The notes under the pieces: model-generated
The model's input: only the letters and a program-made list of their open reading frames with translations
Told to the model about the DNA's origin: nothing
Databases searched by the model: none
NCBI GenBank assembly: GCA_949710005.1
Contig: OX453275.1
Coordinates: 35,444,294-35,508,293 of the forward strand
Length of the DNA: 64,000 bases
Direction: 5' to 3'
Origin: Ricordea florida
Lineage: Eukaryota; Cnidaria; Anthozoa; Corallimorpharia; Ricordeidae
Program-made: the position numbers and the translations under genes
Part shown: positions 1 through 64,000 of the stretch, in pieces
Layout: every line of letters starts with the position of its first letter
Position numbering within the stretch: position 1 is the stretch's first letter

Positions 1-360
1 GCGTAAGAACTAGGCAAAAGAACAATAGGCTAGTGCAATAGCAGCAGTTACGTTTCAGGCGCTAAGTCCCCTAATTACATTTTATCTCAATGACCTGATT
101 GGCCCATACGCAAAAAGCGCGAATTTTGAATTTAGAATATGATTTCAGATCCATTCTAAATCATTAACATAACATTTCATTCGGGCTACGCGTTAGATAA
201 TTAAAAATTGTAACATGTCTTAAGGCTGGACAATTCCTATGCGCCAACACCAAGAAAATTAAACTGATGTAGAATAACATCGGGATCGGTTCCGTGAACC
301 ATCAATCAGCGACCTCGTTAAGGCCAATTCGCTTGAATTTCACAAAAGAACTGTCAGTTT

Positions 361-393
<33 letters not shown>

Positions 394-418
394 GCTTTAT
401 TTATAACTGAAAGACCGA

Positions 419-1800
419 TCAGCGAAGTCCAGGAGGAAGACGCTGGTATAAACCGATGATCAGTATCAATAAATTACATGATGAAAAACAATAAAAAATC
501 CAAACACTACATTTATGATCATTCTTATCTAAATCCATAAAAAATTTAAAAAGCTTAGTCTTAAAAATTTTCAGGCTACTGCAGTTTCGATGGTCTGTTG
601 GGAGGTCATTCCATTCCTTGGCAGCAGCGTACATGAATGTGGACTGGCCCATAGCAGTTTTACTTCTAAGAAGATGAAGTTCTCTGTTGTCTCTCAAGGC
701 CTTACTACGAAGGTCGGATCGTAATATAAGATAACCTTGTAGTTGCCTGGGACAGTTTTAATCGTTCACCGGATTCTATAAACTAACTGTAGACGCATAT
801 AACGCCGCCTATTGAATAAAGTTAACAGACCAAGCTTCTCTCTCATAAATTGTGTGCACGTTAAGTGATTTGTTCTTAAAATTATTCTCATCGCCTTATT
901 TTGCAGCCTTTCTAAAAAATCAGAGTTCTTCTTGATGCAAAATCCCCATACGGTGCAACCGTAATCTAAAATGGGTAGAATTGTAAAAGAATTATAAATC
1001 TTCAATAATATAGCAGGGCTAAGAAAAGATGAAATTCTGTTTAAAAGTTTCAATTTGGGATAAACCCTGGAGGCAACATAAGACACATGATTGTTCCAGG
1101 ATAACGACTCATCTACCACTACGCCAAGATACTTAAAGTGCTTTTGTTGTTTTAAAATTGAATTTCCATAGAATATGTTAATGTTCCTGGTGGTTTTAAG
1201 CCATGGTTTCCGTTTTTTTGTGTTACAAATAAGGCCATTTCTGCGGAACCAGTATCGTACACTCTTGAGGTCCTCGTTAACATTGTGTTCAGCTAAATCA
1301 ATGTCCTTAGAACAGGAATGCATCTCGGTGTCGTCTGCGTATAACGAGACAGTGGATGTATGGCATGCCTTCGATATATTATTAATGTGGATATTAAATA
1401 ACGTTGGTCCTAAAACCGACCCCTGCGGGACGCCAAAAGAGAGACGCAACGGAGCCGAAACAGCGTCTTTGAAGACGACACACTGTGATCTCTCAGAGAG
1501 GTAACTGTAGAACCACCGAAGTTCGGAATCTTTGACACCATAAGATTGAAGCTTGGTGAGCAAAACGTCATGTCTGATAACATCAAAGGCTTTTCTTAAG
1601 TCAAGGAAAACACTGACTGACTTGAGACCTTTATCAATTGCCATCTTCCATGAATCTACAACCTTAAGTAGAGCCACAGTAGTTGAGGAGAACTTGGAGT
1701 AAGCGAACTGATGCTGTTCTATGAGACCAGACTTGTAAGCAAAGTTCTGTAAGTCCGAATTTGCAAAGGATTCCAGGATTTTTGAAACAGAGGGTACCAC
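419..1800 (-). pseudogene. Unit 1: LINE reverse transcriptase palm and C-terminus, frameshifted
   Basis: The RT frame continues from NYRPISVVPSVSK and shows palm motif A FLDLRKAFD (catalytic Asp), motif B GVPQGSVLGP and motif C YADD, then FKYLGVVVD. It stops after LVYRIR near 766. The expected continuation (CPRQLQGYLILRSDLRSK, then GQSTFMYAAAKEWNDLP) lies in another frame down to 419, so a frameshift separates the halves. Unit 1 reads NNHVSY in the RT tail (NNNLSY in units 2 and 5, NNHLSY in 3, 4 and 6). The polymerase residues are intact but the protein cannot be made in one piece. Confidence 0.9.
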
Positions 1801-1872
1801 TGAAATAGGTCGGTAATTATCACAGTCAGTTATCGTACCTCCTTTAAAAAGTGGTGTTACTCTTGCTTTTTT

Positions 1873-3381
1873 CTAGGCAGAAGGAAATTGACCAGCTTGA
1901 AGCGATGCATTGAAAAGATGAGTTAAACTTTGGGAGATATTCAGTTCCTCCATTTTTAAGACTTTCGCGGAAATCCCATCCGATCCTGTTGCCTTTGTCT
2001 GGTTAAGATCCTTGATAGCTTTAGAAACCTCATTCACATTACGCAGGGTGAATTTAAAAGATTCAATGTTTGATGGCACCGCGTCTGGAACAAATTCAGG
2101 TTCGACTTCATTAGAGTTGGCTAAGAGAGAGGATGCTATTGACGTAAAATATAAGTTCAACGTATCGGCAATGTCATTGTGAGCAGTCACCTCTTGGTCA
2201 TCAATAATCAGTCTATCGGTGTCACATGATGCTTTCTTGTTTGGGAGAACCTGCTTGAGAGTTTTCCAGAAGTTACGCGGATTGGATCTACTTTCCGCTA
2301 CTTTCTCGGAAAAATAATTCCTTTTGGCTTTTCTGATTAATGAGGTGACTAAATTTCGCAGATGCCTATATTCCAACCAATTTGATGGCCTGTTAAATTT
2401 CCTTGCTTTTTTGTGGAACTGATCACGCCTTCTCATTGTGGACAATATCGATTTATCTAGCCAGGGATGAGTTGACTGGCGAATGCGTTTGCGGCGGATA
2501 GGAAAGTGCTCATTCATAGCATTAAAAAACAAGGATTGCCAGACGTAACATTTATCGTCGATATCAGAGAAAATTTCCATAATGTTCCACGGCACAAATT
2601 GTAAGTCTACGTTAAAATTTGCAATACATTGTGTGGTAAACGAACGGGTTTTAATGTAGTGGTGTTTAATAGGTTTGACGGATGACCCATGTAGAACACC
2701 AAAAATAGGTAGATGGTCACTAAAGAAGGTTGATAGAACACCAGTAGATTCAAATAAGTTAGGTGTCGACGTAATAAGTACATCAATAAGTGAAGAACAC
2801 GTACTCGTTACTCTGGTGGGTTCTCTTATCATTTGTCTAAGTTCATTTGCCATTAAGAACTCCTCCAATCTTTCTGTTTGATGTAGTGCACTCTTTAAAC
2901 AATCGCAATTCAAGTCGCCAAAAATAATTACCTCCATATTGTCCCTAGTGGCTTTATGTAAAACATCATCCAAGTAATTAAAAATCTCGAGGGACTCGTT
3001 CGGCGCTCGGTAAGCACAGCAAAGTAAATAATTTTTGTGATTTATCTCAAATTGCAGCTAGAGAGCTTCGTATCCATGCTCAAGATCACATCGTCGAGAA
3101 AACTTAAGGCCATTCTCATTGAGCAAATAGATAGCAACACCACCGCCTTTACGGCCGTGGGAGCGATCCAAGCGAAACATTTGATAGCCAGAGATATGTA
3201 CTTCTGAATCTATAATAGTGTCGTTCAGCCAGGTTTCAGAAATTGCAATCACCAAAGGATGGTTTCTAGTGAATATAAGGCGTAACTCATCGATGTGGCG
3301 AAGAAGATTTCTGCAATTAAAATGGATCATCCACGGTTTCTGTTGAGTATCTTTCCTAAGTAGACTTTGTTGATTATGCAT
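1873..3381 (-). pseudogene. Unit 1: LINE AP endonuclease and RT N-terminus, one internal stop
   Basis: An N-terminal piece (3058-3381) carries endonuclease motifs: FNCRNLLRHIDEL, ISETWLND, and the glycine run GRKGGGVAIY. It ends at TAG 3055-3057. Reading on in the same frame, LQFEINHKN...CCAYRAPNE leads into the piece at 1873-2973, which has GDLN, SLIDVLIT and SDHLPI, the metal/catalytic motifs of APE-type endonucleases. The RT N-terminal signature KATGSDGISAKVLK follows, and a second TAG interrupts FPSA*KKARVTPLFKGG. Both stops are consistent with TGG to TAG. ATG starts inside these pieces are not meaningful. Confidence 0.88.
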
Positions 3382-3926
3382 GTGCGCGAAGTCGACGCCG
3401 TTGACCGTGAGCTGGAAAAAGTCTTCTTGTTGGTGCTGCTCGCTTGAAAAGGTCCCGGATTAAGCTCGATGTCATGAATAAGGTTAATAATGGGTCGAAA
3501 AGTTGCCAAAGAATTGCAGTAGTAGGACACTCTGATGCTTGAGCGCGATGCATGTGATAATAGCTTCACAGAGCGCCTAGAACCCAAAATGGCGTTTACG
3601 CCACGAATACAATCCTCGCCTTTAAAACCCGACTCCTGAGAATCGTAGAGTTCCAAGTAGCTTGTCCCGGTGTTTAATACCGAAAGCAGCCCAGAAGGAC
3701 CCCAAATTAGTAAAATTATGAAGATTAAAGCGAAGCATAAGCGAAGTTTGGTAGAGCACAATAAAGGCCGTCTGTCCGCCATAACCGCCACGTGCTTTTT
3801 GTGATCCAAAGCAGTATCTTTTTTACGCGTGTTTGGGAGCGCGCCAAAGATGCGCGAAATAAATCCCTGGCTGCAATACGTAAACGTCCGTGAGTGTATT
3901 TCAAAGCAAGTCTTCTGCAAACTCAC
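3327..3926 (-). pseudogene. Unit 1: LINE N-terminal ORF with membrane segment and 2A peptide
   Basis: This open frame has its first in-frame ATG at 3782, giving about 151 residues to the stop at 3327. From that Met: a short basic stretch (MADRRPLL), a hydrophobic segment (FALIFIILLIW) that could act as signal anchor, a linker, then DIELNPGP at 3450-3473. That motif matches the 2A consensus D-(V/I)-E-x-N-P-G-P, which makes ribosomes skip one peptide bond before the final Pro. A Ser/Thr-rich stretch follows. 2A motifs are known at the N-terminus of several APE-type non-LTR elements of invertebrates. The frame overlaps the endonuclease ORF by 55 nt in another frame, so either a frameshift broke one polyprotein or two ORFs overlap. 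Unit 1 reads LRLCFAL here (units 2, 3 and 5 read LRLYFAL). Confidence 0.75.
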
Positions 3927-4465
3927 TACAAGCCGACAGAAACATTTCGCTTCCTGCCACCCACCAGTGTAATTAGGGGACTTAGCGCCTGAAACGTAAC
4001 TGCCGCTATTGCACTAGCCAATTGTTCTTTTGCCTAGTTCTTACTCGGACCATCTCTGAATAACTGAATGTTTGAATGCAATGCCGAATTGAAAGTCGAA
4101 TGTCCGAAATGAAAGTTAGAATTGAATAACCGCATGTTTAAAGTAGATGTCCAAATGTTGTAAGTGGATTTTGCTTGCCTGCTTTGAATGTTTCACTTGA
4201 TTGATGGAATGTTTGGAGTTTATGTTTGAATGTTGTGAGTGCGATTTAAACGCCTGACCTGAATGTTGTAGTGAAGGTTTGAAAGTTTCAATTGGATATT
4301 TGAATATTTGAAAGTTTGAATTTTGGCGGTGATGGAACGCCATACTCTGCGTTGGGATCTGTGGTTTGCTTGCCCGGCGGCTCAGTAGACTGAAGAACTA
4401 GTAAGATATTGAACCATTGCTATTTCTAAAAACAAGACCAATGTTATATTTGAAGATCAACTTAC

Positions 4466-4535
4466 CAGTTTGAGATTGAAGAATGTAAAAAGGTCCGGAA
4501 CAACAGATGAGCGCAAGAACTCTAAATAAGTCCAT
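4466..4535 (-). CDS. Signal-peptide first exon, copy 1
   Basis: ATG at 4535 (minus strand) opens 23 codons, reading MDLFRVLALICC, then SGPFYILQSQT. This is a short N-region, a hydrophobic core and a polar end, as in a secretory signal peptide. The exon ends after the first base of codon 24 at a strong donor, CTG|GTAAGT (GT at 4465-4464). Signal-peptide exons with a phase-1 end are common in animal secreted and membrane proteins. No following exon of this gene is in the window, so the body would lie left of position 1 if the copy is live. The exon is too short to be found by ORF length. Identity of the gene is unknown. Confidence 0.6.
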
Positions 4536-4622
4536 GAATAAAGGTAGAGCAGACCCAATGCTGATCTCTGTGTGACTGTGGCTCGAGTCTTACTAACAGA
4601 CTGGACGAGACAAACACTTTAG

Positions 4623-4630
4623 TGACGTCA
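4623..4630. promoter_or_regulatory. CRE-like palindrome upstream of the signal exon
   Basis: TGACGTCA, the full cAMP-response element consensus bound by CREB/ATF bZIP factors, lies about 90 bp upstream of the signal-exon ATG. It is repeated at 9326, 14156, 18986 and 23695. Promoter function is inferred from position. Confidence 0.45.
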
Positions 4631-5060
4631 CAAAGGGTTGCTTCGAACAACGTGACGAAATCTGTGTAACTCCTACGAGCGACAGCTAGCATAATGGTCC
4701 GCGTAAGAACTAGGCAAAAGAACAATAGGCTAGTGCAATAGCAGCAGTTACGTTTCAGGCGCTAAGTCCCCTAATTACATTTTATCTCAATGACCTGATT
4801 GGCCCATACGCAAAAAGCGCGAATTTTGAATTTAGAATATGATTTCAGATCCATTCTAAATCATTAACATAACATTTCATTCGGGCTACGCGTTAGATAA
4901 TTAAAAATTGTAACATGTCTTAAGGCTGGACAATTCCTATGCGCCAACACCAAGAAACTTAAACTGATGTAGAATAACATCGGGATCGGTTCCATGAACC
5001 ATCAATCAGCGACCTCGTTAAGGCCAATTCGCTTGAATTTCACAAAAGAACTGTCAGTTT

Positions 5061-5096
<36 letters not shown>

Positions 5097-5121
5097 GCTT
5101 TATTTATAACTGAAAGACCGA

Positions 5122-6503
5122 TCAGCGAAGTCCAGGAGGAAGACGCTGGTATAAACCGATGATCAGTATCAATAAATTACATGATGAAAAACAATAAAAA
5201 ATCCAAACACTACATTTATGATCATTCTTATCCAAATCCATAAAAAATTTAAAAAGCTTAGTCTTAAAAATTTTCAGGCTACTGCAGTTTCGATGGTCTG
5301 TTGGGAGGTCATTCCATTCCTTGGCAGCAGCGTACATGAATGTGGACTGGCCCATAGCAGTTTTACTTCTAAGAAGATGAAGTTCTCTGTTGTCTCTCAA
5401 GGCCTTACTACGAAGGTCGGATCGTAATATAAGATAACCTTGTAGTTGCCTGGGACAGTTTTAATCGTTCACCGGATTCTATAAACTAACTGTAGACGCA
5501 TATAACGCCGCCTATTGAATAAAGTTAACAGACCAAGCTTCTCTCTCATAAATTGTGTGCACGTTAAGTGATTTGTTCTTAAAATTATTCTCATCGCCTT
5601 ATTTTGCAGCCTTTCTAAAAAATCAGAGTTCTTCTTGATGCAAAATCCCCATACGGTGCAACCGTAATCTAAAATGGGTAGAATTGTAAAAGAATTATAA
5701 ATCTTCAATAATATAGCAGGGCTAAGAAAAGATGAAATTCTGTTTAAAAGTTTCAATTTGGGATAAACCCTGGAGGCAACATAAGACAAATTATTGTTCC
5801 AGGATAACGACTCATCTACCACTACGCCAAGATACTTAAAGTGCTTTTGTTGTTTTAAAATTGAATTTCCATAGAATATGTTAATGTTCCTGGTGGTTTT
5901 AAGCCATGGTTTCCGTTTTTTTGTGTTACAAATAAGGCCATTTCTGCGGAACCAGTATCGTACACTCTTGAGGTCCTCGTTAACATTGTGTTCAGCTAAA
6001 TCAATGTCCTTAGAACAGGAATGCATCTCGGTGTCGTCTGCGTATAACGAGACAGTGGATGTATGGCATGCCTTCGATATATTATTAATGTGGATATTAA
6101 ATAACGTTGGTCCTAAAACCGACCCCTGCGGGACGCCAAAAGAGAGACGCAACGGAGCCGAAACAGCGTCTTTGAAGACGACACACTGTGATCTCTCAGA
6201 GAGGTAACTGTAGAACCACCGAAGTTCGGAATCTTTGACACCATAAGATTGAAGCTTGGTGAGCAAAACGTCATGTCTGATAACATCAAAGGCTTTTCTT
6301 AAGTCAAGGAAAACACTGACTGACTTGAGACCTTTATCAATTGCCATCTTCCATGAATCTGCAACCTTAAGTAGAGCCACAGTAGTTGAGGAGAACTTGG
6401 AGTAAGCGAACTGATGCTGTTCTATGAGACCAGACTTGTAAGCAAAGTTCTGTAAGTCCGAATTTGCAAAGGATTCCAGGATTTTTGAAACAGAGGGTAC
6501 CAC
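5122..6503 (-). pseudogene. Unit 2: LINE reverse transcriptase and C-terminus
   Basis: Motifs A, B and C intact (FLDLRKAFD, GVPQGSVLGP, YADD). Frameshifted before the C-terminal GQSTF...WNDLP segment, as in unit 1. Carries LKVADSW and NNNLSY, shared only with unit 5. Confidence 0.88.
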
Positions 6504-6575
6504 TGAAATAGGTCGGTAATTATCACAGTCAGTTATCGTACCTCCTTTAAAAAGTGGTGTTACTCTTGCTTTTTT

Positions 6576-8084
6576 CTAGGCAGAAGGAAATTGACCAGCT
6601 TGAAGCGATGCATTGAAAAGATGAGTTAAACTTTGGGAGATATTCAGTTCCTCCATTTTTAAGACTTTCGCGGAAATCCCATCCGATCCTGTTGCCTTTG
6701 TCTGGTTAAGATCCTTGATAGCTTTAGAAACCTCATTCACATTACGCAGGGTGAATTTAAAAGATTCAATGTTTGATGGCACCGCGTCTGGAACAAATTC
6801 AGGTTCGACTTCATTAGAGTTGGCTAAGAGAGAGGATGCTATTGACGTAAAATATAAGTTCAACGTATCGGCAATGTCATTTTGAGCAGTCACCTCTTGG
6901 TCATCAATAATCAGTCTATCGGTGTCACATGATGCTTTCTTGTTTGGGAGAACCTGCTTGAGAGTTTTCCAGAAGTTACGCGGATTGGATCTACTTTCCG
7001 CTACTTTCTCGGAAAAATAATTCTTTTTGGCTTTTCTGATTAATGAGGTGACTAAATTTCGCAGATGCCTATATTCCAACCAATTTGATGGCCTGTTAAA
7101 TTTCCTTGCTTTTTTGTGGAACTGATCACGCCTTCTCATTGTGGACAATATCGATTTATCTAGCCAGGGATGAGTTGACTGGCGAATGCGTTTGCGGCGG
7201 ATAGGAAAGTGCTCATTCATAGCATTAAAAAACAAGGATTGCCAGACGTAACATTTATCGTCGATATCAGAGAAAATTTCCATAATGTTCCACGGCACAA
7301 ATTGTAAGTCTACGTTAAAATTTGCAATACATTGTGTGGTAAACGAACGGGTTTTAATGTAGTGGTGTTTAATAGGTTTGACGGATGACCCATGTAGAAC
7401 ACCAAAAATAGGTAGATGGTCACTAAAGAAGGTTGATAGAACACCAGTAGATTCAAATAAGTTAGGTGTCGACGTAATAAGTACATCAATAAGTGAAGAA
7501 CACGTACTCGTTACTCTGGTGGGTTCTCTTATCATTTGTCTAAGTTCATTTGCCATTAAGAACTCCTCCAATCTTTCTGTTTGATGTAGTGCACTCTTTA
7601 AACAATCGCAATTCAAGTCGCCAAAAATAATTACCTCCATATTGTCCCTAGTGGCTTTATGTAAAACATCATCCAAGTAATTAAAAATCTCGAGGGACTC
7701 GTTCGGCGCTCGGTAAGCACAGCAAAGTAAATAATTTTTGTGATTTATCTCAAATTGCAGCTAGAGAGCTTCGTATCCATGCTCAAGATCACATCGTCGA
7801 GAAAACTTAAGGCCATTCTCATTGAGCAAATAGATAGCAACACCACCGCCTTTACGGCCGTGGGAGCGATCCAAGCGAAACATTTGATAGCCAGAGATAT
7901 GTACTTCTGAATCTATAATAGTGTCGTTCAGCCAGGTTTCAGAAATTGCAATCACCAAAGGATGGTTTCTAGTGAATATAAGGCGTAACTCATCGATGTG
8001 GCGAAGAAGATTTCTGCAATTAAAATGGATCATCCACGGTTTCTGTTGAGTATCTTTCCTAAGTAGACTTTGTTGATTATGCAT
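6576..8084 (-). pseudogene. Unit 2: LINE endonuclease and RT N-terminus
   Basis: Same motifs and the same two TAG interruptions as unit 1 (stops near 7758 and 6576). Private changes shared with unit 5 are AKKNY for AKRNY and TAQND for TAHND. Confidence 0.87.
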
Positions 8085-8629
8085 GTGCGCGAAGTCGACG
8101 CCGTTGACCGTGAGCTGGAAAAAGTCTTCTTGTTGGTGCTGCTCGCTTGAAAAGGTCCCGGATTAAGCTCGATGTCATGAATAAGGTTAATAATGGGTCG
8201 AAAAGTTGCCAAAGAATTGCAGTAGTAGGACACTCTGATGCTTGAGCGCGATGCATGTGATAATAGCTTCACAGAGCGCCTAGAACCCAAAATGGCGTTT
8301 ACGCCACGAATACAATCCTCGCCTTTAAAACCCGACTCCTGAGAATCGTAGAGTTCCAAGTAGCTTGTCCCGGTGTTTAATACCGAAAGCAGCCCAGAAG
8401 GACCCCAAATTAGTAAAATTATGAAGATTAAAGCGAAGTATAAGCGAAGTTTGGTAGAGCACAATAAAGGCCGTCTGTCCGCCATAACCGCCACGTGCTT
8501 TTTGTGATCCAAAGCAGTATCTTTTTTACGCGTGTTTGGGAGCGCGCCAAAGATGCGCGAAATAAATCCCTGGCTGCAATACGTAAACGTCCGTGAGTGT
8601 ATTTCAAAGCAAGTCTTCTGCAAACTCAC
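8030..8629 (-). pseudogene. Unit 2: LINE N-terminal ORF with 2A motif
   Basis: Copy of the unit 1 ORF with first in-frame ATG at 8485 and DIELNPGP at 8153-8176. It differs by Tyr for Cys in the hydrophobic segment (LRLYFAL). Confidence 0.72.
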
Positions 8630-9168
8630 TACAAGCCGACAGAAACATTTCGCTTCCTGCCACCCACCAGTGTAATTAGGGGACTTAGCGCCTGAAACGT
8701 AACTGCCGCTATTGCACTAGCCAATTGTTCTTTTGCCTAGTTCTTACTCGGACCATCTCTGAATAACTGAATGTTTGAATGCAATGCCGAATTGAAAGTC
8801 GAATGTCCGAAATGAAAGTTAGAATTGAATAACCGCATGTTTAAAGTAGATGTCCAAATGTTGTAAGTGGATTTTGCTTGCCTGCTTTGAATGTTTCACT
8901 TGATTGATGGAATGTTTGGAGTTTATGTTTGAATGTTGTGAGTGCGATTTAAACGCCTGACCTGAATGTTGTAGTGAAGGTTTGAAAGTTTCAATTGGAT
9001 ATTTGAATATTTGAAAGTTTGAATTTTGGCGGTGATGGAACGCCATACTCTGCGTTGGGATCTGTGGTTTGCTTGCCCGGCGGCTCAGTAGACTGAAGAA
9101 CTAGTAAGATATTGAACCATTGCTATTTCTAAAAACAAGACCAATGTTATATTTGAAGATCAACTTAC

Positions 9169-9238
9169 CAGTTTGAGATTGAAGAATGTAAAAAGGTCCG
9201 GAACAACAGATGAGCGCAAGAACTCTAAATAAGTCCAT
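9169..9238 (-). CDS. Signal-peptide first exon, copy 2
   Basis: Identical to copy 1: ATG at 9238, 23 codons, phase-1 donor GTAAGT just below 9169, CRE at 9326-9333. As in copy 1 the next thing downstream is an intron region holding the TIR/LINE composite, so any transcript would have to splice across at least one composite element. Confidence 0.58.
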
Positions 9239-9763
9239 GAATAAAGGTAGAGCAGACCCAATGCTGATCTCTGTGTGACTGTGGCTCGAGTCTTACTAAC
9301 AGACTGGACGAGACAAACACTTTAGTGACGTCACAAAGGGTTGCTTCGAACAACGTGACGAAATCTGTGTAACTCCTACGAGCGACAGCTAGCATAATGG
9401 TCCGCGTAAGAACTAGGCAAAAGAACAATAGGCTAGTGCAATAGCAGCAGTTACGTTTCAGGCGCTAAGTCCCCTAATTACATTTTATCTCAATGACCTG
9501 ATTGGCCCATACGCAAAAAGCGCGAATTTTGAATTTAGAATATGATTTCAGATCCATTCTAAATCATTAACATAACATTTCATTCGGGCTACGCGTTAGA
9601 TGATTAAAAATTGTAACATGTCTTAAGGCTGGACAATTCCTATGCGCCAACACCAAGAAACTTAAACTGATGTAGAATAACATCGGGATCGGTTCCATGA
9701 ACCATCAATCAGCGACCTCGTTAAGGCCAATTCGCTTGAATTTCACAAAAGAACTGTCAGTTT

Positions 9764-9796
<33 letters not shown>

Positions 9797-9821
9797 GCTT
9801 TATTTATAACTGAAAGACCGA

Positions 9822-11333
9822 TCAGCGAAGTCCAGGAGGAAGACGCTGGTATAAACCGATGATCAGTATCAATAAATTACATGATAAAAAACAATAAAAA
9901 ATCCAAACACTACATTTATGATCATTCTTATCCAAATCCATAAAAAATTTAAAAAGCTTAGTCTTAAAAATTTTCAGGCTACTGCAGTTTCGATGGTCTG
10001 TTGGGAGGTCATTCCATTCCTTGGCAGCAGCGTACATGAATGTGGACTGGCCCATAGCAGTTTTACTTCTAAGAAGATGAAGTTCTCTGTTGTCTCTCAA
10101 GGCCTTACTACGAAGGTCGGATCGTAATATAAGATAACCTTGTAGTTGCCTGGGACAGTTTTAATCGTTCACCGGATTCTATAAACTAACTGTAGACGCA
10201 TATAACGCCGCCTATTGAATAAAGTTAACAGACCAAGCTTCTCTCTCATAAATTGTGTGCACGTTAAGTGATTTGTTCTTAAAATTATTCTCATCGCCTT
10301 ATTTTGCAGCCTTTCTAAAAAATCAGAGTTCTTCTTGATGCAAAATCCCCATACGGTGCAACCGTAATCTAAAATGGGTAGAATTGTAAAAGAATTATAA
10401 ATCTTCAATAATATAGCAGGGCTAAGAAAAGATGAAATTCTGTTTAAAAGTTTCAATTTGGGATAAACCCTGGAGGCAACATAAGACAAATGATTGTTCC
10501 AGGATAACGACTCATCTACCACTACGCCAAGATACTTAAAGTGCTTTTGTTGTTTTAAAATTGAATTTCCATAGAATATAATAATAATAATAATAATAAT
10601 GAACTTTATTTGAGTGTCAAGTGTATTTAGCACTGCTGTACTAATTGGGGACACTGTAAAGCACAAATGAAATTAATTAAATCAAATCAAATGTTCCTGG
10701 TGTTAATATGTTAATGTTCCTGGTGGTTTTAAGCCATGGTTTCCGTTTTTTTGTGTTACAAATAAGGCCATTTCTGCGGAACCAGTATCGTACACTCTTG
10801 AGGTCCTCGTTAACATTGTGTTCAGCTAAATCAATGTCCTTAGAACAGGAATGCATCTCGGTGTCGTCTGCGTATAACGAGACAGTGGATGTATGGCATG
10901 CCTTCGATATATTATTAATGTGGATATTAAATAACGTTGGTCCTAAAACCGACCCCTGCGGGACGCCAAAAGAGAGACGCAACGGAGCCGAAACAGCGTC
11001 TTTGAAGACGACACACTGTGATCTCTCAGAGAGGTAACTGTAGAACCACCGAAGTTCGGAATCTTTGACACCATAAGATTGAAGCTTGGTGAGCAAAACG
11101 TCATGTCTGATAACATCAAAGGCTTTTCTTAAGTCAAGGAAAACACTGACTGACTTGAGACCTTTATCAATTGCCATCTTCCATGAATCTACAACCTTAA
11201 GTAGAGCCACAGTAGTTGAGGAGAACTTGGAGTAAGCGAACTGATGCTGTTCTATGAGACCAGACTTGTAAGCAAAGTTCTGTAAGTCCGAATTTGCAAA
11301 GGATTCCAGGATTTTTGAAACAGAGGGTACCAC
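9822..11333 (-). pseudogene. Unit 3: LINE reverse transcriptase split by insertion, and C-terminus
   Basis: RT motifs A-C are in the piece at 10677-11333, which stops inside the 130-bp insertion. The thumb region resumes at 10169-10666, and the C-terminal WNDLP segment is at 9822-10100 in a shifted frame. One more inactivating lesion than A-type units. Confidence 0.88.
10580..10709 (-). mobile_element. 5'-truncated LINE 3' end inserted in unit 3
   Basis: 130 bp absent from units 1, 2 and 5. On the minus strand it ends CACTCAAATAAAGTTC followed by (ATT)n, a LINE-type 3' tail much like that of the host LINE, so it is a second family member truncated to about 110 bp. Its 5' junction holds a partial copy of the target (ATGTTCCTGGTG) plus TTAATAT, an untidy target duplication with filler. 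Confidence 0.75.
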
Positions 11334-11405
11334 TGAAATAGGTCGGTAATTATCACAGTCAGTTATCGTACCTCCTTTAAAAAGTGGTGTTACTCTTGCT
11401 TTTTT

Positions 11406-12914
11406 CTAGGCAGAAGGAAATTGACCAGCTTGAAGCGATGCATTGAAAAGATGAGTTAAACTTTGGGAGATATTCAGTTCCTCCATTTTTAAGACTTTCG
11501 CGGAAATCCCATCCGATCCTGTTGCCTTTGTCTGGTTAAGATCCTTGATAGCTTTAGAAACCTCATTCACATTACGCAGGGTGAATTTAAAAGATTCAAT
11601 GTTTGATGGCACCGCGTCTGGAACAAATTCAGGTTCGACTTCATTAGAGTTGGCTAAGAGAGAGGATGCTATTGACGTAAAATATAAGTTCAACGTATCG
11701 GCAATGTCATTGTGAGCAGTCACCTCTTGGTCATCAATAATCAGTCTATCGGTGTCACATGATGCTTTCTTGTTTGGGAGAACCTGCTTGAGAGTTTTCC
11801 AGAAGTTACGCGGATTGGATCTACTTTCCGCTACTTTCTCGGAAAAATAATTCCTTTTGGCTTTTCTGATTAATGAGGTGACTAAATTTCGCAGATGCCT
11901 ATATTCCAACCAATTTGATGGCCTGTTAAATTTCCTTGCTTTTTTGTGGAACTGATCACGCCTTCTCATTGTGGACAATATCGATTTATCTAGCCAGGGA
12001 TGAGTTGACTGGCGAATGCGTTTGCGGCGGATAGGAAAGTGCTCATTCATAGCATTAAAAAACAAGGATTGCCAGACGTAACATTTATCGTCGATATCAG
12101 AGAAAATTTCCATAATGTTCCACGGCACAAATTGTAAGTCTACGTTAAAATTTGCAATACATTGTGTGGTAAACGAACGGGTTTTAATGTAGTGGTGTTT
12201 AATAGGTTTGACGGATGACCCATGTAGAACACCAAAAATAGGTAGATGGTCACTAAAGAAGGTTGATAGAACACCAGTAGATTCAAATAAGTTAGGTGTC
12301 GACGTAATAAGTACATCAATAAGTGAAGAACACGTACTCGTTACTCTGGTGGGTTCTCTTATCATTTGTCTAAGTTCATTTGCCATTAAGAACTCCTCCA
12401 ATCTTTCTGTTTGATGTAGTGCACTCTTTAAACAATCGCAATTCAAGTCGCCAAAAATAATTACCTCCATATTGTCCCTAGTGGCTTTATGTAAAACATC
12501 ATCCAAGTAATTAAAAATCTCGAGGGACTCGTTCGGCGCTCGGTAAGCACAGCAAAGTAAATAATTTTTGTGATTTATCTCAAATTGCAGCTAGAGAGCT
12601 TCGTATCCATGCTCAAGATCACATCGTCGAGAAAACTTAAGGCCATTCTCATTGAGCAAATAGATAGCAACACCACCGCCTTTACGGCCGTGGGAGCGAT
12701 CCAAGCGAAACATTTGATAGCCAGAGATATGTACTTCTGAATCTATAATAGTGTCGTTCAGCCAGGTTTCAGAAATTGCAATCACCAAAGGATGGTTTCT
12801 AGTGAATATAAGGCGTAACTCATCGATGTGGCGAAGAAGATTTCTGCAATTAAAATGGATCATCCACGGTTTCTGTTGAGTATCTTTCCTAAGTAGACTT
12901 TGTTGATTATGCAT
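11406..12914 (-). pseudogene. Unit 3: LINE endonuclease and RT N-terminus
   Basis: Same motifs and the same two in-frame TAG codons as unit 1. Reads AKRNY and TAHND (B/1 type). Confidence 0.87.
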
Positions 12915-13459
12915 GTGCGCGAAGTCGACGCCGTTGACCGTGAGCTGGAAAAAGTCTTCTTGTTGGTGCTGCTCGCTTGAAAAGGTCCCGGATTAAGCTC
13001 GATGTCATGAATAAGGTTAATAATGGGTCGAAAAGTTGCCAAAGAATTGCAGTAGTAGGACACTCTGATGCTTGAGCGCGATGCATGTGATAATAGCTTC
13101 ACAGAGCGCCTAGAACCCAAAATGGCGTTTACGCCACGAATACAATCCTCGCCTTTAAAACCCGACTCCTGAGAATCGTAGAGTTCCAAGTAGCTTGTCC
13201 CGGTGTTTAATACCGAAAGCAGCCCAGAAGGACCCCAAATTAGTAAAATTATGAAGATTAAAGCGAAGTATAAGCGAAGTTTGGTAGAGCACAATAAAGG
13301 CCGTCTGTCCGCCATAACCGCCACGTGCTTTTTGTGATCCAAAGCAGTATCTTTTTTACGCGTGTTTGGGAGCGCGCCAAAGATGCGCGAAATAAATCCC
13401 TGGCTGCAATACGTAAACGTCCGTGAGTGTATTTCAAAGCAAGTCTTCTGCAAACTCAC
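12860..13459 (-). pseudogene. Unit 3: LINE N-terminal ORF with 2A motif
   Basis: First in-frame ATG at 13315 and DIELNPGP at 12983-13006. Tyr variant of the hydrophobic segment. Confidence 0.72.
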
Positions 13460-13998
13460 TACAAGCCGACAGAAACATTTCGCTTCCTGCCACCCACCAG
13501 TGTAATTAGGGGACTTAGCGCCTGAAACGTAACTGCCGCTATTGCACTAGCCAATTGTTCTTTTGCCTAGTTCTTACTCGGACCATCTCTGAATAACTGA
13601 ATGTTTGAATGCAATGCCGAATTGAAAGTCGAATGTCCGAAATGAAAGTTAGAATTGAATAACCGCATGTTTAAAGTAGATGTCCAAATGTTGTAAGTGG
13701 ATTTTGCTTGCCTGCTTTGAATGTTTCACTTGATTGATGGAATGTTTGGAGTTTATGTTTGAATGTTGTGAGTGCGATTTAAACGCCTGACCTGAATGTT
13801 GTAGTGAAGGTTTGAAAGTTTCAATTGGATATTTGAATATTTGAAAGTTTGAATTTTGGCGGTGATGGAACGCCATACTCTGCGTTGGGATCTGTGGTTT
13901 GCTTGCCCGGCGGCTCAGTAGACTGAAGAACTAGTAAGATATTGAACCATTGCTATTTCTAAAAACAAGACCAATGTTATATTTGAAGATCAACTTAC

Positions 13999-14068
13999 CA
14001 GTTTGAGATTGAAGAATGTAAAAAGGTCCGGAACAACAGATGAGCGCAAGAACTCTAAATAAGTCCAT
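13999..14068 (-). CDS. Signal-peptide first exon, copy 3
   Basis: Same 23 codons and phase-1 donor as copy 1. ATG at 14068, CRE at 14156-14163. Confidence 0.58.
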
Positions 14069-14593
14069 GAATAAAGGTAGAGCAGACCCAATGCTGATCT
14101 CTGTGTGACTGTGGCTCGAGTCTTACTAACAGACTGGACGAGACAAACACTTTAGTGACGTCACAAAGGGTTGCTTCGAACAACGTGACGAAATCTGTGT
14201 AACTCCTACGAGCGACAGCTAGCATAATGGTCCGCGTAAGAACTAGGCAAAAGAACAATAGGCTAGTGCAATAGCAGCAGTTACGTTTCAGGCGCTAAGT
14301 CCCCTAATTACATTTTATCTCAATGACCTGATTGGCCCATACGCAAAAAGCGCGAATTTTGAATTTAGAATATGATTTCAGATCCATTCTAAATCATTAA
14401 CATAACATTTCATTCGGGCTACGCGTTAGATGATTAAAAATTGTAACATGTCTTAAGGCTGGACAATTCCTATGCGCCAACACCAAGAAACTTAAACTGA
14501 TGTAGAATAACATCGGGATCGGTTCCATGAACCATCAATCAGCGACCTCGTTAAGGCCAATTCGCTTGAATTTCACAAAAGAACTGTCAGTTT

Positions 14594-14626
<33 letters not shown>

Positions 14627-14651
14627 GCTTTATTTATAACTGAAAGACCGA

Positions 14652-16163
14652 TCAGCGAAGTCCAGGAGGAAGACGCTGGTATAAACCGATGATCAGTATC
14701 AATAAATTACATGATAAAAAACAATAAAAAATCCAAACACTACATTTATGATCATTCTTATCCAAATCCATAAAAAATTTAAAAAGCTTAGTCTTAAAAA
14801 TTTTCAGGCTACTGCAGTTTCGATGGTCTGTTGGGAGGTCATTCCATTCCTTGGCAGCAGCGTACATGAATGTGGACTGGCCCATAGCAGTTTTACTTCT
14901 AAGAAGATGAAGTTCTCTGTTGTCTCTCAAGGCCTTACTACGAAGGTCGGATCGTAATATAAGATAACCTTGTAGTTGCCTGGGACAGTTTTAATCGTTC
15001 ACCGGATTCTATAAACTAACTGTAGACGCATATAACGCCGCCTATTGAATAAAGTTAACAGACCAAGCTTCTCTCTCATAAATTGTGTGCACGTTAAGTG
15101 ATTTGTTCTTAAAATTATTCTCATCGCCTTATTTTGCAGCCTTTCTAAAAAATCAGAGTTCTTCTTGATGCAAAATCCCCATACGGTGCAACCGTAATCT
15201 AAAATGGGTAGAATTGTAAAAGAATTATAAATCTTCAATAATATAGCAGGGCTAAGAAAAGATGAAATTCTGTTTAAAAGTTTCAATTTGGGATAAACCC
15301 TGGAGGCAACATAAGACAAATGATTGTTCCAGGATAACGACTCATCTACCACTACGCCAAGATACTTAAAGTGCTTTTGTTGTTTTAAAATTGAATTTCC
15401 ATAGAATATAATAATAATAATAATAATAATGAACTTTATTTGAGTGTCAAGTGTATTTAGCACTGCTGTACTAATTGGGGACACTGTAAAGCACAAATGA
15501 AATTAATTAAATCAAATCAAATGTTCCTGGTGTTAATATGTTAATGTTCCTGGTGGTTTTAAGCCATGGTTTCCGTTTTTTTGTGTTACAAATAAGGCCA
15601 TTTCTGCGGAACCAGTATCGTACACTCTTGAGGTCCTCGTTAACATTGTGTTCAGCTAAATCAATGTCCTTAGAACAGGAATGCATCTCGGTGTCGTCTG
15701 CGTATAACGAGACAGTGGATGTATGGCATGCCTTCGATATATTATTAATGTGGATATTAAATAACGTTGGTCCTAAAACCGACCCCTGCGGGACGCCAAA
15801 AGAGAGACGCAACGGAGCCGAAACAGCGTCTTTGAAGACGACACACTGTGATCTCTCAGAGAGGTAACTGTAGAACCACCGAAGTTCGGAATCTTTGACA
15901 CCATAAGATTGAAGCTTGGTGAGCAAAACGTCATGTCTGATAACATCAAAGGCTTTTCTTAAGTCAAGGAAAACACTGACTGACTTGAGACCTTTATCAA
16001 TTGCCATCTTCCATGAATCTACAACCTTAAGTAGAGCCACAGTAGTTGAGGAGAACTTGGAGTAAGCGAACTGATGCTGTTCTATGAGACCAGACTTGTA
16101 AGCAAAGTTCTGTAAGTCCGAATTTGCAAAGGATTCCAGGATTTTTGAAACAGAGGGTACCAC
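14652..16163 (-). pseudogene. Unit 4: LINE reverse transcriptase split by insertion, and C-terminus
   Basis: Pieces at 15507-16163 (motifs A-C), 14999-15496 (thumb) and 14652-14930 (C-terminal WNDLP segment). Broken by the 15410-15539 insertion and the older frameshift. Confidence 0.88.
15410..15539 (-). mobile_element. 5'-truncated LINE 3' end inserted in unit 4
   Basis: Same insertion at the same base as in unit 3, inherited by unit duplication. Confidence 0.75.
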
Positions 16164-16235
16164 TGAAATAGGTCGGTAATTATCACAGTCAGTTATCGTA
16201 CCTCCTTTAAAAAGTGGTGTTACTCTTGCTTTTTT

Positions 16236-17744
16236 CTAGGCAGAAGGAAATTGACCAGCTTGAAGCGATGCATTGAAAAGATGAGTTAAACTTTGGGAGA
16301 TATTCAGTTCCTCCATTTTTAAGACTTTCGCGGAAATCCCATCCGATCCTGTTGCCTTTGTCTGGTTAAGATCCTTGATAGCTTTAGAAACCTCATTCAC
16401 ATTACGCAGGGTGAATTTAAAAGATTCAATGTTTGATGGCACCGCGTCTGGAACAAATTCAGGTTCGACTTCATTAGAGTTGGCTAAGAGAGAGGATGCT
16501 ATTGACGTAAAATATAAGTTCAACGTATCGGCAATGTCATTGTGAGCAGTCACCTCTTGGTCATCAATAATCAGTCTATCGGTGTCACATGATGCTTTCT
16601 TGTTTGGGAGAACCTGCTTGAGAGTTTTCCAGAAGTTACGCGGATTGGATCTACTTTCCGCTACTTTCTCGGAAAAATAATTCCTTTTGGCTTTTCTGAT
16701 TAATGAGGTGACTAAATTTCGCAGATGCCTATATTCCAACCAATTTGATGGCCTGTTAAATTTCCTTGCTTTTTTGTGGAACTGATCACGCCTTCTCATT
16801 GTGGACAATATCGATTTATCTAGCCAGGGATGAGTTGACTGGCGAATGCGTTTGCGGCGGATAGGAAAGTGCTCATTCATAGCATTAAAAAACAAGGATT
16901 GCCAGACGTAACATTTATCGTCGATATCAGAGAAAATTTCCATAATGTTCCACGGCACAAATTGTAAGTCTACGTTAAAATTTGCAATACATTGTGTGGT
17001 AAACGAACGGGTTTTAATGTAGTGGTGTTTAATAGGTTTGACGGATGACCCATGTAGAACACCAAAAATAGGTAGATGGTCACTAAAGAAGGTTGATAGA
17101 ACACCAGTAGATTCAAATAAGTTAGGTGTCGACGTAATAAGTACATCAATAAGTGAAGAACACGTACTCGTTACTCTGGTGGGTTCTCTTATCATTTGTC
17201 TAAGTTCATTTGCCATTAAGAACTCCTCCAATCTTTCTGTTTGATGTAGTGCACTCTTTAAACAATCGCAATTCAAGTCGCCAAAAATAATTACCTCCAT
17301 ATTGTCCCTAGTGGCTTTATGTAAAACATCATCCAAGTAATTAAAAATCTCGAGGGACTCGTTCGGCGCTCGGTAAGCACAGCAAAGTAAATAATTTTTG
17401 TGATTTATCTCAAATTGCAGCTAGAGAGCTTCGTATCCATGCTCAAGATCACATCGTCGAGAAAACTTAAGGCCATTCTCATTGAGCAAATAGATAGCAA
17501 CACCACCGCCTTTACGGCCGTGGGAGCGATCCAAGCGAAACATTTGATAGCCAGAGATATGTACTTCTGAATCTATAATAGTGTCGTTCAGCCAGGTTTC
17601 AGAAATTGCAATCACCAAAGGATGGTTTCTAGTGAATATAAGGCGTAACTCATCGATGTGGCGAAGAAGATTTCTGCAATTAAAATGGATCATCCACGGT
17701 TTCTGTTGAGTATCTTTCCTAAGTAGACTTTGTTGATTATGCAT
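16236..17744 (-). pseudogene. Unit 4: LINE endonuclease and RT N-terminus
   Basis: Same motifs and stops as unit 3, with no additional amino-acid change seen. Confidence 0.87.
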
Positions 17745-18289
17745 GTGCGCGAAGTCGACGCCGTTGACCGTGAGCTGGAAAAAGTCTTCTTGTTGGTGCT
17801 GCTCGCTTGAAAAGGTCCCGGATTAAGCTCGATGTCATGAATAAGGTTAATAATGGGTCGAAAAGTTGCCAAAGAATTGCAGTAGTAGGACACTCTGATG
17901 CTTGAGCGCGATGCATGTGATAATAGCTTCACAGAGCGCCTAGAACCCAAAATGGCGTTTACGCCACGAATACAATCCTCGCCTTTAAAACCCGACTCCT
18001 GAGAATCGTAGAGTTCCAAGTAGCTTGTCCCGGTGTTTAATACCGAAAGCAGCCCAGAAGGACCCCAAATTAGTAAAATTATGAAGATTAAAGCGAAGCA
18101 TAAGCGAAGTTTGGTAGAGCACAATAAAGGCCGTCTGTCCGCCATAACCGCCACGTGCTTTTTGTGATCCAAAGCAGTATCTTTTTTACGCGTGTTTGGG
18201 AGCGCGCCAAAGATGCGCGAAATAAATCCCTGGCTGCAATACGTAAACGTCCGTGAGTGTATTTCAAAGCAAGTCTTCTGCAAACTCAC
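17690..18289 (-). pseudogene. Unit 4: LINE N-terminal ORF with 2A motif
   Basis: First in-frame ATG at 18145 and DIELNPGP at 17813-17836. Cys variant, as in units 1 and 6. Confidence 0.72.
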
Positions 18290-18828
18290 TACAAGCCGAC
18301 AGAAACATTTCGCTTCCTGCCACCCACCAGTGTAATTAGGGGACTTAGCGCCTGAAACGTAACTGCCGCTATTGCACTAGCCAATTGTTCTTTTGCCTAG
18401 TTCTTACTCGGACCATCTCTGAATAACTGAATGTTTGAATGCAATGCCGAATTGAAAGTCGAATGTCCGAAATGAAAGTTAGAATTGAATAACCGCATGT
18501 TTAAAGTAGATGTCCAAATGTTGTAAGTGGATTTTGCTTGCCTGCTTTGAATGTTTCACTTGATTGATGGAATGTTTGGAGTTTATGTTTGAATGTTGTG
18601 AGTGCGATTTAAACGCCTGACCTGAATGTTGTAGTGAAGGTTTGAAAGTTTCAATTGGATATTTGAATATTTGAAAGTTTGAATTTTGGCGGTGATGGAA
18701 CGCCATACTCTGCGTTGGGATCTGTGGTTTGCTTGCCCGGCGGCTCAGTAGACTGAAGAACTAGTAAGATATTGAACCATTGCTATTTCTAAAAACAAGA
18801 CCAATGTTATATTTGAAGATCAACTTAC

Positions 18829-18898
18829 CAGTTTGAGATTGAAGAATGTAAAAAGGTCCGGAACAACAGATGAGCGCAAGAACTCTAAATAAGTCCAT
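18829..18898 (-). CDS. Signal-peptide first exon, copy 4
   Basis: Same 23 codons and phase-1 donor as copy 1. ATG at 18898, CRE at 18986-18993. Confidence 0.58.
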
Positions 18899-19423
18899 GA
18901 ATAAAGGTAGAGCAGACCCAATGCTGATCTCTGTGTGACTGTGGCTCGAGTCTTACTAACAGACTGGACGAGACAAACACTTTAGTGACGTCACAAAGGG
19001 TTGCTTCGAACAACGTGACGAAATCTGTGTAACTCCTACGAGCGACAGCTAGCATAATGGTCCGCGTAAGAACTAGGCAAAAGAACAATAGGCTAGTGCA
19101 ATAGCAGCAGTTACGTTTCAGGCGCTAAGTCCCCTAATTACATTTTATCTCAATGACCTGATTGGCCCATACGCAAAAAGCGCGAATTTTGAATTTAGAA
19201 TATGATTTCAGATCCATTCTAAATCATTAACATAACATTTCATTCGGGCTACGCGTTAGATAATTAAAAATTGTAACATGTCTTAAGGCTGGACAATTCC
19301 TATGCGCCAACACCAAGAAACTTAAACTGATGTAGAATAACATCGGGATCGGTTCCATGAACCATCAATCAGCGACCTCGTTAAGGCCAATTCGCTTGAA
19401 TTTCACAAAAGAACTGTCAGTTT

Positions 19424-19465
<42 letters not shown>

Positions 19466-19490
19466 GCTTTATTTATAACTGAAAGACCGA

Positions 19491-20872
19491 TCAGCGAAGT
19501 CCAGGAGGAAGACGCTGGTATAAACCGATGATCAGTATCAATAAATTACATGATGAAAAACAATAAAAAATCCAAACACTACATTTATGATCATTCTTAT
19601 CCAAATCCATAAAAAATTTAAAAAGCTTAGTCTTAAAAATTTTCAGGCTACTGCAGTTTCGATGGTCTGTTGGGAGGTCATTCCATTCCTTGGCAGCAGC
19701 GTACATGAATGTGGACTGGCCCATAGCAGTTTTACTTCTAAGAAGATGAAGTTCTCTGTTGTCTCTCAAGGCCTTACTACGAAGGTCGGATCGTAATATA
19801 AGATAACCTTGTAGTTGCCTGGGACAGTTTTAATCGTTCACCGGATTCTATAAACTAACTGTAGACGCATATAACGCCGCCTATTGAATAAAGTTAACAG
19901 ACCAAGCTTCTCTCTCATAAATTGTGTGCACGTTAAGTGATTTGTTCTTAAAATTATTCTCATCGCCTTATTTTGCAGCCTTTCTAAAAAATCAGAGTTC
20001 TTCTTGATGCAAAATCCCCATACGGTGCAACCGTAATCTAAAATGGGTAGAATTGTAAAAGAATTATAAATCTTCAATAATATAGCAGGGCTAAGAAAAG
20101 ATGAAATTCTGTTTAAAAGTTTCAATTTGGGATAAACCCTGGAGGCAACATAAGACAAATTATTGTTCCAGGATAACGACTCATCTACCACTACGCCAAG
20201 ATACTTAAAGTGCTTTTGTTGTTTTAAAATTGAATTTCCATAGAATATGTTAATGTTCCTGGTGGTTTTAAGCCATGGTTTCCGTTTTTTTGTGTTACAA
20301 ATAAGGCCATTTCTGCGGAACCAGTATCGTACACTCTTGAGGTCCTCGTTAACATTGTGTTCAGCTAAATCAATGTCCTTAGAACAGGAATGCATCTCGG
20401 TGTCGTCTGCGTATAACGAGACAGTGGATGTATGGCATGCCTTCGATATATTATTAATGTGGATATTAAATAACGTTGGTCCTAAAACCGACCCCTGCGG
20501 GACGCCAAAAGAGAGACGCAACGGAGCCGAAACAGCGTCTTTGAAGACGACACACTGTGATCTCTCAGAGAGGTAACTGTAGAACCACCGAAGTTCGGAA
20601 TCTTTGACACCATAAGATTGAAGCTTGGTGAGCAAAACGTCATGTCTGATAACATCAAAGGCTTTTCTTAAGTCAAGGAAAACACTGACTGACTTGAGAC
20701 CTTTATCAATTGCCATCTTCCATGAATCTGCAACCTTAAGTAGAGCCACAGTAGTTGAGGAGAACTTGGAGTAAGCGAACTGATGCTGTTCTATGAGACC
20801 AGACTTGTAAGCAAAGTTCTGTAAGTCCGAATTTGCAAAGGATTCCAGGATTTTTGAAACAGAGGGTACCAC
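19491..20872 (-). pseudogene. Unit 5: LINE reverse transcriptase and C-terminus
   Basis: RT motifs A, B and C intact, old frameshift before the C-terminal segment. Amino-acid variants identical to unit 2. Confidence 0.88.
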
Positions 20873-20944
20873 TGAAATAGGTCGGTAATTATCACAGTCA
20901 GTTATCGTACCTCCTTTAAAAAGTGGTGTTACTCTTGCTTTTTT

Positions 20945-22453
20945 CTAGGCAGAAGGAAATTGACCAGCTTGAAGCGATGCATTGAAAAGATGAGTTAAAC
21001 TTTGGGAGATATTCAGTTCCTCCATTTTTAAGACTTTCGCGGAAATCCCATCCGATCCTGTTGCCTTTGTCTGGTTAAGATCCTTGATAGCTTTAGAAAC
21101 CTCATTCACATTACGCAGGGTGAATTTAAAAGATTCAATGTTTGATGGCACCGCGTCTGGAACAAATTCAGGTTCGACTTCATTAGAGTTGGCTAAGAGA
21201 GAGGATGCTATTGACGTAAAATATAAGTTCAACGTATCGGCAATGTCATTTTGAGCAGTCACCTCTTGGTCATCAATAATCAGTCTATCGGTGTCACATG
21301 ATGCTTTCTTGTTTGGGAGAACCTGCTTGAGAGTTTTCCAGAAGTTACGCGGATTGGATCTACTTTCCGCTACTTTCTCGGAAAAATAATTCTTTTTGGC
21401 TTTTCTGATTAATGAGGTGACTAAATTTCGCAGATGCCTATATTCCAACCAATTTGATGGCCTGTTAAATTTCCTTGCTTTTTTGTGGAACTGATCACGC
21501 CTTCTCATTGTGGACAATATCGATTTATCTAGCCAGGGATGAGTTGACTGGCGAATGCGTTTGCGGCGGATAGGAAAGTGCTCATTCATAGCATTAAAAA
21601 ACAAGGATTGCCAGACGTAACATTTATCGTCGATATCAGAGAAAATTTCCATAATGTTCCACGGCACAAATTGTAAGTCTACGTTAAAATTTGCAATACA
21701 TTGTGTGGTAAACGAACGGGTTTTAATGTAGTGGTGTTTAATAGGTTTGACGGATGACCCATGTAGAACACCAAAAATAGGTAGATGGTCACTAAAGAAG
21801 GTTGATAGAACACCAGTAGATTCAAATAAGTTAGGTGTCGACGTAATAAGTACATCAATAAGTGAAGAACACGTACTCGTTACTCTGGTGGGTTCTCTTA
21901 TCATTTGTCTAAGTTCATTTGCCATTAAGAACTCCTCCAATCTTTCTGTTTGATGTAGTGCACTCTTTAAACAATCGCAATTCAAGTCGCCAAAAATAAT
22001 TACCTCCATATTGTCCCTAGTGGCTTTATGTAAAACATCATCCAAGTAATTAAAAATCTCGAGGGACTCGTTCGGCGCTCGGTAAGCACAGCAAAGTAAA
22101 TAATTTTTGTGATTTATCTCAAATTGCAGCTAGAGAGCTTCGTATCCATGCTCAAGATCACATCGTCGAGAAAACTTAAGGCCATTCTCATTGAGCAAAT
22201 AGATAGCAACACCACCGCCTTTACGGCCGTGGGAGCGATCCAAGCGAAACATTTGATAGCCAGAGATATGTACTTCTGAATCTATAATAGTGTCGTTCAG
22301 CCAGGTTTCAGAAATTGCAATCACCAAAGGATGGTTTCTAGTGAATATAAGGCGTAACTCATCGATGTGGCGAAGAAGATTTCTGCAATTAAAATGGATC
22401 ATCCACGGTTTCTGTTGAGTATCTTTCCTAAGTAGACTTTGTTGATTATGCAT
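20945..22453 (-). pseudogene. Unit 5: LINE endonuclease and RT N-terminus
   Basis: Same motifs and the same two TAG codons. Amino-acid variants identical to unit 2. Confidence 0.87.
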
Positions 22454-22998
22454 GTGCGCGAAGTCGACGCCGTTGACCGTGAGCTGGAAAAAGTCTTCTT
22501 GTTGGTGCTGCTCGCTTGAAAAGGTCCCGGATTAAGCTCGATGTCATGAATAAGGTTAATAATGGGTCGAAAAGTTGCCAAAGAATTGCAGTAGTAGGAC
22601 ACTCTGATGCTTGAGCGCGATGCATGTGATAATAGCTTCACAGAGCGCCTAGAACCCAAAATGGCGTTTACGCCACGAATACAATCCTCGCCTTTAAAAC
22701 CCGACTCCTGAGAATCGTAGAGTTCCAAGTAGCTTGTCCCGGTGTTTAATACCGAAAGCAGCCCAGAAGGACCCCAAATTAGTAAAATTATGAAGATTAA
22801 AGCGAAGTATAAGCGAAGTTTGGTAGAGCACAATAAAGGCCGTCTGTCCGCCATAACCGCCACGTGCTTTTTGTGATCCAAAGCAGTATCTTTTTTACGC
22901 GTGTTTGGGAGCGCGCCAAAGATGCGCGAAATAAATCCCTGGCTGCAATACGTAAACGTCCGTGAGTGTATTTCAAAGCAAGTCTTCTGCAAACTCAC
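22399..22998 (-). pseudogene. Unit 5: LINE N-terminal ORF with 2A motif
   Basis: First in-frame ATG at 22854 and DIELNPGP at 22522-22545. Tyr variant as in unit 2. Confidence 0.72.
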
Positions 22999-23537
22999 TA
23001 CAAGCCGACAGAAACATTTCGCTTCCTGCCACCCACCAGTGTAATTAGGGGACTTAGCGCCTGAAACGTAACTGCCGCTATTGCACTAGCCAATTGTTCT
23101 TTTGCCTAGTTCTTACTCGGACCATCTCTGAATAACTGAATGTTTGAATGCAATGCCGAATTGAAAGTCGAATGTCCGAAATGAAAGTTAGAATTGAATA
23201 ACCGCATGTTTAAAGTAGATGTCCAAATGTTGTAAGTGGATTTTGCTTGCCTGCTTTGAATGTTTCACTTGATTGATGGAATGTTTGGAGTTTATGTTTG
23301 AATGTTGTGAGTGCGATTTAAACGCCTGACCTGAATGTTGTAGTGAAGGTTTGAAAGTTTCAATTGGATATTTGAATATTTGAAAGTTTGAATTTTGGCG
23401 GTGATGGAACGCCATACTCTGCGTTGGGATCTGTGGTTTGCTTGCCCGGCGGCTCAGTAGACTGAAGAACTAGTAAGATATTGAACCATTGCTATTTCTA
23501 AAAACAAGACCAATGTTATATTTGAAGATCAACTTAC

Positions 23538-23607
23538 CAGTTTGAGATTGAAGAATGTAAAAAGGTCCGGAACAACAGATGAGCGCAAGAACTCTAAATA
23601 AGTCCAT
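23538..23607 (-). CDS. Signal-peptide first exon, copy 5
   Basis: Same 23 codons and phase-1 donor as copy 1. ATG at 23607, CRE at 23695-23702. This is the rightmost complete copy, because unit 6 lacks the spacer. Confidence 0.58.
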
Positions 23608-24132
23608 GAATAAAGGTAGAGCAGACCCAATGCTGATCTCTGTGTGACTGTGGCTCGAGTCTTACTAACAGACTGGACGAGACAAACACTTTAGTGACGT
23701 CACAAAGGGTTGCTTCGAACAACGTGACGAAATCTGTGTAACTCCTACGAGCGACAGCTAGCATAATGGTCCGCGTAAGAACTAGGCAAAAGAACAATAG
23801 GCTAGTGCAATAGCAGCAGTTACGTTTCAGGCGCTAAGTCCCCTAATTACATTTTATCTCAATGACCTGATTGGCCCATACGCAAAAAGCGCGAATTTTG
23901 AATTTAGAATATGATTTCAGATCCATTCTAAATCATTAACATAACATTTCATTCGGGCTACGCGTTAGATAATTAAAAATTGTAACATGTCTTAAGGCTG
24001 GACAATTCCTATGCGCCAACACCAAGAAACTTAAACTGATGTAGAATAACATCGGGATCGGTTCCATGAACCATCAATCAGCGACCTCGTTAAGGCCAAT
24101 TCGCTTGAATTTCACAAAAGAACTGTCAGTTT

Positions 24133-24165
<33 letters not shown>

Positions 24166-24190
24166 GCTTTATTTATAACTGAAAGACCGA

Positions 24191-25777
24191 TCAGCGAAGT
24201 CCAGGAGGAAGACGCTGGTATAAACCGATGATCAGTATCAATAAATTACATGATAAAAAACAATAAAAAATCCAAACACTACATTTATGATCATTCTTAT
24301 CCAAATCCATAAAAAATTTAAAAAGCTTAGTCTTAAAAATTTTCAGGCTACTGCAGTTTCGATGGTCTGTTGGGAGGTCATTCCATTCCTTGGCAGCAGC
24401 GTACATGAATGTGGACTGGCCCATAGCAGTTTTACTTCTAAGAAGATGAAGTTCTCTGTTGTCTCTCAAGGCCTTACTACGAAGGTCGGATCGTAATATA
24501 AGATAACCTTGTAGTTGCCTGGGACAGTTTTAATCGTTCACCGGATTCTATAAACTAACTGTAGACGCATATAACGCCGCCTATTGAATAAAGTTAACAG
24601 ACCAAGCTTCTCTCTCATAAATTGTGTGCACGTTAAGTGATTTGTTCTTAAAATTATTCTCATCGCCTTATTTTGCAGCCTTTCTAAAAAATCAGAGTTC
24701 TTCTTGATGCAAAATCCCCATACGGTGCAACCGTAATCTAAAATGGGTAGAATTGTAAAAGAATTATAAATCTTCAATAATATAGCAGGGCTAAGAAAAG
24801 ATGAAATTCTGTTTAAAAGTTTCAATTTGGGATAAACCCTGGAGGCAACATAAGACAAATGATTGTTCCAGGATAACGACTCATCTACCACTACGCCAAG
24901 ATACTTAAAGTGCTTTTGTTGTTTTAAAATTGAATTTCCATAGAATATAATAATAATAATAATAATAATGAACTTTATTTGAGTGTCAAGTGTATTTAGC
25001 ACTGCTGTACTAATTGGGGACACTGTAAAGCACAAATGAAATTAATTAAATCAAATCAAATGTTCCTGGTGTTAATATGTTAATGTTCCTGGTGGTTTTA
25101 AGCCATGGTTTCCGTTTTTTTGTGTTACAAATAAGGCCATTTCTGCGGAACCAGTATCGTACACTCTTGAGGTCCTCGTTAACATTGTGTTCAGCTAAAT
25201 CAATGTCCTTAGAACAGGAATGCATCTCGGTGTCGTCTGCGTATAACGAGACAGTGGATGTATGGCATGCCTTCGATATATTATTAATGTGGATATTAAA
25301 TAACGTTGGTCCTAAAACCGACCCCTGCGGGACGCCAAAAGAGAGACGCAACGGAGCCGAAACAGCGTCTTTGAAGACGACACACTGTGATCTCTCAGAG
25401 AGGTAACTGTAGAACCACCGAAGTTCGGAATCTTTGACACCATAAGATTGAAGCTTGGTGAGCAAAACGTCATGTCTGATAACATCAAAGGCTTTTCTTA
25501 AGTCAAGGAAAACACTGACTGACTTGAGACCTTTATCAATTGCCATCTTCCATGAATCTACAACCTTAAGTAGAGCCACAGTAGTTGAGGAGAACTTGGA
25601 GTAAGCGAACTGATGCTGTTCTATGAGACCAGACTTGTAAGCAAAGTTCTGTAAGTCCGAATTTGCAAAGGATTCCAGGATTTTTGAAACAGAGGGTACC
25701 ACTGAAATAGGTCGGTAATTTTTAGGTTCTGCCTTTTTTCTAGGCAGAAGGAAATTGACCAGCTTGAAGCGATGCAT
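24191..25777 (-). pseudogene. Unit 6: LINE reverse transcriptase, rearranged, and C-terminus
   Basis: Pieces at 25046-25777, 24538-25035 and 24191-24469. The local replacement at 25721-25733 opens a different upstream frame into the RT (LLPRKKAEPKNYRPISV), bypassing the TAG seen in other units but not joining to the endonuclease frame. The motif A-C region is intact. Confidence 0.86.
24949..25078 (-). mobile_element. 5'-truncated LINE 3' end inserted in unit 6
   Basis: Same 130-bp insertion as in units 3 and 4. Confidence 0.75.
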
Positions 25778-27248
25778 TGAAAAGATGAGTTAAACTTTGG
25801 GAGATATTCAGTTCCTCCATTTTTAAGACTTTCGCGGAAATCCCATCCGATCCTGTTGCCTTTGTCTGGTTAAGATCCTTGATAGCTTTAGAAACCTCAT
25901 TCACATTACGCAGGGTGAATTTAAAAGATTCAATGTTTGATGGCACCGCGTCTGGAACAAATTCAGGTTCGACTTCATTAGAGTTGGCTAAGAGAGAGGA
26001 TGCTATTGACGTAAAATATAAGTTCAACGTATCGGCAATGTCATTGTGAGCAGTCACCTCTTGGTCATCAATAATCAGTCTATCGGTGTCACATGATGCT
26101 TTCTTGTTTGGGAGAACCTGCTTGAGAGTTTTCCAGAAGTTACGCGGATTGGATCTACTTTCCGCTACTTTCTCGGAAAAATAATTCCTTTTGGCTTTTC
26201 TGATTAATGAGGTGACTAAATTTCGCAGATGCCTATATTCCAACCAATTTGATGGCCTGTTAAATTTCCTTGCTTTTTTGTGGAACTGATCACGCCTTCT
26301 CATTGTGGACAATATCGATTTATCTAGCCAGGGATGAGTTGACTGGCGAATGCGTTTGCGGCGGATAGGAAAGTGCTCATTCATAGCATTAAAAAACAAG
26401 GATTGCCAGACGTAACATTTATCGTCGATATCAGAGAAAATTTCCATAATGTTCCACGGCACAAATTGTAAGTCTACGTTAAAATTTGCAATACATTGTG
26501 TGGTAAACGAACGGGTTTTAATGTAGTGGTGTTTAATAGGTTTGACGGATGACCCATGTAGAACACCAAAAATAGGTAGATGGTCACTAAAGAAGGTTGA
26601 TAGAACACCAGTAGATTCAAATAAGTTAGGTGTCGACGTAATAAGTACATCAATAAGTGAAGAACACGTACTCGTTACTCTGGTGGGTTCTCTTATCATT
26701 TGTCTAAGTTCATTTGCCATTAAGAACTCCTCCAATCTTTCTGTTTGATGTAGTGCACTCTTTAAACAATCGCAATTCAAGTCGCCAAAAATAATTACCT
26801 CCATATTGTCCCTAGTGGCTTTATGTAAAACATCATCCAAGTAATTAAAAATCTCGAGGGACTCGTTCGGCGCTCGGTAAGCACAGCAAAGTAAATAATT
26901 TTTGTGATTTATCTCAAATTGCAGCTAGAGAGCTTCGTATCCATGCTCAAGATCACATCGTCGAGAAAACTTAAGGCCATTCTCATTGAGCAAATAGATA
27001 GCAACACCACCGCCTTTACGGCCGTGGGAGCGATCCAAGCGAAACATTTGATAGCCAGAGATATGTACTTCTGAATCTATAATAGTGTCGTTCAGCCAGG
27101 TTTCAGAAATTGCAATCACCAAAGGATGGTTTCTAGTGAATATAAGGCGTAACTCATCGATGTGGCGAAGAAGATTTCTGCAATTAAAATGGATCATCCA
27201 CGGTTTCTGTTGAGTATCTTTCCTAAGTAGACTTTGTTGATTATGCAT
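25740..27248 (-). pseudogene. Unit 6: LINE endonuclease and RT N-terminus
   Basis: Same motifs and TAG codons as the other units. Just past its C-terminal stop, about 48 bp (ARVTPLFKGG region) are replaced by 13 bp. Confidence 0.86.
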
Positions 27249-27676
27249 GTGCGCGAAGTCGACGCCGTTGACCGTGAGCTGGAAAAAGTCTTCTTGTTGG
27301 TGCTGCTCGCTTGAAAAGGTCCCGGATTAAGCTCGATGTCATGAATAAGGTTAATAATGGGTCGAAAAGTTGCCAAAGAATTGCAGTAGTAGGACACTCT
27401 GATGCTTGAGCGCGATGCATGTGATAATAGCTTCACAGAGCGCCTAGAACCCAAAATGGCGTTTACGCCACGAATACAATCCTCGCCTTTAAAACCCGAC
27501 TCCTGAGAATCGTAGAGTTCCAAGTAGCTTGTCCCGGTGTTTAATACCGAAAGCAGCCCAGAAGGACCCCAAATTAGTAAAATTATGAAGATTAAAGCGA
27601 AGCATAAGCGAAGTTTGGTAGAGCACAATAAAGGCCGTCTGTCCGCCATAACCGCCACGTGCTTTTTGTGATCCAA
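27194..27676 (-). pseudogene. Unit 6: LINE N-terminal ORF with 2A motif
   Basis: The ORF from its first ATG, including hydrophobic segment and DIELNPGP (27317-27340), is retained. DNA upstream of the ATG is lost at the array edge shortly beyond. Confidence 0.7.
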
Positions 27677-27679
27677 AGC

Positions 27680-27729
27680 AGTATCTTTTTTACGCGTGTT
27701 AGCGTGTTAGTATCTTTTTTACGCGTGTT
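27680..27729. repeat. 21-bp duplication at the array breakpoint
   Basis: AGTATCTTTTTTACGCGTGTT occurs at 27680-27700 and again at 27709-27729 with eight bases between. The next bases, GTTGCTTCGAAC (27727-27738), also occur in the spacer (4637-4648), which suggests a microhomology-driven junction. Confidence 0.7.
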
Positions 27730-27739
27730 GCTTCGAACT

Positions 27740-27927
27740 AACTCTTCAAAACATACTTTTGAAGAGAATATTGTAGCATTCAGATCACGCCTTAAATAAA
27801 TAAAGTCCTCTCAGAAGTGAAATTCGAAGAGAGAAAGGCGGCTCTTCAACAAAATAAAAGAACGCACAATATAATTCTTCCTTTTGTCACACAATACCAC
27901 CCAGCGCACTAAGGTGCGGGATTGCAG
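27740..27927. other. Array right flank, no gene seen
   Basis: Unique AT-rich DNA with no recognisable coding frame, between the truncated unit 6 and the palindrome. Confidence 0.5.
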
Positions 27928-28935
27928 AATATCAAAATATCAAATCAACTATGAGATTTTGAGATTTCAATATTATCATGATAACTATATCAAAATATCA
28001 AATTAACTGTGACATTTGATAATATCAGAATATCATGATAATATCAAAATATTGATACGGATATCATAATATCAAATGTTGGCCTAGATGTGACTAAGTG
28101 TGGAGGGGCTTGATATTTTGATATATCATGATAATATCAGAATATCATGATAATAGCAAAATATCGATACGGATATCATAATATCAAATGTTGGCCTTGA
28201 TGTGACTAAGTGTGGAGGGGCTTGATATTTTGATATATCATGATAATATCAGACTATCATGATAATAGCAAAATATCGAAACCAATATCACAATATGATG
28301 ATATTGGTTTCGACATTTTGATATTATCATGATATTCCGATATTATCATGATATATCAAAATATCAAGCCCCTTCACACTTAGTCACATCTAGGCCAACA
28401 TTTGATATTATGATATCCGTTTCAATATTTTGATATTATCATGACATTCTGATATTATCATGATATATCAAAATATCAAGCCCCTCCACATTTAGTCACA
28501 TCTAGGCCAACATTTAATATCGGTAATATTTTGATATTATTATCATAATATTTTGATATATCAAAATATCAAATTAACTGTGATATTGGTTTCGATATTT
28601 TGATATTATCATGATATTCTGATATTATCATGATATCTCAAAATATCAAGCCCCTCCACACGTAGTCACATCTAGGCCAACATCTGATATCGGTGATATT
28701 TTGATATTATCATGATATTCTGATATTATCATGATATATCAACCAATCTTGTTATTTTGATATTAGCATGATATATCATGCCATTTAGCAGTGGGAATAT
28801 CAAAATATCATAACCCCTTATCAAAAATGATATATCGGGATATTATCACTTAAAACTCCTAGAAATGTATGACAATATATTTGATATATCAAAAGTGATA
28901 GCAATGCTTGATATTATGATATTCTGCAATATCGC
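27928..28935. repeat. ~1 kb palindrome built from TATCATGATA-type repeats
   Basis: Centre at about 28,294 (CGAAACCAATATCA / TGATATTGGTTTCG). Each arm contains about 110-bp units made of TGATATTTTGATATATCATGATAATATC plus a GC-richer block, GTTGGCCTAGATGTGAC then AAGTGTGGAGGGGCTTG. Units run direct in the left arm and inverted in the right arm. No ORF is present. Could be a fold-back transposon or an expanded inverted repeat. Confidence 0.85.
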
Positions 28936-29412
28936 ACCTCTCTCACCCAGCGGTGCCTAATTTAAAGAAAATCTTATTGAGCAAATGGCATTTAATACAT
29001 GCATGGTCAACCTTTACTGAGTGAGATATACAAAGAGCCTCCCATCATATCGTACAAAAGTGAAAAATCGCTCAAGGACATAATCGTGAGATCCAAACTC
29101 TAAAGGCAAAGAAACTTCACTTGCGAACAGCGGGAGTCGTGTAAGCCTGTCACAACATTTTTTTAAATTTGAGATTGTTCGTGACGCACGTTTTCCGCTC
29201 TAACTTTTGATTGGCGCATAGAACAATGCTAATATTTGACCGCGAGGTAGACAGAGGAAACCTGGGGAAAACTAAGGAGAAAAATGTTGTTTATGTCGAG
29301 TTTTTCATTGTTTTTTTGGCGATTTTTGGCCGTCCACCAATCAGATTCGTCGATTTAATTGATATTAATAATTAAGAGTTCACACTTTTTAATCGATTTT
29401 GCGTTTGACCTT

Positions 29413-29431
29413 CCTAGTTCTTACGCGGACC
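29413..29431 (-). repeat. Orphan copy of the array TIR tip
   Basis: CCTAGTTCTTACGCGGACC, followed by ATTAT, is the exact reverse complement of the array left-TIR tip ATAATGGTCCGCGTAAGAACTAGG. It lies outside the array in inverted orientation relative to the unit 6 left TIR. Confidence 0.8.
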
Positions 29432-29496
29432 ATTATAAAATGTAATAGATAATTATAGATATGTTTACTGACATTTTTCGCAGCCAAAGTCTGACA

Positions 29497-29689
29497 CAGA
29501 TTCCCAAAGGGGATTCTTGGGTTATTTATTGAACATCCACAAATTTCCAAACTTGGAAGAGTGATTCAAGTCCCAACGAGGGAATTCCCGACAAAGTTTC
29601 CTTGTTTCGACTTGTCTTACGTTGCCAAATTTGGAAATTTTGTGGCTGTTTAATAAATACCTTTAAAAAATCCCATCAGTGGGAATCTG
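29497..29689. mobile_element. Hairpin MITE (~190 bp)
   Basis: The first ~65 bp (CAGATTCCCAAAGGGGATT to CCACAAATTTCCAAACTTGG) match the reverse complement of the last ~65 bp imperfectly. Confidence 0.65.
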
Positions 29690-30760
29690 GTATTTTTTCC
29701 TGTTTGAATTACAGTTCATAGGTGAGTAATAAAAAGTGTATGCAATTAATTTATGTGGCAAGACAATAGCATATATCATCATTGAAGTTACCACGATGAA
29801 TAATAATCTTTTCCATAACACAAGACAATAGTATATTTCACAGTTACAAATTCTGAGTGCATGATCAGTATTTGCTGAGACAAATTAAGCGGTGTAAGAG
29901 GAAGAAGGGGTTTCTCAGACGAATGTTGCGCACAAAACAGGGATATGCACATTCACATTCACACATTCACATTTACAAACAGGGATACACACACATTCAC
30001 GCGGTGTTGTTTCAAGATTGCTATCTTTGTCTTACCAAGCGCCAAGCAATTTATGCCTTTATTTATACGGTTTTAATCATCGGCTACTGCTTTGGTTATC
30101 ATTTATCGACCATTTAGTTCCCCTATTTTTAACGATGATATATATGTATATAGTATAGATACCATACGGATTTTTTACTTCAAGTATTCAGTATGCATTA
30201 TGGCTTGCGAGATTGTCTTCAACAAGCAAAAATATTTTATTCATCTTGTCAACAACAAAATACGCGGACTTGATTGGTTGTCGACAGTTTTTTTTTACAG
30301 GGACGGCTACAGGCGGGAAATTCGAATTACCTTCGCTAAAAATCCTTTAATTAGCGTAACAAGGAGCATGATTCGCGTGTATTTTTAATATAAATTCACA
30401 ATTTTGGTTGTTTTCAACTTGTGTAAGTTCTTAGTGTATGGGGTTTTATTTCACCTTGGCAGTTCAGTAACCACGGAGACCATTTTATTAAAGTGGTAGG
30501 GCTAAGACGTCTGGCCCGATATGCAAGCAAACGTTAATGTCATTGTTTCACCACTTATTTTGCCATAAAAAAATCCAAGCAATAAAGTGGTGGTGCTATA
30601 GCCCTACCAGCCCCTCCCCCTCCGCGGTCCCTGCAGTTTGAGTTTATCCTATCTTCTTCGCTGAGTATGCCATCTTTGATTTTGGCTCCGAAGCAAAGAT
30701 TGTGTGACATAGGTGGGAGGTGGGGCCTTGTTTAAACTACCATTCAGGACACAGACTGTC
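29690..30760. other. Non-coding region, no gene supported
   Basis: Contains short CACATTCA repeats around 29,950-30,000 and two overlapping ~90-residue open frames without a recognisable domain. Confidence 0.4.
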
Positions 30761-31339
30761 TAATAGGCCCTTTGCAGCAAACTTGTCACATGACTGATAA
30801 TTGGTGCCGGAAATGGAAAAATCGTGTTTGTCTTGGCCAGAATACAAATTTTCAGAGAAATTCCTCTTAAGGTAAAGATTTTATGACCATTTCAACACTC
30901 GAAATTTTCCATACTTTAATTTTGTTTACGAACGAAAAGCTTTTGCAACCCAGTGTAATTTTTCCTAATTAAGCGCCCCAAACAGAGCTCAGATTCCTAT
31001 TTTTACCATAGGTTAAATAAGCGAGAATAAATGTGCAAGAGTGGAAATTTTCAGAATTTCATATTTTGATGGAGAATTGTATAGCGGTTTGAAAACTTAG
31101 AAAAATACAATGATTTGTATGAAAATCATCGAAGCTTGACTGGGTGCAAAGCGTTATTTTCCTATACAAATCCTTATAAATTCTTTCAACTGTAACAATA
31201 CCAGTTTGAACAATATACCAACAAAAGTTGGCATGGTAGCAAATTTTGAGCTGCTCTTTTTATTTCTGTCCCAATACCAGCGGTATCGTCACATTTATGA
31301 AAAAAGGTCACGTGACAAGTTGTTGCAAAAGGCCTATTT
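30761..31339. mobile_element. TIR element (~580 bp, MITE-like)
   Basis: AATAGGCCCTTTGCAGCAA..CTTGTCACATGAC at the left end pairs with GTCACGTGACAAG..TTGCAAAAGGCCTATT at the right end (about 28 of 32 bases). No ORF. Confidence 0.65.
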
Positions 31340-31429
31340 CATCTATTCGACTGTTGAACTGACTTCTTGCATTTCATTTTAATGTAATTAATAAATAAGA
31401 GAATTTAGAGTAGTCAAATTCTATCTGTA

Positions 31430-32030
31430 AATCATACTCACAAAAACAAATCGGACTACCATTACGCGGTCGTAGAAATCACGTTATAACGCGTTTTTGT
31501 ATCCTAATTGGACTTTACCAGGAGCCCATGACTTTACTCAGTCCTTTTACTTACCCTATCCTGATAATAACAAGTTTTGTTAGTAGTCGAACTACGTGCA
31601 AATTGCAAACTCAGTTGTTTTACAGCGAACCGTTTTCTTAGTGGAGTAATTTATATTGCATGACTTTCACAAAAATTCGTCCACGTACTTTTGCGGCTCT
31701 ATAACTCTTGCTTAGAATCTAACCCAGTGGTATGGTACTTCATCAACGGTACTTCTCGTGTGAACTCTCTTGATAAATTTAAAGCCGTAGCACTTCCAGT
31801 TATAAAGTCATTGTTATAACTTACATAACTTAACCTATTGTATATTACAACCTACTACACTCTTGAAAAATAAATGTATTTTTGAGTAGTATATTGTAGG
31901 GTAGCTCTTGCTTTGACAACGGGAACCTAACTTCGCGCTTTAACAATTCAATGTATCCGATGATTTAAATCTTTCCTCCGATCCTCCTGCTACACACACT
32001 AATAATTTCTGCAGCCAGATCAGGCAAAAA
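31430..32030. other. Non-coding, decayed MITE remnants
   Basis: Contains AATCGGACT..CTACGCGGTCGT near 31,450, a weak relative of the hairpin at 47,592-47,734. Nothing coding recognised. Confidence 0.35.
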
Positions 32031-32196
32031 GTGTGCCAGGGAGGGTGGGGTATCGGGGACGCCCACCAAAACCTTCCACGTCCCTCCCCCCCCCCCCCCC
32101 CAGGGTTTCCCTCTCGCCTCTTCAGCGGTTTCCTTTTTGTTTTGATTTCTTTGGCGGCATTGAGTAAACAGATCAGTCTAAAAAGGAAACAAAAAG

Positions 32197-32433
32197 ATGA
32201 AGAAAACGTCTTATTGTTCTTGTTTAGCCCCCAGTTCGTTACTGATATGCGTTACTTTCGTTACACTCATAACAGCTGACACGATAAGCTATGTTGAAAT
32301 CTCGTCTCACTTAGCACTGCACAAAGGAATGGTACAATATTTTTACCCGAAAATAGATTTTATGGAATATGTGGGTTATCAACAGAGCACTAGATCAAGT
32401 CTGCAGGATATTCCAGTTGGCTTTATTATCTGA
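32197..32433 (+). CDS. Possible small secreted protein (78 codons), unrecognised
   Basis: ATG 32197 in context AAAAAGATGA opens 78 codons. The N-terminus (MKKTSYCSCLAPSS, LLICVTFVTLITA) looks like a cleavable signal peptide, followed by about 50 polar residues with several tyrosines and no cysteine after the signal. No family is recognised. It lies just right of a 17-base C tract (32,086-32,102) and about 2 kb upstream of the receptor gene on the same strand. A chance ORF is quite possible. Confidence 0.25.
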   Translation: MKKTSYCSCLAPSSLLICVTFVTLITADTISYVEISSHLALHKGMVQYFYPKIDFMEYVGYQQSTRSSLQDIPVGFII

Positions 32434-33036
32434 ATAGGAGGAGGTGACTGCCATGATCCAGTTTTAATTTGTAATCCAGTTTTTCCATTGAAAAACATTT
32501 CAAATAACGTACAATCCTAAGCCTTAACACCGAAACGCTCTAGCTTTTTACTAGTCAAGTTTAGATTTGACGCGGTTCTTTCATTTGTGTATTGTTTTTA
32601 AGGAGTACAAAAATTCAAGCTCTCCTCTCTCTTATGAGCCCGTTTCATGAATCGAAAAATAACCGAAGCCTACAATAAGCCAACAAAATAGAAGCCATTA
32701 TCGAGCCACCTGGACTGAACATGCTGTCATGTGTATCAGAGGTCATATATGATCCGTATATTAAAACGGCAAAAAAGAAACTCACGCGCACAAAAGACAG
32801 AACTATTGATATCCTCCTTGCGAGTGTGGACAATCACTGTACAGGATGTGAGTAACTTTGCCCGTTGTTTTTTCTACTCTTCAAAGCATGTAAGCAAAAC
32901 GTCAGCCAAGAAATATGTTTTTTATCTTGCCTCATTGACATAGGCGTGCGGGCAATATTTTGCCAGGGCGCGGTGAACCATTGGCCCAAACATTCTCGCT
33001 GAGTTGCCCAAATTTTTATGAAGTGGTCGATAAGAA

Positions 33037-33331
33037 ACGAGGGTCATATGATGCACTAACATAGGCCTACATATGAAGTGAACATATTCTTACATACGAG
33101 GGTCATATGATGCACTAACATAGGCCTATATATGACGTGAACATATTCTTACATACGAGGGTCATATGATGCACTAACATAGGCCTATATATGACGTGAA
33201 CATATTCTTACATACGAGGGTCATATGATGCACTAACATAGGCCTATATATGAAGTGAAAATATTCTTACATACGAGGGTCATATGATGCACTAACATAG
33301 GCCTACATATGACGTGAACATATTCTTACAT
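33037..33331. repeat. 59-bp minisatellite, five copies
   Basis: Copies start at 33037, 33096, 33155, 33214 and 33273 (ACGAGGGTCATATGATGCAC...TTCTTACAT) and differ at a few positions. Not coding. Confidence 0.95.
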
Positions 33332-33339
33332 ATGAAACT

Positions 33340-34414
33340 ATCATATGAGCTCATAAAACACGTTAAAAGAAAAATAGAAAATATCTCCCTTAGCTTAGAT
33401 AAAACACACACACACACACATGCAAACTTCTTTAACTTGTCTTTGCCCTCTTCCCTGCCCGTACGCCTATGCTCCTTGAAATAGTAAGGCACTGTTGAAA
33501 ACGCTTATTTAGGGCTTTCAAAACATAGTTTGTCACTGAACGTGTTAGAGCAGGCTTATTTAAAAACAACATTTAGGAATTGAACTGAAAACTACATCAC
33601 ACTGAAGGCCTTGTCTCCTTTAACCCAAAACCCAGGTCACTTATTAATGTAATTTTATAACTTATTCTTTTCTAAAATACTGAAATTGATGATTTTTGAA
33701 TTCCCCTTTTGTTGGAACAACGCAACTGATATTACATTATTTGCAGTGTTTTGTTTCCGACTTTGTATTTATTTTGATTTAATTAATTGTTTTTGATCAC
33801 AACAGATCTAGAGGACTTGCCGCATTAGTTCAAGAGAACATACCTCATGCTCTCTTGATTAGATTCGGTGCTTAGCTCAAATGATGGTGTTGCGTTACAA
33901 ACATCCAACTTTAACTAGAAAGCCTTCCTGAAGATTACAGACGGAGTGCTTTGTACATAGGAAGATGCGATTTTAGCTCATCATTAGACCGAGTCGCAAA
34001 ATCGACAAAATGTGAGAGAAATGAATTCGTTTTGACCTGTTAGACATAGAGAAGTGACCTTTTCCAAATCTTAATATAAGGGCTATCGAACGATAACGCA
34101 ACAACAAACTTAAGAAGTACGCTAGTGTTAATCACTGAGGGACGTTCACTCCGTTAACTGTGTAACTGAGGTTCTGCAGGACTGAAAAAAAGCTTTATCC
34201 ATTACCTATATGTAGACTAAATTTTCTGTTTTGTTTTTGGGTTTCCTAAGTTGTCAACATTTATCACGTGGGAGACCACCCGGTTTTTTCAGCAAATATC
34301 AGTTCCGTAGCAGCGAAGCAAGCTGCACTGTACCTGCGGCCGGGAGTTGTTAAAAAACAGAAAGAGACAACAAGTTTTCATAAAATTTCTTTTCTCCAAT
34401 TCATCTGATTCATC
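33340..34414. other. Upstream region of the receptor gene
   Basis: Includes a (CA)n run at 33,404-33,420. No coding exon recognised. Presumably holds the receptor promoter and 5' leader, but no core promoter motif was convincing. Confidence 0.35.
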
Positions 34415-34511
34415 ATGGCGCCGAGAGAGAGACTTTTTTCTTTTGCTCATGTTGCTTGGATATTTCTTGTAGGAGGTGTACTATTGACGTTCGCCAAATT
34501 GCAAGTTCCAG
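34415..34511 (+). CDS. Receptor exon 1: signal peptide
   Basis: ATG 34415 in context CATCATGGCG. 32 codons, [13 protein letters not shown] then [14 protein letters not shown]: basic N-region and hydrophobic core. Ends in phase 1 at CCAG|GTGAGA (34512). Too short for an ORF-length search. Confidence 0.75.
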
Positions 34512-37500
34512 GTGAGAACAGTTTCTTTGTTTAACTGTTCCCGACTGAAAGTTAAGTATATTTAACTTCCTGTCTTTTTGTATGAGTGTTTGAGGCAAAG
34601 AGGTTGTTTAGCTCTGGGAATGGCGTTTGTCGGTCCATTTCGGATGGATTGAACGGTAAAAAGAAAGGCGTTCTGAAAGTGAACATGTTAAAACAAATCC
34701 CCAATAAGTACTGAGAACTGAAATGACGCATTTGCAATCTCCTCTATCGATCGAACGACTGTTACGCCACTAAAGCGGTTTTTTTTTCGCCTGAAAGTCG
34801 ATCGATATCGGTTGAAAAGCTATTGTAGACAGCTGCGTGGTTATCAAGATCACAAGGTTAGAATATAATTCAGTGTAACAGTCTCACTGCTAAACTAAGA
34901 CAGTTTTATAAAACCGACTGTGTAGAGAACATCAGAGTCTTCTTCTGAAATGCTCCTCTTTCAACACTCAACACTCTCTGTCTCAACATTTCCCTATTCA
35001 GACTTATTTTTGTTCCTTTTCTACTTTGTTTTATATGTATGAGTAATCAAATGGTTACGAGTGCAATTTGGCCTAAATGAGCACAAGTAAATTTGTCCAG
35101 TTGAAAAAATTACGAGTGCTTATTAAGGTGGCTCGATAGGCCAAAAATGGAAAAAAAAGTGTATTTTGTGACTTTAAATTTTATAGTATCTTTAGCCATT
35201 GTACTTCAATAACAGCTCGATATTTTTGCCCTATAGTACATAATTTGCCCAAAATTGCGAAGTTTGAGCTTGTTATTGATCGGTTACTATGGTAACCAAT
35301 GTTGTTTACGCGTTGTTTTGATGCTAAAAGGGCAATTTTTCTGCCCCGATTCATCTGTGAGCGCCCTCAAGCGATGGGAAGACTGGTAACAGGTTTAGGC
35401 TAAAGCGGGGACATTTCGTTTTGTACTTACACGACATCGCTTTAGACATAAAACGTGGAAGCGACGAAAGTCAGTGTTTACAGTTTAGTTCGTGAAATAT
35501 TCTTAGCGAAACATGCCTCCAACGAAAGTTCACAGTAGAAAAAGAAAAAAGAGAAGATTTACTGGTAACCAGTACACAAGGAAAAGTAATTCTTCAACCG
35601 AAGCTGCTATTTCGAAAGAATCGACCGAGAAAAGCGACGAGTCGAGTGGGGATGAAGAGCACGCGGCGAGAGGCGTGAAGTCCGAAAGCTTCAAATCCTT
35701 GCCAGCTTCAGTGCGGAAACTGAAACCACCGTCGGATGATTCTTCCAAGAAAAGCTCCGAAAATGAAGGTGAAATCCTGCAAGGCTTTAGAATTTTTGAC
35801 ATCTCTATTCTTGCGACGGTATTTGAGTCTTTACCTTGCCCTTCTTGTAAACGTGTAGCTCTTTCGCTCGAGGAAGATGAAGATGCCAAAATGGGTCTGG
35901 CTTCTCTTCTCATTTTAAAGTGCACTGGAGGTAAATGTTCATTTACTCGCCAATTTTACACTTCTGCTAAAATACAGAATAAACAAGCCTTTGAGGTGAA
36001 CAGGAGAGCTGTGTTAGCTATGAGAAACATTGGTGTTGGTCACCAAGGACTTGAAAAGTTCACATGTGTCATGAACATGTTGCCACCCATGAATGAGAAC
36101 GCTTACCGTGACCATGTGAAAGCTGTGCGAGATGCAACCGAATCTGTTGCTAAAGAAAGCATGTCTAAAGCAGCAAATGATGTTAAAGAGTTTTATGAAC
36201 CCAATGAAGAAGGCTTGTATGACATTGCTGTGTCAGGAGATGGAACGTGGCGAAAGAGAGGATTTTCCTCATCATATGGCGTAGTGACAGTACTTTCCAC
36301 AGTCACAGGAAAGGCTCTGGACTGCGAGGTTATGTCAAAAGAATGCAGGCAGTGTATGCAATGGAGGGGGAAAGAGAGATCAGCAGAATTTCATGAGTGG
36401 TGGGATGGCCATCAACATGAATGTCATGCAAATTTTGAGGGCTCTTCAGGATCAATGGATGCTTCCGGGATTCTGAACATTTTTCAGCGGTCTGTTGAGG
36501 GCCATGGCATGCGGTTTGTGGAGTTCCTTGGAGATGGTGACAGTAAAGCCCACAAGCTTTTAGTACAAGAAGCTGTCTATGGAGATGTAGACATCGAAAA
36601 ACTTGAATGTGTGGGCCACGTACAGAAGCGTTTGGGTTCACGCCTACGTTCACTCAAAAAGAGACTGGGCAAGACTCCTTTAGCTGACGGCAAACCAATT
36701 GGTGGAGCAGGGAGACTGACAGACAAAAAAATAGATAAACTTCAAGTTTATTTTGGAAAGGCCATCAGGCAGAACACCCACAACATAACAGCAATGCAGA
36801 ATGCAGTGATGGCCATTTGGCATCACAGCAGATCTACGGATGAAAACCCTGATCATGACCTGTGTCCAGAAGGAGAAGACTCCTGGTGTGGGTTCCAAAG
36901 GGACATTGCAAAGGGAACAGCAGATTATGCCCATAAAGAGCCCATGAAAGAGGCTGTGGCAACTGCCATCTTGCCAACATTTGAAGCCCTTAGTGAGGAG
37001 AGTCTCCTATCAAAGTGCAAACATGGTGGAACACAGAACCAAAATGAGAGTGTCAATGGGCTGATTTGGCAGCGTGCTACGAAAGAGACCCACTCAAATC
37101 TGCCAACTGTTGAGACTGCAACCTTTTTGGGGGTAGCTCATTTTAATGATGGCTCAACCTGCCTTATTTCAGTGCTAAAACACCTTGGAATTGTGCCTGG
37201 TGTCCACTGCAAGAGGAGTTGCGCAAAGCTAGACAGTGACAGAATTCGTCATTCGCGAAGAAAGAGTGGGGAACTGGCCAAGAAACGGCGAAAGAACATT
37301 AGAAAATGGAAAAAGGGTTACACAGATACCCTAGAAGCAAATGAAGGACCCTCCTATGAGGCTGGGGCCTTTTAAGAGACTAAAAAAGTTCAAATCCTAG
37401 TGATAATTAAGTGTATCAACTTTAAGTCTTATTTTCTAAAATATGCAAATTTTCATGATTTTGAACACTGGGAACACTGTTTCGTAAAAAGTATTTAAGG

Positions 37501-40500
37501 TAATGCTGTGAAATTTTCAGAGAACTAATAAGACAGTCAAATCTGTGAAATGACCCACTCTTGTGTTGATCTGACCATTTTTGCAGGAGTTATTAGCAAT
37601 GAAATTTGGGTAGACCTTGGCAAATTTTCCATGTTTCAGTAGCTGGTCGTAACTATAAACATATTTAAGGTTTTTACATGAAAGTGGCTCATTTCACAGT
37701 CAACAATATTATATACAAGCTTGCAAAACTTGGACTTTATGCTGTGTTTCTCAGTTGAGATATTTGGTTCCTAAAATACCTTATTTTCAAAGGTTCGGAA
37801 ATGGGTGTGGCCACATTTGTGGCTGTGGCTCCTTAGGAATTTAACGAATTTGTCTAAAACTTTGGAACTGCACATTTCAAAGAATACTGTAACTAGATGT
37901 GTTACTTAAATGTGGATATTGAGAATATAATTGACCATGGAAATGTTGCAAAAATGACAATTTTCAGCCTATCGAGCCACCTTAATACGAAATTGCACTC
38001 GAAATTATTTGATTACTTGTTAAAAATATAAATGTAAAAGTTTTATTTCAACTTAAATTTCTGTACTCATTTTCAACTTTCTGCACTGTTTGAGATTAAT
38101 TGAGGTGTTCTCAGCTGAATCAGTGTTGACATTTTTGCATGTATATTATTGGATAAACAAGGACCCTCTTATTTGTTACATGCAGTACTGTTACAGTACA
38201 AGAAAGAAGAATATTGATCTAGAACTACATTGAAGTTATTCAGTGAATCATTCTTTCACTTGTTGGAAGTTAATGCTAGTACTGCTGTACAGTTTTTCTG
38301 TTTTTAATTCAAAATGCAATGTAACATCCTTTGAAAAGCTACCGAATGTTATTGTACTACATTACTGTTTTTTCACTGAGTATGAAAACATGCTGTGTGA
38401 CCATTCTCTAGCAAGCTACTAAATGGTGCCGCTGTACTGTAGAACCGTTTGTTTTAGTGTACAGTATCATGGTTCTAACTTTTTTATCTGTGGATCAAAT
38501 CATGCAGTGAGACCATTCTTTGTAAACGGCTACTGAACAGTACTATACTGTGGTATTAGAAATTGGGATAAGCAAACGAATTGATAAAGTAAGTTATACC
38601 ACCGTAAAGTGAACCTCCCTTTTACCTTACGGTGGTATAACTTACTTTATCAATTTGTTTTATTATCCCAATTTCTTGTGCTTCAATTCCCCACCGCCAC
38701 CGACGCATCACCAGTTTCTTAAGAAACAATCCCCACAACACACGTACTGTGGTACCGTTTGTTTTACTATAAAGTGCGGTTTTAACTTTTTATCTTTGGA
38801 TCAAACCATGCGGTGTGATCATTCTTTGGAAAACTACTGAACAGTACTTTACTGAGGTACTTACTGTTTGTTTAACCATACATCTGGGAAACAAACCATG
38901 CAGTATGGTCATTCCTTGGAAAATCATTGAATGGCATAGTGCTGTAAAGTGATACTGTTTGTTTCGCTTTACAGTTCTAACTTTTTGAGGGAATTTCGAC
39001 ACAGCCCAATATTTTACAATTTGCATTTGACACTGAATCTCGAATCGAAGTCAAGGGGTATAAGAAGTTGGCGTCTGGAGGAAACGAAGAAACCTCAAAA
39101 TCTCTCTCTGTTTAGTTAATGCATTAACTTTTCGCAGGCATCTCTTACCACTTGGCGACTTGTGGTGGTCAAAACTGCGATTCGGTCTGTGGAACGTTTG
39201 GCCTTATATGCGCCCGGACTGGACAGAGCTTGCCATCGTCCTCGGCCCTACCAATCTTCGAGTCCCTGGGAATAAGCTGCATTACTGATAACTCCACAGA
39301 TACGTATGTTTTTGAAGATAATCCAAATTACTGGGCTGAGGATGCATGGGCTGGCAGGTGTCTCGGGTTCAAATCGATCCCAGCTACTATAGATTGTGTC
39401 ACAGCCAATAATAAAGCTGTACGTAGACTGTGCCCCTGCTTGAACCCATTAGGTAAGTAACTTTCTTTCGCTCTGACGAAGGGCTCATGGGCGAAACGTC
39501 AGCAGCACTTAAATCCTACGGTGATAAAACCTACTTTATCAACTGAACTCGTTTGATAAATCATGTTTTATGCCAGTTCAATTTCCTACCGCCGCAGCAC
39601 CAGTTTCTCTAGAAACAAACTCCTTGAACTCTCTAGATCTAAGAGAATCGCAGTATTATGGAGTAAGTTTTTAATCAAAAACTATGCAGCTCTCATTGGG
39701 TGCCTACATTTTGACGTGAAGATCCGGGACATCAACCATTTGCTTTGTCAAAAAATTCTAGTCGCCATGTTTGAACTGGCACATTTTGCTAACCAAAATT
39801 CTATTGCCGGTTTACGCCTTATATTCCAATTCCCCCATCCATCATAATAGCTCTTGACTCAGGCTCCACGAGCCAAAATGGATTATCACATCGAATCGAA
39901 AAACAAAGGGCTAATAGTTAAGAATTCAGCTTCCTCTTTATCTCAAGGTAATAAAACTGACACATCGATTCGTTTGGTAAATCCATTTTGTTTTGTACTC
40001 GGGGATACTGTTTTTGTTCACTGCTAACTGGCTCTTTGTCAAAAAGGTTCAGTGCAATTTCTTTTTCGATTATAATTTAGCCGCATAATTTTGCAACCGA
40101 GTTTCGTCTCACTCGCATGCGTTACCAATTTCAGTCACTAGCCGCTACTGCGCACGCCCGCTGCGGTCAAATAGCACATCAAACGAGTGCGATCGATCTC
40201 AAACTCTTTAACCGCTGGTCAGTGGGACGTGGGCTCTGGGAACGAGATTTGATCGACCTAGAAATTGATCAATCTGACGGGAGAAAACTTGAAGCAAGAG
40301 CATTTACTGCCTTCCAGTAAAACAACAACAGAACTGCTACAGACATCAAACAGCCAGACAATACAATCAAAGTCAAGTCTACAAACAACACCACATACAT
40401 CAATCAACAAATCACATTCCACAGCGGTGACGTCCGCCGAGTCAACAAAGAAAGAAACGACTCCCCAAGAGACTTCCACACGTGTACCCCCAGAACAGGT

Positions 40501-43500
40501 GGATACCAGGGCAGCACGGGTGGGCGTGGTAGAGAGGAATACGTTCATTATTGCAGCAGTCCTGGGGGGTGCTCTAGCACTGTGTGTGTCTGCATTGGCT
40601 ATTGTCCTGCTTAGGAACAGAAAGCAACTTAGGTGAGCTGCGGCACCATTAACATGTAACCGTGTAGTGTTGATTTCGACAAGAGTATTCCTGCATTCGT
40701 AGTGTTTAAGTGAGCGATATATCCACTCGCTTTTTCACAGTTTTTTTTTTCATTATTATGGATGGTCTGGACCCAGGAGTCTCAGGTGTTGAATTTTTTG
40801 TCGAATTTGATCGCCCGGGTGAAAGTCGGAAGTTCCGAGAAGAATTCTCGTTGACGTTGACTGACGTTTGGCAACTTGAGCGGAAGCCATCATCAGAGTC
40901 AAGCGAGTTGTGTTTCAACAAACAACTACAGCTACAGACGTTTTCGTTTGTGTTATATTGTGTCCTTTTTATGTTCTTAATCTATCTATGTAAATGCTAG
41001 TTATGTGTATACCTATTTGTTTTGTTTATTTCTATTTTTCCCTGGTTTATTATAAATCTACTGATAGTAGGTTACACACACAGGACAAAATCACTGATTT
41101 AATGAGGCTGAAAGCTAACCTAAAGGTTAACAAATGATGTGTTTTGTGGATCCTTAAGTTTTACACGAAAATCCTGAAATGTTCCTTTAATTTGACTTTA
41201 AGGTACTAATTTAAGTCTTCTTATGAAGCATTTTGTAGCAGCTTTAATTTGTAATTAAAGATGGCCAAAAGGCTTATTTCATAGACTTTAAGTGTGCTGC
41301 CCAAATGGCCTTAAAACCGCTTTTAATTCACCTTTAATTCACCTTAAATGTTTGATTGTTCATTTAAAGTCTTCTTTAATTGCCATTTAGTGTTACATTA
41401 AAGGGTCATAAAATCACATTTAAGTTTTCTTTAAGTCAACAAAAAATGCCTTAAAGATTTCTTTAGGGTCACGTTTAATTTTCCTTTTTTTTGGACTAAG
41501 AGTAACATGACCTGTGGTAAGAAGTCCTAATAAGAGACCATATGATAAATCTGCTTTACTTCATTGGTAGAAGCTAGGGTGAACGCTTCTTTTTTCATAT
41601 TTCTTGTCCACATTTTCCCTCACTTATTTCAAACACAACCAAAGTGGACTGATATTCCATTCTGCATCTTGGCTTTCTTTCAGGAGACAAAAAATGTTGT
41701 GAAACCAATTGAAAGATTAAAGTTAACATCACTTTATTCTACATTTAAATGCAACAAATGACAAATCAGGTCTATTTACATCCTAGCAGGTACAACAGAC
41801 CCATTTCAGCAGGAAATATACAAGCATATTGTTCATATATCATGTTTTTACATCTATTTAATTATAATATACTTGTATTTGCACTGCTAGTAAAACTGTC
41901 ATAAGAACTACTATAGATGAAGCTTCACAAAAACACTAATGTCTCTACACTCTTATGTGTTGCTGTTGTGCTGCTTTATTTACCCATGGTTGTTTCAAAC
42001 TTTGAAGTATTTCCAGAAGAGGTGTAGCTCTGTTCTTCCATGATCTTATTTTGTCTACAGGCAACCAGACATTTATTAATCACTCTAGCAAGTTGTTGAG
42101 AAAAATGTATGCAGACAGCATCAAAAGAATCTGAGCACTTAAATGTAATAATTTCTTTTGAGATTAAGCCAAAAACCTTGCTGTAAAACAAGTAAAAATT
42201 AATGAAACTAAATCTATTTATACACCGATCAGTGATGCAAGCAACACAATTATTACACAGGGTTGCCACTAATTGGGATGGAAAATTTATTTCTGCCACA
42301 GAAATAAACAATTCCTTTGCAGGAACTTTACAAAATGCATTACTTTTGTTAACAAGCAATCTCCACAACCTAATGACTAGCACAAAGTAAAATTCCTCGA
42401 CTTTTAGGTATATTGAGAATTTCAATGACATCATTTACAATTTTTCAACTTTTTCTTAACCTTGAATAAAAAAACAAACAAACAAAAAACGTTTTTGCCT
42501 GACCATGACAACCCTGTTACTCCTCCGTTAACAGTATTTGTAGCCAGAGCAATGACAATTGAAACAAGCCATCCAGTTAACATCATCAAATAATTTCCAG
42601 TTGGCTTTTGAGTTGTCTCCATTGTATGCCAAAGTTCCTCTCATAGTGCCACTGCAGTTATACACAAATTAAATTGAAACTAGCCATCAAATTAAAATAA
42701 AAATCATTCCCACTTTGCTTGTGACTTATCAGCATTGTGTGTCACTGCAGTTATACAGCCTTCGAATGAAAAATTTGTTGAAGAATATTAGGCAGTGCAT
42801 GTTTTTTCCAAAAGTATTTTAGCAGGTACAACATACAGTTTATAATAGCTAGTACAAGGCAATGTATGAGCTCTTTGTCATGCTCTTGGCAGTATTGAAA
42901 AAGAAATTAGACTTCTTTTCATAAAGCCATTTCTAAGCCTGTATTTTGCACTTACTAAAATGTCACATTAAATTAATTTTAACAGCCCACTCAGGAAGGC
43001 CATGAGGGGTCTCCTCTTCAGACAGGTCACTTGATATTGTCCTAGGAAGGGTTCTTTACTTAATAGCCAACAACCTTTGGTTGACCATTCCCATCATCCC
43101 CATAGTTGCTCTCCTCACTGCTGCAGCCCTTCCTTTTGCATTGGCATCTTGCTACTGAATCACATCAAGGGCAACTGCGTGTCTTGTTTATTTCTGAAAG
43201 ATAATGGAACCCAGTTGACATCGCTGTGTAACCATGAAGGGCATTAAATTAACATTTTTGCTGGTAGCCACTTGGCTCTTAAAATTAATTTTTATCTTTG
43301 AACATCTACTTAATTCACTATAACTTCACCCTATTTTAGCCCAGAATTTGTCATTTTCCAAAACCATATTCAGAACTACTGCAGGCTCACATGTCTTTTT
43401 TCCCTAGAAATGAGTTTCTGTTTGAATATGTTGGTATTCTCTTGCACTCTGCACCAAACTACATTGTAACAGATGGAAGCAACCTGTGTTTAAGTACAGG

Positions 43501-46500
43501 GACTATTAATTTTTAGTTTGTCATGCAGGCAATGCAAAATGAAGCCAGCAGTAAAACTGAAACAGCTTGCCCATTGAGTCTCAAGCTTTTTGTAATAGTA
43601 AAACAAAACAAATGAGAAAGCTTACAGGGAATTATCAAGCCTCAAATGAGACTTTCAACAAGCAATTACAATGGCACTTAAATTACACCAACTCTATACC
43701 TATCCCTAGGCTTAAGAACTAAAGACACAAACAATACATGTATATTTCTACAGACATAAAGGTTACAATATATACCGTGTGCAAAAGTGAAAAGACTATT
43801 ACCAGTACTTGTATCTGGGTACCAAAAAACATATTGTGCAGTGACATCTACAGCGTTCCTCCATATATGTACAATGCAGTATAAATTACATGTATATTCT
43901 GATGAGCATTAATCAAAGACTACGGTTTTGGAAGGATATTGCTATATGCATAATAAATTATAGTTCTTCTATTGAAAAATTGCAGAGACTTACTTTTTCA
44001 TCAAGGTGAAATCCATTGAAATCCTCCCTTTTGATCAGGACTCTGTATACCTTCCTGAGAGATCTCTATTAAGCAAACACATGAAAAAAAAAATGTCTGA
44101 TGTTACAATAGGCTAAACTTCCTTTGTCAAAGGACTGTTCGCATTGTGCCCCTCCTAACTATGGGGTGCCGTTTGTAAATTTATTATTTAGACCGACTTT
44201 AAGCCATTATTTCCTTATATGTAAATAATTGAAAATGTCAGACAATTTATTTAGCAATAAGACACAAGAACTTGTCGGATGATATGTAAATAATTATTTC
44301 AGGGACGTTCTGATTTATAAATATTCTTTTCCGATAAAGTAATTATATATAAATAATTATTGAAACAACTCCAATTATTTATAAATCAGGCTATCTCTAA
44401 AATATGTATTTACATATCATAATATGTACAAACTTATTACTTATAAATCATGAAATTTCGTCTCTTCGAATGCAAAAGTATTATTTATAAATAATCCACT
44501 CACTTGGTGCTTGATTTCATTATTTACAAATCATGCATTTTCATAACACCGCTGTTAAACCATTATTTATAAATAATGAAATTTCACTTCGCCAAGTGTA
44601 AATTTATTTTTTATAAAAAAATGGTTGTAATCTAAGATGTTTTTAGGGAATTTTATGATTTACATATCAATTTTGCATCGCATTGCACAACCTTTAGCTG
44701 AGGTCAGGGTATTTACGCAACTTGCTAAGTTATCTTTCCGATCTTCGCAAAAAGCGAGTCTTTGCTCGAAGCTAACCTTGATTAACCCTTTAAAGCCGGA
44801 GTGATGTCGGAACAAAATTCACAGCTTCTCAGAAATATTTCAGAGGCGGTCTCGAGGGCTGTCGTGGACGCTTTTGCGGCCAATTCTTCACAGCCACAGG
44901 TATGTTTGCATTCACAAACAAAAATTCATCTGCTTTCATATTAGCAACCAAAATCTCACAGTGGCACCCCGTACATTGTTCTTGTAGACACCCAATATAA
45001 ACGCGAGTGCTGGCTGCTCCCAGACTCCGTCATCTGGTCTTCTAACTGATAACGCTGCAAATTCGGCGGCAAGTCGACAATATCGCCAGCGACTACAGAC
45101 CGCCTCTGAAATATTTCTGAGAAGCTGTGAATTTTGTTCCGACATCACTCCGGCTTTAAAGGGTTAATCGAGGTTAGCTTCGAGCAAAGACTCGCTTTTT
45201 GCGAAGATCGGAAAGATAACTTAGTAAGTTGCGTAAATACCCTGACCTCAGCTAAAGGTTGTGCAATGCGATGCAAAATTGATATGTAAATCATAAAATT
45301 CCCTAAAAACATCTTAGATTACAACCATTTTTTTATAAATAATAAATTTGGGCACGTAGTGAAATACCATTGTTTATAAATAATAAATTTACACTTGGCG
45401 AAGTGAAATTTCATTATTTATAAATAATGGTTTAACAGGGGTGTTATGAAAATGCATGATTTGTAAATAATGAAATCAAGCACCAAGTGAGTGGATTATT
45501 TATAAATAATACTTTTGCATTCGAAGAGACGAAATTTCATGATTTATAAATAATAAGTTTGTACATATTATGATATGTAAATACATATTTTAGAGATAGC
45601 CTGATTTATAAATAATTGGAGTTGTTTCAATAATTATTTATATATAATTACTTTATCGGAAAAGAATATTTATAAATCAGAACGTCCCTGAAATAATTAT
45701 TTACATATCATCCGACAAGTTCTTGTGTCTTATTTCTAAATAAATTGTCTGACATTTTCAATTATTTACATATAAGGAAATAATGGCTTAAATTCGGTCT
45801 AAATAATAAATTTACAAACGGCACCCCATACCTAACTGGCTCAACCGAAAAAAGGTGCATTTCAGTCAAATTAATTAAATAAAGATAATTATTTAAATGA
45901 AAATAATTTATGCACAATTTGGGCGCCAAAACGTATTTCATAAAAGCCATCGAGAACGAATTTTACGGGTCAATGCATCATGTTCTAATAAGCAGAAATT
46001 AGTATACAATTATTGTCATGTATATGCCGTATTTATGTGATTAAAAGGTGCAGTTCTTCTACTTACTCTACAACCGGCGGGAACGGCAATGAGTCTCTGG
46101 CTCGTTATCATCTTCGGAGATTTTCTCCCAGAGGAATGCCTGGAGTTTACCCCTCATTTAACCTTTGCTCAATCCGTTTGAGCACTTCTGCTTGATGCTT
46201 GCTTGTCCTTTCGTGCTCTTGCCGCAGCTTTTCGTTCTCTCCGGCAAGATCACGATTGGTTTGGATGAGTTTCCCCAACAGCACGACGCAATCTTAATAA
46301 GACATTACAGAACGAATTCACCCGAACTGATCTTCCAATCTGCAATTAACCTGAGTGTACAAGAAATTGCACAATAATACGATATTTATAATCTCAGTGG
46401 GCTAAAGAGCAACAAAATCAGAGCTAGGCCGGCTCGAGTGTCTCTCAACGAACATCAGTTTGCGCGCTCCGTTGTACAAATCCGGCCCCTGGTGTCTCGC

Positions 46501-46949
46501 CTCGCTCTGGTTCAAAATTCGCTGACCCGTAACACAAAAGGCTCAAAAGGTGATACTCCTGACGTGGCCGCACAGCTCCGAAATCGGCGGGAACAGAGCG
46601 GGAACACACACAAAAGTTTGGGAGGTAAGTTCGACGTATTTTTTGTACTTTCTTTGTATGTCAGGCGGTGTGCGTAGTCTTTTTCCTAGATAAAACTAGA
46701 TGATAATGCCAATTTGCATCTCATCGAACTCAAGTAATAGGCAGTGACCCGGCAATGATCATAGATGTAATTAAGTTTGGATGTATTCTTAAAGGTTACA
46801 ATTATGTATATATCGGCCTGTTTAAGTTTCACTGCAAGCGCCATCGATTACATTTAGCTTATAATCATAACTATAACAAAATTCTCAAATCTGATTGGCT
46901 ATCAACTGCCCTGATTTCAGCCTTAATAATATACATGAAAAAATTACTC

Positions 46950-46982
<33 letters not shown>

Positions 46983-47429
46983 TGTAACACCAGTGCAAAA
47001 AGTGTAATACCAGTGCAAAAAGTGTAACACCAGTGCAAATTACACATCGATTTTCTGGATTATGATATTCTTTATTTTTAAACGAATTGCTTTGAGTTCG
47101 TAGCGTTATCAGTTGATCTTCATCAGCCAATCAGTAAATAAAGTGTCAAATCCGCGTCAAATGCTTACTTCCTGTCCGCAATGAGATCTTCCGGTACTTC
47201 TTCCAGGCGAATTTTTTCATGTTTATATTGTTAATAAGTAATCATACGGCTTTTCTCGTTCAATTTGGAATTAATTTGTACTTGTGAGTTTTTCAAAAAG
47301 CTGAAATTGCACTCGCCGAAGCGGCTCGTGCAATTTCAGCTTTTTGAAAAACTCACTCGTACAAATTAATTCCAAATTGAACTCGAAACCGTATGATTAC
47401 CTTTACTAATAGGACAGTTAAATAGGACA

Positions 47430-47464
<35 letters not shown>

Positions 47465-50400
47465 CCATCACGCGCGCGCTTAAATGGCTTTTTTTTTCAC
47501 TGCTAGCAAAACAAATCTTGGAATTTCATGTGTTTTGATTAAGAAAAAATAAGTTTATATATAAAAAAATTTGTGACAGTTATGATTAATTGGTAATAAG
47601 ACTTCGTGTCGTCCGATTCGGTCTGCAATCATACTCGTTATTAAACAAATCGGACTCCCGCTACGCGGTCGTCCGATTTTGTTAATCACTCGTATGATTA
47701 CAGACCGAATTGGACTCCACTCAGTCCTATTACCATTACTAATTTCATGGCTTGCGAGGCAAATTTGTTAAGGATTACATTGTACACGGGCTGTGACGTT
47801 CTGTGATTATGTAAGCTTACAATATCCGAATCCTAAGCTTGTAACTTATTAGCAGGACATCATGATAATTTTTCAACGGGGGGTAGGGGTTGCAGCACAG
47901 TTTTTTTCCACAAAAAACTCGTTTGTTTTAGTGCATTCATGAGTGGTTAACAAAACTAGATAGTGAGAAAATTTATGTAAAAGGCAAATACATCATGAGT
48001 CTTTCTGAATTTAAGCTGACTCTCTTTGAAAACCCTATAAAATGGCTTCTGATATGTTACAAATTTGAAGAGCATAGCCAATATTTGAAATTCCAAATTC
48101 TTAGCTGTCCCTTTGTTCACGTATACTATGTAATGCTTGCTTAACCCTGTGTAGTAATCCCCATGTATTCATTACTGGTTCAAACTTGTTTTCTCTCCAA
48201 CTGATTCTTTTACTGTAGATGGAAAAGCATAACAAAGATAAAAGAAGGGAGTAATTGAAGAAATGTAAGAGGAGATTGAAAGGTTTCAGAACTGAGGTGC
48301 AGTACATGGAACAAAGTGATTCCACTGAAGAAGATCAGAGTACATGTAGTTTGGTCCCAGAGAAGAACAACTATAACATTGATGAGGACAATGGTAGTGA
48401 CAGTGGTGATTGCTGTTGTTGCTTGGATCTCACTGATCCCAATTTGATTAAAATGTTTGCCCAACCAAAACTAAGTGAGGATCTCCTTTATGTTTCATTT
48501 TACCGCTACCAAAGAAACAAGAGGAACCTGTTGAAACTGCTGAGTAATTTTCTTCAGTATGCATGACTGCCTTTTACAATTTACGAGTCTACAACATCTT
48601 GCAGCAATAGGGGTTTCTTTCCCTTTTTGAGCAACCATGTTGAAGTTACAGGTTTTCCATTGGTATACTTTGCCTTTGCATTCTTAACAGAAAATGGACT
48701 TTGGGATTTTTTGCCTTTATTGATGTGAGATCTTAATGTTTGGTACAGTTTGCGAGTGAGGGCATTCTGCCAGATCTTAAAGTTCCTGTGCCATTTTGAG
48801 TGACCACATTAAAACTATTGATTCCTTGACAAATTTAGCTTTTCATACAAATTGTTCATGATTGATGATCAGTGAACTTAGCTTGTCTGGCTTTTGTCAA
48901 ATTGCATGAGGTAGTATAGACTGTCTTTAACAGTTAGTGAGTTAGAGCATTTTGCCATAGCAAGGGGTTTCTTTCCCTCTTGGAGCAACCATGTTAAAAT
49001 TACAAATCTTAACACATCTTTATTTTTCTGAACAGATTTTAATTTTGTGAGATCTTAATATTTGGTACAGTTTGCGAGTGAGGGCATTTTGCCAGATCTT
49101 AAAGTGTCTGTGCCATTTTGAGTGACCACATTGCAACTACTGTGTTGACTCCATGACAAATTTGGCTTTTCATACAAATAATTCATGATTGATGATCAGT
49201 GAACTTAGCTTGTCTGGCTTTTTTCAAATTGCATGAGGTAGTATAGACTGTCTTTAACACTTTGTGAGTTAGAGCATTTTGCCATAGCTAGGGGTTTGTT
49301 TCCCTTTTGAAGCAACTATGTTAAAGTTACAAATCTTAACAAATCTTAATTTTTCTTACCTGATCTTAATTTTGTGAGATCTTAATATTTGGTACAGTTT
49401 GCGAGTGAGGGCATTTTGCCAGATCTTAAAGTGTCTGTGCCATTTTGAGTGACCACATTACAACTAATTTATTGACTCCTTGATAAATTTGGCTTTTCAT
49501 ACAAATAGTTCATGATTGATGATCAGTGGACTTAGCTTGTCTGGCTTATTTCAAATTGCATGAGGTAGTATAGACTGTCTTTAACAGTTTGTGAGTTAGA
49601 GCATTTTACCATGGCTAGGGGTTTGTTTCCCTTTTGGAGCAACTATGTTAAAGTTACAAATCTTAACAAATCTTAATTTTTCTTGACTGATCTTAATTTT
49701 GTGGGATCTTAATATTTGGTACAGTTTACGAGTGAGGGCATTTTGCCAGATCTTAAAGTGTTGTGCCATTTTGAGTGACCACATTGCAACAACTGTGTTG
49801 ACTCCTTGACAAATTTGGCTTTTCATACAAATAGTTCATGATTGATGATCAGTGAACTTAGCTTGTCTGGCTTATTTCAAATTGCATGAGGTAGTATAGA
49901 CTTCTTTAACAGTTTGTGAGTTAGAGCATTTTGCCATAGCTAGGGGTTTGTTTCCCTTTTGGAGCAACTATGTTAAAGTTACAAATCTTAACAAATCTTA
50001 ATTTTTCTTACCTGATCTTAATTTTGTGAGATCTTAATATTTGGTACAGTTTGCGAGTGAGGGCATTTTGCCAGATCTTAAAGTGTCTGTGCCATTTTGA
50101 GTGACCACATTACAACTAATTTATTGACTCCTTGATAAATTTAGCTTTTCATACAAATAGTTCATGATTGATGATCAGTGAACTTAGCTTGTCTGGCTTT
50201 TGTCAAATTGCATGAAGTAGTATAGACTGTCTTTAACAGTTAGTGAGTTAGAGCTTTTTACCATAGCTAGGGGTTTCTTTCCCTTTTGGAGCAGCCCTGT
50301 TCAAGTTACAAATCTTAATTTTTCTTAACAGATCTTAATTTTGTGAGATCTTAATATTTGGTACAGTTTACAAGTAAGGCCATTTTGCCAGATCTTAAAG

Positions 50401-53400
50401 TGTCTGTGCCATTTTGAGTGACCACATTACAACCATGAAGTCCTTAACAAATTTGGTGGGAGAGTATAAAGGGGACTGTGGACAGGGTTTAGGGAAAGGC
50501 AAGCTAACATTTTTAAATATATTAGTTGTTCCTTTGTGGAAGATTTCCGTGAATGAAAGATGACAGTAATTGTATTATGGGTTAGTGTTATGTATATTGA
50601 CTGGATTGAGAACATAAAAATAAACTTAAACCTCAATCCATCAAGCCTGGCCTGGTGGTATGTCAATCTGCAAATTTATGTGATGTTAATCTGCAAGCCA
50701 ATATAAAAAACTGAAAAACCGTTGATTCCCAAAAAGTGAATTTTTTATTGTTATGCAGAATATTATGAACATGCAATTTTAACAACTTTGGGTGTACTCG
50801 ATGTTTCTGAACCTGACCCGCACAGAGTTGCTTTTGATTGTCTAATCTCACTGCATGAGGTTGCCGAATATCTTTTCCTTTCGTGTCTTTGAAAGGTTGA
50901 TCGTGATACCACATCGCAACGGGCGCAATAGACATATCCTTTAGCTCCATTGTTTTCCATGGTTTCTATTGCTTTGAATTAATGTTGTAAAGGGAAACCT
51001 AAAGGAAAGCAGCTGCAAATTGCATTTTCTCTGTCTTCTACTAAATCCAAGGGCCAGGAAAATACTGAATAAGAAATACGTACGGCTGCGCCACGTGGTT
51101 CTTTTCATCCGATCAAATTAACTCTAGGCTCGGCGTGAAAAGGTAACTTAATTTTGATTAAAGATCACCTAAAGATCAAGTTACCTTGACGAACTTTAAT
51201 TTCCAATTAAAGATATCGAAATATCTCATGACACTTTAAGTTTGATTTATTTCAAAATTAAAGATGTTAAAACCTTATAGGACGTTTTGGGAGAAAGAAA
51301 AGACCCCCAAAATTAGACCTAAAGTTTGGCAATATTAAAGTTCAACAAAAGGTACATTAAAGACTCATTAAAGATCGATTTCACCTTTTGGATATTTCCT
51401 GTCGCCATTAAAGACAATTAAAGATAAGATAAGGCTTTAGTTAAACTTTAATTTTAAACTAAAGACACCAAAGTATGTGTTTTCGCCCTGTGACAGCTCG
51501 CCTCGATTAGCGTTGCCATATGTGGTTTGCGTATTTCTCCAATTTGTTAAATTTAAACATTGAAATAAAATGATGGTGATAAGGATGATGATGATGATGT
51601 TTGTGAAAGATGTAAAACATAGCGCATAGAATACCTTAAACCAGCAAATCATTACGATCTTGAATTAGCCTGCGATGCCAGGATTGGAAATTCGAAAGAC
51701 ACACAACTGAACCCAAGCTTAACAGGACCTGAAATTTGAGTATGGAGGAGAAATATTCCATGGAAACCGTTCATAGGTGAATTAGCCCTTTTCAGTCATT
51801 ATAGCCTGCTGAAATTTCCAGAGCGGTATTGCCTACACAACTGGATTTGTTACAGGCAATCAGACATTGCAGAAAAAGATATGACGTGTCTCAGAGGGAT
51901 TGGAATACAGGCATGTGAGCGGACAAATGTCCTATAGGCGTTTTAAATTTCAAACGAGGTCCTTATTTTAAAACTTGCCAGGAAATGGACTTCTCGCCTA
52001 TAGTTCCTAACATTTCAATTCAATTCAATTTATTTATTTATTGCAATTAAATGCCCAAGTCTTGCAGCTCGTTTGCAGCCAGTCGTACAATATACATATT
52101 TTTTGAATTTGTTTATCTATTTTGATTTTGTATTGATAGGGCCATGCAGAATTCAGGGACTGAAAATGAAAAGCTTCATGATGGATGTCATGTGAATAAA
52201 AATGCTTTTGAAATGCAGGAAATGATTGATGGATTAACAGTGGAAACAAACATAGAAGAGGGACAGAGGTACTGCAAAGCAGAAAGTATAACTTTGAATG
52301 GGATTATTATCAATTCCTTAATTTATTTAAGGGGGCTAGTTTTTGATTCGTTACCTCAGAAACGAAACGAAATGGATCCAATTTGGAATTGCAATAGTAT
52401 TTCGATCATTTGTTAGGCATATTTTAGTAACGGAATTATGTAGGACAGTATTAGGGCTTTAAACAGGGGTCAATTCTATAAAACGTTTACAGGGACTGAT
52501 TGGAAATGATGTTAAGTGATTTTAAAGCCTCGCTCAGGAGATGAAAGGCTGTGCCAACCCGTCTCAAAGCCAAGGGGTTTACAGAGGCTTTTTCTTTCAA
52601 TTCCAGATACAGTCAGGTGGAATCCGGAACGCTCTCAATAAAAAATCCAGTTGAACTTGCTTTGCCCGTCAAAGAAAAACGGTGAGATTTTAGAATGATA
52701 ATTATTGACAGAAACCTTTTGCATGAGGGATATCATTACGTTTAACTGATTTTCATTCACTTATCTAATCAGCAGCTCATACTACGAAAACTTGAGGGAT
52801 CATGAGACTGAGAACATACTGTACGTGAGGTAATGAGAAATAATCAAAGAGAGGAAATTTAAAAAACAATGGTCTTCAAAAGCCTCGAAAAAAACTTATT
52901 AGCTTTACGTATACTCAGGCAAGTGTGCATGATTACAATCTGCCTTTCATTGCTGTTGTTTTCATTGCGTTCTAACTGACATGTTATCTGTACATTAAAC
53001 CACGCACTATCAAGAATAGTGGTCATTTTCTGGGGAGCTACTAAACAGTACTTTACCGAGGTACTGTTTGTTCTACAATACAGTGTTGCTCTAATTTTTT
53101 TTATGTTTGGATCAAACCATGCAGTGCGACCATTCTATGTAAACTTCGGCTACTAAACTGTACTGTACTGTTTGTTTTACAATACAGTGACTCTAACTTT
53201 TTCATCCAGTCTTTGGATCAAATCGTGTAGTGTTCGCTAAAGAAAGCCACTGAACATTTTTTATTGTATTGCTTGTATATACTGTAACTATATTTCAGTG
53301 CTTTCATTCGTTGAAAACCTCAGTGCTGAAGAGTTTTTTCGGCCTGACTTTTATACTACGTAGCTTTTTTATAACATATGTATACCATGTCATTTCAAAA

Positions 53401-53938
53401 CACATTTTTGTCAAAACTCTCGGTGTTGTAGCATACCTTACATTTTGCACATCGAATACACTGCGAATAAAGGGAAGTCTCCTATGATAAGAAAGAAAAA
53501 TCACATTTCCATACCAACATTTAAATTTAGTTAAGTATATATTTTGGGACAAAAATTGCATTTATAAGTTCTATAACTGGGCAGACAAAATATAACTTGC
53601 TAGTTAGGACATGCCTAGTGCCTAAAATAACAGCAAAGGTTTTCAACTAAGACACTAGAGCGGATTTTGTTTGGGCATCGTCACGCATTCCTTCCCCACA
53701 AGGCCGAATGAGTTTCTGTGGGGGGGGAAGGCGAAGTAAAATGTGGACCATACGATTGACATAAGACTAGAGTGTTTTGTTTTTCTCAACACAGTGTGTT
53801 CTTGCAAAATGTGCATGTTACCGCCTTTCTTCTCTCTTGAAAGCACGCCACGTTGTATTTGTTCCTAAATTGTTTATAAGCGCCTCTCATTTTCATTCTT
53901 ACTTTGGTGTTCTTTCTCGTTTCAGATTAGTTAATTAA
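34415..53938 (+). CDS. Type I membrane receptor with tandem ITIM-like tail (seven exons)
   Basis: Gene model built by splice phase from exons 34415-34511, 39138-39452, about 40318-40632, 52140-52268, 52607-52681, 52773-52829 and 53926-53938. Product of about 330 residues: signal peptide, nine-cysteine ectodomain of about 105 residues, Ser/Thr-rich stalk, one membrane span, and a tail of about 90 residues with YSQV, SYYENL and ILYVRL. SYYENL and ILYVRL fit the ITIM consensus (S/I/V/L)xYxx(I/V/L). With nine residues between them they also resemble an ITAM with long spacing. Such tails are phosphorylated by Src-family kinases and recruit SH2 proteins (SHP phosphatases or Syk-type kinases). Five of six junctions fit in phase with good consensus. 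The exon 2/3 junction is ambiguous. Introns hold a Kolobok-like and a CACTA-like transposon. The ligand is unknown. Confidence 0.75.
34512..35126. other. Receptor intron 1, left part
   Basis: No exon recognised. At 35,040-35,122 lies the left half of an older inverted-repeat element (AGTAATCAAAT...CGAGTGCAATTT) whose right half follows the Kolobok-like element at about 37,986-38,025. Confidence 0.5.
35127..37981. mobile_element. Kolobok-like DNA transposon, apparently complete
   Basis: Perfect 15-bp terminal inverted repeats GGTGGCTCGATAGGC, then weaker similarity, flanked on both sides by TTAA (35123-35126 and 37982-37985). TTAA target duplication is typical of Kolobok and piggyBac elements, and the encoded protein is not piggyBac-like. 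Length 2,855 bp with one intact 620-codon transposase gene. The element is nested in an older TIR element inside receptor intron 1, same strand as the receptor. Confidence 0.85.
35513..37375 (+). CDS. Kolobok/Mutator-like transposase, 620 aa
   Basis: Single uninterrupted ORF, ATG in context GAAACATGCC. N-terminal 75 residues are basic and Ser-rich, likely a nuclear/DNA-binding tail. A CPSC (109-112) ... CTGGKC (137-142) pair looks like a zinc ribbon. The catalytic core shows [11 protein letters not shown] (Asp243), a cysteine cluster CRQC (278-281), FLGDGDSK (Asp341/Asp343), C366-H369, and NQNESVNG (Glu512), consistent with an RNase H-like DDE transposase. This protein type is often labelled 'Mutator-like transposase domain' in invertebrate genomes. 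The TTAA flanks favour Kolobok. A very basic C-terminus ([13 protein letters not shown]) follows. No stop or frameshift is seen, so it may be active or recently active. Confidence 0.85.
   Translation: MPPTKVHSRKRKKRRFTGNQYTRKSNSSTEAAISKESTEKSDESSGDEEHAARGVKSESFKSLPASVRKLKPPSDDSSKKSSENEGEILQGFRIFDISILATVFESLPCPSCKRVALSLEEDEDAKMGLASLLILKCTGGKCSFTRQFYTSAKIQNKQAFEVNRRAVLAMRNIGVGHQGLEKFTCVMNMLPPMNENAYRDHVKAVRDATESVAKESMSKAANDVKEFYEPNEEGLYDIAVSGDGTWRKRGFSSSYGVVTVLSTVTGKALDCEVMSKECRQCMQWRGKERSAEFHEWWDGHQHECHANFEGSSGSMDASGILNIFQRSVEGHGMRFVEFLGDGDSKAHKLLVQEAVYGDVDIEKLECVGHVQKRLGSRLRSLKKRLGKTPLADGKPIGGAGRLTDKKIDKLQVYFGKAIRQNTHNITAMQNAVMAIWHHSRSTDENPDHDLCPEGEDSWCGFQRDIAKGTADYAHKEPMKEAVATAILPTFEALSEESLLSKCKHGGTQNQNESVNGLIWQRATKETHSNLPTVETATFLGVAHFNDGSTCLISVLKHLGIVPGVHCKRSCAKLDSDRIRHSRRKSGELAKKRRKNIRKWKKGYTDTLEANEGPSYEAGAF
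38230..38990. repeat. Degenerate ~100-bp repeat cluster in receptor intron 1
   Basis: About five diverged copies of a block like GACCATTCTTTGGAAA..CTACTGAACAGTAC then TACTGTTTGTTTTAC..TTCTAACTTTTT..GGATCAAACCATG, starting near 38,240, 38,395, 38,510, 38,815 and 38,905. Related copies recur at 53,010-53,250. Confidence 0.75.
38558..38676. mobile_element. Hairpin MITE inside the ~100-bp repeat cluster
   Basis: AGAAATTGGGATAA..TTGATAAAGTAAGTTATACC then CACCGTAA pairs almost perfectly with its reverse complement at the right end; the loop is about 15 bases. Confidence 0.85.
39138..39452 (+). CDS. Receptor exon 2: nine-cysteine ectodomain
   Basis: Acceptor CTTTTCGCAG|GC, phase 1 in, continuing exon 1 (G|GC gives Gly). 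104 full codons: [19 protein letters not shown], then GISC, a DNSTD glycosylation sequon, [12 protein letters not shown] and RRLCPC, nine cysteines in all. The odd number suggests a free or inter-chain cysteine. The pattern C-x3-N-CDxVC...RLCPC reminds me of Cys-rich modules attached to some glycosyltransferases (MGAT5-like), from memory and unverified. Ends CCATTAG|GTAAGTAAC, a tandem GTNNGT donor. Confidence 0.78.
39453..40317. other. Receptor intron 2
   Basis: Contains a dispersed repeat fragment (CTCTGACGAAGGGC..CGAAACGTCAGC, 39,475-39,510) and no convincing extra exon. A 29-bp candidate at 39,957-39,985 does not fit the required phases. Confidence 0.4.
40318..40632 (+). CDS. Receptor exon 3: stalk and transmembrane segment
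   Basis: Best acceptor TTTACTGCCTTCCAG|T (phase 2). The frame gives a Ser/Thr/Lys/Gln-rich stalk of about 70 residues with an NKS sequon, VVERN, then a membrane span [20 protein letters not shown] followed by LLRNRKQL as stop-transfer. It ends in phase 2 at CTTAG|GTGAGC. Without splicing a TGA follows at once. Exon 2 reaches this frame only if its downstream donor (GGTAA|GTAACT, four bases past the stronger G|GTAAGT) is used. Weak phase-1 acceptors at 40,284 and 40,299 are alternatives. Confidence 0.68.
40633..41078. other. Receptor intron 3, left end
   Basis: No exon or recognisable element. Short overlapping open frames only. Confidence 0.4.
41150..41480. repeat. Left subterminal CTTTAAT/ATTAAAG motif cluster
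   Basis: A dozen or so TTTAA(A/T)-core motifs in both orientations (e.g. TAAAGTCTTCTTTAATTGCC). The matching cluster sits at the other end of the 10.4 kb element. Confidence 0.6.
41976..42434 (-). CDS. Possible terminal exon(s) of the CACTA-element gene, unrecognised
   Basis: Minus-strand open frame of 152 codons. It includes [13 protein letters not shown] and a C-terminal [16 protein letters not shown] stretch, ending ETTMGK before a TAA. The composition looks protein-like. An internal TTGTTTTACAG (about 42,183) could be a splice acceptor dividing it in two. Position near the left terminus and strand fit a last exon of a gene starting near the right terminus. No family assigned. Confidence 0.3.
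   Translation of the reverse strand: MMSLKFSIYLKVEEFYFVLVIRLWRLLVNKSNAFCKVPAKELFISVAEINFPSQLVATLCNNCVACITDRCINRFSFINFYLFYSKVFGLISKEIITFKCSDSFDAVCIHFSQQLARVINKCLVACRQNKIMEEQSYTSSGNTSKFETTMGK
42640..44160. other. CACTA-element interior, no gene recognised
   Basis: AT-rich DNA without a convincing coding frame on either strand. Confidence 0.4.
44161..45829. mobile_element. Fold-back (long-TIR) element, 1.67 kb
   Basis: ATGGGGTGCCGTTTGTAAAT at the left end is mirrored by ATTTACAAACGGCACCCCAT at the right end. The arms stay complementary for about 690-700 bp to a loop at about 44,855-45,095. Arms are rich in TTATTTATAAATAAT repeats outside and GC-richer near the centre. Flanks TCCTAACT and ACCTAACT give an 8-bp target duplication with one mismatch, suggesting the Mutator or hAT superfamily. 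The inner arms carry a protein-coding start (see 44804-44899). Confidence 0.88.
44804..44899 (+). CDS. First-exon-like ORF in the fold-back arm
   Basis: ATG 44804 opens 32 codons ([32 protein letters not shown]) ending exactly at CAG|GTATGT, a good phase-0 donor. The opposite arm has the same first 16 codons on the minus strand (ATG at about 45145) before the arms diverge into the loop. This looks like a captured gene 5' end. The product is unknown. Confidence 0.4.
46147..46293 (-). CDS. Coiled-coil exon fragment
   Basis: Minus-strand frame of 48 codons ending in TAA at 46147-46149: [20 protein letters not shown] then [20 protein letters not shown]. Heptad-like spacing of Leu/Ile with many Glu, Lys and Arg residues indicates a coiled coil. 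Opens after a stop at 46294-46296. Could belong to the CACTA-element gene or to the fold-back-captured gene. Short, so moderate trust. Confidence 0.35.
46440..46624 (+). other. Possible exon ending at a strong donor
   Basis: GC-richer block (about 50%) in AT-rich DNA, ending AGTTTGGGAG|GTAAGTTCG. It has an open frame from ATG 46438 but no recognisable domain. May be a 5' leader exon within the element. Confidence 0.25.
46980..47039. repeat. 20-bp tandem repeat AGTGTAACACCAGTGCAAAA
   Basis: Three copies with one or two differences, next to GATTCTGATTGGCTGAGAGC, a dispersed repeat motif. Confidence 0.85.
47238..47401. mobile_element. Hairpin MITE (164 bp)
   Basis: GTAATCATACGG...CAATTTCAGCTTTTTG arms are near-perfect complements around GCACTCGCCGAAGCGGCTCGTGC. 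Confidence 0.9.
47592..47734. mobile_element. Hairpin MITE (143 bp)
   Basis: GGTAATAAGACTT..GTCCGATTCGGTCTG pairs with CAGACCGAATTGGACT..AGTCCTATTACC. The loop carries AATCGGACTCCCGCTACGCG. Confidence 0.85.
48255..48566 (+). CDS. Acidic ORF of unknown function in the CACTA element
   Basis: Open frame of 103 codons (first ATG at 48,306). Features: [10 protein letters not shown], a [11 protein letters not shown] cluster and a basic [16 protein letters not shown] end. It could be a last exon, with an acceptor-like TTCTTTTACTGTAG just upstream at 48,218, but no frame runs from that acceptor into the ORF. Composition favours former coding DNA. Confidence 0.3.
   Translation: MKKCKRRLKGFRTEVQYMEQSDSTEEDQSTCSLVPEKNNYNIDEDNGSDSGDCCCCLDLTDPNLIKMFAQPKLSEDLLYVSFYRYQRNKRNLLKLLSNFLQYA
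48590..50450. repeat. ~325-bp satellite, six copies
   Basis: The marker TTTGGTACAGTTTGCGAGTG recurs at about 48,740, 49,062, 49,390, 49,717, 50,042 and 50,359. Each copy contains GAGATCTTAAT, CATTTTGAGTGACCACATT and CATGATTGATGATCAGTG. No coding frame is conserved between copies. Confidence 0.95.
50763..50960 (-). CDS. Possible first exon of the CACTA-element gene (zinc-finger start)
   Basis: Minus-strand ATG at 50960 opens 65 codons: [20 protein letters not shown] then STFQRH. CxxC-x11-H resembles the incomplete zinc finger at the N-terminus of some CACTA/EnSpm-type proteins of animals. It lies about 530 bp inside the right terminus, reading inward, as expected for the element's gene. Later residues are Ser/Thr-rich and probably run into an intron. 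Confidence 0.35.
   Translation of the reverse strand: MENNGAKGYVYCARCDVVSRSTFQRHERKRYSATSCSEIRQSKATLCGSGSETSSTPKVVKIACS
51130..51470. repeat. Right subterminal ATTAAAG motif cluster
   Basis: About a dozen ATTAAAG/CTTTAAT motifs, the counterpart of the left cluster. Confidence 0.6.
52140..52268 (+). CDS. Receptor exon 4: cytoplasmic tail
   Basis: Acceptor TTTTGTATTGATAG|G, phase 2 in. It joins exon 3 as AG|G (Arg), then [31 protein letters not shown] and [11 protein letters not shown], and ends phase 2 at CAGAG|GTACTG. Length 129 nt, divisible by 3. Acidic, no tyrosine. Confidence 0.7.
52607..52681 (+). CDS. Receptor exon 5: cytoplasmic tail with YSQV
   Basis: Strong acceptor [31 protein letters not shown] then [11 protein letters not shown], phase 2 in and out (AAACG|GTGAGA), 75 nt. 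Tyr in YSQV is a possible SH2 site but lacks the ITIM -2 residue (Gln-Arg-Tyr). Confidence 0.72.
52773..52829 (+). CDS. Receptor exon 6: tail with SYYENL and start of ILYVRL
   Basis: Acceptor [33 protein letters not shown], phase 2 in and out (GTGAG|GTAATG), 57 nt. Holds the first ITIM-like motif and the tyrosine of the second. Confidence 0.74.
52830..53925. other. Receptor intron 6
   Basis: Contains about 2.5 diverged copies (53,010-53,250) of the ~100-bp repeat of intron 1. No further exon recognised. Confidence 0.5.
53926..53938 (+). CDS. Receptor exon 7: last four residues and stop
   Basis: Strong acceptor TGTTCTTTCTCGTTTCAG|A. AG|A (Arg), then TTA GTT AAT TAA (LVN, stop). The Leu supplied here completes ILYVRL, so splicing to this exon is what makes the second motif. 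Confidence 0.7.
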
Positions 53939-54446
53939 ACCTCTGAACTCATTATGGCCACGCCTATCACAAACCCGGATCATGATTTCAGAGATGGTTG
54001 GAATGAGACGCATTAAATGTGCCATGAATATCGGCGTTATTGGTAACTTTCCTACATATGAATCGGAGAACAAAATCAATCTATCCAGAGAACTACATTT
54101 GAAGCCTTTATTTGAGATACAAACTCAAGTGAGACTGAAACGAAAACTGATCATAATGAAATAAAAAAACAAACAAACAAACAAAAAAACAAACAAACAG
54201 CTTTGGGTCGTGAAACGAGTCTATACGATTCAATTTGACTGCTTGACAAAACGGAATAACAAGCTGCTGCATTGAATCTTATTTCTTGGTTGATGTTAGA
54301 GCTAATAAAAAAACAATACGTTACTGTTGTGTTTTCTTTGTGTGGCCTTTACTAAGGTACCTGTTAGCGTTGTTACCTCGCTATTCAATTGGTCATTCAC
54401 TGTAGATTTAACGAGTGGCCGCAACCAGACCGACCGGCTGGCCGAT

Positions 54447-54529
54447 ATATCAACCCAACCTCGTTCCCAGGGCTTTTCCCTAGAAAGAAAAATGACAGAC
54501 GGGAAAAGCCCTGGGAACGAGGTTGATAT
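54447..54529. mobile_element. Hairpin MITE (83 bp)
   Basis: ATATCAACC..AACCTCGTTCCCAGGG..CTTTTCCC pairs with GGGAAAAGCCCTGGGAACGA..GGTTGATAT. Confidence 0.9.
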
Positions 54530-55339
54530 CAACCGCTATGATCACCGAAAATTGACCGAGCTGTTAGCCATGACTTCGGTCGAGTATCGGTTATATCAAC
54601 CTCTTTCTCAGGGTCTCTCTTCTTCACACCCCCAAACGAGAGAGACCTTGGTCTGGTCTTCTTACGTGTCCCGTATCTTTTAGAAGATTCCAAACATACA
54701 ACATTGAGAGAGGAGGATAAGTGTGAATTTGTCACCACTTTGGCTAGAGGAGTAAGTTAGAACGACAACACGTGGATTTGACAATCAGGACAAACATTTT
54801 ATACGCGGTTCCAAAGAAATGCCAAGCGGGAAACTGCTTCCTCATGCGCCGAAACAAATATATAGATCATCTTCTGGTAAAAATGCTGCCGGCTGTGCAA
54901 ATCGGTACCGGTTGGGGCGTAACACGCTGGAAGAATCTGTTCGTAAAAGGAAATCGCGTTCTACTCGCAACGGAAGTGATAATTCATGACAGACCTTGAA
55001 TCGAAAACCGATAAATGCCTCATCTACTGTATACCGTCCATGCAAAAGACGCTTAAAAGATTTTCAAGTCTTTAAGGGCACGATACAACAGAGTCAAGAG
55101 ATGTATTGACATATCGCTACCTGTGCCTCGCACCTTGACCAAGAGTGTCAGGGCAAAAGACTCACAAAAGCCGAATAGCCCTCGTGGGCTAAATTTCGAA
55201 ACTGGTACAGGAGAGTCTAAAAGAGGGTCAATACCAAGATAAGTTTGTAACGTTTTTATCTGCTACGGTTCTGGTCAATTCTTCACAGCCTCTCGTATTT
55301 CGCAGCTTCAATGTACTTGCCAAAATATTTAACAAGAAC

Positions 55340-55545
55340 GCGGAAGGAAGGAAGTTTACAACACGCGCTTTATAGGCGAGCTTACAAAAAGCGCCTTTTA
55401 ATGGAGCTTACATAAGGCGCTCTGGAAGGGAGCTTATAAAACGTGCTTTTGAAGGGAGTTTAACAAAACTTTTTAGGGGCTCTTAAAAACGCGCTTTTTT
55501 AAGGGAGCTTATAAAACGTGCTTTTTGAAGACGCCGTTTCTAAGA
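55340..55545. repeat. Degenerate ~35-bp tandem repeat
   Basis: Five to six diverged copies of AGGGAGCTTATAAAACGTGC followed by TTTTT. Confidence 0.75.
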
Positions 55546-55872
55546 GGGGCTTTTACCGGTTTGTGGCATCTTATCATTTTCTGGAGCATTGTTTTTAGCC
55601 TATGTTATGCGGCTGATTTATGTAGCATGATTTGGGTTTAAATTGAGAAGATAAAATAGGATTAATCTGGGAAAAGTAAGCGTTCGAATATTTATATTTA
55701 TTTTTTTCTGAAGCATCTCAGCGGGCCTGAATCCCAAATCCTCGAATCTGATTGGCTAATCGCGCCCTCGTAACCGGTCCAGCTTTTTACGATACGGACC
55801 ACGGTCCGGCTTTTTATCCGCGCTATTCGCAGGAAATTGAAAAAAAAGCAAACAAACAGAAAAAATAAATAA

Positions 55873-56015
55873 GTTATTTACCGGTCTAGGTCGGTCCGTA
55901 TGGGAAAAAACTGTGCCCTTGGTCTTGAGTACGGCCCTCGGCCTTCGGCCTCGGGCCGTACTCAAGACCTCGGGCACAGCTTTTTTCCATACGGACCTCC
56001 CGCCCTGTAAATAAC
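55873..56015. mobile_element. Hairpin MITE (143 bp)
   Basis: GTTATTTAC..GGTCCGTATGG..CTGTGCCC arms mirror GGGCACAG..CCATACGGACC..GTAAATAAC, with a CG-rich loop CGGCCTTCGGCCTCGGGCCG. Confidence 0.88.
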
Positions 56016-57157
56016 ATATATATATTTCAGGAAGTGAGGTTGCTTCAGTGGACAACGAGGAGACAGTACTGTGGTTTTCATTTTCTCTTTTATCCAAGGG
56101 CCCAAAGGAGTTATGTTTGACCTTGATTCTTGTTGAATTCACAGTGCGTATCGCCTTTATCTACAATAGGAACATTTAAATACTTGATGGATTAGTAATA
56201 ATTTTCCATTTTACTCGCAACACGGTCGCATGACGATAACTCACCGAGTAGAGTAACCTGCGATCAGTCGTCCGTTTATCGATAGAGCGCAAAAGTGTAC
56301 GTCACATGAAGAAAAACAGCGCGCAGTTTCCTTTTTCGACAAATGGAAGAAAAAATGTGTTCTCACATTTAGATGCGGGTGCACCTTCAACACGAAATCG
56401 TTGACGTATTTCCGTATCCGGTACCAGATCCAACCTATCAAACTTCGAGTTTAATTTCTTTCTGCAAAATGCATGTGCTCGTGCCTAGGTCTCTCGCGGG
56501 TTGAGTTTAGGTTGCGTACTCCTAACGTCGAAAGCAATATTGTGTAGCGTCTTTTACCCAGCTACTGAAAAGGATCCACAAAAAAATCTCTTCCAGAACT
56601 TGAATGACAGACCAGCAGATCCTATCGAGCGAGCGAGTGTCTGATATAAATCAGTAGATATACTGACGAAATTCGACCGATAATCGGACACCCTTTAAAA
56701 GAACCCACATCCGGAAACTCGAGAGCTCCTTCCGGCAATGTTTTGTATCAAGTATAAATATTGATGCATGAGAAATGGTAACTCTAGCTGGGTAATAATT
56801 AAAAAACCGCGAAAAAGACAATGATAGATTTATGAGTGGCGCAAAAGCAGAGACAGGAAGGCTTGATCCACGTACTTCGCTTCTGAGCTGTACTGAAAGA
56901 AGTCCATCCCTGCTTTCTACCAATTGGTGGAAGAGATACGTATTTACGTGATAATTCTCTGTATAATGACCTTTTCATCTGATTAGTATCTTACTGATAT
57001 ATATGGATCGCTTGTTTGTCCAATCAGTGGAAAAATCAAATAGCTATGCGAGGCTTAACGGAAACCCGGTATACCATAACTTCTGTGCCTTCAGATGAGA
57101 AATAGACTATTTTAGGCAGAGGTTAACTTCGAAATCTCATTCGAGCAGTTTGGTGAG

Positions 57158-57239
57158 ATGAAGCTAGCGAGGAAAACTGGATTTATTGTCCTTTATACGT
57201 TGTCTGTTTATGTGTCTGCCCAGCTCAAATCTCCTTCAG
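57158..57239 (+). CDS. Apextrin exon 1: signal peptide
   Basis: ATG 57158, [16 protein letters not shown] then [11 protein letters not shown]. Typical signal peptide with likely cleavage after VSA. Ends phase 1 at TCAG|GTAACA. Confidence 0.75.
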
Positions 57240-60200
57240 GTAACACAAATACCTCATTAGTAATAATATGTTGACACAAACTCTACTGAAATTATGACCA
57301 AGTTCCATGCATTGCCAGAGCGAGTTCAAGTATATAGTTACAAAAAATGTTGGGAAGATGCCAGACAAAGCTATTTCATAAATGGGAAAAGGTGAGAATT
57401 GCTTTATTTGGAACTTTGTTGGGGATTTATAAATCCAACAAATAATTTTCCACTGAAAGCAGTAGAGTAGAAACCTTCTCTGAAGAAACAAAGAAAATGA
57501 CCATTTTTCAAATCCGCTTCGCAATACTGGCTTTGTAACTTGTTATTCCTGTGAAGACATATTGTAAATAATAGCCGATTCAGTACATTGAATCCATGTT
57601 GAATCACCCCTGCAACCTTGATATGAGTATAGTATAGCGTATGGTGATAATTGCAATGCGTTAGTTTTAACTCCTTTGATTTGTGTATCGTTTTTCAATA
57701 GTTTGTCCAAGCTTTTCCCTTTTTTGATAGCCCTATGTGGTGAAATATTTTTTTGTAAGGAAATCCAATGTCACCTTGGCAATACTTTGAATATTTTCAA
57801 AACCGCTATGTGTACACGATGTAACCGGCTGCTGGTTAGTAAGCTATCAGTACTTGGTTATGGTGTGTGTATATCAAAGGAGGAGAAACCGACTGTGCAA
57901 TAATATTTTCTTTTAAACATTTCGATCCTTGGTTGGCAGAAGCTAAGGGACAGCAAAAATCTATTTTGGTTTTAACAGCGCTACCCAAGTTGCGATTTGA
58001 AACAACACTGGCGTAGCGCCATATTTAACAGCTTCAAAGCTGGCACGTGTCACAGCAAAATCTTGACTCTTAGGTCACTGAGTCGGTGCTCCTAACCTTC
58101 AGTACCATGCAATTTGTTGAGGAAATATGTTTACTCTTTATATCAAGTTCACTTGTATCTGTATTGAGCCAAGAAAAACTACACTAAAAGCCAAATTATG
58201 ATTAAAAAATTTGGAACCGTGACAAGAATTTGAACGTTTTTCTTATGGTTTTTAAAAGTTCCCGCTGTGACCACTGAGTAATCAGAGCCTAACTGACACC
58301 AGCTAATCGCCAGTAAAAATGCAATACACGTGAATCTGTCAACAATGGCTACATATGTATAGTCATTTCAATTATTAAGTAAGCAAAGTTGCCGGGAAGT
58401 GCTAATTATGGATAATAAGGCTAAGTCCATCTTTTCTGTAGTGTTTCTAGTTTTTAACTCGTGGATACGCGAAGCGTAGTTGCGAGTTTTTGTGGGGACC
58501 CCGATATGCAAATTGTCACTCACTCACTCACTCACTCACTCACTCACTCCAGTGTAGACATCTTCGTAATTAGTCAGATAGAACTCGGGGGCACCGATAT
58601 GAAGACGACAATTGTCGTGACCGAAGTCACGGAAGTCTGTTGATGAAAGTTCACGCTGAAAGTGTATCGTACCGTTGCCAGAGTTTGTAATGATTTTGTA
58701 GCTTAAGAGGACGATAAGCGAGGCCCTGTTAGGGGTAAATTACGAAAAGCGACATGGCCTTGAAACGGCGACGAACGACGAGCCGCTCACGGGAAATTAC
58801 GACAGCGACCTTCGACCTTCCGAAATTGCGACGTGAAAAGGTTTGAAACTCAGACGCGCGACATAAAGAACCTCACTAACAGGGCCTCATTAGCGGTCTT
58901 ACTAAAATCAAAAGGAGTTTAAATGTTTCCAGTTAGGACAATAACCAACTTGGAGACTGAATTTCATGAGCCTTTTACTCGGCCAGGCGCTAAACGTGAA
59001 CAGATGATAACTATTCGCTTTTCCGACATCGACCGCCATCGACCGCCCCCAAGATTACAAGCAGTATATGAATTTCAGTTGGCTCGAAAGTGATCTGAAG
59101 ATGAGCAAATCTCTTGCTAATGTAGTAAGCTTTGATGAGAACTCATAGAGCGAAATTAGCACTTGAATGAGAACTTATATGAGCGAAATGAGTACTCGTT
59201 ATTGAACGAAACTACTACTGAAAACAGAATAAATTGACGAATCCGTGATGTGAAACCGAAGAACTTCTGTGGCCAACCTGGATAAGAAACATCGCATGGA
59301 GGACTTTTCTACTGATTTAAGTGTTTACGAACAGGAATGGAGTTGGAGAAGTATTGGGACGGTCAAGAAGTATGTCAACGCTTACCATTAAATATGGAGG
59401 CGCATGCCATGGCGGAGAACCATGAAGATTACAATGTAAGAAAGTCATTAAAGGGTTCGAAAAGAGTAAGTCATGTAGAAAATGTATTAAGCGTTATATT
59501 ACATACAATACACCACAAGCCGTTACAATGAAAAGTTTTCTGTCAATTGATTTCCGAATTTACCTTGAAGTGAACTAGATTGTGTTGAAGTAGACATGTT
59601 GGAAAAATAGGCTTACCTGTTTTGCTTATTGTTGTGTGACTCATCATATTTACATTGTAAAAACAAGAAGTTATAAGGATAAAAACAAAGATGTATTGCT
59701 GTATTAATGATGGCAAGTCTGATTTTTTTAAGTGCAACCCTGAATATATATACCACTGATAACCTAAAATGAGATGGTAATGTAAATAAACTAATTCAAC
59801 TTGATAAAGGATTGAGAGTCTTAAGGATTTTTAGATCATCACTAACATACTTTGCAAAAATGCAAGAAAGACTTGTTTGGTATGATTCGTCAGCTGGGCT
59901 ATCCTACATGGTTTTGTTCATTATCAGCTGCAGAATCAAGGTGGATATTTCTGTTGAATACATTGAATAGACTTGTAAACAACAAAAACTATAATGATGA
60001 TAAAATTGACAATGTCATGGCAACAAAATTCAGACCTTATTCAGAAGGACCCTGTTACATGTGTTAGAAACTTTGAACTCACAGACAGTGAGCAGCAGGA
60101 TACCAGAACTACATTTGGTTTCGGTGCCATTTAATCCTGTACCCTTATGTTAAGTTATCAGATTTTTTAACAACTGTATGCTTGCCACCTGCCTTATAAG

Positions 60201-63188
60201 TGATGCCTAGTGTAGTCAAATGATTGGCGTCATGTACTCACTGTATGTTTATTTCAAAAAGCTACTCAGCTCCCTGGTCACTTTTATGTTGTGATTATAG
60301 ATTATTAAAATTATCTTCAAGTTCATTCAATCACAACTCTGAAAAAACACCTCGTTAATTTTTAAATTATTTCTTTTTTCTCTGTTTTGTAAACATATCC
60401 ACGAGTTCACCATAGTCCTACTTTGATTCATGATTGGATTTAACGTAATGTAAGTTGGCTGTGGTTTGAAATATTTTGGTTCGCCGTTTCACTCCTTTGT
60501 TTTGAACTATGATCCATTAACGTATAACCTTTCACTTCCGAAAATGTCCCATGTACAACTGCTCCAATTCAAACCCAAGCAAACATGATTAAAACAGTTG
60601 AGAAATTATTTAGTTGATTAGCCACTGTGATTTCTAAATCAATACGTGAGAAATCGAGTTCATGCGTTTCACGAAAACGAGAATTCAATTTTGCCAGTGT
60701 TTAGTCTTGAAGATTAAGCGTGTTAACGGTCCATATTCAGTTTGGCAAAACAAAGTTTGCGAGTTGTTTTAAGTTTCATGATTGTTCTCCTGTGTTTCCG
60801 CAGTATCAACACACAGCAACACCAACACGGCTGATTCTGGTATCGAAAATATGGCATTTAGAGGAAAGTGTTACACGATCTCTCGCGATCTCTCACGGGA
60901 TTACCTCTAAATCTATGGCTTAAAGCCCTTATAAGATGTAATAGAGAAATATAGGAAGATTTTGCGGTCTTCAACAATAGCGTGAATCAATCTTCTTTTT
61001 TGACTCCTCCTGTATTTAAGATTACAATCCTTCTAATTAAAAGAGATCATTATTCATTCACTCCTAATTGTTCTCACCAGTTCAGATTTTTGTGCTGTTT
61101 TGAATCCGTTAATTGCTTGAAAGAATTTGATAAACTTAAATTTTCCTATTGTATCTGTGGCATTTCACCCGCTGAATAGCTCTACCGGGCTACCTTTTCT
61201 TCATAAAATATTTCCATGTAATCATTGTCAGTGATCAGCTGAGGGTTATAAATACGATATTTTTTGTCCGTTGAGAGGGAGCTGTAATTACTTGCAATTG
61301 AGCTTCCCGAGAGGAAACGCAAGAGCTGAAATTCAGGCTTCCATCTTTTTGCTCAGTCACTAGTCGCGGTCGAGATTCTAATACGCATGCGTGGTCTTTA
61401 TGTGCATGTGTCAAAGGTTCACTTGGACGAAATTTAGAGGGACGACTAGACTTGCTCCAAGTTGTCCTCTCGTAGATCGAAAAATTAAAGCAAACGAAAC
61501 GAGCTTTAAGCGTGGTCGCCCAGTGACCGAACGAGCGACGAAGTCGCTAGAAGGGCGACTTGTTTCGCCTGCGGGGATTTGAATCATATCTATAAATTCA
61601 CGCGGGAGAAATGATTGACATGTTCCATTTCGAGAATCATCAAATATCAGACCGCCGTTGTATCAAAACAAACTGTAAGTCGGCGAACGGAGGCGGCCGG
61701 AAATACTCCCACGAAATCTTATTCCAGACTCGCTCTAGCTCCAAAATCGAAAAATGTAATTTGCTTGTAATGTGAAACCATGGTTGATTGCGTGGACAAT
61801 CGAAGAAGAATTTTTGAAGGTGGAGACAAAACACAATTGATTATTCTGCAGAAACCTTGACAGAATCTTTGCTCTCGCTTCAAGGGACTCTAGCTTGTGA
61901 GATTTCATACTTCAGTTTCAAGAATTATTTTTCATTCCTGTGCAGACAAGAACATTACACCTTTGAAAAAAGTAGATCTTGCACGAAAGGCTATCATAGA
62001 CACCCAAAAGACACAATTGGGGCCACCACAAGACAAACGGGTGATATATTCGATTTCTTTCAAGCATTCTCTACTGTTGTTGCCTCGAATACAAACAAAG
62101 CAATCTCAAAACACATTGATTTGCCTGATCCCCTCGGAGAATGAAAAAAGACGTCCTTTCCTCTCAGATTAGCCTCAACGACTTTTCTCTGACCTTCCCG
62201 TAATTCTACATATCCTACTTTCTGTAACACAAATTCTATCGCATCAGACACAAAAACAATATGGCCCCCAAACGCTTGTCACCATTTAAATCATTCTTAG
62301 AATGTCACTCTCTAATTGGTCAATTTCGCTTGACTCAACCAACCCCCACTTAGCAGGAAAAATAATTTAAATGAATTTGAGAAATTCTAGGGGGCGATGT
62401 TGACAGAGAAAACTCGGGCTTACTTCAGTACATAGGAAGGCCGAATTAACACAGATCATGGTGTGTCTCGCGTTCGTATTAGATGAGCCCCTCTAAACAG
62501 CTTGTTTTCTTTTAGTTCTGATTCTCTGATCCTGTTTGTCTCCTATCAATAGCTACTGCACGATGGCCTGCCGGCTTGTACGCGCTTCCAATGGCGGACT
62601 CAGGTTGTCCCGATTCGGACCGATTTACTTGGTACACAGGAAAACGCACGGAAGAAATGGAAAACGACCACAATAGAAACTCACACTCGACAAACTTTCA
62701 CCTCAGAAACACTGTAGGCAATCCAGAGATCACTCGTTATTTTTGTGTCAAGAACACAACAACAGGAGACAGCCTAAGGCCTCACTGGCCAAGTGGAAAG
62801 TACTGCATTTTCAAAAAAGGCGACACTTGTCCGACAGGTTTTCTGAAAGGCTACGTAACCTGGGATGACAACAACATTAAGAACGGATCAAATCGCAACA
62901 GAGTTTACGGCGAGCTCCCCGCCGGCGTTTACAACGAGGACACCACGATTTATGTCTGCTGTAAAGATTCAGGTTCTGCTCTTAAGCGAGTTGTGCTACC
63001 TGTGGTTAAGCCTTTCTATCTACTGGCTTTTAAGTCAACTGATTGTCAAGAGGTCCAAGGAGCGGTGTTTTCATTGGAGTATATCGTGTTTGACACAGAA
63101 AATACTAACAATCACGATAATACGATGTTTCCTTTTCCTTTCGGGGCCGACTCAGTCGATCCTAAGATCTACTACTGTTTTTACCGAG
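57158..63188 (+). CDS. Apextrin (ApeC-domain) gene, at least two coding exons
   Basis: Exon 57158-57239 (signal peptide) and exon 62553-63188 (ApeC region) join in phase 1. The product is a secreted protein of about 239 residues as far as seen, and the last visible exon ends at a donor so more may follow. ApeC proteins are invertebrate secreted factors, first named from sea urchin and later shown in amphioxus to bind bacterial cell-wall sugars. They are also expressed in coral larvae and adults. No MACPF domain is seen upstream, so this is the short ApeC-only form. The 5.3 kb intron holds repeats and a RecQ fragment. Confidence 0.85.
58515..58549. repeat. (CACT)n microsatellite
   Basis: Eight tandem CACT units in a block beginning TGGATACGCGAAGCGTAG. 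Confidence 0.95.
58712..58897. mobile_element. Short TIR element (~185 bp)
   Basis: CGATAAGCGAGGCCCTGTTAG at the left pairs with CTAACAGGGCCTCATTAGCGG at the right. The interior is CG-rich with no ORF. Confidence 0.6.
62060..62251 (-). pseudogene. RecQ-like helicase N-terminal fragment
   Basis: Minus-strand ATG at 62251: [55 protein letters not shown] is the RecQ zero/Q motif and PRGSGKS is the Walker A loop (Arg for the usual Thr). The frame ends after VENA with no helicase motifs Ia-VI following in the window on this strand. Best read as a single exon copied with a transposon, or a decayed gene start, inside the apextrin intron. Confidence 0.7.
62553..63188 (+). CDS. Apextrin exon 2: ApeC domain
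   Basis: Acceptor CCTATCAATAG|CT, phase 1. Reads [11 protein letters not shown]...GCP, then [65 protein letters not shown] and CQEVQGAVF, the standard ApeC signatures with paired cysteines and the WP-G-Y and LP-G-Y repeats. It ends phase 1 at TACCGAG|GTAAGC, after [11 protein letters not shown], near the usual domain end. Confidence 0.9.
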
Positions 63189-64000
63189 GTAAGCTAACTT
63201 TTACACAATACGATACGTTATTGAATCCCTAATGGATATCCACGCAGGGGAACTGACGGCTCAGTGCTTAAGTCACCCGCTTGTCATTTCAGTGTAGGGG
63301 AACTTCAGATCGCAGGTTCTCTAGTTTGTTTTTGAACCCGGATATTCCAAATTTCATACCTCCATGACAACCAGACATTGTACGTACGGTCTCAAGCTGT
63401 CTTCGTTGAGCCCCATTTACATTTCACTCAGTGGACGGTTTCGGCTGAAGGCCGCCTTTTCTTTTGCACCTCAATGGTCGGGACTTCGTATGGTCAATTA
63501 CTCTCAGGGTCATACTAGGTATCGTTGTTACTCTGCCAGATGAACTAATAGATCATTGCACCACCCCACCCCAGGAAAAGTTAGTTAAATACAAAGAGAA
63601 CCTTGATAAAACTGAACCAACTTTTTTTAATGTTCAACTCCATGTGGAATTTAAGATACCCATATGCATTTTTTACCTGCTGACACGTGTACTACACGTG
63701 TAACATTATTTTTGGCTTGTCAGCGCCAAGCTTCAACCTCAATTATGCTCTTCTTCCACAGACTAGACATTAGTTGTGGACAATTATCTTTTATCGATAA
63801 CAAAAGATTATCGACCACTAGCAATGTCCGATACAAGCATTTCACACTCTGGGGTTTCTACTTCATGCCAGTATGCCATATAATCTCCCGCGTCCATCAC
63901 AATGGTGCGGGAGACTATGTGGCATAGTGGGAAGGTTTATACTTCATGCCAGTATGGCATATAGTCTCCCGCACAATTGTGATGGGCGCGGGAGACTATA
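63189..64000. other. DNA after the ApeC exon: probable intron
   Basis: No coding exon recognised. From about 63,856 it carries palindromic repeats that run off the window. Confidence 0.45.
63856..64000. repeat. Palindromic tandem repeat running off the window
   Basis: TACTTCATGCCAGTATG(C/G)CATATA..TCTCCCGC then GCGGGAGACTAT occurs twice about 84 bp apart. Each copy folds on TCTCCCGC/GCGGGAGA. Confidence 0.8.

Follow-up and report, generated by a model that had tools for sequence, protein, structure and literature searches.

The window examined here, a stretch of 64,000 nucleotides that forms part of contig C4, contains a group of exons that an initial annotation had read from the letters alone as one receptor gene, with a cysteine-rich ectodomain and two ITIM-type motifs in its tail. 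We asked whether these exons make up a single gene, what the ectodomain is, and how the tail might signal. The genome searched for this purpose comprised 537.8 Mb in 48 contigs.

A seven-exon gene and its coral relatives

The seven exons on one strand that had been proposed for the gene (Table 1) could be joined at AG/GT borders with the frame open throughout, and the spliced protein is 334 aa long. Its layout is as first described: a signal peptide (called by eye) is followed by a nine-cysteine exon, a stalk of which 42% is Ser, Thr or Pro, a membrane helix and a tail. Exon 7 encodes an ending similar to those of 6/8 full-length relatives, which are (R)LV, (R)LA or (R)PV.

Table 1. Exons of the receptor gene and the transposase frame in its first intron, numbered from the first letter of the window
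Feature	Position	Strand	Description
Exon 1	34415..34511	+	start codon and signal peptide; phase 1 end; open frame, donor gtgagaac
Exon 2	39138..39456	+	nine-cysteine ectodomain, like the GT18/MGAT5 C-terminal Cys-rich domain
Exon 3	40318..40632	+	Ser/Thr/Pro-rich stalk, transmembrane helix, first basic tail residues; tblastn of relatives
Exon 4	52140..52268	+	juxtamembrane tail (NEKL, IDGLTVE); tblastn with Oculina relative, E 5e-8, 44% identity
Exon 5	52607..52681	+	tail; RYSQV aligns with SYC[DE] of most relatives
Exon 6	52773..52829	+	SYYENL and ENILYV-; acceptor is NAGNAG
Exon 7	53926..53937	+	final codons (R)LVN and stop
Mutator-like transposase ORF	35507..37375	+	in intron 1, not part of the gene; PF20700, E 5.4e-88

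Ten related proteins, P0001-P0010, emerged from three protein-collection searches. Eight of them (P0001-P0007 and P0010; 321-366 aa) are full length and share the layout of the window protein, while P0008 and P0009 are fragments without this tail and were excluded from the tail and pair tables, which count nine sequences. The relatives from Pocillopora verrucosa (P0002), Oculina patagonica (P0003), Orbicella faveolata (P0004), Porites harrisoni (P0005) and Porites lutea (P0007) are all labelled 'uncharacterized' or 'hypothetical' in the database. BLASTP alignments with seven full-length relatives covered 87-96% of the spliced window protein. In a separate alignment seven of the full-length relatives showed 38-45% identity to it, and the ectodomain is 66-73% identical to those of all eight. 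P0010 was found solely with a domain query (residues 24-136 of P0004) and is absent from alignments A3 and A4; P0009 was omitted from the alignment of the relatives' exon 2 domains (A5), and P0002, P0007 and P0009 from A6. No relative from Acropora or anemones was present among the 8000 best word-sharing candidates scored, which is weak evidence of absence, and a scan of prokaryote genome contigs gave nothing useful.

Exons 3 and 4 lie 11.5 kb apart, and their connection was the one most open to doubt, named in the initial annotation as the refuting test. Because the full-length relatives run from the membrane helix through RN.RK and NEKL to DGL.V, in the same order, this join is upheld insofar as relatives can uphold it. 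We also considered read-through of exon 4 in place of splicing to exon 5, and tblastn of the relatives did reveal a YC resemblance beyond the exon 4 donor; the spliced version aligned better by eye over LSI.N..E, and read-through was rejected.

In a literature search whose coverage mostly excludes subscription papers, no description of the receptor appeared in the titles and abstract beginnings of the coral and cnidarian ITIM/ITAM matches listed; no paper there combined 'Glyco_transf_18' with 'receptor', and four gene names went unmentioned. The locus is a real, conserved coral-type cell-surface receptor gene, previously undescribed.

A mostly conserved tyrosine pair in the tail

The window tail contains two matches to [SIVL]xYxx[ILV], SYYENL and ILYVRL. 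When the 97-residue tail was shuffled 200,000 times, at least two matches arose in 1.4% of shuffles and at least one in 19%, which leaves a lone match with little weight and makes conservation the better guide. We compared the tails of the nine full-length sequences, window included. The motif [DE]N[IV]LY was present in 9/9, and forms an ITIM in the window protein and in four of the eight relatives (P0001, P0002, P0003 and P0004); P0005 carries an ITIM-type SDYERL at another site, and P0006, P0007 and P0010 have no ITIM at all. A further tyrosine lies a few residues upstream in 7/9 (as YENL, YENT, YASL, YEKS or YEDM), missing from P0006 and P0007, and position +3 of this first site is T, T, S and M in P0003, P0004, P0005 and P0010. 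The ITAM-type spacing YxxL/I-x6-12-YxxL/I is matched by YENL-x9-YVRL in the window and nearly so by YASL-x9-YASV in P0001 and P0002.

These comparisons support the two-ITIM description in part. The ILYVRL-type motif is shared with the Pocillopora, Oculina and Orbicella relatives, although ILY..V is absent from P0005, P0006 and P0007 (Porites type) and from P0010; SYYENL is an ITIM in the window alone. For the most part, the conserved tail unit is thus a tyrosine pair, its second member often ITIM-like, and not two ITIMs.

The genome also contains, on contig C1, two exons with 72 and 75% identity to the N-SH2 domain of SHP2; another SH2 exon follows after 0.1 kb. Tyrosine signalling by the receptor is plausible. 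The reading we favour, and hold to be reasonably probable, is that of an orphan type I receptor of stony corals, occurring once in the genome, with a GT18-derived ectodomain (see below) and a tyrosine-signalling tail. Its layout runs from a signal peptide and a single disulfide-rich domain without GT-B domains, through a mucin-like stalk and one membrane helix, to a tail with tyrosines. In the most likely mechanism the ectodomain would bind an extracellular partner, after which a Src-family kinase would phosphorylate the tail; the [DE]N[IV]LY site would then probably dock an SH2 protein, most simply a SHP2-type phosphatase such as the SH2 exons in the genome might encode, and the adjoining Y-E-N site, where present, could dock a Grb2-type adaptor. 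Membrane topology, phosphorylation, docking and the direction of the signal are all predictions here.

The pYxN consensus accommodates YEN, which occurs at the upstream site in the window, Oculina and Orbicella. Since ITIM likeness is not universal among the relatives either, the protein might instead be a growth-factor-like or adhesion receptor acting through Grb2 and SHP2, not inhibitory, with its ITIM likeness incidental. This alternative seems doubtful, as YEN is found in only 3/9 sequences against 9/9 for [DE]N[IV]LY. With LILRB-, Siglec- and CEACAM-type inhibitory receptors the orphan receptor that we favour has in common the type I layout and an ILYxx[V/L] tail motif; it differs from them in that its ectodomain belongs to neither the Ig nor the lectin type and its motif is not kept in every relative.

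A cysteine-rich ectodomain resembling the end of MGAT5

The ectodomain had been described as neither Ig nor C-type lectin, which agrees with the absence of any such family among the Pfam matches listed. It had also been left without a named family, and on this point HMM search and hhalign carried the description further, to the C-terminal domain of GT18/MGAT5. The final stretch, 475-557, of the 557-position profile PF15024 (Glyco_transf_18) matched the window domain at E 0.0039, which does not reach the Pfam cut-off. Because this match agreed with the resemblance that we presumed between the C-terminal part of MGAT5 and the receptor ectodomain, the resemblance was tested by profile comparison.

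As a comparison set we took the last two exons of three GT18 genes from the same genome (C2 and C12 loci). The first coral MGAT5 domain used matched PF15024 at 473-557 (E 2.4e-22) and human MGAT5 in PDB (E 5.6e-20). Eight receptor domains aligned by hhalign to the three coral MGAT5 domains with E 0.0012 and probability 19, and addition of a human MGAT5 row gave E 4.4e-5 and probability 69 over 84 aligned columns. In the shuffle analysis, E was 0.001 against the coral MGAT5 domains alone and 0.0091, over only 17 columns, against human MGAT5 alone. The real score of 30.7 was reached by 0/150 full column shuffles, and with the cysteines kept in place by 0/150 and then 0/1000. In the hhalign alignment the eight core cysteines pair in the same order, and the R[LIV]CPC ending is common to both sides; the ninth cysteine, which precedes the core, is Ser in P0005, leaving eight.

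Of the eight disulfides in human GnT-V, five lie in its C-terminal domain, G628-L741 (Nagae et al., PMC6107550). Compared with this domain of MGAT5/GnT-V (human 628-741), the receptor ectodomain has eight cysteines in the same order, the CPC ending and a similar size; in contrast to the enzyme, the receptor has no GT-B catalytic domains, and the last two cysteines of the enzyme's domain are missing. The domain occupies one exon in the window and two in the three coral MGAT5 genes. From this moderately strong comparison we infer that the ectodomain very probably shares ancestry with the GT18/MGAT5 C-terminal domain, and it can probably be named as a GT18/MGAT5 C-terminal Cys-rich domain.

Alternatively, the eight-cysteine ectodomain could be unrelated to MGAT5 and have converged on its cysteine spacing. 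Single-sequence matches were indeed weak: PF15024 matched 2/10 whole proteins when E up to 10 was allowed, at best with E 0.027, and none of four isolated relative domains (P0001 at E up to 10; P0004, P0005 and P0010 at E up to 0.1), so that the relatives' domains fall below Pfam detection; searching PDB with the domain itself led nowhere, and its profile had no match there at E up to 10; and the best cysteine-kept shuffle, at 30.2, fell 0.5 short of the real score. We nevertheless consider convergence improbable, given that none of 1150 cysteine-kept shuffles reached the real score and that both the R[LIV]CPC ending and the order of the eight cysteines are shared. A further point against the MGAT5 link is that the receptor locus was absent from the 57 matches listed in a genome-wide PF15024 search; an NCBIfam search returned nothing informative.

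A glycosyltransferase enzyme was rejected as an identity for the gene, the 334-aa protein being without GT-B catalytic domains and matching only the final PF15024 positions. Weak Pfam matches in the stalk, membrane helix and tail (TMEM154, best E 7.9e-6, MGC-24, CHB_HEX_C, Rifin and others) were judged compositional. Elsewhere in the genome, several GT18 (MGAT5-like) loci are clustered outside the window at C2 17.22-17.33 Mb, with further loci at C2 5.83-5.86 and 9.40-9.42 Mb and at C12 2.53 Mb.

The known ectodomains of non-vertebrate ITIM-type receptors are mainly Ig. A conserved, apparently single-copy coral receptor whose outer domain is so far familiar from glycosyltransferases would bring a new class of ectodomain into ITIM-type signalling, and coral immunology would gain a well-defined orphan receptor to deorphanise.

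Splice junctions, copy number and neighbouring elements

Two junctions of the gene model deserve closer attention. At the end of exon 2, a gtaagt donor after 39452, stronger-looking by eye, competes with gtaact after 39456, 4 nt on. Joined to acceptor 40318, the former puts the membrane helix out of frame and the latter keeps it in frame; the donor after 39452 is in frame only with weak-looking acceptors before 40284, 40299 or 40332. At this junction four of the eight full-length relatives have Val, three have Ala and one has Gly. Codons for these residues begin with G, which fits a phase-1 donor at the end of exon 2 in the relatives, and the donor they use is probably the one that breaks the frame in the window. 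We took 39456 as a working end of exon 2, at a junction that is ambiguous and unproven.

The second junction is that of exons 6 and 7, whose direct splice gives ILYVRLVN*. In each of the eight full-length relatives a stretch of exactly 20 additional residues, closing with Y[DE], separates NILYx from the final Arg; the resulting Y[DE]R occurs in 8/8 relatives and is absent from the window. With phase 2 at both sides, these residues would equal one 60-nt exon. We examined 36 AG..GT candidates in intron 6 and found none of that length or similar by eye, and the Y[DE]R codon pattern occurs within 51-64 kb just at 58798 and 59178, both out of context. The window gene has probably lost this penultimate 60-nt tail exon. 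As an exon for the 20 residues was not found in intron 6, the ILYVRL ITIM hinges on the direct join.

A more specific version of the favoured orphan receptor may be entertained tentatively, being unlikely as a whole: a GT18 end domain reused as a ligand-binding ectodomain, combined with an ITIM/Grb2-type tail, could sense glycans, microbes or algal symbionts, and its ITIM might be made or removed according to whether exon 6 is spliced straight to the final exon or via the 20-codon stretch of the relatives.

The same two junctions could also mean that the window holds a decaying or mis-assembled allele, in which exon 2 to exon 3 needs the weaker splice site to stay in frame and the 20-residue stretch of all eight relatives is gone. 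We regard this as distinctly improbable, because all seven exons are open, the core cysteines and tail tyrosines are kept, and the ectodomain retains the identity to its relatives given above.

The initial annotation had further suggested a paired-type immune or allorecognition receptor. The genome searches, in which the best candidates were scored (2 and 1, respectively), returned one match, also with a relative's domain as query at E up to 10, and not the several homologous activating and inhibitory members of a paired receptor; the 'paired type' was not borne out. 'Allorecognition' was not supported by the comparison between sequences either, ectodomain identity exceeding tail identity in 34/36 sequence pairs. 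The exceptions were P0001-P0002 (ectodomain 98%, tail 99%) and P0006-P0007 (89% and 95%). In the latter pair the stalk and tail are 94-95% identical, and of the 14 ectodomain positions that differ, 11 fall in the segment from the fourth to the fifth core cysteine, a hint, from this one pair, of a variable loop there.

Botryllus FcoRs and Hydractinia Alr candidates, both linked to allorecognition, are reported to have ITIM and hemITAM or ITAM-like motifs and form multigene families (PMC12065747). Like the coral receptor, they are invertebrate receptors with ITIM/ITAM-type tails; they belong to multigene families of the Ig superfamily, whereas the coral receptor has one genomic match and a GT18-type domain. 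An allorecognition or paired immune receptor, with a polymorphic ectodomain, activating and inhibitory members and an ITIM/ITAM tail, is a weak reading and very improbable here, since the motifs on Alr and FcoR, the YxxL-x9-YxxL fit of the window tail and the divergent P0006 and P0007 ectodomains are set against a single genomic match, a generally better conserved ectodomain and a membrane helix without any charged residue for adaptor pairing.

Several other elements surround the gene. Intron 1 contains a Mutator-like DNA transposon at 35042-38017, with an uninterrupted 622-codon frame; its two flanking inverted-repeat pairs, of 28 bp, are 89 and 93% alike. In intron 3, a 103-aa open frame at 48255-48566 has an acidic stretch and CCCC and matched no Pfam family at E up to 0.1. 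Upstream, positions 1-27700 consist of head-to-tail copies (five full, one incomplete) of a 4.70-4.84-kb unit, of two types that differ by about 130 bp, with aligned pieces 99-100% alike and with ORFs for an endonuclease (PF14529) and a reverse transcriptase (PF00078); this tandem LINE-like array would be unusual, or else is an assembly effect. Further downstream, 8.6 kb past exon 7 and on its strand, an open frame at 62522-63232 encodes a complete apextrin C-terminal (ApeC) domain (PF16977, E 2.4e-72).
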